From assembly GCA_022841345.1 (NCBI GenBank), contig JALHRR010000002.1, positions 124,001-188,000 of the forward strand: 64,000 nt of DNA, given 5' to 3'. Source of the DNA: Saprospiraceae bacterium. Lineage in GTDB: Bacteria > Bacteroidota > Bacteroidia > Chitinophagales > Saprospiraceae. Of this stretch, positions 1 to 64,000 are shown piece by piece. The notes under the pieces were generated by a model. That model saw only the letters and a program-made list of their open reading frames with translations. It was not told where the DNA came from and searched no databases. A program made the translations under genes and the position numbers. How positions within the stretch are numbered: position 1 is the first letter of the stretch; every line of letters begins with the position of its first letter.

Positions 1-1640
1 CATCGGGGATGCAGGTGAGTACCTATTTCATCAATCAGAACAATTCCCTGAGAGTTGTGATATCCGGCCGTATCTACTGAAAGCGTTTTCATGATATCTG
101 CAACAAGGGCTACCACAGTTTTGTATCCGTCACTATTGTCTTCAAGGGGATTAGAGGTGCCAAACTGAGCAATATTGATTCTGCCATTCTCAAGGTACAA
201 TCGGTCATCTCCTCTCAAAGCCAAAACATCAAAAAATGCCGGAGCTACTCTGTCATTGAATTCTTTTTCATCCAGCTCACTTAGCCACATATGCGGATCA
301 CAGAGCGCCACAGTATAGTCAAATAAATTATTGACATTCACATAATCCAGCATGTTGTTGTTACATTCTACTGAGCCTTTTGGCAATAACCTGGTAGAAC
401 CATATGCCATGAGAAAAGTCGGTGGATCTATAAGATCTGTATGGAATCCGGTGGGATCAAAATAAAGTACAATTGGCTCGTCATGCTCGTAGCTATAAAT
501 TTTCACATAACCTGAATCTGTAAAGTAGCGCAAATAGTCCATTACATCAAGATCCATTAAATCGAGCTGTTTTTTTCCGGCCAATGCTAAAGTTAAAGCT
601 TGCAGGATGGAACTTTTGCCAATGCCGTTGTCGCCAAGAATGAGCAACCATGATTCCCGGTTTTCCTGATTTCCGGTAGGTAAGATTTGAATGGATAATT
701 TGTCAATAGATTTAAAATTCTCAATTTCAATGGATTTGATAGAGAATCTTTTGATCTGAGAAATTTGATTAGACAATACTTGCTTCTCTATATCTGTGAT
801 ATTTGAATGAGACTGGTTTTTAATTGTTTTGTTCGCTTTTTTGGAGATTTTATCGATTGACGGCGTGGACTTTTGAGTTATCCTGTTCCAGGGATCTGTA
901 TGTTCTTTTAGCCATTCTGCAAAGACAGCTCTAAGAGTACCTGCATATTGTTGAGTGGGGATATCGGAATGAAGTTCAGTGATGTATTCGAGATTAAGTT
1001 TGTTTTTGGAAGCGCTTTGAATATTTAAACTTTGTAATTCACGTTGAAAAAGCTTAGCAGCTGTTTGTCTTCCATTTACCAAATCTCTTCTGTTTAATCC
1101 CAAAATATCGATGGTCGTCTGGCCTTTTTTCGTTTTGCCCTGCAGCATTCCAGTTATGGAAAAGCTTATATGTACAGCGGGATCTTCAGAACAAGGGTCG
1201 ATAAGCAATGGATTTTCATTTTTTAAATCTGCACCAATAGCTCCAATAGCCGCACGATTCGTCTCATTTTCCAGAGGGAAAAAATCTCTTTTATGCTTAA
1301 GACAAATCTGGCAGACCATCAATAAATTGCCCCAATCATATGCCAGCCACCAATAGTGCTGAGCTGCATATTCTTTTCCCATTCCCCTGGCACCTGAAGT
1401 AGGGCGGAAGTGCTCGATTTCAGCAATTCCAATGGTGTCAATTCTTGACTCACAAAAAGCACATTTGCCCTGACACATCTTCATCAAATCAGCTCTGACT
1501 TGCTCCAGCACTGAAATATCGAATCTGAATCGTTCCTGCCTGTGAATATTTTCAGAGCTTCCCTTCAGCTGCTCATAGGCTGACTTTACAGCAGCAGATT
1601 TAAGGAATTTGGGAGCCGGTCCTCGTTTAATTTTTATCAT
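1..1640 (-). CDS. HNH endonuclease-AAA ATPase fusion (Septu/PtuAB-like), 3' end cut by window edge
   Basis: Leftward open frame from ATG at 1640 with 546 visible residues and no stop before the window edge. The N-terminus carries an HNH module with zinc ribbon: C60-x2-C63, EHF with H77, N105, C110-x2-C113 and H116, in the style of the retron/Septu PtuB family (TIGR02646-like). The C-terminal half is an OLD/PtuA-type ATPase: Walker A GDNGIGKSS at about 337-345 and Walker B LIDE with D537/E538, followed by HLHP. The family pairs an ATP-sensing SMC-like ATPase with a nuclease, usually as two genes; here both lie in one chain with the HNH first. No in-frame start exists upstream before a stop. 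Anti-phage defence is an inference from the family; partners, if any, lie left of the window or are absent, since the next gene to the right is divergent. Confidence 0.85.
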   Translation of the reverse strand, partial: MIKIKRGPAPKFLKSAAVKSAYEQLKGSSENIHRQERFRFDISVLEQVRADLMKMCQGKCAFCESRIDTIGIAEIEHFRPTSGARGMGKEYAAQHYWWLAYDWGNLLMVCQICLKHKRDFFPLENETNRAAIGAIGADLKNENPLLIDPCSEDPAVHISFSITGMLQGKTKKGQTTIDILGLNRRDLVNGRQTAAKLFQRELQSLNIQSASKNKLNLEYITELHSDIPTQQYAGTLRAVFAEWLKEHTDPWNRITQKSTPSIDKISKKANKTIKNQSHSNITDIEKQVLSNQISQIKRFSIKSIEIENFKSIDKLSIQILPTGNQENRESWLLILGDNGIGKSSILQALTLALAGKKQLDLMDLDVMDYLRYFTDSGYVKIYSYEHDEPIVLYFDPTGFHTDLIDPPTFLMAYGSTRLLPKGSVECNNNMLDYVNVNNLFDYTVALCDPHMWLSELDEKEFNDRVAPAFFDVLALRGDDRLYLENGRINIAQFGTSNPLEDNSDGYKTVVALVADIMKTLSVDTAGYHNSQGIVLIDEIGTHLHPR

Positions 1641-2144
1641 CAGGCTGCATTTTAAGGAGGTGAGTAATAAATGGACTTACTATGGATATTAGGTTTGCCG
1701 AACTAAATAACTTATATTTATTCAAATACCCCGGACTAATCCTGGATGAACTGGTGATATTGAACCATTACCTTTTCCAGACTATTGGGGTTGGAATATT
1801 ACTTTAATTTCATTCTGAATTTTGTAAGATATAATCAGATGTATTCATTTTGCAAAGTTTACATAAGTTGATCTCTTTGAAAAGAGTATTTATACCTTAA
1901 ATTGCTTATTACTCAGGAGTATTAATTAACTTAAATCCAAAGTATTATTTCAAACATTAGCTGAACAGAGATTTAACAAACCAATTCCATTTCAATTTGT
2001 TATCCCTTACTTAATTCCGAACCCGATGTGAGATATCATGATGTGTTGAGAATAGTTTCGGAGTATTGACCTGCAAAAAGAGCATTTGCTTGTTGTTTGG
2101 AATCATTAATTTTGAATGATACTTCTATATCTCAATCTATTTTC
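1641..2144. other. Divergent intergenic region
   Basis: About 500 AT-rich bases between the leftward HNH-ATPase gene and the rightward kinase gene. It must hold both promoters, but I find no exact TAnnTTTG element in either orientation, no tRNA and no convincing small gene. Confidence 0.5.
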
Positions 2145-3542
2145 ATGGAAAAATCGCTTGTCGAACAGTTACAATCATTTGAGCAACTAAAAGATGTGCC
2201 TGCCGAACAGCTACAATGGCTGATCGATCACAGCAAACATTATACTATACCGGAAGGTGAATATCTTTTCAAATCAGGAGACCCCATCGACCATACTCAT
2301 TTCATTCTAAAAGGTGCTTACAGAATTCTCATCAACAGAAGTAATCAGCAAATGGATCTTGGCCTGGGTGAAGAAGGAGATATTACGGGATATTTACCTT
2401 TTTCCAGAGGTAAAAACAGTGTTGCAGTTGGCCTGGTCATCAGAGATTTGGAGGCACTATCTTTTCCCAAATCACTTGAAAAAGAATTGATCGCCAACAA
2501 TTATGAGCTAACTGCTGCTTTAGTACAGGCAATGACATCCAGGGTCAGGGAATTTACGGCCTTGCAAAAACAGAATGAAAAAATGATGGCTCTTGGTAAG
2601 CTATCTGCTGGTCTGGCACATGAACTTAATAATCCTGCAGCAGCCATTGTGCGCGGTTCATCTGAATTGCGAAAGCACCTGCAATTACAGCCTGAAGCTT
2701 TTAAAAAGGTCATAAATATTAAAATGACCACCGAACAAATTGATGGAGTGAATGCCATTTTGTTTAATCGTCTTCAAAGTAAACCCGAACCACTCAGCTT
2801 GATGGAGCGCACAGCTTGCGAGGATGAAATCCTTGACTGGCTGGAAGATCACAATATTCCACATGACGAGGATACTGCAGAGAATCTGGTAGAATTCGGT
2901 TTTGAGGAAGAAGATTTTGAAAAAATTCTGGAACTGGTTCCTGAGCAAGATTTGGGTCCGGTACTGAAATGGATCAGCAATAATCTGACCACAGAGCGTC
3001 TTGTTGAAGATATACAGGATGCTTCAGACAGGATTTCTTCCCTGATCGGATCAGTGAAAAGCTATACGCATATGGATCAGGCCAGCGAACGACACATGGC
3101 GGATGTCCATCAGGGACTCAGAAATACGCTCACGATGCTGAATCACAAAATCAAGAAAAGTAACATTTCTGTGGAATTCAATTTTGATGACAGCATCGGG
3201 GATATTCCTATTGTGGTAAGTGCCATGAATCAGGTATGGACCAATGTCATAGACAATGCCATCGATGCTATGGAAAATACTCCCAATCCTGTTCTTCAGA
3301 TCTGCACAATCAAAGATGGCAAATTTGCCAAAATTCAGATCATCGACAATGGGCCGGGGATACCGGATGATGTTCTCTCCAGAATCTGGGACCCATTTTT
3401 TACCACTAAAGAAATGGGAAAAGGAACAGGAATGGGCCTCGAAGTGGTTCAGCAGATTGTCTCACAACACAATGGAAAAGTCACGGTGAACACCAGTCCG
3501 GGCAAAACTGTTTTTGAGTTTTGTTTTCCACGATCACTTTAA
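2145..3542 (+). CDS. Sensor histidine kinase with N-terminal cyclic-nucleotide-binding-like domain
   Basis: Soluble kinase of about 465 residues. Residues ~5-125 resemble a CRP/cNMP-binding beta-roll ([14 protein letters not shown]). An H-box follows ([15 protein letters not shown], the phospho-acceptor H), then a helical insert, and a C-terminal HATPase with N box ([11 protein letters not shown]), G1 box DNGPGIP and G2 box [12 protein letters not shown] at 2097 is in frame, but the ATG at 2145 places the protein exactly at the start of the domain and is preferred. No membrane segment is visible, so it is probably cytoplasmic. It is followed 56 bases later by a response regulator fused to a thioredoxin-reductase-like protein, the natural phosphorylation target. 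The ligand of the cNMP domain is unknown; it may act as a redox or nucleotide sensor. Confidence 0.88.
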
Positions 3543-3598
3543 TATTTAGTTTTATGATGATGTTTTTGTTCCTCTCCAATTTTACAAATAAATAAAAT

Positions 3599-5260
3599 AT
3601 GACTACACCCATCATATTCTCCATAGACGACGATCCGCAAGTACTTCGTGCGATAGGACGGGACCTCAAGAGTAAATTCAGACCGGAATATAGAATATTG
3701 AGCACTACCTCTGTAGATGAGGCACTCAAGAGCCTTGTAGAACTGAAGAATAAAGGCGAGACAGTTGCTTTATTTATTTCTGATCAGAAAATGCCTGAAA
3801 TGCAGGGTGTAGAATTTCTGGAAAAGGCAAAGGTCATTTATCCCGATGCAAAAAGAGTATTGCTCACTGCTTATTCAGACACAGATGCCGCCATCAAAGC
3901 TATCAATGATGTACAGCTGGACTATTATTTATTGAAACCATGGGATCCGCCGGAGGAGAGATTGTATCCGGTTCTGATCGACTTGCTGGATGACTGGCAT
4001 GCAAATGTCAAAATGGAATTCAAGGGAATCCGTGTCCTGGGATACCAGTTTTCTCCCAAATCCCACGCTATCAAAGACTATTTATCAGGTAATCTGTTTT
4101 CATTTCAATGGCTGGATGTTCGGACTTCAGAGGCTGCAGCTGAATTGATTGAGATCAATGGTTTTGAAAATAAGGATTTTCCTGTGGTCTTTTTTGAGGA
4201 TGGATCTTATCTCAAGCAACCGCAGCTCCGGGACATTGCATCCAAAATCGGGATGAGTCATGAGGCACAGGCTGATTTGTACGATGTAGTGATAGTAGGT
4301 GCCGGCCCTGCTGGTCTTGCCGCAGCAGTATATGCCGCATCTGAAGGATTGAAAACACTTCTTGTAGAAAAACGCGCTCCGGGTGGACAGGCAGGAACCA
4401 GTTCCAGGATTGAAAATTATCTGGGATTCCCTAATGGGCTTAGTGGTTCTGAACTAACCAGGAGGGCTATCACTCAGGCGACCAGATTTGGTACGGAGTT
4501 TCTTTCACCGCAGGAAGTGAAATCAATTAGTTTTCAGGCGCCATACAAGATTTTGACATTGGGTGATGGGGCTGTGATCAATACAAAAAGCTTGCTGATC
4601 ACAACAGGAGTCAATTACAGGCAATTGGATACAGAAGGGATAGAAAAGCTTACCGGTGCCGGAGTTTATTACGGGGCTGCCAATACAGAAGCTCAGTTTT
4701 GCAAAGATAAGATAGTCTTCATTGTTGGGGGTGGAAATTCAGCAGGTCAGGCAGCCATGTATTTGAGTCAATTTGCTGAGAAAGTAGTTATTCTGATCAG
4801 GAGGGAAACGCTTCATGAGACAATGTCTTCTTATTTGATAGAGCAAATTGAAGGGACTCCAAATATCGAAGTGTGGCCTCATACCCAGGTAAAAGAGGTG
4901 ATCGGCGGTGACTCTCTTGAAAAAGTGGTGGTTCAGTTCAATCAAAAGCAAAATTGTGAAGGATTTGCTGCTGCGGCATTATTTGTATTTATTGGAGCTC
5001 AGCCTGTGTCACATTGGTTGCCGGCTGATGTAATAAAAGATAATAAAGGCTTTGTAAGCACAGGAAGAGAAATGACTTCCTTGAAAGATTTCAAAAAAAT
5101 ATGGAAATTGGACCGCGAACCTTACTTGCTGGAGACCAGCATTCCCGGAGTTTTTGCTGCCGGCGATGTGCGATCCGGGGCGATGAACAGAGTAGCATCG
5201 GCAGTAGGAGAGGGTGCAATGGCTATTAGTTTTGTACACAAATATTTAGCAGAAATTTAA
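3599..5260 (+). CDS. Response regulator fused to glutaredoxin-like and thioredoxin-reductase-like flavoprotein
   Basis: 553 residues. Residues 1-125 are a receiver domain: acidic D10-D12, phospho-acceptor D62 in SDQKMP, then LLTAYSD and LKPWD. Residues ~133-215 have a glutaredoxin-like pattern (start of RVLGY, later FPVVFFEDG), but the active-site cysteines are replaced by SPKSHA. Residues ~225-553 are a two-dinucleotide-fold reductase: FAD motif GAGPAGLAAA, GGQAGTSSRIENYLG, NAD(P) motif GGGNSAG and a C-terminal AAGDVR FAD motif. The CxxC expected before GGGNSAG in thioredoxin reductase is absent (YYGAANTEAQFC), so it cannot do classical thiol transfer. NCBI-style naming calls such proteins fused response regulator/thioredoxin-disulfide reductase. 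It is probably an NAD(P)H oxidase or redox-output response regulator controlled by the upstream kinase. The next gene follows after 7 bases. Confidence 0.9.
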   Translation: MTTPIIFSIDDDPQVLRAIGRDLKSKFRPEYRILSTTSVDEALKSLVELKNKGETVALFISDQKMPEMQGVEFLEKAKVIYPDAKRVLLTAYSDTDAAIKAINDVQLDYYLLKPWDPPEERLYPVLIDLLDDWHANVKMEFKGIRVLGYQFSPKSHAIKDYLSGNLFSFQWLDVRTSEAAAELIEINGFENKDFPVVFFEDGSYLKQPQLRDIASKIGMSHEAQADLYDVVIVGAGPAGLAAAVYAASEGLKTLLVEKRAPGGQAGTSSRIENYLGFPNGLSGSELTRRAITQATRFGTEFLSPQEVKSISFQAPYKILTLGDGAVINTKSLLITTGVNYRQLDTEGIEKLTGAGVYYGAANTEAQFCKDKIVFIVGGGNSAGQAAMYLSQFAEKVVILIRRETLHETMSSYLIEQIEGTPNIEVWPHTQVKEVIGGDSLEKVVVQFNQKQNCEGFAAAALFVFIGAQPVSHWLPADVIKDNKGFVSTGREMTSLKDFKKIWKLDREPYLLETSIPGVFAAGDVRSGAMNRVASAVGEGAMAISFVHKYLAEI

Positions 5261-5267
5261 TCCAATT

Positions 5268-6197
5268 ATGATTTATTATACCCCAAACAAATACTGGCTG
5301 AAAGACATTTCTCACTTATTCAGATCCTGGACAATGACACGTATCATGCGTGCCGTAGGCTGGATAGGATTATTTACAATGATTGTCGCTATCATCGAAA
5401 TAGAATTGATTGGAGAAAATATGTTTGAACCCGGACTGAGCATTTTCTCATTGCTGGGTATAGTACTTTCTATATTGTTGGTTTTCAGAACCAGTACTGC
5501 CTATGAGCGCTGGTGGGAGGGCCGGATGCATTGGGGTGCTTTGGTTAATCACAGCCGTAATCTGGCAGTTGCAGCAGCTTCTACTTTTCCGGAAAACGAT
5601 ATTGAAAATAAGCATCGCATAACCGTTTTGATTTCTAATTTTTGTATTGGTCTGAAAGAACATTTAAGAGCAGGAGTTAAAGTCGAAGAATTGGTTTTCC
5701 TATCCGATGAGGACAAACGGGATTATCCTTTGAAAGGTCATATACCCAATCATATCAGTTTGCAAATTCATCGTCTGGTGGAAAAATTGCATCGGGAAGA
5801 GAAAATATCTTTGGGAGATTTTCTGAATTTCAAACCTCACACACAAGCTTTGCTGGATATTCTGGGAGCCTGCGAAAGAATAAAAAAGACTCCCATTCCA
5901 TTCAGCTACAGTGTCTATATGAAAATATTCATCACTGCTTATGGTGTATTGCTTCCTTTTGCCCTTATACCCGAACTAGGATATTTAGCAGTACCGGTAG
6001 TGATGGTAGTTTTCTTTGCATTCATTGGTGTACAGTTGATGGCAGAAGAGATCGAAGATCCTTTTGGATTGGATTGTAATGACCTTCCTACCGGAGATAT
6101 AGCGCACAATATCAAGAATAATGTTTTTGAGATTCTGGAGGCAAAATCCTCCATCGGAAAAGAACATGTGCTGGAAGAGTACGAGAAGGTGTTTTGA
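5268..6197 (+). CDS. Bestrophin-family (UPF0187) anion channel
   Basis: 309 residues, integral membrane. Two hydrophobic segments lie near residues ~25-75 (MIVAIIEIELIG; LLGIVLSILLVFR), followed by the family's TAYERWWEGR motif and two more hydrophobic segments at ~215-255 (PFALIPELGYLAVPV). The C-terminus carries EEIEDPFGLDCNDLP, matching the bestrophin acidic belt and DPFG motif. Length is typical of bacterial homologues, which form pentameric ion channels. The start codon lies 8 bases after the flavoprotein stop, so it is translated in the same operon as the kinase and the REC-reductase. This suggests an ion conductance linked to that signalling pathway; that link is an inference. Confidence 0.88.
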   Translation: MIYYTPNKYWLKDISHLFRSWTMTRIMRAVGWIGLFTMIVAIIEIELIGENMFEPGLSIFSLLGIVLSILLVFRTSTAYERWWEGRMHWGALVNHSRNLAVAAASTFPENDIENKHRITVLISNFCIGLKEHLRAGVKVEELVFLSDEDKRDYPLKGHIPNHISLQIHRLVEKLHREEKISLGDFLNFKPHTQALLDILGACERIKKTPIPFSYSVYMKIFITAYGVLLPFALIPELGYLAVPVVMVVFFAFIGVQLMAEEIEDPFGLDCNDLPTGDIAHNIKNNVFEILEAKSSIGKEHVLEEYEKVF

Positions 6198-6434
6198 ACG
6201 TGTATTGAATAGTGAATAGCATATTTACGAATTACGAATTGCGAATTACGATTTTGAACAGCCATTTTAGCAGCCACCTGAACATCCATTTGAAAAGGTG
6301 TAAGGTTGAAGTAGAGTAATTCTTATTATGTCAAGATGCCTTGTGTGATAATTTAAAAATTCAAAGTCAACCACTAATTATAATTTCAATCCGAAATGAA
6401 TTACGTATTGTTAGTTAGAGAAAAATAGAAATAC

Positions 6435-7580
6435 ATGATGCTAGCTGAAGAATTTCATCGTATCCGTCAACATACGATTCACCTTTGCAATCGCCTGGAA
6501 ACGGAAGATTACGGACTTCAACCTGTTTCTTTCGTGAGTCCTGCAAAATGGCACCTGGCGCATACCAGCTGGTTTTTTGAGACATTTATTCTGAAGCCGC
6601 ATCTTCTGGGATACAAGCCCTATAATGAGCAGTTTCATTTTTTCTATAATAGCTATTATGAAGCACTGGGAGAAAGGACACTCAGAGCAGAACGAGGACA
6701 GCTCAGCAGACCTACTGTTCGTGAAATTTATGACTACAGAGCCCACGTGGACGAACAAATGCAACGCTGGTTTGAACTGGCAGATGTGACAGAATTTGAA
6801 GATCTGGTTATTCTGGGATTTCAGCATGAACAGCAGCATCAGGAGTTATTGATTACGGATTTGAAATATTCGCTTTCACTCAATCCTCTGTTTCCGTCAG
6901 TGGTGGATATTCCTGAGCAGGAAAAAATAAATCCTGCCGAGGGTTTTGTCCATATTCCGGAAGGAATCTATGAAATCGGTTTTGATGGAGAAGGATTTTG
7001 CTTTGACAATGAACTTGGCAGACATAAGGTTTTTTTGCAGGAATTCAGTATCGATACCAAGCTGGTGACAGCAGGGGAATACCTGAGTTTCGTAGAAGCA
7101 GGGGGATATCAGGATGCTGAGCACTGGCATCAGGAAGGATGGGAATGGGTCAAAGCTAATCATATTGAGCAACCTTTGTACTGGCACAAAACTGAAGAAG
7201 GCCGAAAAATATATACACTCAATGGCTTAAAGCCTCTGGAAATGAATGCTCCTTTGGCACATGTGAGCTGGTATGAAGCTGCAGCATTTGCATCCTGGAG
7301 TTGTAAGCGACTGCCTACAGAATTTGAGTGGGAAGTTGCAAGTCCATTGTTGGGTCATGGTGCCAGATGGGAATGGACGGGTTCAGCCTATTTACCTTAT
7401 CCCGGATACAAAAAGCTTCCGGGCGCATTAGGAGAGTACAATGGAAAATTCATGATCAATCAAATGGTGCTTCGTGGTGGTTCAGTAGCTACTCCTGCCG
7501 GACATTCAAGATCGACGTATAGAAATTTCTTTCACCCGGATATGAGATGGCAATTTACAGGAATAAGACTGGCTGAATAG
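6435..7580 (+). CDS. egtB: Ergothioneine biosynthesis sulfoxide synthase EgtB
   Basis: 381 residues. The N-terminal DinB-like four-helix domain holds the non-haem iron ligands H43 (KWHLAHTSW) and H131/H135 in HEQQHQE. The C-terminal half is a formylglycine-generating-enzyme fold (EGFVHIPEGIYEIG, VSWYEAAAFASW, LPTEFEWE, WEWTGSAY, VLRGGS). EgtB joins hercynine with gamma-glutamylcysteine or cysteine using O2 to give the sulfoxide precursor of ergothioneine. It is somewhat shorter than the mycobacterial enzyme. The product of the next gene, EgtD, makes its substrate, which supports the assignment. No EgtC amidase or EgtE lyase lies nearby, so a cysteine-using version is possible. Start ATG ATG at 6435; the second ATG at 6438 is equally possible. 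Confidence 0.92.
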   Translation: MMLAEEFHRIRQHTIHLCNRLETEDYGLQPVSFVSPAKWHLAHTSWFFETFILKPHLLGYKPYNEQFHFFYNSYYEALGERTLRAERGQLSRPTVREIYDYRAHVDEQMQRWFELADVTEFEDLVILGFQHEQQHQELLITDLKYSLSLNPLFPSVVDIPEQEKINPAEGFVHIPEGIYEIGFDGEGFCFDNELGRHKVFLQEFSIDTKLVTAGEYLSFVEAGGYQDAEHWHQEGWEWVKANHIEQPLYWHKTEEGRKIYTLNGLKPLEMNAPLAHVSWYEAAAFASWSCKRLPTEFEWEVASPLLGHGARWEWTGSAYLPYPGYKKLPGALGEYNGKFMINQMVLRGGSVATPAGHSRSTYRNFFHPDMRWQFTGIRLAE

Positions 7581-7707
7581 ATTCTAAGCGGGTTAATTGC
7601 CGGAGTATTTTGAAACCTTAAACTCCTCAAATGCGTATCTATTTATACATTTAAAAATTTTCTCTTTTGCCTGAAATCAATATTTCAAGCACTACAAAGT
7701 ATATACA

Positions 7708-8688
7708 ATGAATAGCATCAAAGAATTATCGAAACCTGTAAAAATTCAGTCAGGCTTCATGAAGGACGTTAAATTGGGTCTTTCTTCACAGTCCAAATAT
7801 CTGCCTTCCAAATATTTCTATGATGAAAAGGGAGATGAGCTTTTTCGAAGGATCACGGAATTGCCGGAGTATTATCTGACCAGATCGGAATATGCAATTT
7901 TGAAAGAACATGCATCAGAGATCATGTCAGTCATGGATACAAAAAAACCATTCAGACTTGTAGAGCTGGGAGCAGGAGATGGTATGAAGACAAAAGTTTT
8001 GTTGAATCATCTGCTCGAGGCCGGGTATAACTTTACATATGTGCCTATAGATATTTCAGGTAATGCGCTTGAATTACTTCAGGAGGATATGGAAGATGAA
8101 TTTCTTTCCCTTCAAATTGAAACGGTGCAAGGTGAGTACTTGAATGCACTTTCAAGATCTTTATTCAAGGATGATCAGGTATCCTTTGTTTTGTTTCTGG
8201 GCTCCAGCATAGGCAATTTTTCAATAGATGAAACAGAGGGTTTCTTTGAGGCATTATCTGAGGCGCTCAAGCCGGGAGATTACTTGCTCACGGGTTGGGA
8301 CTTGCAGAAAAACCCGCATACTATTCTGGCAGCATACAATGATTCAAAAGGAGTGACACGCGATTTCAATCTCAATTTATTGAGCCGTATCAATTCAGAA
8401 TTGGGAGGGGATATTGATGTATCCAATTTCACTCATTATCCTGTTTATGATCCAGAAACAGGGTTTGCAAAGAGTTATTTGGTCGCAAATTCAGCCGCTA
8501 CTTACAGAATTTCTGATCTTGATTTAACTGTTAAATTTGAAGCAGGTGAATCTATTTTCATGGAAATTTCCAGAAAGTATACTCAGGAATATATCCATCA
8601 TATCGCCCAAAGCAGTGGTTTTTCTCAGACTGGAAGCTGGCAGGACAAAAAATCATATTTTATTGATACCCTTTGGAGAAGGACATAA
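7708..8688 (+). CDS. egtD: L-histidine N-alpha-methyltransferase EgtD
   Basis: 326 residues, the usual length of EgtD. SAM-dependent methyltransferase with an EgtD-type N-terminus (SKYLPSKYFYDEKGDELF), glycine-rich SAM loop LVELGAGDGMKTK, and the family's FLGSSIGNF and GWDLQKNP motifs. It trimethylates histidine to hercynine, the first step of ergothioneine synthesis. The gene starts 127 bases after egtB on the same strand, so the pair may share a transcript. Ergothioneine is a small-molecule antioxidant, in keeping with the redox-flavoured operon just upstream, though a functional link is only suggested by position. Confidence 0.93.
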   Translation: MNSIKELSKPVKIQSGFMKDVKLGLSSQSKYLPSKYFYDEKGDELFRRITELPEYYLTRSEYAILKEHASEIMSVMDTKKPFRLVELGAGDGMKTKVLLNHLLEAGYNFTYVPIDISGNALELLQEDMEDEFLSLQIETVQGEYLNALSRSLFKDDQVSFVLFLGSSIGNFSIDETEGFFEALSEALKPGDYLLTGWDLQKNPHTILAAYNDSKGVTRDFNLNLLSRINSELGGDIDVSNFTHYPVYDPETGFAKSYLVANSAATYRISDLDLTVKFEAGESIFMEISRKYTQEYIHHIAQSSGFSQTGSWQDKKSYFIDTLWRRT

Positions 8689-8701
8689 TCAGATTCTTCT
8701 G

Positions 8702-8709
8702 TATTTTTG
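8702..8709 (+). promoter_or_regulatory. Bacteroidota -7 element TATTTTTG
   Basis: Exact match to TAnnTTTG, ending 18 bases before the ATG of the zinc-ribbon gene at 8728. No well-spaced -33 TTTG; the nearest (8672-8675) is 26 bases away. Confidence 0.45.
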
Positions 8710-8727
8710 CAGCCCAATTTTTTTTAG

Positions 8728-9309
8728 ATGGACCGATTTGCTGATACGGGCGTAGAGCTTTCTGATTTTGCTACTCATTTTGTAGTAGAATGCCCCCGTT
8801 GTAAAGGCAAAGCACTTGTCACATCCACTCAGCGTTTACAATGTACTTCCTGTCATCATACAGAGGAAAAAGGAAGATGGTATGGATACGCTACCGCTTA
8901 TCTGTCTGTCAAATGCCGGGAATGTCACGAGCAGATCAGAGAAACTTTTATCTGGAAAAATGGTTCAAAAAGTGTACACAGTGTCTGCAAAAATTGCGGA
9001 GATTCCACGCATTATGACGCCAGTATCATGAGACATCCGATGCATGAGGGGCGTATGACTGACAGTGTATTCGGACTTCCTCTCTGGTTACAGGATACTT
9101 ACCGGGAACATCATTTCTGGGCATTCAATTATGAACATCTGGAAGCATTGAACGCTTACATTCAAGCTGGATTACGTGAACGGGGAATCGAACCGAGAAA
9201 TACCATTAAGAAAAATTCTGCTATGTTCAGTCGCTTACCGGCCTTCATGACGAAAGGTTCCAATAGAAAAGATATCGTGCGGATGGTCGATGGACTTCTA
9301 AGGAAGTAG
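8728..9309 (+). CDS. Conserved hypothetical zinc-ribbon protein
   Basis: 193 residues, no signal peptide or membrane segment. The first ~95 residues hold four CxxC-type pairs in two ribbons: CPRC with CTSC, and CREC with CKNC, so two zinc ions are likely bound. The C-terminal half is basic and contains HPMHEGRM, GLPLWLQDTYREHHFWAFNYEHLEALN and a KKNSAMFSRLPAF segment. I do not recognise a characterised family. The ribbon arrangement would suit nucleic-acid or protein binding, but no function can be assigned. It has its own likely promoter just upstream and is separated from the next gene by a long repeat-rich spacer. Confidence 0.8.
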   Translation: MDRFADTGVELSDFATHFVVECPRCKGKALVTSTQRLQCTSCHHTEEKGRWYGYATAYLSVKCRECHEQIRETFIWKNGSKSVHSVCKNCGDSTHYDASIMRHPMHEGRMTDSVFGLPLWLQDTYREHHFWAFNYEHLEALNAYIQAGLRERGIEPRNTIKKNSAMFSRLPAFMTKGSNRKDIVRMVDGLLRK

Positions 9310-9460
9310 CGCGCCTAGGGCGCGTTAGCTGGGAGCTCCATACCCGGTGTGTGAGCTCGGGCGTTGCCCGGCTCGTGTGCTGCTTGAGGCCTATGGCCTC
9401 GCGGGATGTGGTTCACTTCGTTCACGGGATGTGTAACAGCCAATGATCGTCTCCGACGAT
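9310..9460. repeat. Cluster of short hairpins with three-base loops
   Basis: A GC-rich block directly after the zinc-ribbon gene. It contains consecutive stem-loops: cgcgcc-tag-ggcgcg at 9310-9324, a gagctcgggc/gcccggctc stem near 9352-9373, gaggcc-tat-ggcctc near 9386-9400, and gatcgtc-tcc-gacgatc near 9444-9460. The stem/three-base-loop/stem architecture recurs although the stem sequences differ. The first could act as a terminator for the preceding gene, but no U-tract follows. Confidence 0.55.
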
Positions 9461-10029
9461 CAAAAAATATACACTTTTTCAACTAATATCACAAGGTTCC
9501 ACTTCTCTTCATTGCGTATCCCAATGGATGAGGCTGCTTGTTCAGGAATCAAAAGTGGATGTTTTCGTGTTCTCCAGAAGCCAGAAGCCAGAAGCTAGCA
9601 GCTAGCAGTGGCTGTTTCCCTTCCCACACACATCACTCACAATTCATCCCGTGAGCTGGGCGAACCACATCACGCGAAATCGACAAAGGAGATTTCGCAC
9701 ACACGGCGCAAGCGAAGCGCAGCGACACACACGATCTCTACTCGTAGCCCGAAGGCGCAGCCTACCTCTACCCGGCTGTTAAGTAAAACTGACAAAGCAG
9801 GGCAACGACTCACACGATCTCTACTCGGATCTAAATGGCGCAGCCTGCCTCTACCCGCCTGTTTGACTTTCTACGGGCAAGCCCAACTAATAAAGACAAT
9901 CAATCTCATTTATAATTTATTTCTCACTAAATATGGGTAATCAAATTTTGATCAATATATTTACAGACGACTAAAGCCAAATTTGTCGATCTGTCTTTTC
10001 TAACAATAACCCTAAAAAAAATACCTGAC
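9461..10029. other. Repeat-rich intergenic region
   Basis: Holds word-like direct repeats (agaagccagaagccagaagc and agctagcagctagcag near 9575-9607), ggctgtt words, and two copies of an 'acgatctctactcg' phrase near 9731 and 9817. An open frame can be drawn at 9608-9940, but its product is low-complexity and unlike a protein. No convincing gene. Confidence 0.5.
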
Positions 10030-10422
10030 ATGGAGAAAATGAGCGCTACCACACACGCCCTGAATTGGTTTGAAATTCCTATGACTGATGTACTTCGTGC
10101 AAAAGCTTTCTATGAAAGAATATTTGAAATTGAAATGATTTCTATCGATATGATGGGAATGCAAATGCACATGTTCCCCTCAGCTATGGAACCCGGCAAG
10201 GCCTCAGGTGGACTGGTGAAAAGCGAAAATCATACTCCGTCTCAAACCGGCTGTGTTATTTACCTGAATGGTAATCCGGATCTGCAGGCAGTTCTTGACA
10301 GGATTGAACCCGCAGGAGGAAGTATTACGATGCCTAAGACATTTATTGATGCGGATACAGGTTATATGGCTTTCTTCATTGATTCTGAAGGTAATTTGAT
10401 GGGTCTCCACTCGAATACTTAG
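10030..10422 (+). CDS. VOC-family (glyoxalase/bleomycin-resistance fold) protein
   Basis: 130 residues, a complete single VOC module. It begins with NWFEIPMTDVLRAKAFYERIF, the usual betaalpha opening, and ends with GYMAFFIDSEGNLMGLHS, where the conserved acidic metal-binding position lies in DSEGN. Members act as metal-dependent lyases, dioxygenases or resistance proteins; the substrate cannot be told from sequence. A second ATG nine bases downstream (MSATTHAL) is an alternative start. It lies 42 bases before glutaminase on the same strand and could be co-transcribed with it. Confidence 0.85.
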   Translation: MEKMSATTHALNWFEIPMTDVLRAKAFYERIFEIEMISIDMMGMQMHMFPSAMEPGKASGGLVKSENHTPSQTGCVIYLNGNPDLQAVLDRIEPAGGSITMPKTFIDADTGYMAFFIDSEGNLMGLHSNT

Positions 10423-10464
10423 TCGTTCCCTGAAACCTGCAAGTCTTAAAACAGTCGCCATTTT

Positions 10465-11379
10465 ATGATTCAATGGAATGCAATTGTCTCTTCTGTTTTT
10501 GAGGAAGTAAGGCTGGGTACCTCGTCAGGAATGGTAGCTGATTACATTCCTCAACTTTCGGTCGTTGACCCGGATAAGTATGGACTGTGTCTGACTCCGG
10601 TCGAAGGAGATCAGATTTGTGCAGGTGACGCCGATGAAAAATTCTCGGTTCAGAGTATTTCAAAAATATTTGCTGTAGCTCTGGCTATTGCCCTCAAGGG
10701 AGAGGACATTTGGAAGAGGGTGGGAGTTGAGCCGTCAGGAAATCCCTTTAACTCTCTTGTACAATTGGAATATGAAAAGGGAATTCCGCGAAATCCATTG
10801 ATCAATGCAGGAGCATTGGTGATTTCGGATATATTGCTGACACATCTTAAGGACCCCCGGCAAGTATTTTTGAACTTTGTGACAGCACTTTGTGGGGGAG
10901 AAAAAATTCAAATCAATCCGGCAGTGGCGGAATCAGAGAAGTCGAGCGGTTTTAAGAATTCTTCTATGGCATTTTTCCTGAAATCCTTTAATAATCTGGA
11001 CAACGAGGTGCAGGATGTTCTTGATTTCTACTTTTTCCAATGTGCAATTGAAATGAGCTGCAGGGAGCTATCACAATCATTTCAATTATTTGCTAAAGGA
11101 GGCGTTGCTCCTGATGGAAAACGAATCCTGACTATAAGTCAGACTAAACGACTCAATGCTTTGATGCAGACTTGTGGTTTTTATGATGAATCCGGTGATT
11201 TTGCATATCGGGTAGGACTTCCGGGTAAAAGTGGAGTAGGAGGAGGTATAGTGGCAGTTCATCCGGGCCAGTATTCTATTGCAGTCTGGAGTCCGCCGCT
11301 TAATAAAAAAGGAAATTCAGTGAAAGGAATGCAGACCCTTGAGTTGTTGACTACGAGGAGTGGGATGTCGATATTTTGA
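10465..11379 (+). CDS. glsA: Glutaminase A (serine-dependent)
   Basis: 304 residues, typical length. Hydrolyses glutamine to glutamate and ammonia in the cytoplasm. The beta-lactamase-like fold is shown by the S64-x-x-K67 catalytic motif in FSVQSISKIF, by ERVGVEPSG-type sequence (KRVGVEPSGNPFNS), by NPLINAGA, and by the C-terminal GLPGKSGVGGGIVAVHPG loop. Start ATG at 10465 directly precedes the family's N-terminal helix. The gene is followed by a long non-coding repeat region rather than by a partner. Confidence 0.95.
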   Translation: MIQWNAIVSSVFEEVRLGTSSGMVADYIPQLSVVDPDKYGLCLTPVEGDQICAGDADEKFSVQSISKIFAVALAIALKGEDIWKRVGVEPSGNPFNSLVQLEYEKGIPRNPLINAGALVISDILLTHLKDPRQVFLNFVTALCGGEKIQINPAVAESEKSSGFKNSSMAFFLKSFNNLDNEVQDVLDFYFFQCAIEMSCRELSQSFQLFAKGGVAPDGKRILTISQTKRLNALMQTCGFYDESGDFAYRVGLPGKSGVGGGIVAVHPGQYSIAVWSPPLNKKGNSVKGMQTLELLTTRSGMSIF

Positions 11380-11855
11380 TTTGATTTGTAAGGTAGAGGG
11401 TAATTGGGACTCTTACGGAGAATTGGTCGCAACCCGGTGACGCCATGCGGCGCTGCACTTGCATGGTGACGTTTTTTGGCTGGCGTCAAAAAGTGACATC
11501 TCCGAAATAAATTGTTTGCTTCGCAATCAGTTTATTTCGGAGGTGACAGCTAACGCAAACTTGAAGCAGGCTCTTCATAGGATTGCTTCAATTGGGATTT
11601 ATTTCTTCCAACCAAACACGTTGCATGCAACGTGTCAAATTATCAATCAGGCGATCCCCACCTGTTCAACCAGCAATGCTGAAACTCATTCTTCGTTCAG
11701 CATCTTCGACCAGCAACGGCTGTTCACTTACTCCTTATTCCTTATGCCTTACTACTCCCAGCTATTTCAATTGCCAAAGCCCGCAAAAATTTCTTCTTGC
11801 GAGCCGGCACATCCACCTCATTTAAAAAACATCAGTTTCTTGAGGCTTCGTATTT
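11380..11855. other. Intergenic region between glutaminase and ExbB-like gene
   Basis: Convergent gap of about 475 bases. Apart from the repeat element at 11436-11547 it contains no credible gene. An open frame at 11459-11878 runs through the repeat and has no domain character. Confidence 0.5.
11436..11547. repeat. Interspersed repeat copy A, carrying a 77-base insertion with hairpin
   Basis: The 35 bases at 11436-11470 match 51274-51308 at 28 of 35 positions by eye. Here the match is interrupted after ggtgac (11465-11470) by 77 extra bases ending in a second ggtgac (11542-11547), after which the similarity resumes (agctaacgc against agttagtgc). The insertion holds a perfect 12-base stem (ctccgaaataaa 11500-11511 with 11531-11542). 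Confidence 0.6.
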
Positions 11856-12608
11856 TTATGTGTGATATATACGGTTGACCAAATTGTCCAGTACATAGGA
11901 TTCAATTTTAGCGTGTAGCTTTTCATTGGCTTCCTGAAAGTTATGATACATGAACATCAGCACCATAGATAAAATAAGGGCTACTAATGTGGTATCAAAT
12001 GCAATATTCAGTAAACCTGTGACTCTCTCAATTCCTACTGCACTCACTGCTGAACTTGCTGCACCAAGTGATGCGGCGATTCCGATTACTGTCCCGACGA
12101 ATCCGATAGAAGGAATGGCCCAAGCAGTATAGCGGATGATAGATTGCTCAGAATCACTGTTTCGGAAATTGATTTCTGCTTGCTTAGATACCATGTCCAG
12201 GGTTTCAGAGATAGAGTAGCTTGACCTGAATTTAGTACAGGCTTTTTTGATCAGATTGACGAGGATAAATGGATGTTTGCGTTCGATCTCGATCATGCTC
12301 AGTTTGATTCTGGCCACATCTTCCGGTGATAAAACCAGCTGCTCGGTTTCAGGAAGTAAATCCATTGTAAAAGATTTTTCTTCGTTTCTGACCTTTTTGC
12401 TCATTTTAAGAATTTCGAAGATCCCAAAGAAGAACAAAAAGTAGGTAAGTCCCTGTATAAATCCGCCTGGTAATTGTCCACCAAGCATGACTATAATTCT
12501 GTGTCCCGTGCTTCCTTCCGGTAAAACCATGGCTACGAAAGCCAGAAGTACGATGATTGCAAATGCAATGAGTAAGCTAAACATGATGTTAAAATATCTT
12601 TCTTTCAT
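11856..12608 (-). CDS. MotA/TolQ/ExbB-family proton channel protein
   Basis: 250 residues. Hydrophobic segments at ~8-30, ~45-65 (FIQGLTYFLFFFGIFEIL), ~165-187 (AIPSIGFVGTVIGIAASLG) and ~207-227 (TTLVALILSMVLMFMYH). The third carries the GFVGTVIGI signature of the ExbB/TolQ family, and the fourth the DTTLVALILS proton-path helix with its polar T residues. The large loop between segments 2 and 3 is cytoplasmic. Such proteins form pentameric motors with an ExbD/MotB partner. The gene directly upstream encodes a single-helix anchored protein with MotB-like architecture and lies 11 bases away, so the two probably form one inner-membrane complex. Confidence 0.85.
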   Translation of the reverse strand: MKERYFNIMFSLLIAFAIIVLLAFVAMVLPEGSTGHRIIVMLGGQLPGGFIQGLTYFLFFFGIFEILKMSKKVRNEEKSFTMDLLPETEQLVLSPEDVARIKLSMIEIERKHPFILVNLIKKACTKFRSSYSISETLDMVSKQAEINFRNSDSEQSIIRYTAWAIPSIGFVGTVIGIAASLGAASSAVSAVGIERVTGLLNIAFDTTLVALILSMVLMFMYHNFQEANEKLHAKIESYVLDNLVNRIYHT

Positions 12609-12619
12609 GACTGTTGTTT

Positions 12620-13579
12620 TTATAATGCTTTTTTAAATTGAATGTTTTTTTCTGATAATTCTATGGTTCCGATGAGTACTCCTCCTCCGTTTCTATACGG
12701 TGGCGGGGAAGAACTGATTTCTATCTGGCCAAAGTCAATTTTTCTGGGATCGCCGTCAGCTGGATTGACTGCTGTAAAACCTGAAATGGTTGTTTTGCTG
12801 TTCCTCGGTTTGTACAAATGTGCATACACTTCATACGTTCCGGGTTTGAGCTCTTTTTGGATAATGGCCTGGTGTGGCTGAGTGATGAATTTCTTTGGCA
12901 TTTTGATCCATTTTCCAAAGCTGGTACTTCTGTTTTGGCTGTCGCAAAATCTTCCTTCCGGACTCTTGAGATACAGATCCACATCTGCTTTCGGATCTTC
13001 CCAGTTGACAAGAACCACAAAAGCCGGATTCAAACCAAACATGAAATCACCTTTTCCTGATACTTTGGTCTGTTCCTTAACAGGCTCAGATTGAGGAGTT
13101 GTAGGAGACTGTGAAGAGGGGCTGGTAGTTTTGGCAATCGGCTCTGATTTTTTCGGTGTTGGCTGTGCTTTTGCTTTTTCAGCGCTGGCAGTTTTTTCAG
13201 CCTGGATCAGCGTTCTGAGTCGTTTATCCGCCTGAGCAAGTCTGCTTTGCAACTCCTCATTTTGTTGTTTGGTCTCGGATAATCTGTTCCTGAGCGTCAT
13301 TGTAGCATCTTCAAGGCTGGATATTGTTGATTTCATTTCAGCAGCAGTCTGAATAAGAACTGCGATTTCGTTTTCGGGCATAGTTGCTTTAAGAGACTCA
13401 ATGATACTATCCAGCGTGAAGAAGTTTGATTTTAATTCTGTGATGTTTTGATCTGCAACCTGGCTTTGAACATCTGATTTGGGTACGATAATAAACAAGA
13501 TGATCACCGCCGCAAGCGCTCCTGACAATAAATCCAGGAATGACATGCTGAAAGCGTTTATTTCTCTGCGTTGTCTCAT
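12620..13579 (-). CDS. Inner-membrane anchored ExbD/MotB-like protein with coiled coil and YfaP-like domain
   Basis: 319 residues. An N-terminal RQRREINAFSMSFLDLLSGALAAVIILFII segment is a single transmembrane helix of the ExbD/MotB kind, with the conserved D (residue 16) facing the proton path. A long coiled coil follows (~40-130), then a Pro/Ser/Lys/Thr-rich linker (~135-170). The C-terminal ~140 residues begin VLVNWEDPKADVDLYLKSPEG, resembling the DxDL beta-sandwich of YfaP/DUF2135 proteins. The coiled coil and beta domain would lie in the periplasm. It lacks an OmpA peptidoglycan-binding domain, so it is not a standard MotB. Paired with the ExbB-like gene just downstream. Function unknown. 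Confidence 0.75.
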   Translation of the reverse strand: MRQRREINAFSMSFLDLLSGALAAVIILFIIVPKSDVQSQVADQNITELKSNFFTLDSIIESLKATMPENEIAVLIQTAAEMKSTISSLEDATMTLRNRLSETKQQNEELQSRLAQADKRLRTLIQAEKTASAEKAKAQPTPKKSEPIAKTTSPSSQSPTTPQSEPVKEQTKVSGKGDFMFGLNPAFVVLVNWEDPKADVDLYLKSPEGRFCDSQNRSTSFGKWIKMPKKFITQPHQAIIQKELKPGTYEVYAHLYKPRNSKTTISGFTAVNPADGDPRKIDFGQIEISSSPPPYRNGGGVLIGTIELSEKNIQFKKAL

Positions 13580-13962
13580 GATTCAGGATTTAATTGGCTG
13601 TGAATAAATACCGGCTGAAGATTTTTCTCAACATGTGCTATAGTATTCCAGATGAATCCTTCTTTTTTATAAGCTGAGATTCCATTATTGAAACCTGGCA
13701 AAGGATCTGATTTTGGATGTCCGCTTTCGGACTGTCTTTCAGATGGAGCAGGGGTGTTTTTTCTTCCCGGAGCGGGCATCTGACAAGTTGGGCAATTGGT
13801 ATCTGTCGATGAAACTGAAGTTCCGCAATTTTGACAGCTTTGATGAGTTTTTGTCGGTTCAGCTATTTCTCTGATGACTCCGTGTCTTTGAAGAGAAATT
13901 CTGCAGGAGGGACAATTTATATCGGTGGTGGAAACGGATGTTCCGCAATTCAGGCATTTCAT
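13576..13962 (-). CDS. Double zinc-ribbon protein of the ExbB-like operon
   Basis: 128 residues from ATG at 13962; an in-frame start at 14007 would add 15 residues overlapping a terminator and is less likely. Two near-identical zinc ribbons: residues 3-21 (CLNCGTSVSTTD..CPSC) and ~43-61 (CQNCGTSVSSTD..CPTC). The remainder is a Pro/Ser-rich linker and a short unrecognised tail. Its stop overlaps the start of the next gene by four bases (ATGA-type), implying translational coupling with the anchored YfaP-like protein. It may be an adaptor or regulator of the ExbB/ExbD-like complex; no direct evidence. Confidence 0.75.
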   Translation of the reverse strand: MKCLNCGTSVSTTDINCPSCRISLQRHGVIREIAEPTKTHQSCQNCGTSVSSTDTNCPTCQMPAPGRKNTPAPSERQSESGHPKSDPLPGFNNGISAYKKEGFIWNTIAHVEKNLQPVFIHSQLNPES

Positions 13963-13982
13963 GTCGAAAAATTTAGAAAGTG

Positions 13983-14027
13983 AAAAAAAAGGGCCGACCA
14001 AGATCAAGATGAAGTTTCAGCCGGCCC
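13983..14027 (-). terminator. Intrinsic terminator of the outer-membrane barrel gene
   Basis: On the minus strand, GGGCCGGC (14020-14027) pairs with GTCGGCCC (13991-13998, one wobble) over a 21-base loop and is followed by eight T (13983-13990). It separates the barrel gene from the ExbB-like operon. Confidence 0.75.
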
Positions 14028-14056
14028 GGGGCAACTATGAAAAGGAATTTTATTTC

Positions 14057-14767
14057 TTAAAATCCTCCGCCGAGTGGAAACATGTAACCTACTGAGAAGC
14101 TGATTCCTCTGTTGGAAACCTCTTGTGATTCAAGGTTAGTATTAAGGACATTTGAAGTTCCGTGATGGTAACGTAAATCTGCAATAATACGGCCTGCATC
14201 CAATTCGTAGAAGAATCCTGCGCCGAACATCAAACCAAAATCTGACTTAAGATAAGTGTCAAAAGGTCCGTCTCCGAGGTTATAGTCTGATTTTTGAATT
14301 TCTGTAATGTCAGTGGCGTCATTAGGATTGGTGAGTTTTCCTTTTGACTGGGAAGCACTCATCAGAAATCCAAGTTCGATACCTGCTTGCAAATTCATTC
14401 CAAAATCCTTTCCTCTCAGGTAATACTTGATAAATAAAGGAAAGTTGAGGTAATTTAATCTATCCTGATACTCATAAAATACCGGGATATTTACGTTTTC
14501 AAATTGAAGAGGAACTTTACTTTGAGCAAAACCTCCTTTTTGGCTGTATAGTGCATCCAGTGCTACTGAAAATCTACCTCCAAATGAATACTCAAGTCCT
14601 ACTCCTGCGTTGAATCCGGGAATGAATGCACTGGTAAAAACCTGGCCTCCCTGTTCTGAAAGTCCTTGTCTGAATAAGTTCACACCTATTTTTGGACCTA
14701 TTTGTAATTGTGCGAAGGAGGCAAATGTGATAAATGAGAAAACTGTGAGAATAAAAATCTTTTTCAT
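14057..14767 (-). CDS. Outer-membrane beta-barrel protein (porin/OmpX-like family)
   Basis: 236 residues from ATG at 14767; an upstream in-frame ATG at 14860 would bury the signal peptide. The N-terminus MKKIFILTVFSFITFASFAQ is a signal peptide cleaved after FAQ, followed by LQIGPKIGVNL, the opening strand of Bacteroidota 'outer membrane beta-barrel' (PF13568-type) proteins. Alternating hydrophobic strands continue to the terminal SFSVGYMFPLGGGF. No ligand can be inferred. It has its own terminator and is not part of the downstream operon. Confidence 0.8.
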   Translation of the reverse strand: MKKIFILTVFSFITFASFAQLQIGPKIGVNLFRQGLSEQGGQVFTSAFIPGFNAGVGLEYSFGGRFSVALDALYSQKGGFAQSKVPLQFENVNIPVFYEYQDRLNYLNFPLFIKYYLRGKDFGMNLQAGIELGFLMSASQSKGKLTNPNDATDITEIQKSDYNLGDGPFDTYLKSDFGLMFGAGFFYELDAGRIIADLRYHHGTSNVLNTNLESQEVSNRGISFSVGYMFPLGGGF

Positions 14768-15039
14768 GATGGTTGTTTTTGATGTTTTTATTAAAAGTGA
14801 AATGTGCGTTTGTATCGATCTGCAGTATCTGACACAACCTACTATAGGGAAGGACATCAAAAGGTCATCATCATTTTGAAAATAATTTCACAGAAATATA
14901 ATAATGGATCACCCGGAAAGAAAACTAAATACAACTGTATGAAAAACAGGCGATTAGATATTGATATTAAAAAGGACTTCATTTTCATTTGTAAAAAGTA
15001 TTTCTATCTTGAGACTTCAATCCCGAAATTGTCTTACAG

Positions 15040-15690
15040 ATGAAAAAATCGGTAAAGTGGGTAATTGCTCAGAAAATTGAATTGCGATGGTGGCAATCTT
15101 ATCTGAGAGACAGGCCTAAAGATGAATACCATCTTTGGAAGAAAAATTACTGGCAGACTATTTTAGATAAGGTGCAAGCCATCAGACCCATAGAACCCGG
15201 TTCAAAAATATTGGATGCCGGTTGCGGACCTGCAGGTATGTATATGGTTTTAGATGGTTTTAAGGTAGATGCAATTGATCCCCTGGTGGATGAGTATCAG
15301 CAAAAAATCAATCAATTTGATAAGGCAGATTACCCTTATGTGAATTTTAATGCTTGTGCATTAGAAGATTTTCATCCTGAAGCATCTTATGACATTATAT
15401 TTTGTATGAATGCCATCAATCATGTGGATGATATCAGGAAATGTTATGATCTGCTGGATACCTGGTTGAAACCCGGAGGAACAATGGTGCTGACAATTGA
15501 TGCACATAATTATGCATTTTTCAAATATCTGTTTAGAATCATTCCAGGTGATTTAATGCATCCTTATCAATACTCCCTGGATGATTATAATCAATTCTTA
15601 ATTTCCCGGAATTATAATGTGCAAGCAATTCGTCAACTTAAATCAGAGTTCTTTTTTAATCATTATTTGCAAATTGCAAGGAAGGAATAA
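15040..15690 (+). CDS. Class I SAM-dependent methyltransferase
   Basis: 216 residues. SAM-binding motif ILDAGCGPAGMYM at ~53-65, an acidic VDAIDP after the second strand, and a post-motif CALEDF...YDIIFCMNAINHV as in UbiE/Methyltransf_11 proteins; WLKPGGTMVLTID is motif III. Substrate unknown; the short C-terminal domain gives no clue. Isolated gene between an outer-membrane protein and the sigma/CHAT locus, on the strand opposite to both. Confidence 0.85.
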   Translation: MKKSVKWVIAQKIELRWWQSYLRDRPKDEYHLWKKNYWQTILDKVQAIRPIEPGSKILDAGCGPAGMYMVLDGFKVDAIDPLVDEYQQKINQFDKADYPYVNFNACALEDFHPEASYDIIFCMNAINHVDDIRKCYDLLDTWLKPGGTMVLTIDAHNYAFFKYLFRIIPGDLMHPYQYSLDDYNQFLISRNYNVQAIRQLKSEFFFNHYLQIARKE

Positions 15691-15742
15691 TGATAAAATA
15701 TGAATGAAAAGTGCCTAAGAATTTTTACTACAATTTAAGAAT

Positions 15743-15777
15743 AAAAAAGGCCGCCTTCACTGAAGAAAGCGACCTTT
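15743..15777 (-). terminator. Intrinsic terminator after the anti-sigma-like gene
   Basis: Minus strand reads AAGGTCGCTTTC, six-base loop, GAAGGCGGCCTT (12 pairs, two wobbles), followed by T-rich bases 15743-15748. It lies 29 bases past the stop of the leftward gene ending at 15806 and could also stop the converging methyltransferase transcript. Confidence 0.7.
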
Positions 15778-15805
15778 AATTTACACCTAAAAAACGATTA
15801 CAGAA

Positions 15806-16543
15806 TTAATTCTTTTCAAGCTGATCCAGTGCTCTGCCAGCTTGCTGCCGGAATATATGATCAGATTGTTTGCTGATTTTTTGAAGAAGTGCTTTACTTT
15901 CTGCTTGCTGGTCTACTTTCAGTGCTGCCAGAGCCAGATACCATTCTCCTTTTTGCTGAAGTCTGCTGTCTTCTGGCTCATAAAATTTGAGGGTTTCATA
16001 AGCTTGTTTGTATTTTTGATCTCCCAGATACGACATAGCCAGATAAAATTGAACACTGTCCGGCTTGATTTTATCCCTGCTCAATGTCAGGAATTTGAAG
16101 GTTGATTTGCTGTAATCACCCATTTTGTAATCGACCATGGCATCATCAAATTCATACTCCAGGGTTTCATCCATTCGGGAAGGTAATCCCGGATCTGCTT
16201 CAAACATACTTGCAAAAACCTGGTCATTGGCCGGAACCGGCCTGGTGATCCACCAGGTAAGTCCGATTCCAATCATCAGTACTACAGTGGCAGCGATGCT
16301 CAAATTTCTGAAGTCCAGTTTTTTGTCCTCTTTTTTGAGCCGATCCCATTTCTGATCGATATTATTCAACTGGCTTTTTAAAGTTCCGACTTCTACCATT
16401 TCCATCAGCAATTTTTGTTCTTCCAACTGACTTCTCAGTTCTGCACTTTGCTGTATATCGCTTTCGAATTGGGCCTTTTCTGTTGCGGTCATTTTGTCTG
16501 TCAGATACATATCAATCTTGTCAGACCATTCTAGATTATTCAT
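15806..16543 (-). CDS. Anti-sigma-factor-like membrane protein with TPR-type periplasmic domain
   Basis: 245 residues. The N-terminal ~75 residues are charged and helical (IDMYLTDKMTATEKAQFESDIQ), the typical opening of an anti-sigma domain. One transmembrane helix follows (LSIAATVVLMIGIGLTWWI, ~82-100). The C-terminal ~120 residues are helical-repeat-like (MGDYSKSTFKFLTLSRDK, SVQFYLAMSYLGDQKYKQAYETLKFY), resembling TPRs in the periplasm. Its start overlaps the sigma gene stop by four bases, the usual sign of a sigma/anti-sigma pair. It would hold the sigma factor at the membrane until a signal reaches the TPR domain. Role inferred from context and architecture. Confidence 0.8.
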   Translation of the reverse strand: MNNLEWSDKIDMYLTDKMTATEKAQFESDIQQSAELRSQLEEQKLLMEMVEVGTLKSQLNNIDQKWDRLKKEDKKLDFRNLSIAATVVLMIGIGLTWWITRPVPANDQVFASMFEADPGLPSRMDETLEYEFDDAMVDYKMGDYSKSTFKFLTLSRDKIKPDSVQFYLAMSYLGDQKYKQAYETLKFYEPEDSRLQQKGEWYLALAALKVDQQAESKALLQKISKQSDHIFRQQAGRALDQLEKN

Positions 16544-17142
16544 AAACTATTGATTTTAAATTGTGTACTCAATGATTTTAGTTTTTCCATACATCTGTAC
16601 TTTTCATTTTTCACTGATGCCGTTTGAAGGCCTGTTATTGCTGCTATATCTGCCATTGATTTCTTTTCGAAATAAAATGCTCCCAATAGATTTTTGCATT
16701 TATCTCCCAGCTGATTAAAAACAGATTGTAATTTCTCAATTCTTTCCAGCTGATGTGATTGTTCTTCCGGATTTGAATCCCATGGTGCATCAAAATCCTT
16801 TGTAAGTGGAACCTCATATTTAACTTTTCCGGATTTAACTTTTTCGTACAATCGATATTGCACCATCCGAATCAAATATGTACTCATTTTGGCATTTTCA
16901 CGCACCTGATATTTACCACTTTTGATATTTTGCCAGAGTGCGATGATAGCGTCCTGAAACATGTCTTTTAATAATTCCGGATCATTACCGGGGATTAGAA
17001 GCGCTTTTTCTGCCTGAGGTAAGCAGGTTTTGTACAGGTATTCAAAGGCTCTTTCGTTTCCATTCTGAATCATTTGAAATAATTCATGATCTGTAAATGA
17101 AGACTCTTTTTTGTAAAGTGAAAATGATAAAATACTGCCCAT
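16540..17142 (-). CDS. RNA polymerase sigma factor, sigma-70/ECF family
   Basis: 200 residues. Region 2: FTDHELFQMIQNGNERAFEYLYKT, then ELLKDMFQDAIIALWQNI with the -10 recognition helix. Region 4: QLGDKCKNLLGAFYFEKKSMADIAAITGLQTASVKNEKYRCMEKL, a helix-turn-helix for the -35 box. No sigma regions 1 or 3, hence ECF-type. Translationally coupled to the anti-sigma-like gene downstream. Upstream on the same strand lie a secreted papain-like protease and two TPR-CHAT proteins, suggesting a signal-driven regulon, although a terminator at 17225-17248 makes this pair a separate transcript. Confidence 0.88.
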   Translation of the reverse strand: MGSILSFSLYKKESSFTDHELFQMIQNGNERAFEYLYKTCLPQAEKALLIPGNDPELLKDMFQDAIIALWQNIKSGKYQVRENAKMSTYLIRMVQYRLYEKVKSGKVKYEVPLTKDFDAPWDSNPEEQSHQLERIEKLQSVFNQLGDKCKNLLGAFYFEKKSMADIAAITGLQTASVKNEKYRCMEKLKSLSTQFKINSL

Positions 17143-17220
17143 GATAGTTGCCCTTTAGTTGATGAGAAAATGGGTAAATCGAACAGGTATGTGAAAAATA
17201 TTGTCCTTACCCTGGGTTGA

Positions 17221-17248
17221 AAAAAGGCCCGACCTTTGCCGGGCCTTT
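17221..17248 (-). terminator. Intrinsic terminator of the papain-like protease gene
   Basis: Minus strand AAGGCCCG, short loop, CGGGCCTT followed by six T: a perfect 8-base-pair stem (17225-17232 with 17241-17248). It is 14 bases past the protease stop and upstream of the sigma gene. Confidence 0.85.
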
Positions 17249-17261
17249 AAGTTCTTACTAT

Positions 17262-18905
17262 TTATCTTGATCTTTTAGCTTTTGCAGCTTGATGAGCTAC
17301 TATTTTGCTTTGCAATTTTCCGGATTTTTTATGGTCAAGAAGCATATTGCTTATTTCCGTATGGGTGTAGGCATTGTAATTAGCTCTTGACATTTGTCTT
17401 GGTGAATCCAATTTTGCTCCTGCAGTCGGGGCTGAAAGTTTGCGGGTTGCAGGGTTATTATCCTGGAGTCCCTGAACGATACCGTTTTGAATATAGACCG
17501 GATCACCATATTCATTGCCCAGATAATAGAAGTTATTTGATTCATCTGTTTCCTGGATGGCATCATAGGCATCAGCTATTGCAACTAAGTAGTAGTATCC
17601 GGTAATATTTGGCATTGTATAATTCCAGGTCACATAACTGTCGTCAAATAATTCTTCTGCCATCCCTGATCCTGAAGGGATATCGATATTATTCCACCAG
17701 TTGCCGGAGAAGCCCGGGCCACTTTGAAGAGGGCCATTGTCACCGATACTTCCGTACTCATTGGTATAAGAATCGTAGAGAATGATTCCATAGTCGTTGG
17801 CATTGAATGCATTGTAGTAGATATAACACATGTTCCATTTAGAGGAGGCTTTTACTGCTTGTCTTCCAATATTGTAAATATTGTAGTAAGCTGTGCGTTC
17901 TCTCTGATTGCCGGTCCCAGCAAAATCATCGCTAACATTCCAAGGGATCAGGTCATAGTCACCTGTGGTTGGACCTGGATTATCATCCGGATTAAAATCA
18001 CCTTTTGCGTTAGATACTACACAAACCAGGAACCCAAATTCAGGATTGATCATAAAATTGTAGTCTACCCAAATAAAGCCTGTCGCTCCCCAATTGCTTC
18101 CCCATGAATTATTGACTTTGAAGGCTCCATTAGGACCTTTGGAATCATCATAGCCCACGATTACCATTGCGTGATTGGCATGCTGGCCTACCTGACTGAA
18201 ACCTGAGTGACTGCTTAAGACTGCTTCAGAATTCCAGCTCATGAAATTATCTCCCAGTCTGGCTCCCAATACTACAGGTCTGTTCTGTGATATATAGGTT
18301 TTGATTTCATTTACATTCAGATTAATCTTTCTGAAACTTTCAAGTTTGTTGTTGCCAGCTTCCTGAGTCCAGGATTGCTGTGGACTTGAATTACAGCTCA
18401 GGCTGGAATTGTAAGGAGCAGTTTGTGCAGATGCTGCTCCTCTTTTGATTAGAATTTCAAACGCATCTTCGAAATTTGTTCCACCACAATCGTTTCCTTT
18501 AGCAGTTGTAGGGATAGCCATCCAAAGATCCGCTGCACTCGTTTGTCTCGAAGCACTTGCCAGATCCGTTTTGCTCCAGTTATTGTCGATACCGTTTACT
18601 GCTGTTTTGGTGTTGTATCCTACCGCCCAGGCAACACAAGTGCCATATTGACCCTGATTACCTACAGGTGGAAATTTGTCTGTGAGATCATATTTAGAAG
18701 GTACTGTTGTATTTCCAATGCTAAGGTTAATGCTGGATGGGATTTTCGTTGGATCATCATCGCCGTTCAGTCCGAGACTGCGCTGAGTTGGATCGACCTG
18801 GTCATTTGGAATATTAAGGTCTTTTTTGCAGGCACCAAGTAATAGAACTACCAGGAGCAGAGAGAATGCAGATTTGAAGAAGTTTGAAGAAAGGAAAGTT
18901 TTCAT
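17262..18905 (-). CDS. Lipoprotein C1-family (papain-like) cysteine peptidase with CARDB-type domain
   Basis: 547 residues. Lipoprotein signal with lipobox LLGAC (C26). The peptidase core shows the papain triad: Q84 and C90 in GNQGQYGTCVAWA, H245 in QHANHAMVIVGYDD, and N266 in VNNSWGSNWG, which also has the WG..GF pattern. No obvious propeptide longer than the ~40-residue spacer. Residues ~315-470 resemble a CARDB adhesion module ending ETDESNNFYYLG. The final ~60 residues are basic (HKKSGKLQSKIVAHQAAKAKRSR). It should sit in the outer membrane or at the cell surface and cleave extracytoplasmic proteins. Context with sigma/anti-sigma and CHAT proteases suggests part of a proteolytic system. 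Confidence 0.9.
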   Translation of the reverse strand: MKTFLSSNFFKSAFSLLLVVLLLGACKKDLNIPNDQVDPTQRSLGLNGDDDPTKIPSSINLSIGNTTVPSKYDLTDKFPPVGNQGQYGTCVAWAVGYNTKTAVNGIDNNWSKTDLASASRQTSAADLWMAIPTTAKGNDCGGTNFEDAFEILIKRGAASAQTAPYNSSLSCNSSPQQSWTQEAGNNKLESFRKINLNVNEIKTYISQNRPVVLGARLGDNFMSWNSEAVLSSHSGFSQVGQHANHAMVIVGYDDSKGPNGAFKVNNSWGSNWGATGFIWVDYNFMINPEFGFLVCVVSNAKGDFNPDDNPGPTTGDYDLIPWNVSDDFAGTGNQRERTAYYNIYNIGRQAVKASSKWNMCYIYYNAFNANDYGIILYDSYTNEYGSIGDNGPLQSGPGFSGNWWNNIDIPSGSGMAEELFDDSYVTWNYTMPNITGYYYLVAIADAYDAIQETDESNNFYYLGNEYGDPVYIQNGIVQGLQDNNPATRKLSAPTAGAKLDSPRQMSRANYNAYTHTEISNMLLDHKKSGKLQSKIVAHQAAKAKRSR

Positions 18906-18969
18906 GATGAAGAGGATTTAAGAAGTAGTGATTAATGATTAGGTTAAAAAGGAGTTTTTGAAAAGAGTG

Positions 18970-19860
18970 TTATTTAGTTTTTTTCAGCTTGGTAATATCA
19001 GGTTGTTTAAGTCCTGCATGTACACCCTCCAAACTGATAGGGCCATTTACAGTAGTATCATTCCAGAGAAGAGATTTTTGCAACCAAACATTCGTGAGAT
19101 TCAATGAACCTTCAATTCTGGAACTAAGTATTTCAAAACGATGATAAAATGAAGCATCAGTAAAATCCAATGTTTTATGACAATTTGTGTAGTTGAAAAA
19201 TGCACCTTTTCTGAAAAAACACAGGCTGGCGTCCCAGTATCCGTAGACTTCTGCGTTGCCCCATTGTGCATCTTCGAAGAAATCAGATTGTTGCATATTC
19301 AGAGTTCCGCCGACTTCAAGATTCATTGCCTGGAACAAACCCCTCAAACGACTTTCCTGCATTTCAAAATTGCCTAAAATATGAGTTTTGAAAAATGAGC
19401 ACGTTTGCTCGAATTTTGTTGCTTTCATTTGCATATGCTGCTCTACTATAGACTCAGTGAGTAAAAAGTCATCAAAAAATATTGCATTTGATAAATTAAT
19501 CTCTGATTTGAACCGGCAATTGTGAAATTGTACAGGTCTTTCAAACCTGCAGACCTCATACATTTGATTTTTTACGCTTTGAGCAATGATTTTTCCGTGG
19601 AAAATACAGCTATCAAATAGTATAGTAGATGAGATATTAGAATACCCGGCCTGAATACTTGAAGATCTGCGATCTTTTAATTTTGTAAAATCAATGTCAC
19701 CTTTAATTTCAGCTCCTTTGATATGTATATTCTTGCCCTGATTCAGCGCTTCTATTATTTGTTCTCCGGTCCATGATCCGGAACTTGGTTTTTTACTGGC
19801 ACTGCTGCAACAAAGGATGAATAAAAGCAATGGTAAAAGGATATATAAAGTGGTTTTCAT
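18970..19860 (-). CDS. Lipoprotein with pentapeptide-like beta-helix
   Basis: 296 residues. Lipoprotein signal LLLFILCCSS (lipidated C at ~17/18). The rest is made of degenerate repeats with a hydrophobic residue every five positions (IKGAEIKGDIDFTKL, FDSCIFHGKII, FHNCRFKSEINLSNAIFFDDFLL), as in pentapeptide-repeat right-handed beta-helices. The last ~35 residues return to DGPISLEGVHAGLKQ-like text. No catalytic motif. It lies 64 bases upstream of the papain-like gene on the same strand and downstream of the two CHAT genes; a scaffold or inhibitor role is conceivable but unproven. Confidence 0.7.
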   Translation of the reverse strand: MKTTLYILLPLLLFILCCSSASKKPSSGSWTGEQIIEALNQGKNIHIKGAEIKGDIDFTKLKDRRSSSIQAGYSNISSTILFDSCIFHGKIIAQSVKNQMYEVCRFERPVQFHNCRFKSEINLSNAIFFDDFLLTESIVEQHMQMKATKFEQTCSFFKTHILGNFEMQESRLRGLFQAMNLEVGGTLNMQQSDFFEDAQWGNAEVYGYWDASLCFFRKGAFFNYTNCHKTLDFTDASFYHRFEILSSRIEGSLNLTNVWLQKSLLWNDTTVNGPISLEGVHAGLKQPDITKLKKTK

Positions 19861-20021
19861 AGTTTGTTTTTCTGATTATAGGTTTAGATCATTAAAAGTC
19901 ATCAAAGATTTTGATGAAATTTTTAAAAATTATGTCATGCTATATTGTAGATGTCATCTCATTGGAATAAGACGATCTCATTGTATTTTATAGGAAAGTG
20001 CATGGCTGGAAAATTGTCTGA

Positions 20022-23000
20022 CTAAAAAATCATATTTCCTCTTAGTTTAATTACAAAGAAAACCAGCACGAGTATGATCAAAATAACTGAAGTCCAGGGA
20101 AGCCAGGTTTTCCAAAAAGGGAAGGATGCCGGGATCCATGATTGGTTTTCTCCAATTAATACCAGTCCACCCCAATATAATGGATTGTGAATACTGCCTC
20201 CATTTTGAGCAAGATATTCCATTTTGGCATTTCGTAAAGATTCAGAAAATGTCAGGCCTTGTTTGAGATTTTTATAGAAACTTATTGCTATGTCTGAGCT
20301 GGCCTGATCGTCCACTGACCATAATGTCATCAAAGTACTGGGGCAGCCGGCATAATGAAAGGCATGGGCCAGAGAAATGACACCTTCACCGGATTCGAAT
20401 TTTCCGGAACCTGTCTGGCAGGCTGTCAGTACAGTAAGTTTGGCAGGAATGCGCATGCCATATAGTTCGGCCGCAGTTATAAATTCATATCCGGCTTTAT
20501 TTTCTTTCTGATTGCATCCCATCACCAATCCTGAATAAAGAGGCTTGTCCTTATTAGAAATAGCATGCGTTCCAAAATGCAGAATGGACGCTTCTTTCAT
20601 TAGATCCAGTACTTTCTGCTTTTCTACCTCCTTACCTGACAAGTATTTACCATAATAAATTTCCTTCATCTCCTCCAGCGCTTTAGCTGCCCAGGGCAGG
20701 CGTATCATTTTTCTGCCCTCATCTGTAGTACACCCTGAATTATCTGAATCCCCGCTAAATGGCGCAAAACCTGCAATACCTTCAAAGGTTTTTTCGGATC
20801 CATCCTGACCACTTGTCCGCATCATTATAGTAATCGAATGACTCAGCCAAATCTCAACAGAATGAATTAAGTAGGAAAGGTTTTCATACCGGCAGATTGC
20901 ATTGTGCTCAACTGATTTTTGGGTAATGAGTATTTCAGGGTTTAGTGAGTGAAAATGTAAATCGGGTACCCAGATTAATTTGTCCGGAAGGAATGTTTCC
21001 AAATCTTCAAATAGTACTGAGTATAAATATTGTGCATTGCCAATAAACTGCGAACAATCATCATTCTGCATCCGAAGATGCATATCTTCAATACATCCCT
21101 GAAGCATATGTACGGGCCCCGGTTCTGTAAGAATTGCGGTATCTCTGGTTATATATAAACCATAGTAATCGCTTACACCTACCAAAATCTGGTAAATACC
21201 AGTACTTTCATCCAGCAGGTTTTGCGTTTGTTGCAGTGTAATCGATGACAGGTCAAATCGAATAGCAGCATAATCGGGGTATTTATCTTTTATGTAGCCC
21301 CTGATGGAGTCATATTCCTGTTTCCACAAAGTATATTTCTTGTCCCAATCTTCTGATCCATCTTCCTGATTTTCCTGCAGATATAAATGAATCATTTGAG
21401 AAAGTTGTCTTTCTCGGTCAATGAGAGAATCTGGCACACCATTGAAACCAGCAGCCTGCTCACCCCTGATTGCATCCCGCAAGTTAAATGCTTTGCTATC
21501 CTCACTGAATGAAAATAATTCGGCTAAATGATTAACATCACCGTCTTTCCTAAATTGAGCAACTGTAATGTCAGTTAGCAAGGCAAAGTCCTTATTCTTT
21601 TCGTTGAGAATATCTTTTTGATTGCGTAAACTTCCCAATGTCAGATATCTTTCATTCTGTATGTTGATACCTATTTTCAAAGCATCTTTTGCAGATTCAT
21701 ACAACTTAGGGTCATATTGTTTCTGTCCCATCTGATACAAGATTCTTGCCTTAAGCTGCATAGTTTGACTTGCCAGGAAAGGCAGCATTTCTTTATAATC
21801 TGCAGGATTATCAAGGTGTGATGCGTATTTCCAGGATGGTTGAAAACTATAAGAAATGGTTTTCTGCACTACCTCCAATGCTTTTTTGGAATCACCACTT
21901 AAGAATAATATTTCGGCGACATCCAGCTCAGATTCAATTGTGTACTTATGATGCGGTCCAAATAATTTATCATAGAGTTGGATTGCCCGGTATGCGTTAT
22001 TCAGAGCTTCATTCCATTCATGCTTAGATCTGTAAGTTTTAGATAATTCTGAATAAATATGAGGGATGATCACGTCGTCCTCATCCCCATAGCCGATGGC
22101 AATTTGCAATGATTTGCGATATAATTCAATAGCTTTATCATAATCCTGCACTGTGACATATATATCTGCAATATTGTAGTAATATAGAGCGACAGAAGGT
22201 GAATTTGGTCCGAACAATTCCAGTTTCAATGCGCCGGCTTTTTCAAAAGTCAGATATGCATCTTCTATCCTGCGAAGAAGAATAAATGCGCTGCCCAGCT
22301 GGTCATAAAGATTTGCCAGCAAGTGCGTATTTCTGGCTTTGTCTTTTAAAAATATTGCTTCTGCTTGTCTGGTATATTGCATGGCAGATTCAAAATCTCC
22401 TATTGTCTGGAGATATCGCGCTTTGTTGGTATAATTGATTGCCAGAGAACGCTCGTTCTTCACCTTTAAATTATTCTCTATTGCTGTATTGAGAAAGAAC
22501 AAAAAGGAGTCCAGATTTCCTTCATAATAATAGATAGAGGACAGATTGTTATAGGATGCAATATTAATCCGGTGCGCAGGTCCGCTCAATTTGGTCGCTA
22601 TTTCAATGGCTTTATAATAGTCTGATTTGATGCTATCCGGATGGTCAGTTCTGGAAATTGCACGTTGCACATATCCGGTAGCCAAGCTCATATGGTCCTG
22701 TCGATATATCTTTTTTTTGATCTCAATACTTTTATTATGGTACTCAAATGCAATATCATTTTGCTCCATAAAATAACAGATACTTCCCAGGAGAGCATAG
22801 CTCTTTGCAATCATTGAATCAGCTGGCGGCAGATGTCTGAGTTTTAGCTCTAAAGATTGCCTGAAAATAGGAAGCGCTTCATTAAATTTATTTACTTCAT
22901 ACAGCAGATATGCTTCCTCGTCCATGATTTCAGCCAACTTAACCGAATCAGCAGGAAAACATTCCCTGTGCAATTGCTTGTAGTCATTTAACAAGGAGTA

Positions 23001-23273
23001 TGCTTCTTCGATACTGGTGTGAGAAGTAATGCTTCTTACATGAAATGATAATAAGCCAAACTCATCCTGATACTGATGATTTTTTTGATATTCATTGCGA
23101 AGCAATGTGATATAAAATAGCGTTGAATCGTATTTGGCGTTATAAAAATGATCCTCAATTTTCTGTCTCCAGCCAAATGGATCTGAATAAGTGTAAGATT
23201 GACCTACACTGAAAATAAATCCAATGGAAAGAATAAATACGAATCTTTTCATAGCTACTAATGGCTTTCTCAA
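20022..23273 (-). CDS. Exported TPR-CHAT (caspase-fold) protein, copy 1
   Basis: 1083 residues. A signal peptide (MKRFVFILSIGFIFSVGQSY after a seven-residue lead; alternative start M8) is followed by ~600 residues of tetratricopeptide repeats (for example AKSYALLGSICYFMEQNDIAFEY, SVALYYYNIADIYVTVQDYDKAIELYRKSL). The C-terminal third is a CHAT domain with the His-Cys dyad: H903 in ILHFGTHAISN and C952 in VLTACQTGSGKFESGEG, with MTLWSVDD after it. A transmembrane helix ends the protein (VILIILVLVFFVIKL, ~1063-1077). The protease domain would thus be extracytoplasmic and membrane-tethered. CHAT domains are caspase relatives cleaving specific partners; TPRs usually sense or recruit. Paralogue of the next gene upstream. 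Confidence 0.88.
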   Translation of the reverse strand: MRKPLVAMKRFVFILSIGFIFSVGQSYTYSDPFGWRQKIEDHFYNAKYDSTLFYITLLRNEYQKNHQYQDEFGLLSFHVRSITSHTSIEEAYSLLNDYKQLHRECFPADSVKLAEIMDEEAYLLYEVNKFNEALPIFRQSLELKLRHLPPADSMIAKSYALLGSICYFMEQNDIAFEYHNKSIEIKKKIYRQDHMSLATGYVQRAISRTDHPDSIKSDYYKAIEIATKLSGPAHRINIASYNNLSSIYYYEGNLDSFLFFLNTAIENNLKVKNERSLAINYTNKARYLQTIGDFESAMQYTRQAEAIFLKDKARNTHLLANLYDQLGSAFILLRRIEDAYLTFEKAGALKLELFGPNSPSVALYYYNIADIYVTVQDYDKAIELYRKSLQIAIGYGDEDDVIIPHIYSELSKTYRSKHEWNEALNNAYRAIQLYDKLFGPHHKYTIESELDVAEILFLSGDSKKALEVVQKTISYSFQPSWKYASHLDNPADYKEMLPFLASQTMQLKARILYQMGQKQYDPKLYESAKDALKIGINIQNERYLTLGSLRNQKDILNEKNKDFALLTDITVAQFRKDGDVNHLAELFSFSEDSKAFNLRDAIRGEQAAGFNGVPDSLIDRERQLSQMIHLYLQENQEDGSEDWDKKYTLWKQEYDSIRGYIKDKYPDYAAIRFDLSSITLQQTQNLLDESTGIYQILVGVSDYYGLYITRDTAILTEPGPVHMLQGCIEDMHLRMQNDDCSQFIGNAQYLYSVLFEDLETFLPDKLIWVPDLHFHSLNPEILITQKSVEHNAICRYENLSYLIHSVEIWLSHSITIMMRTSGQDGSEKTFEGIAGFAPFSGDSDNSGCTTDEGRKMIRLPWAAKALEEMKEIYYGKYLSGKEVEKQKVLDLMKEASILHFGTHAISNKDKPLYSGLVMGCNQKENKAGYEFITAAELYGMRIPAKLTVLTACQTGSGKFESGEGVISLAHAFHYAGCPSTLMTLWSVDDQASSDIAISFYKNLKQGLTFSESLRNAKMEYLAQNGGSIHNPLYWGGLVLIGENQSWIPASFPFWKTWLPWTSVILIILVLVFFVIKLRGNMIF

Positions 23274-23355
23274 TTATCAATCATCAATATGAATGAAGCC
23301 CATTTTTAAGGAGAATATTTAGTTGCATAATAAACTTAAGAAAAGCAAAAACAAC

Positions 23356-26300
23356 TTAGCTACTTTGTTTCATTTTTTTTCTAAAGAACAACAATAGCAG
23401 CAGCAAAAAAACAACAGCAACACCTATCGCCGGCCCATAAGAAATAAATGAAGATTTGGATTCCATCAGAACAATTTGATTTTCACCGATCATCACCATG
23501 CCGGCCCAATAAACCGGATTGGCGAGATCTCCGGTGTGATTTCTCAGGTACTCCTTTTTTGCAGAATGCAGAGCGTTCGAGATCGTCAGCTGTTGTCTTA
23601 AATTCCGATAAAAGTGAAGAACAATCTCAGAGCTGGCCCTGTCATCCACAGACCATAAAGTCATCAGCAGACTGGGGCAACCACCAAAATTGAATGCTCT
23701 CGCCAGAGAAATGACGCCTTCGCCGGATTCAAATTTTCCTTTTCCAGTCTGACAAGCAGTCAGTACTGCAAGTTTTGCGTTCAATGGAATTCCATATAAT
23801 TCTGCAGCACTCAAATTCCTTGCCTCCCAGGAGGGATCCTCCTGATTGCATGCCAACACTAATCCTGATCGCAGTGGTTCTTCATTGTTCGTAATCGCAT
23901 GCGTTCCAAAATGCAAAATATTTGAATGGCTTAAATAGGCTAAAACTTCAGATTTTGTGGCTTGTTCACCCATCAGGAAATTGCCTTTATATTGAACATT
24001 CAATTCGTTAATGGCTTTTTCTGACCATGGAAGACGGATCAGTTTTTTATCTGAATCAATACATGACTTATCTTTCTGAATTTCGCTAAAGGGAGAAATT
24101 GCTAACAGAGGATATGCCGCTTTGGGCTCATCCACATAATCATACCATTCCTGAGTCAATACAACTGAATGATTAACAATGAATTCAAAATCATTTAATA
24201 AATATGCAAGTTCACCAAAATCAATTCCGGAATCTTCATTTGGCAATTCACTTATCAGCACCTCGGGGTTCAATTGATGAAAATATGCATCCGGGATCCA
24301 TATTACTGTAGGCGTCAATTGATTAAAAATGTCATCGAATAGCGAAGTGTAAAGAAAATTGGATGATTGACTGAATTGCTGAATCCTGGCCTCATTCATT
24401 GCCTGATACATTTCATCCACACAGCCTTCCATCATGGATATATGACCGCATTTAGATACATGAAATTCATTTTTGTTAATAAAAAGTCTGAAGTAGTTAT
24501 CGACTCCTTTCATCAATACGACGAGGCACTCATCTTCCCCTAATGATTTTTGAGTTTGCTGACGAGAGACAGGATCAAGGTCATACCTGATTTCAGCATA
24601 TTGTGGAAATGAGTCACGAAAAATCTGTTCGATTCGGTCCAGCCTTTCCTGCAGTTCAATATATTTTTTTTTGTAAACATCGTCTTCAGGATCGTACTCA
24701 TTTTCCATGAATAGTCTTATTTGATGCGTAAGTTTTTTTTCTTCAGCTACCAAACTGTCAGGAATTCCTGCATAAGAAGCTGCTTTGTCACCCCTCAAAA
24801 GATCTCTGAGATTGAAGGCTTTACTATTTTCAGAAAATTCAAAAAGTTCATCGAGAAAAGTGGAATCACCGCTCATTTCAAACAGATCAAAACTTAACTC
24901 AGCTTTAAATCTGTAAATTTCAGAGAGTGTTTGTACCACATCTTTTCTGTTTTCCAGTCCTCCAAGTTGATGATAAGATTTATTCTGATTGGATGTACCG
25001 ATATCCAGCGTTTTATAAGCTGCCATTAAATATTTGATATCATTGTTTTGTAAACCGTATAGCTTCAAAAGCTGGTATTTATTGACCACAATATCATTTA
25101 ATGCATAGTTGTATTTTAATAATTCTACAGGTGGGTTTTCCAGAACATTCTTTGAATGCCATTTATCAACAGTAATCAGGGACAGGCATTCCTGCAGGAC
25201 GGACAATGCCCGATTGTGCTCTCCCATCAGGGTGTATATGTTCGCAAGATTAGCGAGATCTCCAATATGGTATTGATGGAATTTTCCATAATTTTCGCGG
25301 TAAATTTCAGATGATTGTTTAAAATATGCCAGTGCTTTGGGGTACTGTCCCAGCTTTCTGTAGCAATCTCCCATATCACTCAGACAATCTGCATAAAGAG
25401 GATTGTCCGCTCCCAGCAATTCTTTTCGAATATCTGCTGATTTACTATAATGATCCAAAGCCTCGAACAATCTGTTTTGGTAATAACATGTTCTTCCCAT
25501 ATTATACCAATATTGGGCATATGGCATAGATTCTGTACCAAAAAGTTCTTCCTTGAATGCCCTTCCTTTCTCGAAAAAAGTTTCAGCCTCTTTATAGAAA
25601 CCCAGTGTTTGGTAAAATCCACCCATTTGATCATAGAGATTAAACAAGAAGTATTTTTCTTCTTCTGCTTTTTCCTCAAAAAGTAACATGGATTTTCTGC
25701 AGTAATAAAAGCCATGTTCCCAATCTCCGCCCCCCCAATAAAAGCGTGATAGATTGGCATAATTCGTGGCCAGAGCTCTTCTGTTTTTTACAGGATCTTT
25801 CTCATTATTCTTTATAGATATCATCAGTGTCTGAATCGCTTCATCGATTCTGCCTGTATCGTAATAAAGATTGGAGAGATTATTATAGCAGATATTTAAG
25901 CCCTTAAAATCTTCTCCGTGCAGCTTCTTGAAAATTTCAATAGCTGCAATGAAATCTTTCTCGGTTTCTTCTGATTTGTCATACCGGGTTCCTGCCCTTA
26001 ACAAATAATATACGGCGAGCATCCTGTCATCCTTCAGAGCTGATTTCAATCTGATTTTTATTGCTTTTTCAATCTCCACCTCTGCCCTTGAATACTCTCC
26101 GGCATAACTGTAGCTTTCGGCCAGATAGGAATGATTGATAGCAAGGAATGAATCAACGGGTGATAATATCTTTTGTCTTAATACAAGATTATCCTGAAAT
26201 AAACGCTGCGCTTCTTCTATTCGAAACTCCTCCAGATATAACATTGCCTGTTCATCCTGCAATATAGTCTGAAGAAACAAATTACCGGAATAGCATTCAT

Positions 26301-26622
26301 TAAAGATGGTTTTGTATCGATTGTATACTTCATTTCCTTTTTCAATACCCAATGATTTGGACGCTGCACGGATATGATATTTAATAATTCCCCAAATGGA
26401 ATCATATAATTGATTTTCTACGTAATAATTGAAAAGCGGATCCACATACAGCCAGGTTGAGTCCGGCTCCAGCCTGTTGTGAAAATGAATGGTTTTTTGC
26501 TTTAGTGCGGAAGGATTTGGTAAATCAGACGCAAGGGAAAGAGCCCATACTATGCATATAATACAGGGCAATATCAGATATCTATAATTCATCCTGCTTT
26601 TCTTCAATGGGCTCTTCATCAA
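23356..26622 (-). CDS. Exported TPR-CHAT (caspase-fold) protein, copy 2
   Basis: 1088 residues, same architecture as its neighbour: signal/anchor YLILPCIICIVWALSLAS (best start M1, M2 or M11), about twelve TPR-like repeats to residue ~620, a linker, and a CHAT domain with H908 (ILHFGTHAITN) and C957 (VLTACQTGKGKFESGEG). A C-terminal hydrophobic helix (AIGVAVVFLLLLLLFF) precedes the basic tail RKKMKQSS. The tail order (helix then positive charges) supports a single-pass anchor with the CHAT domain outside the cytoplasm. Copies 1 and 2 are nearly collinear and share the linker text around SFSEDSKAFNLRD/FSENSKAFNLRD, so they arose by duplication. The 82-base gap suggests one transcript. Confidence 0.88.
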   Translation of the reverse strand: MMKSPLKKSRMNYRYLILPCIICIVWALSLASDLPNPSALKQKTIHFHNRLEPDSTWLYVDPLFNYYVENQLYDSIWGIIKYHIRAASKSLGIEKGNEVYNRYKTIFNECYSGNLFLQTILQDEQAMLYLEEFRIEEAQRLFQDNLVLRQKILSPVDSFLAINHSYLAESYSYAGEYSRAEVEIEKAIKIRLKSALKDDRMLAVYYLLRAGTRYDKSEETEKDFIAAIEIFKKLHGEDFKGLNICYNNLSNLYYDTGRIDEAIQTLMISIKNNEKDPVKNRRALATNYANLSRFYWGGGDWEHGFYYCRKSMLLFEEKAEEEKYFLFNLYDQMGGFYQTLGFYKEAETFFEKGRAFKEELFGTESMPYAQYWYNMGRTCYYQNRLFEALDHYSKSADIRKELLGADNPLYADCLSDMGDCYRKLGQYPKALAYFKQSSEIYRENYGKFHQYHIGDLANLANIYTLMGEHNRALSVLQECLSLITVDKWHSKNVLENPPVELLKYNYALNDIVVNKYQLLKLYGLQNNDIKYLMAAYKTLDIGTSNQNKSYHQLGGLENRKDVVQTLSEIYRFKAELSFDLFEMSGDSTFLDELFEFSENSKAFNLRDLLRGDKAASYAGIPDSLVAEEKKLTHQIRLFMENEYDPEDDVYKKKYIELQERLDRIEQIFRDSFPQYAEIRYDLDPVSRQQTQKSLGEDECLVVLMKGVDNYFRLFINKNEFHVSKCGHISMMEGCVDEMYQAMNEARIQQFSQSSNFLYTSLFDDIFNQLTPTVIWIPDAYFHQLNPEVLISELPNEDSGIDFGELAYLLNDFEFIVNHSVVLTQEWYDYVDEPKAAYPLLAISPFSEIQKDKSCIDSDKKLIRLPWSEKAINELNVQYKGNFLMGEQATKSEVLAYLSHSNILHFGTHAITNNEEPLRSGLVLACNQEDPSWEARNLSAAELYGIPLNAKLAVLTACQTGKGKFESGEGVISLARAFNFGGCPSLLMTLWSVDDRASSEIVLHFYRNLRQQLTISNALHSAKKEYLRNHTGDLANPVYWAGMVMIGENQIVLMESKSSFISYGPAIGVAVVFLLLLLLFFRKKMKQSS

Positions 26623-27180
26623 ACGATATTTACCTGAAAAATGAGTTCAGATTCTAACCGAGGATAAGTGTACGCATTTTTTTACAGAGATAAAAGCAAA
26701 CTGATTACTCCTTGCTGGCTACCTTTTTTATGATGGTATGGAATTCTTTTACGGCCATTAATTAGTAAATGATATTCATTTTTGGTGAATATAGACAAAT
26801 GAACTTGTCATATTTTATTTACAAGCGCAAATAATTGTTTGATGGAAGGCATGTGATGCATTTTCCTCAGGGCGCTCGAGTGACCTCACTTCTTCGTCGG
26901 TTCGCTTCCTTGTAAAGTACATTTAGTACTTTCCTTCTTCGCTCATGGAAATTTTAAAAGGCTGGAATGAACAGCCAACAGCCATTAAAAGCTTGTGTTT
27001 GAACCTCCAAAGTGGGGCTTAATCAAATAGTAGCCCCCGGTTTATACCGAGGGTAAAATGCAACAACAATCAATTGTTTTGGCGTCATTTTTGCATAAAA
27101 GATGCAAAAACGGTGACAAAACAATAATGCCTCTGAATCTGTCGGGTTCACAAAAGCATAGAGCGTAAGAAAGGAAAGAG
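26623..27180. other. Long intergenic region upstream of the CHAT genes
   Basis: About 560 bases with no credible gene. It includes aacagccaacagcc words near 26970, a possible short hairpin (agcccccggtttataccgagggta) near 27030-27056, and the interrupted inverted repeat 27073-27125. The promoter for the leftward CHAT genes should lie near its left side, but no exact TAnnTTTG was found. Confidence 0.5.
27073..27125. repeat. Interrupted inverted repeat
   Basis: attgttttg and tttttgcat on the left pair with atgcaaaaa and caaaacaat on the right, with a six-base mismatched bulge between the two 9-base stems and an 8-base apex. It is reminiscent of the end-to-end structure of a miniature element or a structured RNA. 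Confidence 0.5.
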
Positions 27181-27209
27181 CTATAACTTGAGATATAGAC
27201 AAAAAAAAA

Positions 27210-27235
27210 ACCGCCCGAATTACTCCGGGCGGTTC
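27210..27235 (-). terminator. Intrinsic terminator of the lipocalin-like lipoprotein gene
   Basis: Minus strand AACCGCCCGG, short loop, CGGGCGGTT then a run of T (27203-27210): a strong GC stem 19 bases beyond the stop of the gene ending at 27254. Confidence 0.85.
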
Positions 27236-27253
27236 AGTATAAGTTCGAACAGA

Positions 27254-27667
27254 TTACATTTTTTTCGTAAGAACGATGTCAGATGTACCGTCGTTTACAG
27301 TCAAAGTTTCTGGAGTAACACCTACTACAGTCCAAGTAGTTACAACCGGCTCAGCACCTTCAGCTGCAGGAGCTGTAAGCATGATTTTTCCGTCAGCAGC
27401 AGTCCACTGAGTAGCAGCAAGATCAGCCATGTTGATTGGAGCAACTGTTCCATCAGCATTCAGAGAGAATCCTTTTTCAGTACCATCTTCAGCCATCATT
27501 ACCCAAGTACCAGCAACTTGTTGGTCAAGAGCAGCAGTTTCAGTTGTTGCTGTAGCTTCTTCAGTTGTTTCTTCTACAGTTGTTTCTTCAGTAGCGGTTT
27601 CGCCACAGCTTACAAATAGCATGCTACCAGCAAATAGGATAGCGAAAAGGAGTGCATTGATTTTCAT
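27254..27667 (-). CDS. Small lipoprotein with lipocalin-like domain
   Basis: 137 residues. Lipobox FVSC (C21). A low-complexity Thr/Glu/Ala stretch (TEETTVEETTEEATATTE) forms a spacer, then a ~90-residue domain beginning GTWVMMAEDGTEKGFSLNADGT and ending DIVLTKKM, typical of 'lipocalin-like' lipoproteins of Bacteroidota. Function unknown. It has its own promoter (27721-27728) and strong terminator, so it is a monocistronic and probably well-expressed gene. Confidence 0.85.
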   Translation of the reverse strand: MKINALLFAILFAGSMLFVSCGETATEETTVEETTEEATATTETAALDQQVAGTWVMMAEDGTEKGFSLNADGTVAPINMADLAATQWTAADGKIMLTAPAAEGAEPVVTTWTVVGVTPETLTVNDGTSDIVLTKKM

Positions 27668-27720
27668 AAATGAAATTGAATTTGAAAAGTTAAAAATACG
27701 TTAAAGTGATAAATGCGACG

Positions 27721-27728
27721 CAAATGTA
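27721..27728 (-). promoter_or_regulatory. Bacteroidota -7 element TACATTTG
   Basis: Exact TAnnTTTG on the minus strand, 53 bases upstream of the lipocalin-like lipoprotein ATG at 27667. No well-placed -33 box. Confidence 0.5.
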
Positions 27729-28632
27729 AGCTATGGATTAATCACTTGTATACATTATTGCAAAAAATATTTGTATGTTCTATGAATCGTACTTCGCTCG
27801 TTGTCAATGATTTACTTCCTTCCCAAAAGAGTGGTTTTGCTTGTTGTGCAGGAATACTGCGTTTATATTGGTTTCGAATCCTTTTGCCAAATTAAATTGC
27901 TCATAATCATTATTATGCGCACAATACGTAAATCGGGCTATTTGAGCAGTATTGCTGTATTTAATGGAAAATAGTTGAAAAATATTTTTGTAGAAAGTAA
28001 CTTGGGTGGAAGATTTCGGCGCGTTTCCCTGAAACAGCCGCCTCTGGCCCCTGGCTTCTGGCCTCTGACAGAACAGCCGGGAAGAAAGCTTCGGGCCGCG
28101 AGCCTCGAGCTGCGAGAATACAGCCGGGTGTGAGTTCCCTGTGGGAACCCTATCCCTGCCCTTTCCCTTGGGATGGGAAAGGTGAATAGCCGGGAAGAAA
28201 GCTTTGAGTCTCGGGAATTAACGCTCATAGTACGGGTCTCTGACCCGCATCAAAAACTCGAAACTTGAACTCACATTCTTCACAAACTGGCGTCTACAGA
28301 CGCTCAGGAGCGGTTCTTCGCAGAAGGTAAAAAGTTAATATGAGCGTGAGTGTTAACCTGATCCCCGCCCTTTCCCCATAGAAAGGAAAAGAGAAAAACC
28401 CTGTCACCGCTGAAAATTTGCCACATTTCTGTGAACCAATTTGACTAAATATCAATTCTGCCTCAACGCCTCAACGCCTCAACGCCTCAACGCCTCAACG
28501 CCTCAACGCCTCAACGCCTAAACGCCCTCAGAGGATGATATACCATATCTGAATTGCATAATTTTATTGAATCTTTTACAAACAAAAAATTCACCGAATG
28601 CGTTAAATCTACGAACTCCAAAATTCATAATT
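27729..28632. other. Repeat-rich intergenic region
   Basis: About 900 bases without a credible gene. From ~28000 it consists of aacagccgg words, alternating 'cctctggcccctggcttctggcctctg' and 'cttcgggccgcgagcctcgagctgcgag' type text, and a perfect tandem 8-mer array at 28461-28524. Open frames drawn across it give low-complexity products. Confidence 0.55.
28461..28524. repeat. Tandem array of the 8-mer cctcaacg
   Basis: Seven perfect head-to-tail copies (28461-28516) plus an eighth with one change (cctaaacg). The period of eight rules out a coding constraint. Variants of the same word occur in other gaps, for example near 35050 and 45275. Confidence 0.9.
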
Positions 28633-28890
28633 ATGCGTTCCATACTATTTTCGCTGCTAGTGTTTTTAGTGATTTTCGCATCATCCTGTGCTGCTTCCCG
28701 TGAGTCCCGTGAAGTAGCAGTTCAGGAATGGATTCAAACTGCACAGCGTCCAATTAAAGTGCAACAGCATGGCAATTGGGAAGATTTTTCTACAATGCGT
28801 GGTCACACTTCCTACACATTGATTGATCAGAGTGGAAAGGTATATTTTGCCAAAAATGTGCGGTTTAAGTTGCCTGAAGTGATTGAATAA
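28633..28890 (+). CDS. Small lipoprotein, unknown function
   Basis: 85 residues from ATG at 28633; an in-frame ATG at 28567 would put 22 residues before the signal. Signal MRSILFSLLVFLVIFASSC with the lipidated cysteine at residue 19. The mature ~65 residues (VAVQEWIQTAQRPIKVQQHGNWEDF, SYTLIDQSGKVYFAKNVRFKLPEVIE) form a compact unit that I do not recognise. Flanked on both sides by repeat DNA. Confidence 0.65.
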   Translation: MRSILFSLLVFLVIFASSCAASRESREVAVQEWIQTAQRPIKVQQHGNWEDFSTMRGHTSYTLIDQSGKVYFAKNVRFKLPEVIE

Positions 28891-28972
28891 GTAAACCTGG
28901 AACAAGCTTCGAGCCTCGAGCCCAGAGCTGCGAGAATACAGCCGGGTGTGTGTTCCGCGTGCGGTGAACAGC

Positions 28973-29024
28973 CGAATTCGCAGTGTAGGGGTGATTCATG
29001 AATCGCCCCTACACTGCGAATTCG
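28973..29024. repeat. Near-perfect 52-base palindrome
   Basis: Two 25-base arms with one wobble mismatch around a 2-base centre; the core reads tgtagggg-tgattcat-gaatcg-cccctaca, framed by cgaattcgcag. From memory, gtaggggcgattcatgaatc-type palindromes are widespread in several phyla; here the arms are extended. Confidence 0.85.
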
Positions 29025-29131
29025 ACGCTGCTAACAGGGTTTTTATTTGTGTGAGTGCCGGAGCTAAAAGCAACGGCAAGTAGGAGTGAGGGTGGCTGTT
29101 CCCTTGAGGCTTGAAGCTTGTAGCTTGAGGC

Positions 29132-29539
29132 TTATTCTTCCGACAACTCCAATATCTTCTCAAACTCCTCCTCCAATACCGGCTGCACAGATAATCGCGT
29201 ATTATTCACCAACACCATATCCTTTAATTCCGGAATGGTTTTGATCAATGATAATGGCACCGGTTTCTTCAGTTTCTTCAATGGTTTAAATTTGACAGAA
29301 GACCATTTGCCGGTATGATCGCTGGGGTCAGGGAAATACTCTTTGGATACTTCAGCAATTCCGACCACTTCCTTTCCGATATTGGAATGATAGATCAGGA
29401 CCTTATCATGCATCTCCATCGACATCAGGTTGTTGCGGGCACCGTAATTCCTGACACCATCCCAGGTGGCTTCCTTTTCCCGGATCATATCTTCCCAGCC
29501 GTAAACATCAGGTTCAGACTTGGCCAACCAGTATTTCAT
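29132..29539 (-). CDS. EVE-domain protein
   Basis: 135 residues, a complete EVE/PUA-like domain: opening MKYWLAKSEPDVYGWEDM, then TWDGVRNYGARNNLMSM, DKVLIYHSN and VGIAEV. EVE domains (related to human THYN1) bind modified bases in DNA or RNA. It starts only 4 bases after the glycyl-tRNA synthetase stop and is probably co-transcribed. Some EVE proteins serve modification-dependent restriction, but a stand-alone EVE in a housekeeping operon more likely has an RNA-linked role. Confidence 0.9.
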   Translation of the reverse strand: MKYWLAKSEPDVYGWEDMIREKEATWDGVRNYGARNNLMSMEMHDKVLIYHSNIGKEVVGIAEVSKEYFPDPSDHTGKWSSVKFKPLKKLKKPVPLSLIKTIPELKDMVLVNNTRLSVQPVLEEEFEKILELSEE

Positions 29540-29543
29540 AGGA

Positions 29544-31097
29544 TTACAGTTTTAGGAGCAATGATTTGAGATCTGTTTTCTCAGAAATGATAGCAGCCAC
29601 TTTGTCGATGGACACTCTTTCCTGCAATAATGTATCCCTGTCTCTGATCGTTACTTGATTATCTTCCAGTGTTTCAAAGTCAACTGTCACACAGAATGGT
29701 GTTCCGATTGCATCCTGTCTGCGGTAGCGGCGGCCAATGGCATCCTTGTCATCATATTGACACTCAAAAGACATTTTCAACTGATGATAAATCTCTCTGG
29801 CTTTGGTGGTCAGTTCCTCCTTGTTTTTCACAAGAGGAAGAATGGCGCATTTCACAGGCGCAAGAGGAGCAGGGATTTTCAACACAATTCTTGTGGCGTC
29901 TTCACCCTTTGCATCCGGCACAGATTCTTCCGTATAAGCCTGACTCATCACAGACAGGAACATTCTGTCGCAACCCACTGAAGTTTCGACAACAAATGGT
30001 ATATAACTGGCATTTTGCTCCGGATCGAAATACATCAGTTTTTTGCCCGATAATTCCTGGTGTTGCTTCAGGTCAAAGTCAGTTCTGGAGTGGATTCCTT
30101 CCAGTTCCTTGAATCCAAATGGGAAATTAAACTGAATATCCACCGCAGCATTGGCATAATGAGCCAAATTCTCATGATCGTGGAATCTTAGCATGCTCTC
30201 AGGAGTACCCAGGGACAAATGCCATTTCATACGCTTTTCTTTCCAATGGCGATACCAGTCCATCTCCGTTCCGGGAGCGATGAAAAATTGCATTTCCATT
30301 TGCTCGAATTCTCTCATACGGAATATAAATTGGCGGGCAACGATTTCATTTCTGAATGCCTTACCTATCTGTGCAATTCCGAATGGCAATTTCTGACGGG
30401 TCGTTTTCTGAACATTCAGGAAATTGACAAAAATACCCTGAGCAGTCTCCGGTCTCAGATAGATCGTAGAATCCTCCGCTGCCAATGCTCCAATCTGCGT
30501 ACTGAACATCAGGTTGAACTGTCTCACCTCCGTCCAGTTGCGCGAACCACTCTCCGGGCAGGCGATCTCCAGTTCTTCAATGATGGCTTTCATGTCTGCC
30601 AGATCGGCATTGGTCATAGCAGTTGCCAGTCTCTGGGCGATTTCCTTTCTGCGATTGTCATATTCCAGTACACGCGGATTCGTGCTGCGATACATCTCAG
30701 CATCGAAGTTTTCGAATCGCTTCGCGGCTTTCTCGATTTCTTTATTGGCTTTATCCTCCAATTTATCCATGTATCCTTCGATCAGGACATCTGCGCGATA
30801 GCGTTTTTTAGAATCCTTATTATCGATCATCGGATCATTGAATGCATCCACGTGGCCGGAAGCTTTCCAGGTTTTTGGGTGCATAAAGATAGCAGCATCG
30901 ATCCCTACAATATTATCATGCATCTGGGTCATAGCTTTCCACCAGTATTGCTTGATATTATTCTTCAGTTCCACCCCATACGGACCGTAATCATACACTG
31001 CGCTGAGTCCCTCATAAATCTCTGATGAAGGAAAAATGTAACCGTATTCTTTGCTGTGAGAAATGATCTTTTTGAATAAATCTTCCTGATTGGCCAT
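29544..31097 (-). CDS. glyS: Glycine--tRNA ligase, single-chain (eukaryal/archaeal type)
   Basis: 517 residues, class II synthetase. N-terminus NQEDLFKKIISHSKEYGYIFPSSEIYEG, then YGPYGVELKNN (motif 1 region), a helical insert, RPETAQGIFVNF, and the motif 2 region AFRNEIVARQFIFRMREFEQMEMQFF. Motif 3 falls around SVGCDRMFL. The C-terminal anticodon-binding domain ends DRDTLLQERVSIDKV. Charges tRNA-Gly in the cytoplasm. Single-chain GlyRS, rather than the alpha2beta2 form, is usual in Bacteroidota. A near-consensus promoter lies about 45 bases upstream. Confidence 0.96.
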   Translation of the reverse strand: MANQEDLFKKIISHSKEYGYIFPSSEIYEGLSAVYDYGPYGVELKNNIKQYWWKAMTQMHDNIVGIDAAIFMHPKTWKASGHVDAFNDPMIDNKDSKKRYRADVLIEGYMDKLEDKANKEIEKAAKRFENFDAEMYRSTNPRVLEYDNRRKEIAQRLATAMTNADLADMKAIIEELEIACPESGSRNWTEVRQFNLMFSTQIGALAAEDSTIYLRPETAQGIFVNFLNVQKTTRQKLPFGIAQIGKAFRNEIVARQFIFRMREFEQMEMQFFIAPGTEMDWYRHWKEKRMKWHLSLGTPESMLRFHDHENLAHYANAAVDIQFNFPFGFKELEGIHSRTDFDLKQHQELSGKKLMYFDPEQNASYIPFVVETSVGCDRMFLSVMSQAYTEESVPDAKGEDATRIVLKIPAPLAPVKCAILPLVKNKEELTTKAREIYHQLKMSFECQYDDKDAIGRRYRRQDAIGTPFCVTVDFETLEDNQVTIRDRDTLLQERVSIDKVAAIISEKTDLKSLLLKL

Positions 31098-31141
31098 TTG
31101 CTTGTATGATTATTTGTATTAATGTCTTTTGAAAAACGCTG

Positions 31142-31149
31142 CAAGATTA
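31142..31149 (-). promoter_or_regulatory. Near-consensus -7 element TAATCTTG
   Basis: One mismatch to TAnnTTTG on the minus strand, 44 bases upstream of the glyS ATG at 31097. Confidence 0.35.
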
Positions 31150-31320
31150 CAGTTTTTTGTTGGGAATGGCAAGAGGGAGCAGCCTATTAGCTTCGAGCCT
31201 CGAGCTTCGAGCTGCGAGAAAACAGCCGGAACAGCCGCTGCTGGCTTATGGGTGCTGGCATCTGACGAATAGCCGGGGGAAGGAGGGATTTAAACATCTT
31301 TAGTAGCTGTGTCAAAAAAT

Positions 31321-32334
31321 TCAAATCTGCTTTAGCTCAAATGCATATTCATAACTGATGACGCTTTTACCTTTTTCGTTTTTCTTCCAGGCTTCTTCCA
31401 AATGACTTAATTCAATCATATCACTTGTACTAGTGGATTTAAATACTGCAGTAACTTTCTCTAAGACTTCTAATTCAGCTTCCGAAAACAAATCTGCTTT
31501 AAATGTTCTGTCTTTTCTTGCTTTGAATTGTTCGCCCGTATATCCATCACGAAATTCCGTGGTATAAATATCTATTTCATCTTTATTAGCCAGATATTCA
31601 AATATGCTTTGAAAATTATTGGGAACAGGTCCCATATCTATGGCATGATATCTTACCCCACTAATGGAAAAACAGCTCTGTTTAAACATTGAAAAGTCGG
31701 CATAAAACAGTAGCTTGTTCATCTTGGTTTTGAATGGTTCTATTTTCTCTGAAAAGTAAACTACCATTTCAGTAAACTTTTCAAAGTTAGGATTTCTGTA
31801 TCCTGAATAAATATCTGCTAAAGGATTCCCTAATAAATATTTTTTGAAATTCAAATTGAAAATGTTTCGTTTTCTTTCTTCCAGCAATAATTGCGCTTTC
31901 TGAATGTATTTTGCCTTCACTTGATCATTCAGTGTTCCGCATAAATCCACCAAATTAATAAAATACTTAGGGTCAGCCACCATCTGAATTAACTTGGCGT
32001 TAGCAATACTGGGCATTTCTCCTGCTTCGTATTGGCGGTAACTATTTACCCCAAAACCTAATATCTCAGATATCTTTGCTGCTGGTAAACTATATTTTTC
32101 ACGAATTCTGGCGATTTCATCCGGAAAGGGGATATTGAATTTGTCCCGGTACTGATTGTATACCTGGTTCATATTCACTTCATCTAATGAGGTGCTTGTA
32201 AATTGCTCTCCGCTGTCTTCACATTTATAAAAATGAAAAACGATTTCAAATGTTTCCTTTCGGAAATCCATTGATCTTCTCTCCTTGCTCAATTTCATTT
32301 CTTTACCTGTGATGGGACTTTTCATATGGGTCAT
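31321..32334 (-). CDS. Panacea-domain (DUF4065) antitoxin with MqsA-like HTH N-terminus
   Basis: 337 residues. Residues ~4-45 align with the MqsA zinc ribbon but the cysteines are mostly lost (SPITGKEM and YKCEDSGEQF where CxxC pairs are expected). Residues ~70-115 form an HTH (YSLPAAKISEILGFGVNSYRQYEAGEMPSIANAKLI). The C-terminal half carries the Panacea motif (KMNKLLFYADF, GVRYHAIDMGPVPNNFQSIFEYL). Panacea domains neutralise diverse toxins. The ATG is 1 base past the toxin stop, so the two genes are coupled, toxin first, as in mqsRA. It likely autoregulates via the HTH. Confidence 0.85.
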   Translation of the reverse strand: MTHMKSPITGKEMKLSKERRSMDFRKETFEIVFHFYKCEDSGEQFTSTSLDEVNMNQVYNQYRDKFNIPFPDEIARIREKYSLPAAKISEILGFGVNSYRQYEAGEMPSIANAKLIQMVADPKYFINLVDLCGTLNDQVKAKYIQKAQLLLEERKRNIFNLNFKKYLLGNPLADIYSGYRNPNFEKFTEMVVYFSEKIEPFKTKMNKLLFYADFSMFKQSCFSISGVRYHAIDMGPVPNNFQSIFEYLANKDEIDIYTTEFRDGYTGEQFKARKDRTFKADLFSEAELEVLEKVTAVFKSTSTSDMIELSHLEEAWKKNEKGKSVISYEYAFELKQI

Positions 32335-32335
32335 T

Positions 32336-32683
32336 CTATTTTAAGGGATATTTCATTTTGTGTTGTGCCAGATGAAAGGAAATGCAGATAACGCCGCAGT
32401 TGATTGCTCCCATTGTTATTTTGATATACACTTCCTTATTCTTAACTGTTTTACCAAACACCCACATATCAGTACCTCCATATAGTTTTTCTTCAATTGG
32501 ACCTTCGCTATAATCCCTGATTTCGAGTGCTTCCAGAATAGTAATTCGATCTATGGGGCGAAGTTCCAGATCCGCAAGAGTCTGTGCATTCTTGCCTCTA
32601 TCGTCGCGAAAGAGCACGTCCCAAAACTTCATCTTTTCTTTAAAGTTTTTTAAAAAGAACGCTACTGCCGTTTCCGTACTCAT
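32336..32683 (-). CDS. MqsR-family toxin
   Basis: 115 residues. The pattern AQTLADLELRPIDRITILEALEIRDYSEGP, then YGGTDMWVFGKTVKNKEVYIKITMGAINCGVICISFHLAQHKMKYP, matches MqsR-like RelE-fold mRNA interferases of the kind paired with MqsA or Panacea antitoxins. The basic/aromatic C-terminus is where the catalytic residues of MqsR lie. First gene of the toxin-antitoxin pair; its stop is directly followed by the antitoxin start. Predicted to cleave mRNA when free. No exact promoter element was recognised in the AT-rich stretch upstream. Confidence 0.75.
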   Translation of the reverse strand: MSTETAVAFFLKNFKEKMKFWDVLFRDDRGKNAQTLADLELRPIDRITILEALEIRDYSEGPIEEKLYGGTDMWVFGKTVKNKEVYIKITMGAINCGVICISFHLAQHKMKYPLK

Positions 32684-32811
32684 ATATTGGTTTGGTGCCG
32701 CAAAGGTAAGAAAATAATTTTAAACATAAACTATAAAGTTGTAATTAATATAATTAAATTTCAAATTAACAACTTTAAAATTGAGTTTAAACTGTTGAGA
32801 TTTTACCTTAC

Positions 32812-32988
32812 TCAATAATACTCCTTAATATAAGCATAAGCCCGATCAAACAACACCTGATCTTTGATCTTATACTTAGCCCAGAGTATCTTCCTTAACG
32901 AACTTTGTACTTCTCTTTCTCCGGAGTTGGAATTCTGCCAGCCGGGAAATCTCACCAAACGAACGATGGCATCTATATCTGTCACGAT
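32812..32988 (-). pseudogene. hsdR: Remnant of type I restriction enzyme R subunit (hsdR 3' end)
   Basis: A minus-strand frame without a start, ending TGA at 32812, encodes about 58 residues that match the extreme C-terminus of HsdR: IVTDIDAIVRLVRFPGW, GEREVQSSLRKILW, then KDQVLFDRAYAYIKEYY. The frame upstream loses similarity and merges out of frame into the J-domain gene stop (33050). The remaining ~1,000 codons of hsdR, and hsdM/hsdS, are absent, so this is a deletion scar of a type I restriction-modification locus. It lies between a J-domain gene and an MqsR/Panacea toxin-antitoxin pair. Confidence 0.8.
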
Positions 32989-33049
32989 ACAATGGATAAT
33001 ACTTACAACCAGGCTGGTTATAGAAAATGTTCCACTCGTTGAGTGATCC

Positions 33050-33397
33050 TTACATCCGTCTTCGTTTTACCAATCGACCTTTCTCGTAGAAATGGGTAGG
33101 TGGTCTTTTCATCATTGGGTTCGAATTGGCATATTTAGGTTCTTCTTTCGCGGGAGCCTTAAGGTTGGAATCAGTAATTTGGAAACTATTCTTCAAAATT
33201 TTATCATGGAGCTCTTTGCGAAGGGAATCAGATAAGTTATCATAAGCGATTTGAATTTCTTGAAATTTTTTTTCAAAAAATTTATCTCCGTCATTTACAT
33301 CTGGATGTAATTTCTTGGCAAGTTTCTTGTATGCAATTTTTATTTCGTCAAACGAAGCAAAATTCTCCACGCCTAAAGTCTGGTAATGATTTTCCAT
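33050..33397 (-). CDS. Small J-domain (DnaJ-like) protein
   Basis: 115 residues. A canonical J domain fills residues ~4-66: YQTLGV, KLAKKLHPDVNDGDKFFEKKFQEIQIAYDNLSD, with the HPD motif that stimulates DnaK. The remaining ~50 residues are a Pro/Lys-rich tail ending KGRLVKRRRM, with no zinc finger or substrate domain. It could recruit Hsp70 to a specific client or nucleic acid. The hsdR remnant begins right after its stop; whether it belonged to the former restriction locus is unknown. Confidence 0.85.
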   Translation of the reverse strand: MENHYQTLGVENFASFDEIKIAYKKLAKKLHPDVNDGDKFFEKKFQEIQIAYDNLSDSLRKELHDKILKNSFQITDSNLKAPAKEEPKYANSNPMMKRPPTHFYEKGRLVKRRRM

Positions 33398-33518
33398 ATT
33401 TTTGATGTATATTCAGCTAACTAGATAGTAACCAAAATATTACATATATTTCCATTATATCAAAATCGCAGACTATTTATAAGTTTTCTCTTCATGTACC
33501 CTCCAGCACCCTAAACGC

Positions 33519-33731
33519 TCAAAACCCTTTCCTCACTTCCCTCTTTATCCTTCCCCGATTCACAAAAAACCACACCGTCCCCACAAGTATCAAAAACAAA
33601 GGTAAAGCGCCCGGTTCATCCTCCACTGTGATCATAAAGACCAGCAAGATGAGCCCTAAGACTATGGTTATGATAGATAATACGCTGCTTATTTTCAGTG
33701 ACTTACTGATTTTATTTTTCATTTTGTACAT
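33519..33731 (-). CDS. Small two-helix membrane protein
   Basis: 70 residues (or 67 from the second Met). Two hydrophobic helices (SSVLSIITIVLGLILLVFMI; LPLFLILVGTVWFFV) joined by VEDEPGA, with a basic tail (RGRIKREVRKGF) inside. No recognisable family. A full Bacteroidota promoter lies 54 bases upstream, which supports expression. Confidence 0.65.
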   Translation of the reverse strand: MYKMKNKISKSLKISSVLSIITIVLGLILLVFMITVEDEPGALPLFLILVGTVWFFVNRGRIKREVRKGF

Positions 33732-33784
33732 TATTAGAGTAAGGGATTTAAGTGTAAATTTATATTTAAAAGCACTTTGAAATG

Positions 33785-33815
33785 CAAAGTTAATTCAATA
33801 AATGGAAGCAACAAA
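33785..33815 (-). promoter_or_regulatory. Full Bacteroidota promoter TTTG-N19-TAACTTTG
   Basis: Minus strand: -33 TTTG at 33812-33815 and -7 TAACTTTG at 33785-33792, spaced by exactly 19 bases, upstream of the small membrane protein at 33731. Both boxes match consensus. Confidence 0.75.
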
Positions 33816-33897
33816 TTATTGTCAGAATAATATATTTCAGAAGAGGAGATGTGATGTTACAGATGAGGAGATGTGATGAGGTTCAGAAGCCTAAAAC

Positions 33898-34923
33898 CTA
33901 TCTATCAGTTGTCAATCCTGATTTTAAATTTCTTTCTGAACCACTAATGACAATGATGTCATTATATGCTTTCATATTCGTAATGGCAAATTTTTCAGGC
34001 AAACCATCGCCGGAGAATTTCCATTTTTCAGTTTCCTTATCCTTTCTATAAACTCCGTCCCATTGTCCTGCTAAAATTGTGTTGTCAATCTTAATGACAT
34101 TGAAAGTATAAAGCTCAGCAGGCAATCCACTCTGTATACTTTGCCAGGTAATTCCTTTGTCAATTGAAGAAAACAATTCGTTGTACATCATAGCATAGAT
34201 TCCTTTATCGTCCGAACTGATATTATGCAGCGCACCTTCTGAAAAGATTTTCTTCCATTCTTTTTTTCCAATTACTGCAGTAAATCCTCCCTGATTGCTA
34301 GCAATGTAAATACTTCCATCAAATGCTGTAATGCCATTCACCTGCAATGAGCTGTTGCCATATTCTAGGTCCCATTGACTGAGCGATTCATTGTAAGAAT
34401 ATTGTCCGGAATTAGTGGCTGCGTAGAGTTTGTTTTCGATAGCAGCAAATTTTCTGATGCTTAGATTGTCCAGACCGGAATTCATTTTTGTCCAGCTTTG
34501 CCCTTCATCTTCAGTATAGAAAACTCCGGCAAATTGCGTACCCGCATAGATACGGTCTTTGAAAAATAGTAATGCTCCCGGATTACTTTCTAATAATTCC
34601 TTGTCTGTTGGAATGTTCATCCAGCTACCTTTCTGATCATTATAAAAGTAGAGTCCACTATCCTTTGAAAGCAATGCAAGTTTGTTTTCTGAAATGGCAA
34701 TTCCCCCCAAACCAATTTTAACAGCAGGAGGCAAACCAGTACTTTCATTTTTCCATGTTAACCCCTTATCGTGAGAAAAGTAAACAATTCCGTCCGATTT
34801 ACCGGAAAAGGGAATATCACTGTCCAAAACGGATTTTGTATTGTCCTGAGTTTGAGCATTACAAGCCTGCAGGGTAATCAAAACGAGAATGGCTATATAT
34901 CTTATTACTCTTACCAATGTCAT
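33898..34923 (-). CDS. Lipoprotein with BNR/sialidase-like beta-propeller
   Basis: 341 residues. Signal VIRYIAILVLITLQAC with lipidated cysteine at ~21. The mature part is made of repeated blades with the Asp-box pattern (SHDKGLTWKNESTGLP, TEDEGQSWTKMNSGLD, SSIDKGITWQSIQSGLP), as in sialidase/Vps10-type propellers and HCF136-like proteins. No catalytic residues of true sialidases are evident, so it is probably a binding or assembly protein on the outer membrane. It ends about 90 bases beyond a pair of gatgtgatg repeats. Confidence 0.75.
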   Translation of the reverse strand: MTLVRVIRYIAILVLITLQACNAQTQDNTKSVLDSDIPFSGKSDGIVYFSHDKGLTWKNESTGLPPAVKIGLGGIAISENKLALLSKDSGLYFYNDQKGSWMNIPTDKELLESNPGALLFFKDRIYAGTQFAGVFYTEDEGQSWTKMNSGLDNLSIRKFAAIENKLYAATNSGQYSYNESLSQWDLEYGNSSLQVNGITAFDGSIYIASNQGGFTAVIGKKEWKKIFSEGALHNISSDDKGIYAMMYNELFSSIDKGITWQSIQSGLPAELYTFNVIKIDNTILAGQWDGVYRKDKETEKWKFSGDGLPEKFAITNMKAYNDIIVISGSERNLKSGLTTDR

Positions 34924-35129
34924 GAATTATTTATCGTAAAGTTCCAACTTACCAGAACATCCACTTGATGTTCAATTTCAACTCTCTACCTGGCTGTTTT
35001 TCTCAACGTCTCAACACCTTACCAGGGCTGTTTGGCTATTACCGGCTGTTATCGCTTCAACCCCTCAACCCCTTAACGAGGCGGTTCCCCCGGCTGTTTA
35101 CGACTCAACGACTCAACGAGGCTGTTCCC
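34924..35129. repeat. ggctgtt / taacgagg repeat spacer
   Basis: Directly 3' of the leftward giant gene: words ggctgttt, caacgcctcaac-like phrases and ttaacgaggcggttcc / caacgaggctgttcc. Same family as the spacers at 39830-40105 and 45110-45390. Confidence 0.75.
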
Positions 35130-38100
35130 CTAAAACCTCATCACCAATCTCGCCCCAGAACGCTCCCCATCCGTCACCCTCACAATAAATTGCCCGGGCC
35201 ATCCAGTGTCAATTGAAAAATGTTCCATAAAAATGGATTTTTCCTTCTTAGCTAAAACAGTCTTTAAAACACGTCCATCCAGACTAGAGAATTCGATTTT
35301 GAGTTCACCAGTAAAGTTATTTTGAAGAGAAATTTGGAGCAAATCATCTTTGGACATCGGATTAGGGAAGACCTGAAAACTGCCAGATGCATCGTCTGAC
35401 GAAAAAATTCCTACAGTGCATTCTTTGACCTCAATCGTTTTTGTGGTAAAGGAGGAACAAAGGTTTCCATCTGTGACAGTAACTGAGTATGTTTTAGTCG
35501 ATGCGGGAATTAGCTCAATTTCTGAACCCAGCTGACCGGTACTCCAGACATAGTCTACTCCTCCGCTGGCTGAGATCAGGATGGTATCTCCCAGACATAC
35601 GGTGTCAGGAGCATTGATCATAGCTACAGGCAGAGGATGTGGAATAATGAGTGCCGAACCTCCCGTCAATCCATTACCCAATTCATTGGATACACTTAAA
35701 AGTGAATATGCACTTTGAATACCCGGATTCAATTCTAGCAGATAAGGATTATCAGAAGTGATGACTGCAGGCAATGGCGTTCCATTTTCAGCCAGTATGA
35801 AAGTATATGGCGATAATCCTTCAAATATGATACTCAATTCCGCACTATCTCCCAGACATATCTCCGTACTTCCTTCCAAAAATGCAGTCAGCGGGACCTT
35901 ACAGACTTGCTTTATTTCATTCATACTGTTGCATCCGAATTTATTGAATTCGACTTGTGCAAATTTTCCTGAATTCAGATAGGCACAGATATTTGGTTGA
36001 GAACAGCCCGATAGTGATTCAGAGCCTGAAATTTCAATAAGAATAAGTGATAAAAGATTCATATTTCTGATTCCATCCAGATGTGTCAACTTATCGTTAT
36101 CGCTGATGAAAAAGACCGTAGGAGATGAAGTTACGTTGCTTAGTGCATCCAGGTTTTCAAGGGCAGGATTTTGAATGATGCTGAGCTCTGTTCTGATAGT
36201 ATCCAAACTTTGGAGTCCGGATAAAGTTTTCAGCTGACTATTATCCCAAATTTGCAAATTAGAAAGGCTTTTCAGACTGGACAAATGATGGAGGTTTTCT
36301 AAGGAGTGACAGTCTATAATACCCAATTGTCCGGTAAAATTATCAGCAGAGGTCCCTATATTACTGATATTCTCAAGACCTTGCAGACTCCTAAGGGAAT
36401 CCAAGCCCTGCAGCGCAATAGAGCCATTTATATTTTCCAGCTTTTGCAAAGAACTCAAATCAGTCAGTACAGAGGCAAATCGCAAGTGTAATTCGGCCCC
36501 AATTTGACTAAGGGAGTCAAGTCCTGACAAGGTGCTGAGAGAACTACAATGATAAACTGAAAGGCTTTTTCCTATCTCTTTAAGTTTGTTTAATCCCTCA
36601 AGGTTTTGCAACTCCTGATTACTGAAAATCACTAAATCTCCACCAACAATCTTCAGCGATTCAAGTCCGGTCAAATCTGAGATATTCGTTTCCTCAATAA
36701 TGAAATCACCATGAATATATTCCAGATTGGAGAAGCCGTGCAGATTTTCTATTCGCTCAGCACTTAGGGAAGGGCCTATACTAATTGTTACGGATCCTTC
36801 TATCACTTTGCAGTTAGGATAAGTTGTTGGGAAAAGATCAAGCTGATGTTGTTTAGTATAATGAATTTCAGCAGGGCAGGTGGGAGGAACGCTCACGCAA
36901 GTCCCCGGATTGTCAAAAACATAGGTTTTAATGATTCCGGGATTTATTTGATCCTGTATGGAAATAGTTACCTGAGCCGCCGCGTTTGCACTTCCATCCG
37001 GTAAAAAATATATTTCCGGAAATTGATACTGTCCTTCGTTCCAACCAAAATCTATATGTTGCGGTGTGCCTAAGTCTGAATTTATCGTGTAAGAATAAGT
37101 GCTCGTTGTGTCATTGTATATCGCTGCATCTATTTCAATTTTTATACGGTCATCCGAAGGATCAGCAGGTGTGAAGGAATCGTCGCAACTTACTTTGATA
37201 AAATTGATGCCAATTCCTGTTGGCGCATCGGGTGAGCAGCCTGGGGTCGATTGTCTGTAAAATTCCTTCTTCAGTTCCTGATTAATCAAGTCCCTAAATG
37301 AATATGTCCCGGTAGTAAAAATTCCAGCAGAACCTGATGGAAAAGCGTAAGAATTGATTCTGTCATAAAAGAAAGTGTCAAGAGTTGTCTGAGTAAACTC
37401 ATCGAAGAGGATAAAGCGATCTGAAAAAGTAGTATTTCCGATGGAGGCTAATTTGAAACGCAGTACCTGGCGATCATCTGTGGCGTCAAGAGCTGTACCA
37501 TTGTCGTCACAGATACTGTTGTTGATGATCAACTGCAGACCGGGAGCAGGCTCGGGATAAAGGTTTTTAATCCAGGATAACCGGTCATAAGCATTCAAAT
37601 CACCCGAATATATTGAATTATTTCCGAAAACAATGTCCAGTTTTCCGTCACCGTCTACATCATGTGGAGCAAGAGCATGCAGATTGCCGAAATTGGGTTC
37701 CTGATACATTGTGGTCGCAGCTCCAAAAGTACTGCTACCCAAACCCCGAATCAATGTAAATCTGTTACTGTGATTATCGCTTACGACCAGATCTCTGAGG
37801 CCATCCAAATCTACATCAAATACACAAAAATAAGGAGTAGACCAAGCCGGATGATTCATTGTAAGCAGCGTTTGCTCAGAGCTGAAACCTGAAGTGCCCA
37901 GATTTTTATACCATGCAACTATTGTACGTGTATAATCCCGTGTACAGTACACATAATCTACCTTACCGTCACCATCCAAATCTGTAAATAAATCCTGATT
38001 TACCCTGGTTGGAGAAGGTGTTCCTGACGGAAAAAGACTGGTAGGAGCGGCGAAGTTTCCTCCTCCTAAATTCAGGTAAACTCTGGGAGAATGAGTAGCA

Positions 38101-39713
38101 AAAAATAACATCCCAATATCCACAAGGTTATCTTCATTTACATCCAGAGCAAATATTTCGGAGCAAAATTGAAGCCCTGTAGCCAGCAAGTGCGCTATAA
38201 AATTTCCTGTTCCGTCGTTTTCAAACCAATAGAAGCGTGCATTTTCTATTGTTGATTCTGTTCCATTGGCAGCAAAAAGATCAAGATCACCATCGCCATC
38301 CAGATCTGCTCCTCCTACTTGTTTGCAGGAAGTGACAAGTCCGTCAAGAATTTGTGATGCTCCAAACTGACCGTTGCCCAGTCCCTTTTGCCAGGCAATG
38401 TAATCTCCCTGAGGTAATGCAAGGTCTTTGATCCCGTCTCCGTCCAGGTCTCCATAAAATGACTTGCTACCTGTACCCGCCGAAGCGCGACGTTTATTGG
38501 CGTATTGGCCATTCCCAAGATTTTCAAAAACAAATCCGGAAGTAAAAATATCCATATCACCGTCGTTTTCCAGATCGGCTATTTCTATTGCCTGGGGTAA
38601 AGCCATTTTTTGGTCAAGGTTAATGAATGTTGTGAAACTCCCGGGACCAAGGTTTCGCAACCAGCCGAGTCGGGGTCCACCTACAACAGCACCTGTTAAA
38701 ATATCAGGATGGCCATCTCCATTCAAGTCAAGAATTTGAGAAAACTCATGGGTCTGAAGGTATGAATTATGGTTTTTGGGGACGGGATCAAACAGACCTG
38801 TTGCTTCATCGAAAGCAAAATACTTTGCACGGCTGCCGTTGCTGTTCCCTACTGCCCCCACAAAAAGATCCTGGTCTCCATCATCATCAAGATCTCCCAG
38901 ACTTACACCATCTCTATGATATTGCGGCAATGTTTGTTTTAATGTTTGCTGGCCATCAGTGTCAAACTCATACCAATGAATATTGCCATCATGACCTGTT
39001 ATAATGTCCGGTTTACCGTTGTTGTCTATATTTCCTGTTGTGAGTACCCTTGGTATGGAAGGTGAGAACTGTACCGCTTCAAATTGACTGTTACCCAGAT
39101 TTTTATACCAGAAGCAGGTATTATTATGTCGGGCGATAAAGTCCTGTTTGCCATCTGAATTCAGATCAACATCCAAATTGTAAATATTGGGGAAGGCGAC
39201 AGTGCTTATAATTATGCGGGGACCAAAATTTCCCGATCCAAGGTTTCTCTGCCAATATATTCTGGTATCATCACGGGTAATGGCATCAGGCAACCCATCG
39301 GAATCTACATCACATAAGGTAGCAAGACTATTCGACAGGATGCTTGTCTGAGGCGCAAATTCCCCGTTTCCAAGACCTTTCCTCCAATACAAATCAAAAA
39401 TTAAATCAGGTAAACTATCTCCATCAATATCCTGAAATCGTCCTCCCAGGAAACCGATTGTATTTGGCATTTTGACAGCAAAGAGTTCCAAATCATCGGA
39501 GAAAGTGCCGCCACCAAGGTTTTTATACCAGATAAGACTGGATGAATGAGGAACCAATATATCTTTAGCTCCATCCCCATCTATATCTGCAGTCCAGATT
39601 CCGAGTTGGTTGGTCCTGACACTTTGAGATATTGTCTGAGGCGTACCTGTAAATTGAGCCTTAGCCTGATTTAATAAAAAGATACACACAATCAGGAGAA
39701 ATAATTTATCCAT
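35130..39713 (-). CDS. Giant T9SS-secreted FG-GAP surface protein, copy 1
   Basis: 1527 residues from ATG at 39713; the ATG at 39773 would add 20 residues before the signal and overlap the promoter. Signal LFLLIVCIFLLNQAKA. Residues ~25-720 are more than ten FG-GAP/VCBS beta-propeller repeats with Ca-binding DxDGDGxxD loops (TADIDGDGAKDILV, DLDGDGIKDLALP). A middle region (~970-1230) has leucine-rich receptor-L-like repeats (LTGLESLKIVGGDLVIF). Two PKD-like modules (AFLEGSTEICLGDS; DTVCLGDTILISASGG) precede a type IX sorting domain (SGSFQVFPNPMSKDDLL to the end). Cell-surface adhesin or binding protein. Tandem paralogue of the next gene. Confidence 0.88.
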   Translation of the reverse strand: MDKLFLLIVCIFLLNQAKAQFTGTPQTISQSVRTNQLGIWTADIDGDGAKDILVPHSSSLIWYKNLGGGTFSDDLELFAVKMPNTIGFLGGRFQDIDGDSLPDLIFDLYWRKGLGNGEFAPQTSILSNSLATLCDVDSDGLPDAITRDDTRIYWQRNLGSGNFGPRIIISTVAFPNIYNLDVDLNSDGKQDFIARHNNTCFWYKNLGNSQFEAVQFSPSIPRVLTTGNIDNNGKPDIITGHDGNIHWYEFDTDGQQTLKQTLPQYHRDGVSLGDLDDDGDQDLFVGAVGNSNGSRAKYFAFDEATGLFDPVPKNHNSYLQTHEFSQILDLNGDGHPDILTGAVVGGPRLGWLRNLGPGSFTTFINLDQKMALPQAIEIADLENDGDMDIFTSGFVFENLGNGQYANKRRASAGTGSKSFYGDLDGDGIKDLALPQGDYIAWQKGLGNGQFGASQILDGLVTSCKQVGGADLDGDGDLDLFAANGTESTIENARFYWFENDGTGNFIAHLLATGLQFCSEIFALDVNEDNLVDIGMLFFATHSPRVYLNLGGGNFAAPTSLFPSGTPSPTRVNQDLFTDLDGDGKVDYVYCTRDYTRTIVAWYKNLGTSGFSSEQTLLTMNHPAWSTPYFCVFDVDLDGLRDLVVSDNHSNRFTLIRGLGSSTFGAATTMYQEPNFGNLHALAPHDVDGDGKLDIVFGNNSIYSGDLNAYDRLSWIKNLYPEPAPGLQLIINNSICDDNGTALDATDDRQVLRFKLASIGNTTFSDRFILFDEFTQTTLDTFFYDRINSYAFPSGSAGIFTTGTYSFRDLINQELKKEFYRQSTPGCSPDAPTGIGINFIKVSCDDSFTPADPSDDRIKIEIDAAIYNDTTSTYSYTINSDLGTPQHIDFGWNEGQYQFPEIYFLPDGSANAAAQVTISIQDQINPGIIKTYVFDNPGTCVSVPPTCPAEIHYTKQHQLDLFPTTYPNCKVIEGSVTISIGPSLSAERIENLHGFSNLEYIHGDFIIEETNISDLTGLESLKIVGGDLVIFSNQELQNLEGLNKLKEIGKSLSVYHCSSLSTLSGLDSLSQIGAELHLRFASVLTDLSSLQKLENINGSIALQGLDSLRSLQGLENISNIGTSADNFTGQLGIIDCHSLENLHHLSSLKSLSNLQIWDNSQLKTLSGLQSLDTIRTELSIIQNPALENLDALSNVTSSPTVFFISDNDKLTHLDGIRNMNLLSLILIEISGSESLSGCSQPNICAYLNSGKFAQVEFNKFGCNSMNEIKQVCKVPLTAFLEGSTEICLGDSAELSIIFEGLSPYTFILAENGTPLPAVITSDNPYLLELNPGIQSAYSLLSVSNELGNGLTGGSALIIPHPLPVAMINAPDTVCLGDTILISASGGVDYVWSTGQLGSEIELIPASTKTYSVTVTDGNLCSSFTTKTIEVKECTVGIFSSDDASGSFQVFPNPMSKDDLLQISLQNNFTGELKIEFSSLDGRVLKTVLAKKEKSIFMEHFSIDTGWPGQFIVRVTDGERSGARLVMRF

Positions 39714-39734
39714 GAGAAGGGGGATTTCATATTG

Positions 39735-39742
39735 CAAAGGTA
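39735..39742 (-). promoter_or_regulatory. -7 element TACCTTTG of giant gene copy 1
   Basis: Exact TAnnTTTG on the minus strand, 21 bases upstream of the ATG at 39713. The ~60 bases further upstream are nearly identical to those before copy 2 at 44692. Confidence 0.55.
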
Positions 39743-39826
39743 AATGTCTGAAAATGATTTGTAGGTTCATCATTTTTAGGATATTAAATTATTGTGAAAT
39801 GGAACCTTTTGCTTTTCTACTAAAAA

Positions 39827-40105
39827 CCAACTTTATCCTTAACAAGTCTGTTTTAATTGCTGTTAGGGCCATGGTCCCTCAACGCCTTAACGAGGCTGTT
39901 CCCGGCTGTTTTCTTCAACGATTCAACACGCTTTAACGCTTTAACGAGGGTGTTCGCCCGGCTGTTTACGACTCAACGACTCAGCGCCTTAACGAGGCTG
40001 TTTGGCTGTTCCCGGCTGTTCCGATTAACCAAATAACCGATTACCATTTTCCGGGCTGTTTTCTTCAACGCTTCAACGCTTCAACGCTTTAACGAGGCTG
40101 TTCCC
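39827..40105. repeat. ggctgtt / taacgagg repeat spacer between the tandem giant genes
   Basis: At least four copies of a phrase close to ttaacgaggctgttcccggctgtt, joined by runs such as cttcaacgcttcaacgcttt. No open frame of note. It sits exactly between the duplicated genes, so it may mark the duplication junction. Confidence 0.75.
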
Positions 40106-43100
40106 CTAAAACCTCAGCACCAATCTCGCTTCCGAACTCTCCCCATCAGTAACCTTCACAATAAACTGCCCCGGCCAGGTTTCATCCATTCTAAATTGTT
40201 CGGTAAATATTGACTTATTCTTCTTAGCAAAAACAGTCTTCAACACTCGTCCATCCAGACCCGAAAATTCAATTTTAAACTCTCCTATGAACTTATTTTC
40301 AAGGGAGATTTGGAGCAAATCATCTTTGGACATCGGATTAGGGAAGACCTGAAAACTGCCTGATGCTTCGTCTGACGAAAAAATTCCAACAGTACATTCT
40401 TTGACCTCAATTGTTTTTGTGGTGGACGAAGAACAAAGGTTTCCATCTGTGACTGTAACTGAGTATGTTTTAGTTGATGCGGGAATTAGCTCAATTTCTG
40501 GACCCAGCTGACCTGTACTCCACACATAGTCCTGTCCTCCGCTGGCTGTTATGAAAATAGTGTCGCCCAGACAAACAGTGTCCGGTGCATTGATCATGGC
40601 ATCCGGTAAGGGATGAGGCACAATAAGTGCATCACCTCCTGTCAATCCGATTCCCAATTCATTGGATACATTTATAAGTGAATAAGCACTTTGAATATCC
40701 GGACTCACTTCAATCAGATAAGGATTATCAGAAGTGACTACTGCAGGCAATGGAGTACCATTTTCAGCAAGAGTGAAAGTATACGGAGCTAATCCTTCAA
40801 ATATGATACCCAATTCTGTGCTATCTCCCAGACATATCTCCGTACTTCCTTCCAAAAATGCAGTCAGCGGGACCTCACAGACTTGCTTTATTTCATTCAT
40901 ACTATTGCATCCAAATTTGTTGAATTCCACAAATGCAAATTTTCCTAAATTCAGATAGGCACAGATATTTGGTTGAGAACAGCCCGATAGTGACTCAGAG
41001 CCTGAAATTTCAATAACAATAAGTGACAAAAGATTAATATTTTTAATACCATCCAGGTGAGCCAATTTGTCATTATCACTGATAAAAAAGACCTTGAGAG
41101 ATGATGTTACGTTGCTCAGCGCATCAAGATTATCAAGGACCGGATTTTGAAGTATACTGAGCTCTGTTCTGATTGTTTCAAGATTTTGAAGGCCCGATAA
41201 GTTTTTCAGTTGTCTATTTTCCCATAGCAGTAGGGTCGACAGGCTTTCCAGACCAGCCAAATTGTCGAGACTTTCTAAAGACTGACAGTCTATAACTGCT
41301 AATTGACCGGAAAAAGTTTCAGCCGCCGATCCAATATTACTTATATTATCCAGGCCTTGCAGACTCCTTAGTGAGTCTAAACCCTGCAGCCAGACAGAGC
41401 CATTTATATTTTCCAGTTTTTGCAGGGAACTCAGATCAGTCAGAATAGGGGCAAATCTCAAGCTCAAATCATTTCCGATTTGATTAAGTGAATCAAGTCC
41501 GGACAGCGTACTGAGTGAGGTACTATTATAAACTGAAAGGCTTTTTCCTATCTCTTCAAGATTGTTCAACCCCTCAAGAGTTTGCAATTCATTATTGCCG
41601 GAAATTAAGAAATCGCCACCAACTTTTTTAAGCGATTCAAGGCCATTCAGGTCTGTGAGATTTGTTTCCTCAATTGTAAAATCTCCATGAATGTATTCCA
41701 GATTTGAGAAGCCATCGAGATTTTCCAGCTCCTGTGCTCCGGGAAGCATGCTTTGACGCATCGTTACTGATCCTTCTATCACTTTGCAAGTCGGATAGGT
41801 ACCAGGAAAAAGATCTACCTGCCGCTGTTTTGTATAATAAATATCAGTAGGGCAGGGGGGCGGTACGCTGAAACAAGTACCCGGATTGTCAAAAATGATG
41901 GTTTTGGTAATGCCGGCATTCATTTGATCCTGAATCGTAATAGTCACCTCACCTGGAATTGATGCACTTCCATCAGGTAAATAAAATGTATCAGGAAACA
42001 AATAATTCCCTGTGTTCAGTTCATTTGAGTGACTAGCAGGTAATCCAAGATTAGAATTAAGTGAATAGCTTGAACTGTTGTCGGAATCATTGTATATCGC
42101 CGCATCTAATTCAAACTTGATACGGTCATCCGAGATATCAGTGGGAGTAGATGAATCGTCGCATGTAACTTTGAAGAAGTTTACCCCAATAGCGGTGGGA
42201 GCATCAGGAGAGCAGTTGCCAATAGCCGGTTTATTGAATGCTTTTTTGAGGTCAGGATTAATCAAATCCCGGAAAGAATATGATCCGGCGTTTGAAATTC
42301 CAGCAGATCCCGGGGCTAAGGTATAAGAAGCCATAAAGTCATAAAGAAAAGTGTCCAGAGCAGTTTGAGCAAGTTCATTAAAAAGTATAAAGCGATTTGA
42401 AAAGGCTCCATTGCCAATAGTTGTTACTTTAAAATGCAAAACCTGCCGATCATCAGTTGCGTCGAGGGGCGTATTGTTATCATCACAAGTGCTGTTATTA
42501 AAAATTGTTTGCAGGCCGGGTACGGGAACCGAATACTCATTTTTCAACCAGGAAATCCGGTTGTATCCTTCATTGTTGATAAGAGAATCTGTATTTTCTC
42601 CATAAACTATATCCAGACTGCCATCTCCATCTACATCGTGAGGGGTTACACCGTAAAATCTACCGAAGTTAGGTTCATCATACATCGTCACCTGATGAGC
42701 AAAGGAGCTGTTACCAAGACCTCTGACAAGTAAAAATCGACTCCAGTAATTATCGCTTACAACTACATCTGTGATACCGTCCAGATTGGCATCAAACACA
42801 CAAAAACGCGGAACGGCATAAGATCCCTGATGCGCCATTGTTGCCAGCGACTTTTCCTGGCTGAATCCTGCTGTACCCAGATTTTGGAACCACGCCACTT
42901 TTGTCGCGGAGGTATTGCGGGTGCAATAAACATAATCTAAGCGCCCATCGCCATCCAGATCTGCCAACATATCCTGATTAACATTGGCTGGAGATGGGGT
43001 ACCTGCTGGAAATAGGCTGGTCGGGCTCGAGAAATCACCTCCGCCAAGATTGAGGTATAGCCTGGGTGATATGCTATTAAAGAATAACATGCCAATATCC

Positions 43101-44692
43101 CAAAGGCCATCTTCATTCGAATCAAGGGGAAAGATTCCCGAACAAAATTGGAGACCAGTTTGAATTAAATGTTCTGTAAAATTCCCTGCTCCATCGTTTT
43201 CAAACCAATAGAAGCGGGCATTTGCCTCTACTGTTTCGGTGCCATTCGCAGCAAAGAGATCAATATCTCCGTCACCATCCAAATCAACGCCCCCAACTTG
43301 TTTACAGGAAGTTACAAGGCCGGGGAGAATATGTGCGGCTCCAAACTGCCCATTACCCAATCCTTTTTGCCATGAAATGTAGTCACCGTTTGGCAAGGCA
43401 AGATCCTTAATTCCATCGCCATCGAGGTCCCCATAAAATGACCTGCTGCCGGAAGTGGGAGAAGCGGGACGTTTTTCAGCATACTGGCCATTGCCGAGAT
43501 TTTCCAATACAATGCCTACAGCAAAAATATCCATGTCGCCATCATTCTCCAGATCGGCAATTGAAAACTCTAAGGGAAGTCCAAGTTTGCGGTTGTGGGT
43601 TTTGACGGATGAGAAATTGCCCGAACCAAGGTTTTGTATCCATCCCAATTGGCCTGATCCTACATAATCACCTGTCAATATATCGGGTAATCCATCTCCA
43701 TTCAAATCCAGAATTTCTGAAAAACGGTGATTGATGGTATTAGTATTATGATTTATTGGCACGGTGTCAAACATTCCGGTGTTGGAATCGAAAGCAAAAT
43801 ATTTGGCTCGTTCATGATCTATTTCTTCTATGCTTCCTGCGAATAAATCGAGATCACCATCTTCATCGAGATCACCGATGCTGGTTTCTCCGAAATAATA
43901 TTTTGGCAAGGTTTGTCGCAACGTGGGTTGATCTGAGGAATCAAATTCATACCAAAAAATAGATCCTCTCACCCCAATAAACAAATCAGGTTTTCCATTT
44001 TCGTCAATATCGCCATGAGTAATCGAGGCGGGAATACCTGTTAATAATCTTATGGTATCAAATTGACTATTACCAAGGTTTTTGTACCAATAGCAATTGT
44101 TATTGTGCCGGGCAATAAAGTCCTGATGCCCATCGGAATTTAAATCGACTTCAATATTGTAAATTTCGGACAAGACTGGTGTTGCAAGTATTTGTCTGGT
44201 AGCGAATTTACCCATGCCGAGATTACGCTGCCAATAAATTTTGTTATTGTCACGGGAAATTGCATCCTGCATTCCATCTGAATCCACATCACAAAGTGTG
44301 GCGAGAGTACCTGCCAGAATACTTGACTGAGGGGCATAATCTCCATTCCCCAATCCTTTTCGCCAATAGCGGTCGAATATCAGGTCTTGTATCCCATCTG
44401 CATCGATATCTTCAAATTTACCTCCATAAAAACCAAGGTTATTGAACATGTTTGCAGCAATCAGCTCGTAATCGTTTGAAAAATTACCTCCACCCTGATT
44501 TTTGTACCATATCAAACTATTCTGATGGGCAACTAAAATATCTCCATCGCCATCTGCATCGATGTCTGCAGTCCAGATTCCCAGATGGTTTGAATTGGGA
44601 CTTTTAGTAAGAATTTGGGGTGTATTTCCGAACTGTGCATTAGCCTGATTAAATAAAATGAAGCAGAAAGCAAACGGTAACAATTTATTCAT
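40106..44692 (-). CDS. Giant T9SS-secreted FG-GAP surface protein, copy 2
   Basis: 1528 residues, collinear with copy 1. Signal MNKLLPFAFCFILFNQANA; FG-GAP repeats with DxDGDGxxD loops; receptor-L-like leucine-rich repeats (LNGLESLKKVGGDFLISG); two PKD-like modules; and a T9SS C-terminal domain (SGSFQVFPNPMSKDDLL...) whose text is almost the same as in copy 1. Divergence is greatest in the propeller loops, for example SLGDLDDDGDQDLFVG against SIGDLDEDGDLDLFAG. The conserved upstream block is present, but the -7 element has degenerated (TACTTTAT against TACCTTTG), so the copies may be expressed differently. Confidence 0.88.
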   Translation of the reverse strand: MNKLLPFAFCFILFNQANAQFGNTPQILTKSPNSNHLGIWTADIDADGDGDILVAHQNSLIWYKNQGGGNFSNDYELIAANMFNNLGFYGGKFEDIDADGIQDLIFDRYWRKGLGNGDYAPQSSILAGTLATLCDVDSDGMQDAISRDNNKIYWQRNLGMGKFATRQILATPVLSEIYNIEVDLNSDGHQDFIARHNNNCYWYKNLGNSQFDTIRLLTGIPASITHGDIDENGKPDLFIGVRGSIFWYEFDSSDQPTLRQTLPKYYFGETSIGDLDEDGDLDLFAGSIEEIDHERAKYFAFDSNTGMFDTVPINHNTNTINHRFSEILDLNGDGLPDILTGDYVGSGQLGWIQNLGSGNFSSVKTHNRKLGLPLEFSIADLENDGDMDIFAVGIVLENLGNGQYAEKRPASPTSGSRSFYGDLDGDGIKDLALPNGDYISWQKGLGNGQFGAAHILPGLVTSCKQVGGVDLDGDGDIDLFAANGTETVEANARFYWFENDGAGNFTEHLIQTGLQFCSGIFPLDSNEDGLWDIGMLFFNSISPRLYLNLGGGDFSSPTSLFPAGTPSPANVNQDMLADLDGDGRLDYVYCTRNTSATKVAWFQNLGTAGFSQEKSLATMAHQGSYAVPRFCVFDANLDGITDVVVSDNYWSRFLLVRGLGNSSFAHQVTMYDEPNFGRFYGVTPHDVDGDGSLDIVYGENTDSLINNEGYNRISWLKNEYSVPVPGLQTIFNNSTCDDNNTPLDATDDRQVLHFKVTTIGNGAFSNRFILFNELAQTALDTFLYDFMASYTLAPGSAGISNAGSYSFRDLINPDLKKAFNKPAIGNCSPDAPTAIGVNFFKVTCDDSSTPTDISDDRIKFELDAAIYNDSDNSSSYSLNSNLGLPASHSNELNTGNYLFPDTFYLPDGSASIPGEVTITIQDQMNAGITKTIIFDNPGTCFSVPPPCPTDIYYTKQRQVDLFPGTYPTCKVIEGSVTMRQSMLPGAQELENLDGFSNLEYIHGDFTIEETNLTDLNGLESLKKVGGDFLISGNNELQTLEGLNNLEEIGKSLSVYNSTSLSTLSGLDSLNQIGNDLSLRFAPILTDLSSLQKLENINGSVWLQGLDSLRSLQGLDNISNIGSAAETFSGQLAVIDCQSLESLDNLAGLESLSTLLLWENRQLKNLSGLQNLETIRTELSILQNPVLDNLDALSNVTSSLKVFFISDNDKLAHLDGIKNINLLSLIVIEISGSESLSGCSQPNICAYLNLGKFAFVEFNKFGCNSMNEIKQVCEVPLTAFLEGSTEICLGDSTELGIIFEGLAPYTFTLAENGTPLPAVVTSDNPYLIEVSPDIQSAYSLINVSNELGIGLTGGDALIVPHPLPDAMINAPDTVCLGDTIFITASGGQDYVWSTGQLGPEIELIPASTKTYSVTVTDGNLCSSSTTKTIEVKECTVGIFSSDEASGSFQVFPNPMSKDDLLQISLENKFIGEFKIEFSGLDGRVLKTVFAKKNKSIFTEQFRMDETWPGQFIVKVTDGESSEARLVLRF

Positions 44693-45447
44693 GAGAAGGG
44701 CTTGTCATTTTATAAAGTAAATGTCTGAAAATGATTTGTAGGTTCATCATTTTTAGGATATTAAATTATTGAAAACCAGTCTATTTACCTGGCTCTTAAC
44801 TAAACTCCTAAACTCTCATCTTAAACAGGTAACTCAAAAATGTACCTTCTCGACCTAAACCAGGCTGTGTGTCTGTTCCCTTCGGCTGTTAACCATTAAC
44901 CGCAAAACCAAATAACCGATAACCCATTTTAAAATGCTACTTGTGCAGGGGCAGACACAAGGCATTGCGTCTCTACAGAAAGGTTTCATTACCGACTATT
45001 CTCTGCGTTACTTCTGTACCCACTGTGGCGTTTGTTGTAGAGACGGGCGCACGGCCGTGCGCCCCTACGAGGTGTTTTACCCGGCTTTTAACATCTCCGC
45101 CCGTCAACCATTTAACACCTAAACGAGGCTGTTTGGCTGTTCCCGATTAACCGATAACCGTTTCCCCTCGGCTGTTCCCTTCTCAACCCTTCAACGCTTT
45201 AACGAGGCTGTTCCCGGCTGTTTTCTTTAACGCTTTAACGCTTCAACGCTTTAACGAGGCTGTTCCCGGCTGTTACCGCCTCAACGCCTCAACGCCTTAA
45301 CGAGGCTGTTCATGGCCGTTTTCTTCAACGCTTCAACGAGGCTGTTCCCGGCTGTTTCCGATTAACCGATTAGCCAAATAACCGTTAACCTTGCCGCGGG
45401 AATCTCTATATTTCACCATACATAGCACTTTTCTTAATGTGTTTTAT
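44693..45447. other. Long repeat-rich intergenic region before parE
   Basis: About 750 bases. Contains the upstream block shared by the giant genes (44700-44770), two hybrid palindromes (44946-44980 and 45037-45068), and from 45110 to 45350 at least five copies of the taacgaggctgttcccggctgtt phrase. No credible gene. Confidence 0.6.
45037..45068. repeat. Palindromic repeat with hybrid ends
   Basis: A perfect 20-base palindrome (gggcgcacgg/ccgtgcgccc, 45045-45064) flanked by gtagagac on one side and ctac on the other. The outer ends belong to two palindrome classes (gtagagacg... and gtaggggcg...). Confidence 0.75.
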
Positions 45448-45455
45448 TAACTTTG
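45448..45455 (+). promoter_or_regulatory. -7 element TAACTTTG of parE
   Basis: Exact TAnnTTTG, 18 bases before the ATG at 45474. It overlaps the in-frame TTG at 45453, which argues against that codon as the translation start. Confidence 0.65.
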
Positions 45456-45473
45456 CAGATTAAACAAAATGTG

Positions 45474-47345
45474 ATGCAAGAGGTCCTTTATACAGAAGAT
45501 AACATTAAATCCCTTGACTGGAAAGAACATATCAGGCTGAGACCCGGTATGTATATTGGAAAGCTCGGTGATGGAACTACTCCTGATGATGGTATATATG
45601 TATTGTTGAAAGAGATTATCGATAATTCCATTGATGAGTTTGTCATGGGGAATGGTCGGGAGATCGAAATTAAAATTGATGACAATGGAGTGCTGGTAAG
45701 AGATTATGGACGTGGGATTCCACTGGGAAAAGTGATTGACTGTGTATCCAAAATCAATACCGGGGGAAAATATGACTCCAAGGCATTCAAAAAATCGGTG
45801 GGCCTGAATGGAGTAGGTACGAAAGCTGTTAATGCACTATCTTCTTATTTCAAAGTGCAGAGTATCAGAGACGGCGCAACCAAAATAGCAGAATTTAATA
45901 CCGGGGAATTAATTGAAGATAAACCCATTACTGATTCAAAGGAGAAAACCGGAACGATCACACACTTCAGACCGGATGATACAATATTCAAAAAGTACAA
46001 ATACAGACCTGAATTTGTCGAACTTCAGTTGTGGAACTATGCTTATCTCAATGCAAACTTAAAGATCCACTATAATGGCAGTACATTTTTCTCAAAGAAT
46101 GGATTATTAGATTTATTGTCCAAAAAGACGGGAGGGGAGAATCTTCAATATCCAATCATTCATTTGAAGGGCGATGATATCGAAGTCGCCATTACGCACG
46201 GAAATCATTACGGAGAGCAATATTATTCATTTGTAAATGGTCAGAATACAACTCAGGGAGGAACCCACCTTGTGGCTTTCAGAGAAGCTCTGGTGAAGAC
46301 AGTAAGAGATTTCTACAATAAAAACTTTGATCCTCAGGATGTGCGGGCTTCAGTGATTGCTGCCATCAGCGTAAAAGTGGAAGAACCGGTTTTTGAGTCT
46401 CAGACCAAAACGAAGCTTGGCTCCCAAAATATTTCTCCGGAAGGGCAATCCATGCGATCATTTATTAATGATTTTCTCTCCAAAGAGCTTGACAATTACC
46501 TGCACAGAAATCAGGAAGTTGCACAATCATTGTTAAAAAGAATCCTTCAATCTGAAAGAGAACGCAAAGAAATTGCAGGCATCAAGAAGCTGGCCAATGA
46601 TAGAGCCAAGAAGGCAAATATTCACAATAAAAAACTGAGAGATTGTCGTTTTCACTTTAGTGAAACTTCCGGGAATCAGGAGGACAGAGATGGAACAACT
46701 ATTTTCATCACGGAAGGGGATTCTGCAAGTGGGTCTATTACCAAGGCAAGAAATGTGCACACGCAGGCTGTTTTCAGTTTAAGGGGTAAGCCTTTGAACT
46801 GCTATGGAATGACCAAGAAAGTGGTGTATCAAAATGAGGAATTCAATCTGCTCCAACATGCGCTGAATATTGAAGACGGACTGGATGGGCTCAGATACAA
46901 CAGAGTTGTGATCGCGACTGATGCAGATGTCGATGGTATGCACATTCGCCTGTTATTGCTAACTTTCTTTTTGCAATTTTTCCCTGACCTGGTGAGGAAT
47001 GGACACTTATTTATATTGGAAACTCCTCTGTTCCGGGTCCGTGATAAACAAAGAACTTTTTACTGTTATTCAGAAACAGAAAAACAGGAAGCAATTGAAA
47101 CGCTGAAAGGTAAGGCTGAGATTACCAGGTTCAAAGGATTAGGAGAGATCAGTCCGGACGAATTTGGAGACTTTATCAGTGAAAATATTCGTCTTATTCC
47201 TGTAGTGCTTCCTGATGAAACAAAAATTGAGGATGTATTGGAATACTACATGGGCAAAAACACTCCTGACAGACAGGAATTTATAATTGCAAACTTACGT
47301 GTTGAAAAAGATGATTTGGCAGAGGTTTCTGAGTTTGTGGCTTAA
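45474..47345 (+). CDS. parE: DNA topoisomerase IV subunit B (type IIA topoisomerase ATPase)
   Basis: 623 residues from ATG at 45474. GHKL ATPase with [10 protein letters not shown] (Mg/ATP Asn-Glu box), a [10 protein letters not shown] loop, and [14 protein letters not shown] (ATP lid). Transducer with the QTKTKLGS switch loop. TOPRIM domain with [12 protein letters not shown] and the metal-binding [11 protein letters not shown], ending PDEFGDFI. Length and the opening [22 protein letters not shown] are closer to Bacteroidota ParE than to GyrB. Works with ParC in decatenation. The ParC gene, often next to it, is not in the window; the 609 bases after it hold repeats instead. Confidence 0.88.
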
Positions 47346-47638
47346 GGAAAAGATTGATAGGATTGAGGGAGTGAGTGGTGTGTGGTTGAGTGGGAGAGTG
47401 AGAAGATTGATAAGATTGAGGAGATTGAGGAGATTGAGGAGATTGATGTGTGTGTAGATGGTGGGGTAAAGATTTGCAAATTCGGTAATGAAACAGCCAG
47501 ACGTTTAATGAAACAAGCAATATAACAGTCGGGCGTTAATTGATAGAATTGAAGGAGATTTAAGTTTAAAACACCCTCCTCATTAACGGAATACACTGCA
47601 ATTATTTGGCTGATCCGAATCTTAAAACTCCTATAAAG
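47346..47638. repeat. Low-complexity spacer with gattgagga tandem repeats
   Basis: Three head-to-tail 9-mers gattgagga plus partial copy at 47414-47447, within a purine-rich stretch starting right after the parE stop. The rest contains a gaaacagccagac phrase. No gene. Confidence 0.7.
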
Positions 47639-47646
47639 TACTTTTG
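47639..47646 (+). promoter_or_regulatory. -7 element TACTTTTG upstream of lon
   Basis: Exact TAnnTTTG. Transcription from here would give a leader of about 300 bases before the lon ATG, including a 32-codon open frame (ATG 47671) and a ccccaaag/ctttgggg palindrome (47749-47764). Confidence 0.45.
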
Positions 47647-47954
47647 CAGAACATTGATTTACAAGTTTTTATGAATGAGGATTACCTACCTCTACTTTCA
47701 CAAATCATGTATAAAATCGAAGGCTGTTTTGGCTGTTTCAAATCTGATCCCCAAAGCTTTGGGGACTGAAACCTGAAACTACTGAAAACTGAAATCTCAT
47801 TCCTGCCATACTGTCGAAATGGCACTTATTGCCGTCTTATCAGACAAATTGACCAATATTGCCATCGATTTGCATGATTTGCACGTTTATTGATAAATAG
47901 CTTTCAGGATTTTTACAGGCAATTATCCCACATTATATAAAGAATAATCATCAT

Positions 47955-50369
47955 ATGTTTGAAGATATATTAATGACATCCAGTTTGCAGGAAGAAGGAG
48001 AATTCATTCCAATTCTCACAATGGATGAAGATGAATCAGAGGCAGCTGAGAGAAAGTATCCTGACTCCATGCCGATTCTTCCGCTTAAAAATACAGTTCT
48101 CTTTCCGGGGGTTGTCATTCCTATTACAGTGGGGAGAGATAAATCATTGAAGTCCGTAAATTCTGCCCACAAAGGCAATAAATACATTTCCGTGCACACC
48201 CAATTGGATGTCAAGACGGAAGATCCCACTTCTGATGATATTCATATGATCGGAACAATTGCACGTGTTGTCAAACTGTTGAAAATGCCGGATGGCAATA
48301 CTACAGCCATTTTACAGGGAACTGCGCGTGCCGTTTTGGAATCAGTGGAGTCGGAAGAGCCATACATCAAAGGTAAAATGACGCCTCTGATCTATGAAGA
48401 AATTGAAGATAAAATGGAATTTGAAGCGATGGTTTCCTCTCTAAAGGACATGGCAAAACAAATCATAGAATTATCCCCAAACATCCCATCTGAAGCGATT
48501 GTGATTCTGAAAAATATTGATAACAATATATTTCTGATGAATTTCATTGCCTCCAATTTGAATGTTGACATCGCTGTCAAGCAAAGCATTTTGGAGAATA
48601 ATAATCTCATCAACAAGGCAAGACAAATACTTGAATTACTCCATGGAGAATTACAATTACTGGAAATTAAAGGCAAAATTGAAGGTAAAGTAAGGCAGGA
48701 TATTGAAAAGCAACAGAGAGATTATTTTCTGAACCAACAGCTGAAAACCATACAGGAAGAACTGGGACAAGTTCCCGGCGAAGAAGAGCTTAAGAATCTT
48801 ACAGCTAAAGCTTTGACCAAGAAATGGAATAAAGAAGTGGCTGAGACTTTCGAAAAGGAATTGAATAAAATCCGCAGGATTAATCCGCAATTTGCAGAAT
48901 ATTCTGTTCAGCTGAACTATCTGAATCTCCTTTTGGATCTTCCATGGAATGAATATTCAACGGATAATTTTGACCTTGCCAGAGCAAAGAAAATTCTGGA
49001 TGCAGATCATTTTGGACTTGAGAAAGTGAAGGATAGAATTCTTGAGCACCTGGCAGTTTTGAAGTTGAAAGACAATATGAAGGCGCCTATTCTCTGTCTT
49101 GTTGGCCCTCCTGGTGTGGGTAAGACTTCTTTAGGAAAATCCATCGCAAGGGCATTAAAACGTAAATATGTGCGTATTTCCCTGGGTGGACTTCACGACG
49201 AATCAGAAATAAGGGGCCATAGAAAGACATATATCGGTGCAATGCCGGGAAGGATTATCAATTCTGTAAAAAAGGCAGCCACATCCAATCCGGTATTCAT
49301 TCTCGATGAGATTGATAAAATCGGTAAGGACTTCAGGGGAGATCCCTCGTCAGCTTTACTGGAAGTTTTGGATCCCGAGCAAAACAGTACATTCCATGAC
49401 AATTATCTGGAAATGGAGTATGATCTTTCCAAGGTCCTTTTCATTGCCACTGCAAATTCATTGACCACTATTCAGCCGGCATTGCTTGACAGGATGGAAA
49501 TCATTGACCTGAGCGGATATTCTGTAGAAGAAAAAATTGAAATCGCAAAAAAGCACCTGATTCCGGATCAATTGAAAGAACATGGATTACTGCCAAAGCA
49601 TGTGAAACTGGAGAAGAAGGTGATTGAATTTATTGTTCAATCATACACCCGCGAATCAGGGGTTAGATCCCTCGATCGCAGGTTGGCGGCTGTCATGAGA
49701 AATGCAGCCCGCAAAGTTGCCATGAAGGAAAAGTATAATATCCACTATACAATAGAAGAAGTACGCCAGATTCTCGGACCTGAAAGATATCAAACAGATC
49801 TGTACGAAGAAAAGCCGGTACCCGGAGTTACTGTAGGCCTGGCATGGACATCAGTAGGTGGAGATATCCTTTTCGTAGAAGCAAGTTTGAATAAAGGTAA
49901 AGGCAAAATGACTTTAACTGGTAATCTGGGAGATGTCATGAAAGAATCTGCTTCTACAGCATTGAGTTTCATCAAAGCTCATGCCTCCAATCTCTTGCTG
50001 AAGCCTGAAATATTTGACGAAACGGATATTCATATTCACGTTCCTGAGGGAGCAATTCCGAAGGACGGACCTTCTGCCGGTGTCACGATGCTAACTTCAC
50101 TTGCATCTGCTTATACCAAAAGGCCTGTGAAGCAGTTTATTGCAATGACAGGTGAGATTACATTAAGAGGTAAAGTTTTACCGGTAGGTGGAATCAAAGA
50201 GAAAATTCTCGCAGCCAAAAGAGCAGGCATTAAAGAAATTATTCTGTCATCTGAAAACAAAAAACATATCCAGGAAATCGAGCCCAACTATCTGGAAGGA
50301 TTGAGTTTTGTTTATGTCGACCGGATGGAGGAAGTACTTCAACATGCCATTGGTTTGTGGGATTTTTGA
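47955..50369 (+). CDS. lon: ATP-dependent protease Lon
   Basis: 804 residues, full-length Lon. N-terminal substrate domain (~40-240, PILPLKNTVLFPGVVIPITV), long coiled helices (IEKQQRDYFLNQQLKTIQEELG), AAA+ module with Walker A GPPGVGKTSL and Walker B VFILDEIDK, and the C-terminal serine protease with catalytic S707 (KDGPSAGV) and K750 (GGIKEKI), spaced 43 residues apart as in E. coli. Degrades misfolded and regulatory proteins in the cytoplasm. Start ATG at 47955; a second ATG at 47973 is possible. The leader holds a -7 element and palindrome that may matter for stress control. Confidence 0.96.
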   Translation: MFEDILMTSSLQEEGEFIPILTMDEDESEAAERKYPDSMPILPLKNTVLFPGVVIPITVGRDKSLKSVNSAHKGNKYISVHTQLDVKTEDPTSDDIHMIGTIARVVKLLKMPDGNTTAILQGTARAVLESVESEEPYIKGKMTPLIYEEIEDKMEFEAMVSSLKDMAKQIIELSPNIPSEAIVILKNIDNNIFLMNFIASNLNVDIAVKQSILENNNLINKARQILELLHGELQLLEIKGKIEGKVRQDIEKQQRDYFLNQQLKTIQEELGQVPGEEELKNLTAKALTKKWNKEVAETFEKELNKIRRINPQFAEYSVQLNYLNLLLDLPWNEYSTDNFDLARAKKILDADHFGLEKVKDRILEHLAVLKLKDNMKAPILCLVGPPGVGKTSLGKSIARALKRKYVRISLGGLHDESEIRGHRKTYIGAMPGRIINSVKKAATSNPVFILDEIDKIGKDFRGDPSSALLEVLDPEQNSTFHDNYLEMEYDLSKVLFIATANSLTTIQPALLDRMEIIDLSGYSVEEKIEIAKKHLIPDQLKEHGLLPKHVKLEKKVIEFIVQSYTRESGVRSLDRRLAAVMRNAARKVAMKEKYNIHYTIEEVRQILGPERYQTDLYEEKPVPGVTVGLAWTSVGGDILFVEASLNKGKGKMTLTGNLGDVMKESASTALSFIKAHASNLLLKPEIFDETDIHIHVPEGAIPKDGPSAGVTMLTSLASAYTKRPVKQFIAMTGEITLRGKVLPVGGIKEKILAAKRAGIKEIILSSENKKHIQEIEPNYLEGLSFVYVDRMEEVLQHAIGLWDF

Positions 50370-50463
50370 ACACATGAAGAAGAAATTTCGTTAGGAATCT
50401 GTAACTAAATAGTAATTTAGCGAATCTTGTCGTTATTGATTATATCTAACTAATAGTTCTTCC

Positions 50464-51123
50464 GTGAAAAAACTTGCCAATTATACATCCATTCTTGTCT
50501 TATTCTTGCTGTATCAGTCTGGTGTGTATGCCCAAACTGTAAAAGATACTGCTTCTCTGGTTCAATTTTCAGGGGTAGTAGTCATGGAGGAAAACAAAAC
50601 TTTGATTCCTTTGCCTTTTACAAACGTGATCGTACAGGGTTCAAATCGTGGAACCTATACCAATCTGGATGGTTTTTTCTCTATTGTAGCCAGGAAAGGA
50701 GACGTGATAGAGTTTACTTCCGTAGGGTTCAAGACTGTAGAATACAGAATTCCAATGAATCTAAAGGACAACCGATATTCAATCTATCAATTGATGGTAG
50801 AAGACACCATTAATCTACCCGTAACTATGATTTATCCCTGGCCCAGCAAAGAGCACTTCAAAATTGAATTCCTTGCTTTGGATGTGAAAAATGAAATGTA
50901 CGATCGTGCATTGGCTAATATCAATGAGGACCGGATGGAAGAACTCAGGCAAAATTTGAAAGCTGATGGCGGCGAGACCGGTAGCCTTTATCTAAGACAA
51001 CAAGCCAGAGAATATTATCATCAGGGTCAGCTCAGACCTATGAATGTATTGAATCCATTGGCATGGAGAGATTTCTTCAAAGCCTGGCAGGAAGGAAAGT
51101 TTAAGACGAAGAAAGACAAGTAG
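50464..51123 (+). CDS. Exported protein with carboxypeptidase-regulatory-like (CarboxypepD_reg) domain
   Basis: 219 residues, starting with GTG at 50464. Signal KLANYTSILVLFLLYQSGVYAQ, then a beta-sandwich of the SusC/CarboxypepD_reg type: FSGVVVMEENKTLIPLPFTNVIVQGSNRGTYTNLDGFFSI, VIEFTSVGFKTVEYRIP. The C-terminal ~90 residues are helical and charged, with no barrel, so this is the plug-like domain without a TonB-dependent receptor. A short conserved Bacteroidota family, probably periplasmic. Role unknown. Confidence 0.82.
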   Translation: MKKLANYTSILVLFLLYQSGVYAQTVKDTASLVQFSGVVVMEENKTLIPLPFTNVIVQGSNRGTYTNLDGFFSIVARKGDVIEFTSVGFKTVEYRIPMNLKDNRYSIYQLMVEDTINLPVTMIYPWPSKEHFKIEFLALDVKNEMYDRALANINEDRMEELRQNLKADGGETGSLYLRQQAREYYHQGQLRPMNVLNPLAWRDFFKAWQEGKFKTKKDK

Positions 51124-51143
51124 CTGAAATCCGGATTTCAGCT
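51122..51143 (+). terminator. 22-base perfect palindrome at the end of the GTG-start gene
   Basis: agctgaaatcc/ggatttcagct, overlapping the stop codon TAG and followed by gtcagatttcagatttcagatttt. Probably a terminator, although the T-tract is short and delayed. Confidence 0.5.
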
Positions 51144-51497
51144 GTCAGATTTCAGATTTCAGATTTTAACAGCCATTTAACAGCCGGGTTAACAGCCTCG
51201 TTAAAACGATGAAGCAGATACAACCATTTGAGCAGCCATACATCAACAAACAATACGCTTTAGTCGAAGCCCTGGTGACGTCTTGTAGCACTGCGCTTGC
51301 AAGGTGACAGTTAGTGCAAAATACAAGCAGGCAGACCACATATGATATACTAAATGATCAAGCTTGTTCCCGGCTGCTCACTCATCATTCATAACTCATC
51401 ATTCATAACTAACCCGGCTGTTGGCCAACAGCAAAGGGCTAATAGCCAAAAGCCGGCTGTCCCTTATGCCTTACTACTTACAACTTACGCCTTCTAT
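51144..51497. other. Repeat-rich intergenic region
   Basis: Contains aacagcc words in inverted orientation (aacagccgggttaacagcctcgttaaaa), the interspersed repeat at 51274-51308, and simple repeats such as catcattcataactcatcattcataact. No gene. Confidence 0.55.
51274..51308. repeat. Interspersed repeat copy B (uninterrupted)
   Basis: Matches 11436-11470 in 28 of 35 bases, then continues directly into acagttagtgcaaaatacaagcaggc, the sequence that in copy A appears only after a 77-base insertion. Confidence 0.6.
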
Positions 51498-52091
51498 TTA
51501 CCTCGCCGGTGGTCTCCTCCTTTTTCCTCCCTGCTGTATCATTCCTCTGTTACCCGGCTTTATCAATGATCTGTTTGCCATTGCCTTGTCCAGTTGTTTG
51601 ATTTGATCCCTGATAGCTGGTTCCGTTACTTTGAGTTCTTTTAATTGTTTCATCTGGATCGCTGCCTGTTGCCATTTGTTTCGGGTGGCATTCATATTAC
51701 AAAGTTGAAGTAAGACCATAGCCTTTTCATTATCAGTATTAAGACCTACTGTTTGAGCTTTTTCCAGCCACATCTCTGCTTCGTCATTTCGTTTGTCGTT
51801 CAGGGCAATTGTTCCTTTTAGCATATAGAAATATGCTTTGTTTGCGGAATACAGCAATTTAGGAAAGAAGGTCATTGACAATCGCTGATCCGCTTCAGCA
51901 AATTGACCCGTTTGGAGCAACATGGCTGCTGATTGAACTGTTCCCAGGAGGAAGTAGCCTACAACAAAGAATAGGAAGGCCAGATAAAAAACAAAGCCAT
52001 ACCAAAAACCAAATGCCAGATGTAGCCAGAGTCCAAGCCCCAGAGTGGCAACTATAAGGGCAAATCTCAAATATATATTGATGGAAAACAT
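51498..52091 (-). CDS. Membrane protein with C-terminal helical-repeat region
   Basis: 197 residues from ATG at 52091. An in-frame GTG at 52112 coincides with the promoter -7 box and is rejected. Two transmembrane helices (YLRFALIVATLGLGLWLHLAFGF; VFYLAFLFFVVGYFLLG) are followed by ~130 residues of TPR-like helices (AEMWLEKAQTVGLNTDNEKAMVLLQL, KWQQAAIQMKQLKEL) and a basic tail RGMIQQGGKRRRPPAR. Probably a scaffold on the cytoplasmic face. Function unknown. Confidence 0.75.
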   Translation of the reverse strand: MFSINIYLRFALIVATLGLGLWLHLAFGFWYGFVFYLAFLFFVVGYFLLGTVQSAAMLLQTGQFAEADQRLSMTFFPKLLYSANKAYFYMLKGTIALNDKRNDEAEMWLEKAQTVGLNTDNEKAMVLLQLCNMNATRNKWQQAAIQMKQLKELKVTEPAIRDQIKQLDKAMANRSLIKPGNRGMIQQGGKRRRPPAR

Positions 52092-52111
52092 AGCGTATTT
52101 TTTTAGTGGCA

Positions 52112-52119
52112 CAAAAGTA
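52112..52119 (-). promoter_or_regulatory. Bacteroidota -7 element TACTTTTG
   Basis: Exact TAnnTTTG on the minus strand, 20 bases upstream of the ATG at 52091. It fixes the translation start downstream of the alternative GTG. Confidence 0.6.
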
Positions 52120-52338
52120 CATGATTCATTTGCAAATTGCTGTAATCAGCGACTATAAATCCTTGTCAATTTATGGCATTCAAATATTTTGCTGTTATTC
52201 AACTGCGTAATTGGTTTGATTTCCAATGATTACATAATTGATCATTTTTCAAAATCATTATAATCACTGATCTTCAAAACAAGTAAGACATAATTAGGTT
52301 AATATTCCTTTATACCCATTCAAAAAATCAAATCAAAA

Positions 52339-52749
52339 ATGAAAAGGAAAGCAACAGCCCATTGGCACGGAACCGGAAAAGAAGGTAAAGGACATCTTAC
52401 TACACAAAGTTTAGTTCTTGATAAAACTCAATATTCTTACCATACAAGGTTTGAAGACGGAATTGGCACCAACCCTGAAGAGTTGATAGCAGCTGCTCAT
52501 TCCGGTTGTTTTACTATGAAGTTAAGTTTTAACATTACTGAAGCAGGTTTTGTACCCGGTGCTTTAGAAACCACCTGTGAAATTACTTTTGAAAACGGAG
52601 CGGTGACTAAATCTCACCTGATCCTAAAGGCTGAAGTGGAGGGTATGGCTGAAGATAAATTTGCTGAACTGGTGAAGGATGCCGAGCAGAATTGCCCGAT
52701 TTCCAAGCTTCTGAATACAGAGATTAGTGTGAGCTATGAGCTGAATTAG
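52339..52749 (+). CDS. osmC: OsmC-family peroxidase
   Basis: 136 residues. Both redox cysteines are present: C57 in AAAHSGCFTM and C119 in AEQNCPISKLL, the spacing seen in OsmC. Further hallmarks are the N-terminal TAHWHGTGKEGKGHLTT and GTNPEELIAAAHSGCF. Reduces organic hydroperoxides using thiols. Isolated rightward gene with no exact promoter element, in a 247-base AT-rich gap. The next gene converges, with stops 5 bases apart. Confidence 0.92.
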   Translation: MKRKATAHWHGTGKEGKGHLTTQSLVLDKTQYSYHTRFEDGIGTNPEELIAAAHSGCFTMKLSFNITEAGFVPGALETTCEITFENGAVTKSHLILKAEVEGMAEDKFAELVKDAEQNCPISKLLNTEISVSYELN

Positions 52750-52753
52750 TCAA

Positions 52754-53302
52754 TCAAATAAACTGTTCATATTCGGAAATTTTTGAATAAAGTCTGGATT
52801 CCAGGTAGTCATTCGCACCATGAAGAGCTGCCAGAATGGATTCAGCTTCCAGTTTATATTTCAATTTTTTCTCAGAATCCCATTGATCTGGTGGTTTCTG
52901 CAGATTAGTAATTCTGTCGGCTAGTTTTACTGCCCAAACTTCTTTGCCCTGAGTTTTTATCCGGGTAAGACTATCCGACATTTTTTCATTCTTTAGCAAA
53001 TTGTCATTTTTCGTGAGTGCATTCACTGCATTGGCCACTTTTTTTCCGAAAGCCAGTTCCAATTCTGCTGCAGTTGTTGGGGTATCTTCCAAAGTGTCGT
53101 GCAGCAATGCTACCTGTACAGCAAAATTTGTATCAAAATCAAGTGTATTGCTGCCTGCTATCAAAATCTCCATAGCAACATTACTCAAATGCACGAGGTA
53201 AGGCAGCTCTGTTCCGGGAAGTGTTTGCCCTGCAGCATGATGTTTTATCGCAGCAAAAATAATGGCCTTTTGATAAAGGGTTTGCAGGTCGTTTGATTCC
53301 AT
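52754..53302 (-). CDS. HD-domain hydrolase, MESH1-like small alarmone hydrolase
   Basis: 182 residues, the size of single-domain (p)ppGpp hydrolases. Metal-binding HD pattern: H38 (PYLVHLSNVA), H68-D69 (ALLHDTLEDTPTT), and the distal D in VKLADRITNL. The synthetase and TGS/ACT domains of RelA/SpoT are absent. Predicted to remove the 3'-pyrophosphate of (p)ppGpp, tuning the stringent response; other HD phosphohydrolase substrates cannot be excluded. It follows the hypothetical gene 53314-53946 by 11 bases on the same strand. Confidence 0.85.
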   Translation of the reverse strand: MESNDLQTLYQKAIIFAAIKHHAAGQTLPGTELPYLVHLSNVAMEILIAGSNTLDFDTNFAVQVALLHDTLEDTPTTAAELELAFGKKVANAVNALTKNDNLLKNEKMSDSLTRIKTQGKEVWAVKLADRITNLQKPPDQWDSEKKLKYKLEAESILAALHGANDYLESRLYSKISEYEQFI

Positions 53303-53313
53303 AAATAATTTTT

Positions 53314-53946
53314 TTATTCTGGTTCGATGGGAGAAAGTAAGGCTATTTCCATGGCAACTTCATACAGCATTTTGAATTGAGTTTGATTATACTTCGGCCG
53401 CATGGCTGCCAGCATGTCGAAGATGTTTAAATCTGTCCAATCCCAGAGCATTGTATCAAAATTATATTTCATCATCTGAGCACCAACCAGATGTCGCCAT
53501 GCATCCACCTCGTCCCGGGACAATCCGTAATTCAACAAAAATTGATAAGTTCTCTGATTTTCTTCCTCACTGAATTCCTGATCAAGAAAAGGCTCTAAAA
53601 TGGAATTCCATATGAATGGCCGTCTGTTGACGGGGATATTGTATTCGAAAGATATCTGTATAATCTCTTCTTTTTGGGATGCAGGGAATCCTATTAACTC
53701 TTTATTGACCAGCAGGGTAGGAGGGCCATGATTCAAATCAATGTTTTGAATGGAAGAAATAGAAACAAACTTATCCTGAAAAGCTAAAGATGGCTCAAAG
53801 GGATACTCATTAAAAACCAGATATTCTCCCTCCACGATAACAGGATTCCAGACCGGAAAGAACTGTTTCCTTTCAAATAATGTGGATCCGAAAGGACCTT
53901 TCCCTTTCATCAAAGGCTGATCAAATAGTTTTTGGAAAAAACTCAT
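53314..53946 (-). CDS. Hypothetical protein between metalloprotease and alarmone hydrolase
   Basis: 210 residues, no signal or membrane segment. Opening MSFFQKLFDQPLMKGKGPFGSTLFERKQFFPVWNPVIVEG, a beta-rich first half and a helical second half (EEENQRTYQFLLNYGLSRDEVDAWRHLVGAQMMKY). I do not recognise a family. The gaps of 10 and 11 bases to its neighbours make a three-gene leftward operon with the secreted metalloprotease (upstream) and the alarmone hydrolase (downstream). Confidence 0.75.
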   Translation of the reverse strand: MSFFQKLFDQPLMKGKGPFGSTLFERKQFFPVWNPVIVEGEYLVFNEYPFEPSLAFQDKFVSISSIQNIDLNHGPPTLLVNKELIGFPASQKEEIIQISFEYNIPVNRRPFIWNSILEPFLDQEFSEEENQRTYQFLLNYGLSRDEVDAWRHLVGAQMMKYNFDTMLWDWTDLNIFDMLAAMRPKYNQTQFKMLYEVAMEIALLSPIEPE

Positions 53947-53956
53947 TTATAGTTGG

Positions 53957-56140
53957 TCAAGGCCGGTTTTGTTTGATAATCCTGACGAATTTTTTATTCT
54001 CAGGCCCCTCAATTCCAAGCACATAAATACCGGATGGTAAATTAGCAACAACAATCCTTGTAAGACCACCACTGATAAATTTCCCGCTGGAATAATTATA
54101 TCCATTCATCGCTTTAATGGACCATTGAATGGTTTTACCCTCATGAGAAGCAGGGAATTGGAGAAAAATTTCTTCTGAAGCCGGATTTGGGAATATTTCA
54201 AGCGCAAATTCATTTTCAGAATGCTCAGCACTTGATACAATCGGACTGCAATCTATTACAATTTCAAATGCCATATCTTCTGTATCGAAATGTTGATAAG
54301 GAGAATTTACTTCAACATTGGCCGGATGCTCATCCAGTCCGTCGCAATCTCTTCCCCACGCACCCTGAACCTGCATGTAGGTGCCAGCATCACATTGCCG
54401 GAAATATTCTGCATCTCCACCTAATTGTACATTTCCATGTAATGTAGCCCCCCAGCAAAATGTATTGTGTTCCAAAACAGCATTTTCAAAAACCTTTGTA
54501 CCAAAAATGCAAACATGGTCCCTTATCTGAGCATTGCCGCTGATTTCATTTCCTCCCCAAATCCTTGCAAACCCACTAACTCTTGCATTTCCACTGATCA
54601 CAGCATTTTCTCCGGCCAATGCGTAATCTAAAACGATGGCACTGTCTTTTAATATGGCATTATGACGAATCACAGCATAATCTTCTAGTCTCGCATTTCC
54701 TTCTATTCTTGCAAAATCCAATACTCTGGCATTCGGACCAACATAAGCTTGTGCTGAAGCAAATGCAGTATTGGCTACAAATCCACCGCCATTGGAATGA
54801 GCTACGCCAGGCACATTATCCCTTATTGTTTGATATCCCGGCTGATGTCCATCCGCAAAAGCATTTACCAGCGAAAATTCATAAGGATATCTGTAAATTT
54901 TTGGGAATCCAATTTCCCAGTCATAATTGTGATGGACAGTCGGTGCACCACTGATTACCAAAAATAGTTCTTTATCCTCTTCTGTCCATTCAAATTCAAT
55001 CTCATCATCTTCAGCATAAATCTCACTGTATCTGGGAATTCTGTTTTCATCCAAAGCAACCAGGCTGTATCTCCATCCTGCATCGACATTTACCGCGGAT
55101 TGCCCTTTGAATTTCAGATAAATATTTTTGTTTTCGCAGGAGTCAGGTATAGCCGGATGCAGCCTGATGATGTTGTATCCATAGTCCTGGGGAGATCTGT
55201 GATCCTGTATTCTGTAATGACCTGCCACTGAATCCACAAGATCAGGTATAAGCGTTGGATTCAATCTGAAAATATCCGGTAAAGCAGCCTCAGCTTCTCT
55301 CAGTGTATGTCCGATTTCGTAGTCCCAGATTACATTTTTTCTGGCATAATCAGCAAAGAGCTCATTTAATTCTTGCTGATTTCTGTTTGTGAGTCTTTTC
55401 AAAGTCTCCAAAGGGTGTTCGCCGATGTTGGACTCTCTCCACATTCGGTTGATGAGTTCCAGCCCTTCTAATTCTTTAATGTATTGCAGAAAAACAAAAG
55501 CCTGATAATGATGCCGTGTAGAGCTCCAGTGAAATTGTGCTGTGTTCATCCATCTTGAAATGTCAAATTGTCGGGCTACTTCCGGATATCTCTGCAGTGC
55601 CATGAATTCAGCATGAGATTCCCAGAATGAACCCACATAAGAATGGTTAATGAATCCATGTCCGGGATACATCATCCAGGCATAATTTTGCAATGCATGC
55701 GTAAATTCATGAGCCAGTGTAGGGCCATTGGTTGCTGCATGCGGGTGCATCCACATGGCTCCTGTGGTCCCGTCATAATTCCCTCCAAATGCCCATCCTT
55801 CCACCCCTTCCCATGTATGCAGCAGGACAATGATCATTTTATACTCAGAAATGAGTGGACCATCTCCGGGTACAAACTTCAGGCTGTCGATATAAAATGA
55901 AAATAAGTCTTCTGCTGTCTCCAAAATAAAATCCGGATTAAATGCTATGTCAGAGGGAGCTTGTGTAGGGTCTCCACCTGCTAAGGGACCCCAGAACATG
56001 ATGAAATTTTCTGATTCCTTTGAACGATCAAATGAGTAATCCAAACTTCCTTGCTGCCATTCCTGCGGGATATAAACTTGTTTTTGTGCAGTGGAAATCA
56101 ATGGTAAGATCAGGAGCAGAAATAGTAAGAGCTTATTCAT
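53957..56140 (-). CDS. T9SS-secreted Svx/AvrXca-like metalloprotease with beta-helix
   Basis: 727 residues. Signal KLLLFLLLILPLISTAQ. Residues ~30-330 resemble the Svx/AvrXca (DUF6055) group: zinc motif HEFTH in GPTLAHEFTHALQNYAWMM, with a likely third ligand in SFWESHAEFMAL. A beta domain follows, and ~460-590 are hexapeptide-like left-handed beta-helix coils (NARVLDFARIEGNARLEDYAVI, ISGNARVSGFARIWGGNEISG). The last ~85 residues are a type IX sorting domain (FALEIFPNPASEEIFLQF ... GIYVLGIEG). Predicted outer-surface or secreted protease, related to plant-pathogen virulence factors in fold only. Confidence 0.85.
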   Translation of the reverse strand: MNKLLLFLLLILPLISTAQKQVYIPQEWQQGSLDYSFDRSKESENFIMFWGPLAGGDPTQAPSDIAFNPDFILETAEDLFSFYIDSLKFVPGDGPLISEYKMIIVLLHTWEGVEGWAFGGNYDGTTGAMWMHPHAATNGPTLAHEFTHALQNYAWMMYPGHGFINHSYVGSFWESHAEFMALQRYPEVARQFDISRWMNTAQFHWSSTRHHYQAFVFLQYIKELEGLELINRMWRESNIGEHPLETLKRLTNRNQQELNELFADYARKNVIWDYEIGHTLREAEAALPDIFRLNPTLIPDLVDSVAGHYRIQDHRSPQDYGYNIIRLHPAIPDSCENKNIYLKFKGQSAVNVDAGWRYSLVALDENRIPRYSEIYAEDDEIEFEWTEEDKELFLVISGAPTVHHNYDWEIGFPKIYRYPYEFSLVNAFADGHQPGYQTIRDNVPGVAHSNGGGFVANTAFASAQAYVGPNARVLDFARIEGNARLEDYAVIRHNAILKDSAIVLDYALAGENAVISGNARVSGFARIWGGNEISGNAQIRDHVCIFGTKVFENAVLEHNTFCWGATLHGNVQLGGDAEYFRQCDAGTYMQVQGAWGRDCDGLDEHPANVEVNSPYQHFDTEDMAFEIVIDCSPIVSSAEHSENEFALEIFPNPASEEIFLQFPASHEGKTIQWSIKAMNGYNYSSGKFISGGLTRIVVANLPSGIYVLGIEGPENKKFVRIIKQNRP

Positions 56141-56535
56141 CAGGTTATAATTAAGAAGTTGCCAACGGTATATTATTATAAGTCTGCAAGATATGCAATG
56201 TCTTCTTCCGGCTTCTTTATTTTATAACATTGGAAGGCAAATTATTCGCAATTTTTTGGATATCCTCCATTAGCACAATCGACCATTTATTAATTCCAGG
56301 TAAATAAAAGATGAAAATCAGGTGTTCGTATCAAATTTTTTAAATTTCTGAAAATCAATACAATGCACCTAGATAGTCGTTTGTAAACGACTGCAAACGA
56401 CTATAAGCGAGTCATAAACATTTAATAACCGAGTCTTGAAAATCACCCCCTACATCTTTGCATCGTCAATTACGACAATCAAACATTTCATTTTTACATT
56501 TTACTTTTTATTTCATTTTTAAAAATTTATGCGTT
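56141..56535. promoter_or_regulatory. ssb upstream region with repeated 8-mer AAACGACT
   Basis: Divergent spacer between the metalloprotease and ssb. It holds AGTCGTTT (56375-56382), AAACGACT (56385-56392), AAACGACT (56395-56402) and degenerate AGCGAGTC (56406-56413). The inverted pair is separated by 2 bases and the direct copies are exactly 10 apart, as for a protein binding one DNA face. A near-consensus -7 box CATCTTTG lies at 56453-56460. Confidence 0.6.
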
Positions 56536-56889
56536 ATGAACAATTTAAGAAATTCTGTCAGATTATTTGGAAAGGTAGGTATGGGCCCGGAAGTAATCAC
56601 ATTCGAGAATGGCAAGAAGAAAGCCAAGCTATCGCTTGCCACAACAGAAACTTATAAAAACCAACAAGGAGAGAAAGTCAGAGAAACTCAATGGCACAAC
56701 CTCGTAGCATGGGGTGCACAAGCTGCAACAATAGAGAAATACGTTGAAAAAGGCAGAGAAATCGCAGTCGAAGGTAAACTGGTACACCGGAGTTATGAGG
56801 ATAAGACCGGAAAGAAATGCTTCATTACCGAAATAGTTTTGAATGACTTCATTTTCACCGGAAGTCCTAAAAAGGAAAGTGCTCAATAA
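56536..56889 (+). CDS. ssb: Single-stranded DNA-binding protein
   Basis: 117 residues from ATG at 56536; the in-frame ATG at 56458 would overlap the promoter. OB-fold typical of SSB: NSVRLFGKVGMGPEVITFENGKKKAKLSLATTE, QWHNLVAWGAQAATIEKYVEKGREIAVEGKLVHRSYED, ITEIVLNDFIFTG. It stops after KKESAQ and lacks the acidic C-terminal peptide (DDDIPF type) used by housekeeping SSB to contact replication proteins. This suggests a second, specialised SSB rather than the main one. Preceded by an array of 8-mer sites and followed by a terminator and a broken YhgA-type gene. Confidence 0.9.
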   Translation: MNNLRNSVRLFGKVGMGPEVITFENGKKKAKLSLATTETYKNQQGEKVRETQWHNLVAWGAQAATIEKYVEKGREIAVEGKLVHRSYEDKTGKKCFITEIVLNDFIFTGSPKKESAQ

Positions 56890-56920
56890 GCGGAGCTTTA
56901 GTTTTGTAGATCTTAAGCCG

Positions 56921-56955
56921 CGGGTTTCCTGAAAATGGAAGCCCGTTTGCTTTTT
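56921..56955 (+). terminator. Intrinsic terminator after ssb
   Basis: CGGGTTTCC (56921-56929) pairs with GGAAGCCCG (56937-56945), one wobble, followed by tttgcttttt. Confidence 0.8.
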
Positions 56956-57007
56956 AATGAGGAAGGATCAGTATTGCGTCTATCATGAATCAAAAAAAAA
57001 TGCTGTT

Positions 57008-57959
57008 ATGTCGGACGAAAAGTTGGTTCTATTCATGACCGGTTTTTCAAGGAGATTTTGTCAGATATACATTTGGCAAAGGCGTGGCTTGATTTTTTCT
57101 TACCGCGGGAAATTAGGGAACTGTTAGTGCTGGAAACATTATCATACAATAAAGCCAGTTTCATCACAGACAGCCTGAGAGAAATATTTTCAGATATGGT
57201 CTTTTCCTGTCAATTTAAAAATGATGGAATCAATAGTCCTTTAACCATTTCAATAATCCTGGAACATAAATCCAGATTGAGTATGATTCCACATGTTCAA
57301 CTCCTGAATTATCTGGCAGGTGCATATCATATTCAATCTAAAAAGAAGGGCAGATTACAGCATGTAATTCCAATCGTTTTCTATCATGGCAAAAGAAAAT
57401 ATTCGAAAAAGAAAATGCTGAGTTATTTTTCTGAAGCGCCTTCCGGGACTATCAAATATTTGCCGTTGTTTGAATATTTTTTAATTGATATGGCATCATA
57501 TTCTGACGAAAAATTGTGGTCCTTAGGGAATTCATTTCTGAGCGCGACCATGCTTACAATGAAACACTATAAAGATCCGGTTTGGTTATCAATCATATCA
57601 AATCTATTTATAATTCTGTATTTTCTACACGGGACTGGAACCTACATATTCGATTTACAGTTAATTTTTACAAAATGTTAGATGTTTCACCAAAGGAATA
57701 TAAATTAATAATTCAAAAGCTACCTGAAATCATGAGTGTTCAAAAAAAATCATTGTATGATTATATTATCGAGGAAGGAATAGAGAAGGGAATAGAGAAG
57801 GGAATAGAGAAGGGATTAGAAATTGGAAAGCAGGAATCTAAAAAGCAGCTATATAATAAAGCTGTCCCGAATTTATTAAAACTTGGACTAACTATAGAAC
57901 AAATTGCATCAGCACTGAATGTAGATGTTGAAGAAATTATTTCATTTTCAAAAGAATAG
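57008..57959 (+). pseudogene. Frameshifted Rpn/YhgA-type PD-(D/E)XK nuclease (transposase_31-like)
   Basis: The family's opening SIHDRFFKEILSD is readable at 57025-57065 but has no in-frame start: ATG at 57008 (MSDEKL) would join it only with one extra base near 57020. The core frame continues to 57681 with the nuclease residues EHKSR (E-x-K) intact, then ends in a stop; the following frame supplies LDVSPKEYKLIIQKLPEIMSVQKKSLYDYIIEEG and the typical EKGIEKGIEKG coil to 57959. Two frameshifts therefore disrupt one ~310-residue protein. The coil is encoded by three perfect 12-mers ggaatagagaag (57777-57812). These proteins promote recombination or act as putative transposases. A sequencing error cannot be excluded. 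Confidence 0.8.
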
Positions 57960-58095
57960 GAATTTTACGATTATAATCTACAAATCCATGTAAAATAATA
58001 GATTTCACTCTACAAATTAACATGTAATGGAGATGTTGCATATAAATCCAACTCTAGTCAGGGAGAAAAAATGAAATATTAAAAGCTAAGCTCAA

Positions 58096-60144
58096 TCAGG
58101 ACTGATCCAACTTCCTGACCATTGTCAAAATAGTAGCTATGGCGACAGTTTCTCCGGTTTCATCATACACATCTACCAGGAATTTCACAATCCCTTTTGC
58201 GATATCATCAGCGTCTTTCTTCTCCTGATCGACTTTTTCCTTGACAGTAAATTTTACTCCGATAGTCATTCCGGGATAAACTGGTTTTGTAAATCTGCAT
58301 TCTTCCAGACCATAATTAAGCAATACCGGCCCCTTTGCAGGATCGACAAATAAACCTGCAGCTTTGGATAGCACGAAATATCCATGAGCCACCCGTTGCT
58401 CAAATATGGTTCCTTCCAAACTTGTAGCATCCATATGAGCGTAGAAATTATCACCGCTGACATTGGCAAAGTTGACGATATCGGCTTCTGAGACTGTGTG
58501 TTTGTGTGTGATGACAGTTTCACCAACGTTTAATTCCTCAAAATGCTTCCTGAACGGATGTACCCCGGGATCTTTAAATTGAGCTCCTACCTGATATACT
58601 CCGGTTATTTCTGTGATGGAAGTAGGAGTTCCCTGTATGGCACAACGCTGCATGTAATGCTTTACTCCACGCATTCCCCCCATTTCTTCCCCGCCTCCTG
58701 CTCTTCCGGGACCTCCATGGACCAGCATAGGCAGAGGCGAACCATGTCCGGTACTGACTTTTGCATTTTGCCGGTTTAGGACAAGTATTCTGCCGTGATG
58801 AGTAGCAGCTCCCAAAACATATTCTGTCGCAATCTTATCATCTCCTGTCACTATTGATGTACAAAGAGACCCTTTTCCCATCTTCGCAAGTGCAATGGCT
58901 TCCTCCGTGGTTGTATAAGGCATCAATGTGCTGACCGGGCCAAAGGCTTCAATCTCATGAGCTTCCTTGTATTCTAATGGATTTGTTTGTAGAAGTAATA
59001 CCGGTGGTAAAAATGAACCTTTTGATTTATCAGCACCTATCACTTCAAATGCTTCTAAATCCCCATATACCAATGAACTGTTTTTCATAAGTGCCTCGAT
59101 ATTTTCCCGGACCTCTTCCACTTGTTTTTTTCCTGCTAAGGCTCCCATACGCACTCCTTCAACCTTTGGATCGCCTAAAGTGGTTTGCGAAAGTGCCTTT
59201 GAAATAGCAATCTGAGTATCTTCCAAATATTTTTCCGGAACAAAAATCCGTCTCACAGCAGTACATTTTTGTCCACATTTCACGGTCATTTCTTTTCTGA
59301 CTTCTTTGATGAAAATATCAAATTCTTCAGTCCCCGGAGCAGCATCCATGCCCAAAACTATACAATTCAGGGAATCCGCTTCCATATTGAAAGGAACCGA
59401 TTCATGGACTATTTGCTTACTTACTTTGAGCATTCTACCCGTGTCTGCAGAGCCTGTGAATGTGACGACGTCCTGATCCGAAACAAAGTCAAGCAAATTT
59501 CGCGCTGAACCACAAATCAATTGCAATGCACCATCCGGCAGAATTCCGGATGCAATGATATCCTTTACCATGGCTTCGGTGAGATAGGAGGTGATAGTAG
59601 CAGGCTTTACTACAGCAGGCATCCCTGCCATGAGATTGACCGCAATTTTTTCAAGCATCCCCCAAATCGGAAAATTAAATGCATTGATATGAACTGCTAC
59701 TCCTTCTTTTGGTACCATAATATGGTGTCCTATGAAATTGCCATCTTTACTCAGCGCTATTGCATCTCCATCAACATAGAATGGTTTATCAGGAAATTTC
59801 CGTCTAAGGCTGGCGTTGGCAAACAGATTCCCGATTCCCCCTTCAATATCTATCCAGCTGTCAGCTCTGGTTGCTCCGGTCTGATAGCTGACTGTATAGT
59901 ATTTCTCTTTTTTATCCAGTAAATGAAGAGCGAGCGCCTTGATCATTCTTCCTCTTTCCTGAAAAGTCATTTTTCGCAAGGCAGGATTTCCTACTTTCCT
60001 GGCGTAGTCCAGCATGTTTTCAAAATCTAATCCCTTTGTTGAGGCAGCGACTATTGGTTCACCTGTAATAGCGTGAAATAAAGTCTCTCCATCACCTTCT
60101 CCCTGCATCCATTTACCGCCGATATAATTCTCCAACTTATTCAT
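58096..60144 (-). CDS. paaZ: Bifunctional aldehyde dehydrogenase/oxepin-CoA hydrolase PaaZ
   Basis: 682 residues, full length. N-terminal ~520 residues are an aldehyde dehydrogenase: [40 protein letters not shown], catalytic Cys in [11 protein letters not shown], and EIEAFGPVS. The C-terminal ~130 residues are a MaoC/hot-dog hydratase ([29 protein letters not shown]). In phenylacetate degradation PaaZ opens oxepin-CoA and oxidises the resulting aldehyde. No other paa genes are in the window, so its pathway partners are elsewhere or it serves another CoA route. Confidence 0.93.
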
Positions 60145-60372
60145 ATATATCTTTTTCTTTTATATAAATTTGAGCTCAATTTGGCGCAAGATAAGGCTTT
60201 GGGGTACATCTTGCAGTCAATATTTACCTTAAATCTGGTTTCATCGTATTAGAATACGGATTCATCCGATATGATTTGGTGGTTATAAGTTTTTGAAAGC
60301 ATCTTTACATCAGAAACAAAATATCCGCTAATTGTTTATGCTTTGTTTGACTGAAATTTAAATAAACTTATA

Positions 60373-60738
60373 ATGACTCATTTGAAAGCTGTTTTTGTTT
60401 CTATATGCCTCCTATTTATTGCAGGGTGTTATTATGGCAACGAAGAAGATCTGTTTCCTGACTCTGAGTGTGTGACAGAAAATGTTTCCTTTCAGAATGT
60501 TGTCAAGAAAATTATTGATACAAATTGTATTGTCTGCCACAGTGCCGGTGCAAATCTTGGAAATGTAAATCTAAGTTCATATGATAATGTAAAAGTTTAC
60601 GTGAATAATGGGAAACTATTGGGAGCCATCAGAAGAGAACCGGGATTTTCTCCCATGCCTCAGAATGCCGCACAGCTCAGGTCATGCGACATTGACAGAA
60701 TAGCTTCCTGGATTTCTGCGGGATCACCTAATAACTAA
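60373..60738 (+). CDS. Cytochrome c-like lipoprotein with a single haem motif
   Basis: 121 residues. Lipoprotein signal AVFVSICLLFIAGC. One CxxCH haem site, CIVCHS, preceded by VSFQNVVKKIIDTN, and a possible axial Met in GFSPMPQ; the end SCDIDRIASWISAGSPNN is the usual closing helix of these domains. Same arrangement as the C-terminal cytochrome domain of planctomycete-type proteins. First gene of a rightward operon; the next gene starts 6 bases after its stop. Confidence 0.88.
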   Translation: MTHLKAVFVSICLLFIAGCYYGNEEDLFPDSECVTENVSFQNVVKKIIDTNCIVCHSAGANLGNVNLSSYDNVKVYVNNGKLLGAIRREPGFSPMPQNAAQLRSCDIDRIASWISAGSPNN

Positions 60739-60744
60739 ACTTTT

Positions 60745-61167
60745 ATGACAAAGAGAACCATTCTATTAAGCGTATTCCTTTTGGCACTGGCAGCTGCGGT
60801 CGCCATTTATTTTCTTGTGTATAATAAACCACATAAAGATGCAGCAGATTTAAAACCTGATCATGTAATTGAAGCCACAGAATTGTATGCCCAATATTCC
60901 TCTAATGAGGCTGATGCAGATGCATTATATCTGGGCAAAATGATTGAAGTTACCGGAACTCTGGAGAAAATTTCAACTGATGAAGCAGGAGTAACGTCTC
61001 TTTTTCTTTCAGCAGACTCAGAAATGGACAATGTGATATGTGAACTGGATGAGATTTATAAAAAAGAAGTTCCTGATCTAAAAGAAGGTGATACAGTGAA
61101 AGTAAGAGGCTGGTGTTCCGGAAGTATGGGCGACGTGATTCTAAGTCGCTGTGTTATTATTGATTAA
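60745..61167 (+). CDS. Membrane-anchored OB-fold (tRNA_anti-like) protein
   Basis: 140 residues. N-terminal anchor RTILLSVFLLALAAAVAIYFLVY, then a compact OB fold: DALYLGKMIEVTGTLEKISTDEAGVTSLFLS, VICELDEIYKKEV, EGDTVKVRGWCSGSMGDVILSRCVIID. Resembles the tRNA_anti-like (PF12869) group found beside YceI genes in Bacteroidota. No nucleic acid role is expected because the domain is periplasmic. Six bases after the cytochrome-like gene and 17 before yceI-like, same strand. Confidence 0.8.
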   Translation: MTKRTILLSVFLLALAAAVAIYFLVYNKPHKDAADLKPDHVIEATELYAQYSSNEADADALYLGKMIEVTGTLEKISTDEAGVTSLFLSADSEMDNVICELDEIYKKEVPDLKEGDTVKVRGWCSGSMGDVILSRCVIID

Positions 61168-61184
61168 TATTAAAAAAAATAGAT

Positions 61185-61739
61185 ATGAAAAATTTAATTG
61201 TTGTTTTATTGATAGCTTTTATTGTCCCTGCATTGAGTGCTCAGGGCAAGTATTTTACAAAAGAAGGGAAAATATCTTTTTTCTCTGATGCTCCGATGGA
61301 GAAGATTGAAGCACATAACCGAAAAGCCAACAGTGTTTTGGATCCAGCTACCGGTAAAATGGAATGGTCAGTACTTGTAAAGGCATTTCAGTTTGATAAA
61401 GCATTGATGCAGGAGCATTTTAATGAGAATTACATGGAATCTGACAAATTTCCAAAGGCAGTATTTAAAGGCGTCATCCAGGACCATGACAAAATTGACT
61501 GGAAAAAAGACGGTGTACATAATGTTAAGGTAAGAGGTACAATGGAGATTCACGGTGTCACGAAAGATGTGGTTGCTGATGGAAAAATTGCCATCAAAGG
61601 AACTTCGATTTCGGCTCAGTCTGATTTGACAGTGGCGGTATCAGATTATGAAATTAAGATTCCTGCAGTGGTAAAAGATAATATTGCAAAAACTGTAAAA
61701 ATAGACATCAAGGCAGACTATGCCCCACTTGTAAAATAA
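61185..61739 (+). CDS. YceI-family periplasmic lipid-binding-type protein
   Basis: 184 residues. Signal NLIVVLLIAFIVPALSAQ. Lipocalin-like barrel with YceI features: KISFFSDAPMEKIEAHNRKANSVLD at the start, LVKAFQFDKALMQEHFNENYMESDKFPKAVFKG in the middle and VKVRGTMEIHGVTKDV near the end. YceI proteins bind isoprenoid-like lipids in the periplasm. Third gene of the envelope operon; a terminator-like hairpin lies between it and the next gene. Confidence 0.92.
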   Translation: MKNLIVVLLIAFIVPALSAQGKYFTKEGKISFFSDAPMEKIEAHNRKANSVLDPATGKMEWSVLVKAFQFDKALMQEHFNENYMESDKFPKAVFKGVIQDHDKIDWKKDGVHNVKVRGTMEIHGVTKDVVADGKIAIKGTSISAQSDLTVAVSDYEIKIPAVVKDNIAKTVKIDIKADYAPLVK

Positions 61740-61756
61740 ATTATTCCATGTTCTGG

Positions 61757-61797
61757 CACCCATCATTTGATATATTTATCAGGTGATGGGTGTCTTT
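61757..61797 (+). terminator. Hairpin between YceI-like and DUF5777 genes
   Basis: CACCCATCA (61757-61765) pairs perfectly with TGATGGGTG (61784-61792), followed by tcttt. The T-tract is weak, so partial termination is likely. Confidence 0.5.
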
Positions 61798-61818
61798 GGT
61801 TATTCAACAACTGAAATT

Positions 61819-62712
61819 ATGAAAAAGATACTACTCCTGATTGTTCTCAGCTTTTTGTTTTTATTTCAAATAAATGCTCAGGATGATACTGATTTGTTAT
61901 CTATGCTGGATGAGGAAGAGACCATTGATTATACAAGTGCAGCATTCAAAACTAATAGAGTCATTAATTTGCACTCACTTGAAAATACAGCCAGAGGTGT
62001 CCTTGATTTTAAGATTTCTCACAGATTCGGATTTATTAATGGGGGAGCTTATGAATTGTTTGGATTGGATAATGCCACTATCAGGCTGGGATTTGATTAT
62101 GGACTTACAAATAATTTTCAAATCGGTATCGGAAGAAGTGGATTTGAAAAAACCTATGATGGTTATATGAAATACAGGCTGCTGCGACAAAGTACCGGCA
62201 AAAGAAGAATGCCCATCACGCTGTCGGTATTAGCCGCTACTGCTATCAGAGGTCAAAAATGGACACGTGATGAAGTGGAATATCCATTCTTTGCCAGGTT
62301 CAACTACACTTATCAACTGATTCTTGGAAGGAAATTCAGTGATAACTTTTCCATGCAACTAAGCCCAACGGTCGTGCACAGAAATCTTGTGGTGACACGG
62401 ACTGAAAAGAATGATGTGTTTGCTCTTGGAATTGCCATGAGACAGAGAATTACCAGAAGGTTGGCACTGAATGTTGAGTACATATATGTGCTTCCTGATC
62501 AGATAGCGCCTGGATTAAAGCATTCATTATCTGTGGGTTGCGATATTGAAACCGGAGGTCACGTATTTCAGCTCCATTTTACTAATTCGACTGCTATGAA
62601 TGAAAAAGGATTTATAGCTGAAACCACTGGTGACTGGTTAAAAGGAGGTATCAGATTTGGATTCAATGTATCCAGAGTCTTTACCATCGTTAAGCCCAAA
62701 ATAATAGATTGA
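61819..62712 (+). CDS. DUF5777-type outer-membrane beta-barrel protein
   Basis: 297 residues from ATG at 61819; an in-frame ATG at 61783 would overlap the hairpin and precede the signal. Signal KKILLLIVLSFLFLFQINAQ. Then TSAAFKTNRVINLHSLENTARGVLDFKISHRFG, the recognisable opening of this barrel family, and GLDNATIRLGFDYGLTNNFQIGIGRS; ends FNVSRVFTIVKPK. Commonly co-located with YceI and cytochrome-like genes, so it probably works with them, perhaps in electron transfer or lipid handling at the envelope. Confidence 0.87.
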   Translation: MKKILLLIVLSFLFLFQINAQDDTDLLSMLDEEETIDYTSAAFKTNRVINLHSLENTARGVLDFKISHRFGFINGGAYELFGLDNATIRLGFDYGLTNNFQIGIGRSGFEKTYDGYMKYRLLRQSTGKRRMPITLSVLAATAIRGQKWTRDEVEYPFFARFNYTYQLILGRKFSDNFSMQLSPTVVHRNLVVTRTEKNDVFALGIAMRQRITRRLALNVEYIYVLPDQIAPGLKHSLSVGCDIETGGHVFQLHFTNSTAMNEKGFIAETTGDWLKGGIRFGFNVSRVFTIVKPKIID

Positions 62713-62755
62713 AAAAAGCCTTTCTGTATTAATCTGACATTTTCAATTTTACTTC

Positions 62756-62785
62756 TTGGTTCTAAGTTTGCACTATCTATCTTTG
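62756..62785 (+). promoter_or_regulatory. Full Bacteroidota promoter TTG-N19-TATCTTTG
   Basis: -33 TTG at 62756-62758 and -7 TATCTTTG at 62778-62785, exactly 19 bases apart, 34 bases before the ATG of the nucleoid-associated protein gene. Confidence 0.75.
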
Positions 62786-62819
62786 GGCCTTTATTCATGC
62801 CCGGAATATTGATATTGTT

Positions 62820-63854
62820 ATGTTAGATTTTTCTGCTGCCCGCGTATTAACTGCTTGCTTGCATCGAATACCTCATCCCGGGGGAGATGCTGCATTGATG
62901 CTGTCCGAACAATTGCTGGACAGTTCGGCGATTGCAGGATTGGAAGCGCACCTTGCCAAATTCTTTAAGCCGTTTAATGTCATTGAAAGACATGCATTCT
63001 CAGATTTGGAGGAGAATAAAGTATATGAGGATGTCGGCAAGATTTTCAAGGATGTACAATCTCTGGTTCCCTCCTCTGCAGAAATAGCAGAGTATTTATA
63101 CCGGCTTTCTGACGATCCTGCAATACCATCCGGGGACTTCCTGATGGTTTATTTTCAGGATGTTCAGCTGGATGATGAAATGCTGGATGCCATCGGAATC
63201 TACAAATGGGAGAAAAAATATGCATACGGGTCCATCAAAGCGGTACCGGGCACGGTGAGTATGGAAGTAGGAGAGGGGATCGCTCTGGACAAAATGGATA
63301 AGGGATGTATGATCTTCAATACATTAGCTGATGAAGGTTACACTGTCTGTGTCACAGAAAAAGCAGCTTCGGGAGTAGCCGGAAGTTACTGGAAGCATGG
63401 ATTTCTGAGAGTTGCGCCCTGCAATGATAATTTTCATCAGACCCGCACTTATCTGGAACTTGCAAAGCAATTTATCCAGCAGCATCTTCCGGAAGAGAGA
63501 GGATTGAATAAGGCTGACGAGATTTCTTATATGCAGAGAACGGCAGATTACTTTAAAGGAGAAGATACATTTGTCCGCAACGATTTTGCAAAACAAGTTT
63601 TTCAGGAAGACGATGTCATCGATTCTTTTCAAAATTTTGGAAATAACTTCAACAGCAATAGCAATATAGCTCTCGAAGATCACTTTGAAATATCAGATCA
63701 GGCCTTCAAAAAGCAGGCAAAGTTTTTTAAAAGCATTTTGAAGCTCGACAAGAATTTTCATATCTACATCCATGGCAACAGAGAAATGATTGAAAAGGGG
63801 GTAGATGAGCAGGGGAGGAAATTTTATAAGATATTTTATCAGCAGGAAGCGTGA
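62820..63854 (+). CDS. Nucleoid-associated protein, NdpA/YejK (PF04245) family
   Basis: 344 residues, family-typical. No signal. Contains SDLEENKVYEDVGKIFKDVQSLVPSSAEIAEYLYRLSDDPAIPSGDFLMVYFQDV, then KKYAYGSIKAVPGTVSM, CMIFNTLADEGYTVCVTEK and YLELAKQFIQQHLPEE, all in line with the 37-kDa nucleoid-associated protein family. Predicted to bind DNA in the cytoplasm. It has its own consensus promoter and is separate from the envelope operon. Confidence 0.88.
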   Translation: MLDFSAARVLTACLHRIPHPGGDAALMLSEQLLDSSAIAGLEAHLAKFFKPFNVIERHAFSDLEENKVYEDVGKIFKDVQSLVPSSAEIAEYLYRLSDDPAIPSGDFLMVYFQDVQLDDEMLDAIGIYKWEKKYAYGSIKAVPGTVSMEVGEGIALDKMDKGCMIFNTLADEGYTVCVTEKAASGVAGSYWKHGFLRVAPCNDNFHQTRTYLELAKQFIQQHLPEERGLNKADEISYMQRTADYFKGEDTFVRNDFAKQVFQEDDVIDSFQNFGNNFNSNSNIALEDHFEISDQAFKKQAKFFKSILKLDKNFHIYIHGNREMIEKGVDEQGRKFYKIFYQQEA

Positions 63855-64000
63855 TTTAGTTATAAGTCATAAGTCATAAGTGATAAGTGAACAGCCGGTA
63901 AAATATAAGGTATGAGATATAAGAGATAAGATGAAAATTGAAAGTTGAAAATTGAAAGTTGAACAGCCGGGTCAGAGTTATGAGTTATGAATGATGAGTT
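63855..64000. repeat. Low-complexity spacer at the right window edge
   Basis: Tandem words: cataagtcataagtgataagt, aaaattgaaagttg twice, aacagccgg twice, gagttatgagttatgaatgatgag. No gene starts before the edge. Confidence 0.7.

Follow-up and report, generated by a model that had tools for sequence, protein, structure and literature searches.

The window, a 64,000-nucleotide stretch of a Saprospiraceae genome, carries six consecutive genes on the minus strand. In leftward order, they encode two TPR-CHAT proteases (CHAT1 and CHAT2), a pentapeptide-repeat lipoprotein, a papain-family lipoprotein, an ECF sigma factor and an anti-sigma-like membrane protein (Table 1). All six open reading frames lie where the original prediction had placed them, and the active-site residues that it assigned to the papain and to both CHAT proteases are correct. 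The sigma factor scores 66.3 bits against TIGR02937 (cut-off, 42.9), both CHAT proteins match PF12770 over the family cut-off with the His and the Cys in place, and the Cys/His/Asn triad of the papain falls inside the PF00112 match. The CHAT open reading frames as listed start with TTG; in-frame ATG codons, found at codon 2 or 11 of CHAT1 and at codon 8 of CHAT2, are the likely start codons. The two CHAT genes, which are the only ones found in the genome that the window comes from, encode proteins sharing 35% identity over 1078 aligned columns. A layout like that of the window, with CHAT, two lipoprotein genes, sigma and anti-sigma all on one strand, is seen at the locus L064.

Table 1. Features of the six-gene locus (positions in the window)
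Feature	Position	Strand	Basis or remark
CHAT1, TPR-CHAT protease (H908/C957)	23356..26622	-	PF12770 E 1.3e-43, plus TPR_12
CHAT2, TPR-CHAT protease (H903/C952), predicted signal peptide and C-terminal membrane helix	20022..23273	-	PF12770 E 5.2e-41, plus TPR_12
Pentapeptide-repeat lipoprotein, apparently accessory	18970..19860	-	PF13576 E 5e-7
Papain-family (C1) lipoprotein, apparently accessory; lipobox C26, triad C90/H245/N266	17262..18905	-	PF00112 E 1e-19
Terminator-like hairpin between papain and sigma genes	17223..17248	-	-20.5 kcal/mol, z -3.4
ECF sigma factor, 200 aa	16540..17142	-	TIGR02937 E 2e-18
Anti-sigma-like membrane protein, 245 aa	15806..16543	-	Position, topology, kinship
Predicted anti-sigma transmembrane helix, residues 79-100	16244..16309	-	Hydrophobic stretch and model
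Exposed juxtamembrane loop, residues 114-126, FEADPGLPSRMDE	16166..16204	-	Candidate cleavage site around R123/M124
Terminator-like hairpin 3' of the anti-sigma gene	15746..15777	-	Folding

The hairpin between the papain and sigma genes carries a U-run, and none of 200 shuffled sequences folded equally well. Together with the hairpin that follows the anti-sigma gene and the 64 bases separating the pentapeptide and papain genes, in which no structure was found, it suggests two likely transcription units, namely CHAT1-CHAT2, perhaps extending through the pentapeptide and papain genes, and sigma-anti-sigma. A single operon was accordingly rejected: with a strong terminator splitting papain from sigma, the six genes probably do not form one. 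Scanning of 16 window proteins with PADLOC revealed no Cas7-11, and a sub-threshold Cas11b match to the sigma factor (E 0.03) was dismissed as a chance hit.

Predicted topology of the CHAT and anti-sigma-like proteins

Among 70 CHAT proteins linked to anti-sigma genes, none has lost the catalytic His or Cys, an N-terminal hydrophobic stretch is present in 67, and a membrane helix is found at the extreme C-terminus in 60. The combination of the N-terminal hydrophobic stretch with the C-terminal helix places the TPRs and the protease domain of the linked CHATs, by prediction, in the periplasm. The structural model of CHAT1 is of middling quality (pLDDT 72, with parts of the CHAT domain below 50); when compared with solved structures using Foldseek, its top seven matches were all to human separase, with TM-scores of about 0.25. 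When the CHATs were used in a profile search of solved structures, the 60 matches listed, out of 185, were all to TPRs. We also screened the CHAT alignment for columns in which an acidic residue is conserved among linked CHATs but missing from the clade to which the window's CHATs belong (the DPGLP clade, see below), as a possible sign of an S1 pocket matching Arg versus Met. A Glu conserved in 71 of 75 linked CHATs (A870 in the window) is replaced in this clade, but was not placeable in a pocket.

We call the product of the last gene anti-sigma-like from three features, its position, its topology and its kinship; matches to anti-sigma families are weak and under the cut-off (NCBIfam anti-sigma, E 0.01-0.02). 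The gene directly follows that of the ECF sigma factor and its product contains one transmembrane helix, as expected of a class I membrane anti-sigma factor. Among its relatives, the sigma gene is located directly upstream in 39 of 40 loci, and a transmembrane stretch is present in 68 of the 70 CHAT-linked members. The AlphaFold2 model (mean pLDDT 90.9) consists of a helical N-domain, the membrane helix, a short helix (residues 105-113), the juxtamembrane loop and TPR helices, and Foldseek matched it to the TPR folds of BamD and YbgF (best E 2e-3). The protein is thus predicted, from the model, to have a cytoplasmic helical N-domain, a single membrane helix and a periplasmic TPR domain.

The confidence of this model dips to a pLDDT of 66 at residues 121-130, the only other strong dip being at the cytoplasmic edge of the membrane helix. 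In the alignment of 124 linked relatives, one loop column holds Arg (86), Met (20) or Lys (8) in 114 sequences, and the column following it holds Gly or Ser in 99; the window's own loop has D after M124 where the relatives have G/S. When the loop was searched without an alignment, [RKM][GS] was found in 98 of the 124 linked anti-sigmas versus 45.8 in shuffled segments. This R/K/M-G/S pair between the membrane helix and the TPRs is a candidate cleavage site, as judged from its conservation. The motif is equally common in anti-sigmas without a nearby CHAT (R/K/M in 19 of 24, G/S in 20 of 24, and [RKM][GS] in 18 of 24 versus 8.9 after shuffling) and was therefore rejected as a discriminator between linked and unlinked anti-sigmas. 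Thus, the motif alone does not tie the loop to CHAT, and it may be structural or be cut by another protease.

Recurrence and co-divergence of sigma, anti-sigma and CHAT genes

Among 119 related genomes, 66 have homologues of the anti-sigma, 82 of CHAT and 115 of sigma; a single genome among the window's relatives holds up to 49 first-look TPR-CHAT candidates. Taking the best match each from 40 of the 66 genomes with an anti-sigma match, we found a CHAT gene within 8 kb in 24 of the 40 loci. Paralogue loci were then added from the matches listed for eight multi-copy genomes, giving 58 anti-sigma genes flanked by 5 kb or more of sequence on either side. A CHAT gene lies no more than 5 kb from 41 of these (42 within 8 kb), whereas 2.07 of 58 would be expected from the density of CHAT genes and the maximum reached in 200,000 simulated draws was 11. 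The 17 anti-sigmas without a CHAT within 5 kb include that of L063, a locus from the same genus as the window. The 42 pairs within 8 kb occur in all three orientations (18 convergent, 13 divergent and 11 on the same strand); thus, the proximity does not stem from one inherited operon and has been kept through rearrangement. Outside the family of the window, a CHAT was present within 5 kb in 14 of 20 loci, hand-picked from strong matches, and co-occurrence of sigma, anti-sigma and CHAT crosses family and order boundaries and spans at least two classes of Bacteroidota.

The reciprocal relationship is looser. In a first set of 30 CHAT loci, an anti-sigma is found within 5 kb in 10 and is absent from that range in 20; three of these loci had entered the set via their anti-sigma, and without them the count is 7 of 27. 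A second set, which was retrieved using CHATs of the window's own clade and leans towards that clade, has an anti-sigma within 5 kb in 42 of 79 loci (32 within 1 kb) and none within that distance in 37. It includes loci from Aquimarina, Tenacibaculum, Kordia, Psychroserpens, Prolixibacter, Parapedobacter, Lewinella and Phaeodactylibacter, and of the 98 CHAT proteins in it, one also occurs, with identical sequence, in the other sets. Given that about half of the CHAT loci have no anti-sigma within 5 kb, many CHATs must have some other role. The original prediction had staked its grouping on co-occurrence of the sigma/anti-sigma pair with the protease genes in other genomes, and for sigma, anti-sigma and CHAT this co-occurrence is borne out: the module that recurs in Bacteroidota consists of an ECF sigma factor, a membrane-bound anti-sigma whose TPRs are periplasmic, and a membrane-anchored TPR-CHAT.

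The anti-sigma and CHAT components also diverge together. Tree distances of anti-sigmas and their linked CHATs are correlated with a rho of 0.275 (70 triples from 29 genomes), a value reached by 2 of 1000 within-genome permutations (mean 0.113, sd 0.074). For the sigma/anti-sigma pair, used as a yardstick, the correlation is 0.368 and was reached by none of 1000 permutations; that between sigma and CHAT is not clear, with 59 of 1000 within-genome permutations reaching it.

Furthermore, the window's anti-sigma represents a juxtamembrane variant labelled DPGLP. All 9 CHATs near DPGLP anti-sigmas, including the two from the window, group into a single clade when 107 CHAT domains are placed in a tree (SH-aLRT 98), which implies one change versus 8.8 in shuffles; the label was set after the first sequences had been seen, and eight further CHATs were added later. 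In an enlarged tree, which drew on 101 of 201 rows and took in every one of the 17 DPGLP rows (the others were sampled, apart from a few forced in), the DPGLP CHATs fall into a 19-member clade with a support of 99, of which 17 are DPGLP by pattern and 2 by eye (neighbouring anti-sigmas DVGLP and EAGL). Of the 19, 14 have their start no further than about 100 bp from a same-strand anti-sigma gene, and another is the second copy of a tandem pair. In Parapedobacter soli (L288), sigma, anti-sigma and CHAT make up a tight operon, in which CHAT follows the anti-sigma after 15 bp. The clade broke up in one FastTree run that included additional, partly truncated CHATs, with L193 and L202 falling outside and L071 inside; we prefer the two mixture-model trees, which combine a better model with a CHAT-domain alignment. 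Because the clade of the window's CHATs matches the subtype of its anti-sigma, and members of this clade adjoin that type of anti-sigma elsewhere, the two CHATs of the window very probably are the cognate partners of its anti-sigma, despite lying 3.5 and 6.8 kb from it with a terminator in between.

A proposed signalling route and its alternatives

We put at roughly 55% the probability that the locus is a copy of an envelope signalling module that occurs in Bacteroidota and has three parts, in which CHAT cuts the anti-sigma and thereby frees the sigma factor. The membrane anti-sigma would hold the ECF sigma at the inner membrane face and present its TPR domain to the periplasm, and the exported TPR-CHAT would be anchored in the inner membrane via its C-terminal helix, so that its TPR array and active site would be periplasmic. 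The TPRs of CHAT would sense some envelope or invader signal, upon which the CHAT domain would make the site-1 cut in the exposed loop lying between the anti-sigma's membrane helix and its TPR domain. The inhibitor would then be degraded further by general proteases of the membrane and the cytoplasm, and the freed sigma would transcribe, probably, the neighbouring genes for exported proteins. Exported effectors as the output are suggested by the genes nearby, those for papain and the pentapeptide lipoprotein here and, at other loci, those for other lipoproteins, T9SS-sorted proteins, an M4 peptidase or CDC-like cytolysins. What we observed is recurrent proximity, co-divergence, matching subtypes, retained catalytic residues, a predicted topology and a conserved loop; protease activity, substrate, cut site, later steps and regulon are what we infer. 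The cleavage proposal draws by analogy on RseA-type control and on loop cutting by Csx29, a TPR-CHAT protease that is reported to cleave an inhibitor of a sigma factor within a small flexible loop, with a sigma response following (PMC10028731). In addition, C11 proteases of Bacteroidales, which belong to clan CD, cut at Arg, at R70 and R62 sites (PMC11169675); the occurrence of Arg-cutting clan CD proteases in the phylum suits the R/K/M loop as a candidate site.

The original prediction had gathered all six genes into one proteolytic signalling system. The part concerning sigma, anti-sigma and CHAT stands, as these recur and co-diverge, whereas membership of the papain and the pentapeptide lipoprotein is not supported. 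In L063, pentapeptide, papain, sigma and anti-sigma are adjacent, as they are in the window, and six more of the fetched loci contain distant papain homologues (E 1e-12 to 1e-28), which would be in keeping with the larger system. However, no CHAT lies beside the genes of L063; CHATs are found elsewhere in that genome, one of which, truncated at a contig end, falls near the DPGLP clade with weak support. Close homologues of the two lipoprotein genes were found only in L063 among the fetched loci, with no pentapeptide homologue of any kind in the others, and the DPGLP relatives have other genes at the same place. Considering that L063 keeps both genes without an adjacent CHAT and that a terminator precedes sigma, the two lipoproteins look accessory, and possibly are outputs of the module; they were rejected as core parts, and a system of all six genes appears very improbable. 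That the genes are grouped by chance is scarcely credible: these genomes are rich in CHAT genes and in ECF genes, but the density-based simulation, which takes this abundance into account for CHAT, rejects such an origin.

The main rival to cleavage of the anti-sigma by CHAT holds that CHAT is an output. Accordingly, the sigma/anti-sigma pair would sense alone and drive the neighbouring CHAT, the substrate of which would be another exported protein, such as a CDC-like cytolysin in some relatives or the papain zymogen here. Several Aquimarina loci, with divergent sigma and CHAT genes about 100-300 bp apart, have the layout of a shared control region, and CHAT loci without an anti-sigma are common. 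Moreover, a CDC-like cytolysin lipoprotein gene adjoins CHAT, on the same strand, in L084, L069, L220 and L120, and CDC-like toxins of Bacteroidota require proteolytic activation (PMC11169675). However, cytolysin genes were found in only 4 of the fetched loci, and no shared ECF promoter-like dyad was found in the five upstream regions of the window, which are short and give the search low power. CHAT as an output also leaves unexplained both the match between CHAT clade and anti-sigma subtype and the within-genome correlation of anti-sigma and CHAT distances, and we consider this explanation unlikely. Less likely still is that CHAT contacts the anti-sigma TPR to TPR but does not cut it, serving instead as a sensor or co-inhibitor while another site-1 protease cuts the loop. 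The periplasmic TPR arrays predicted for both partners and the retention of the loop motif in anti-sigmas without a nearby CHAT are consistent with such an interaction, but the His and Cys, invariant across the linked CHATs, would not be needed in a non-enzymatic role.

Returning to CHAT as the protease that cuts the anti-sigma, we tentatively extend the proposal to the whole phylum, and consider it quite possible that inner-membrane separase-like TPR-CHATs would be dedicated anti-sigma site-1 proteases in a CRISPR-free route made up of many parallel pairs per genome, the specificity of each pair residing in the juxtamembrane loop of the anti-sigma. If true, a large class of orphan bacterial caspase-like enzymes would gain substrates that are testable at once, and Bacteroidota would have a large set of parallel, insulated envelope sensors.

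Comparison with known systems

In the regulated proteolysis of DegS/RseP-RseA-sigmaE, a membrane anti-sigma with a periplasmic domain receives its first cut from a PDZ serine protease. The locus described here shares the membrane anti-sigma with a periplasmic domain and a presumed first cut in the periplasm, whereas the presumed site-1 enzyme would be a separase-like CHAT cysteine protease and, unlike in the former system, the majority of linked genomes would carry many such pairs in parallel. Separase, which cuts after Arg, resembles CHAT in combining a helical superhelix with a caspase-like domain; by contrast, the CHATs of the locus are bacterial, predicted to be exported and membrane-anchored, and their presumed substrate is an anti-sigma. 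In the type III CRISPR Lon-SAVED system CalpL/CalpT/CalpS, a protease frees an ECF-like sigma from its inhibitor, as proposed here, but the protease is Lon-type, second-messenger activated and cytoplasmic. The transmembrane anti-sigma factor DdvA (PDB 8rw5), compared by its title, was matched in fold through the TPR-like part.

The literature that we searched, with most subscription journals outside its scope, contained no report of a CRISPR-free envelope version of Craspase-like sigma control; there, the Craspase papers alone join CHAT proteases to sigma control, and the sole sigma-linked function of a TPR-CHAT protease lies within CRISPR type III-E. The type III-E Craspase, with Csx29 (TPR-CHAT), Csx30 (inhibitor) and CASP-sigma (ECF), is thus the nearest precedent (PMC10028731). 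Common to both are a TPR-CHAT with a His/Cys dyad and an ECF sigma with a nearby inhibitor, here a putative one. Csx29 is reported to be bound and activated by Cas7-11 and target RNA (PMC10028731), whereas the CHATs of the locus have a predicted signal peptide and a C-terminal membrane helix in place of a cytoplasmic, effector-bound state, the inhibitor would be a membrane protein, and no Cas gene is present among the PADLOC-scanned window proteins. If the proposal is true, the sigma arm of Craspase would gain a CRISPR-free relative, an ancestral-style counterpart in the envelope, and many bacterial CHAT proteins a first function.

Giant repeat proteins and a possible toxin-antitoxin component

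Two giant genes lie side by side in the window (35130-44692) and probably arose by tandem duplication; their products, 1547 and 1528 aa long, carry receptor L domains as well as FG-GAP repeats. At 31321-32334, a protein combines SocA/Panacea and MqsA-antitoxin domains and is possibly part of a toxin-antitoxin system.

CHAT arrays and neighbours of the sigma/anti-sigma genes

Two other loci resemble the window in having tandem CHAT copies next to a single sigma/anti-sigma pair (L278:6003-12544; L277:9989-21390, with CHATs on both sides of the pair). One related genome carries a large tandem array of seven CHAT matches on one strand, spanning ~21 kb (G045:C619:22848-44270). In one locus, a DPGLP-type pair that lacks a nearby CHAT is adjoined by a divergent M4 metallopeptidase gene (L065:5102-8305). 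Next to other DPGLP-type operons lie genes for large proteins that carry a T9SS sorting tail (Por_Secre_tail; L067:5473-9000 and L288:13045-17391), which may be regulon members. A second membrane TPR protein, which shares the juxtamembrane EPYP motif and is devoid of an anti-sigma domain (L075:8732-10276), is encoded between the anti-sigma gene and a CHAT-family TPR gene truncated by the contig end.

CDC-like cytolysins beside CHAT

Four loci encode a CDC-like cytolysin lipoprotein next to CHAT; assignments by similarity had E values of 3e-256 to 3e-25.

CDC-like cytolysin lipoprotein genes, each on the same strand as the adjoining sigma-linked CHAT
Position	Identification
L084:6697-8556	PF01289 tested
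L069:12047-13870	sequence similarity
L220:4964-6763	sequence similarity
L120:10627-12300	sequence similarity

Since CDC-like toxins of Bacteroidota, according to a published account (PMC11169675), require proteolysis for activation, the CHAT protease could activate the adjoining cytolysin.
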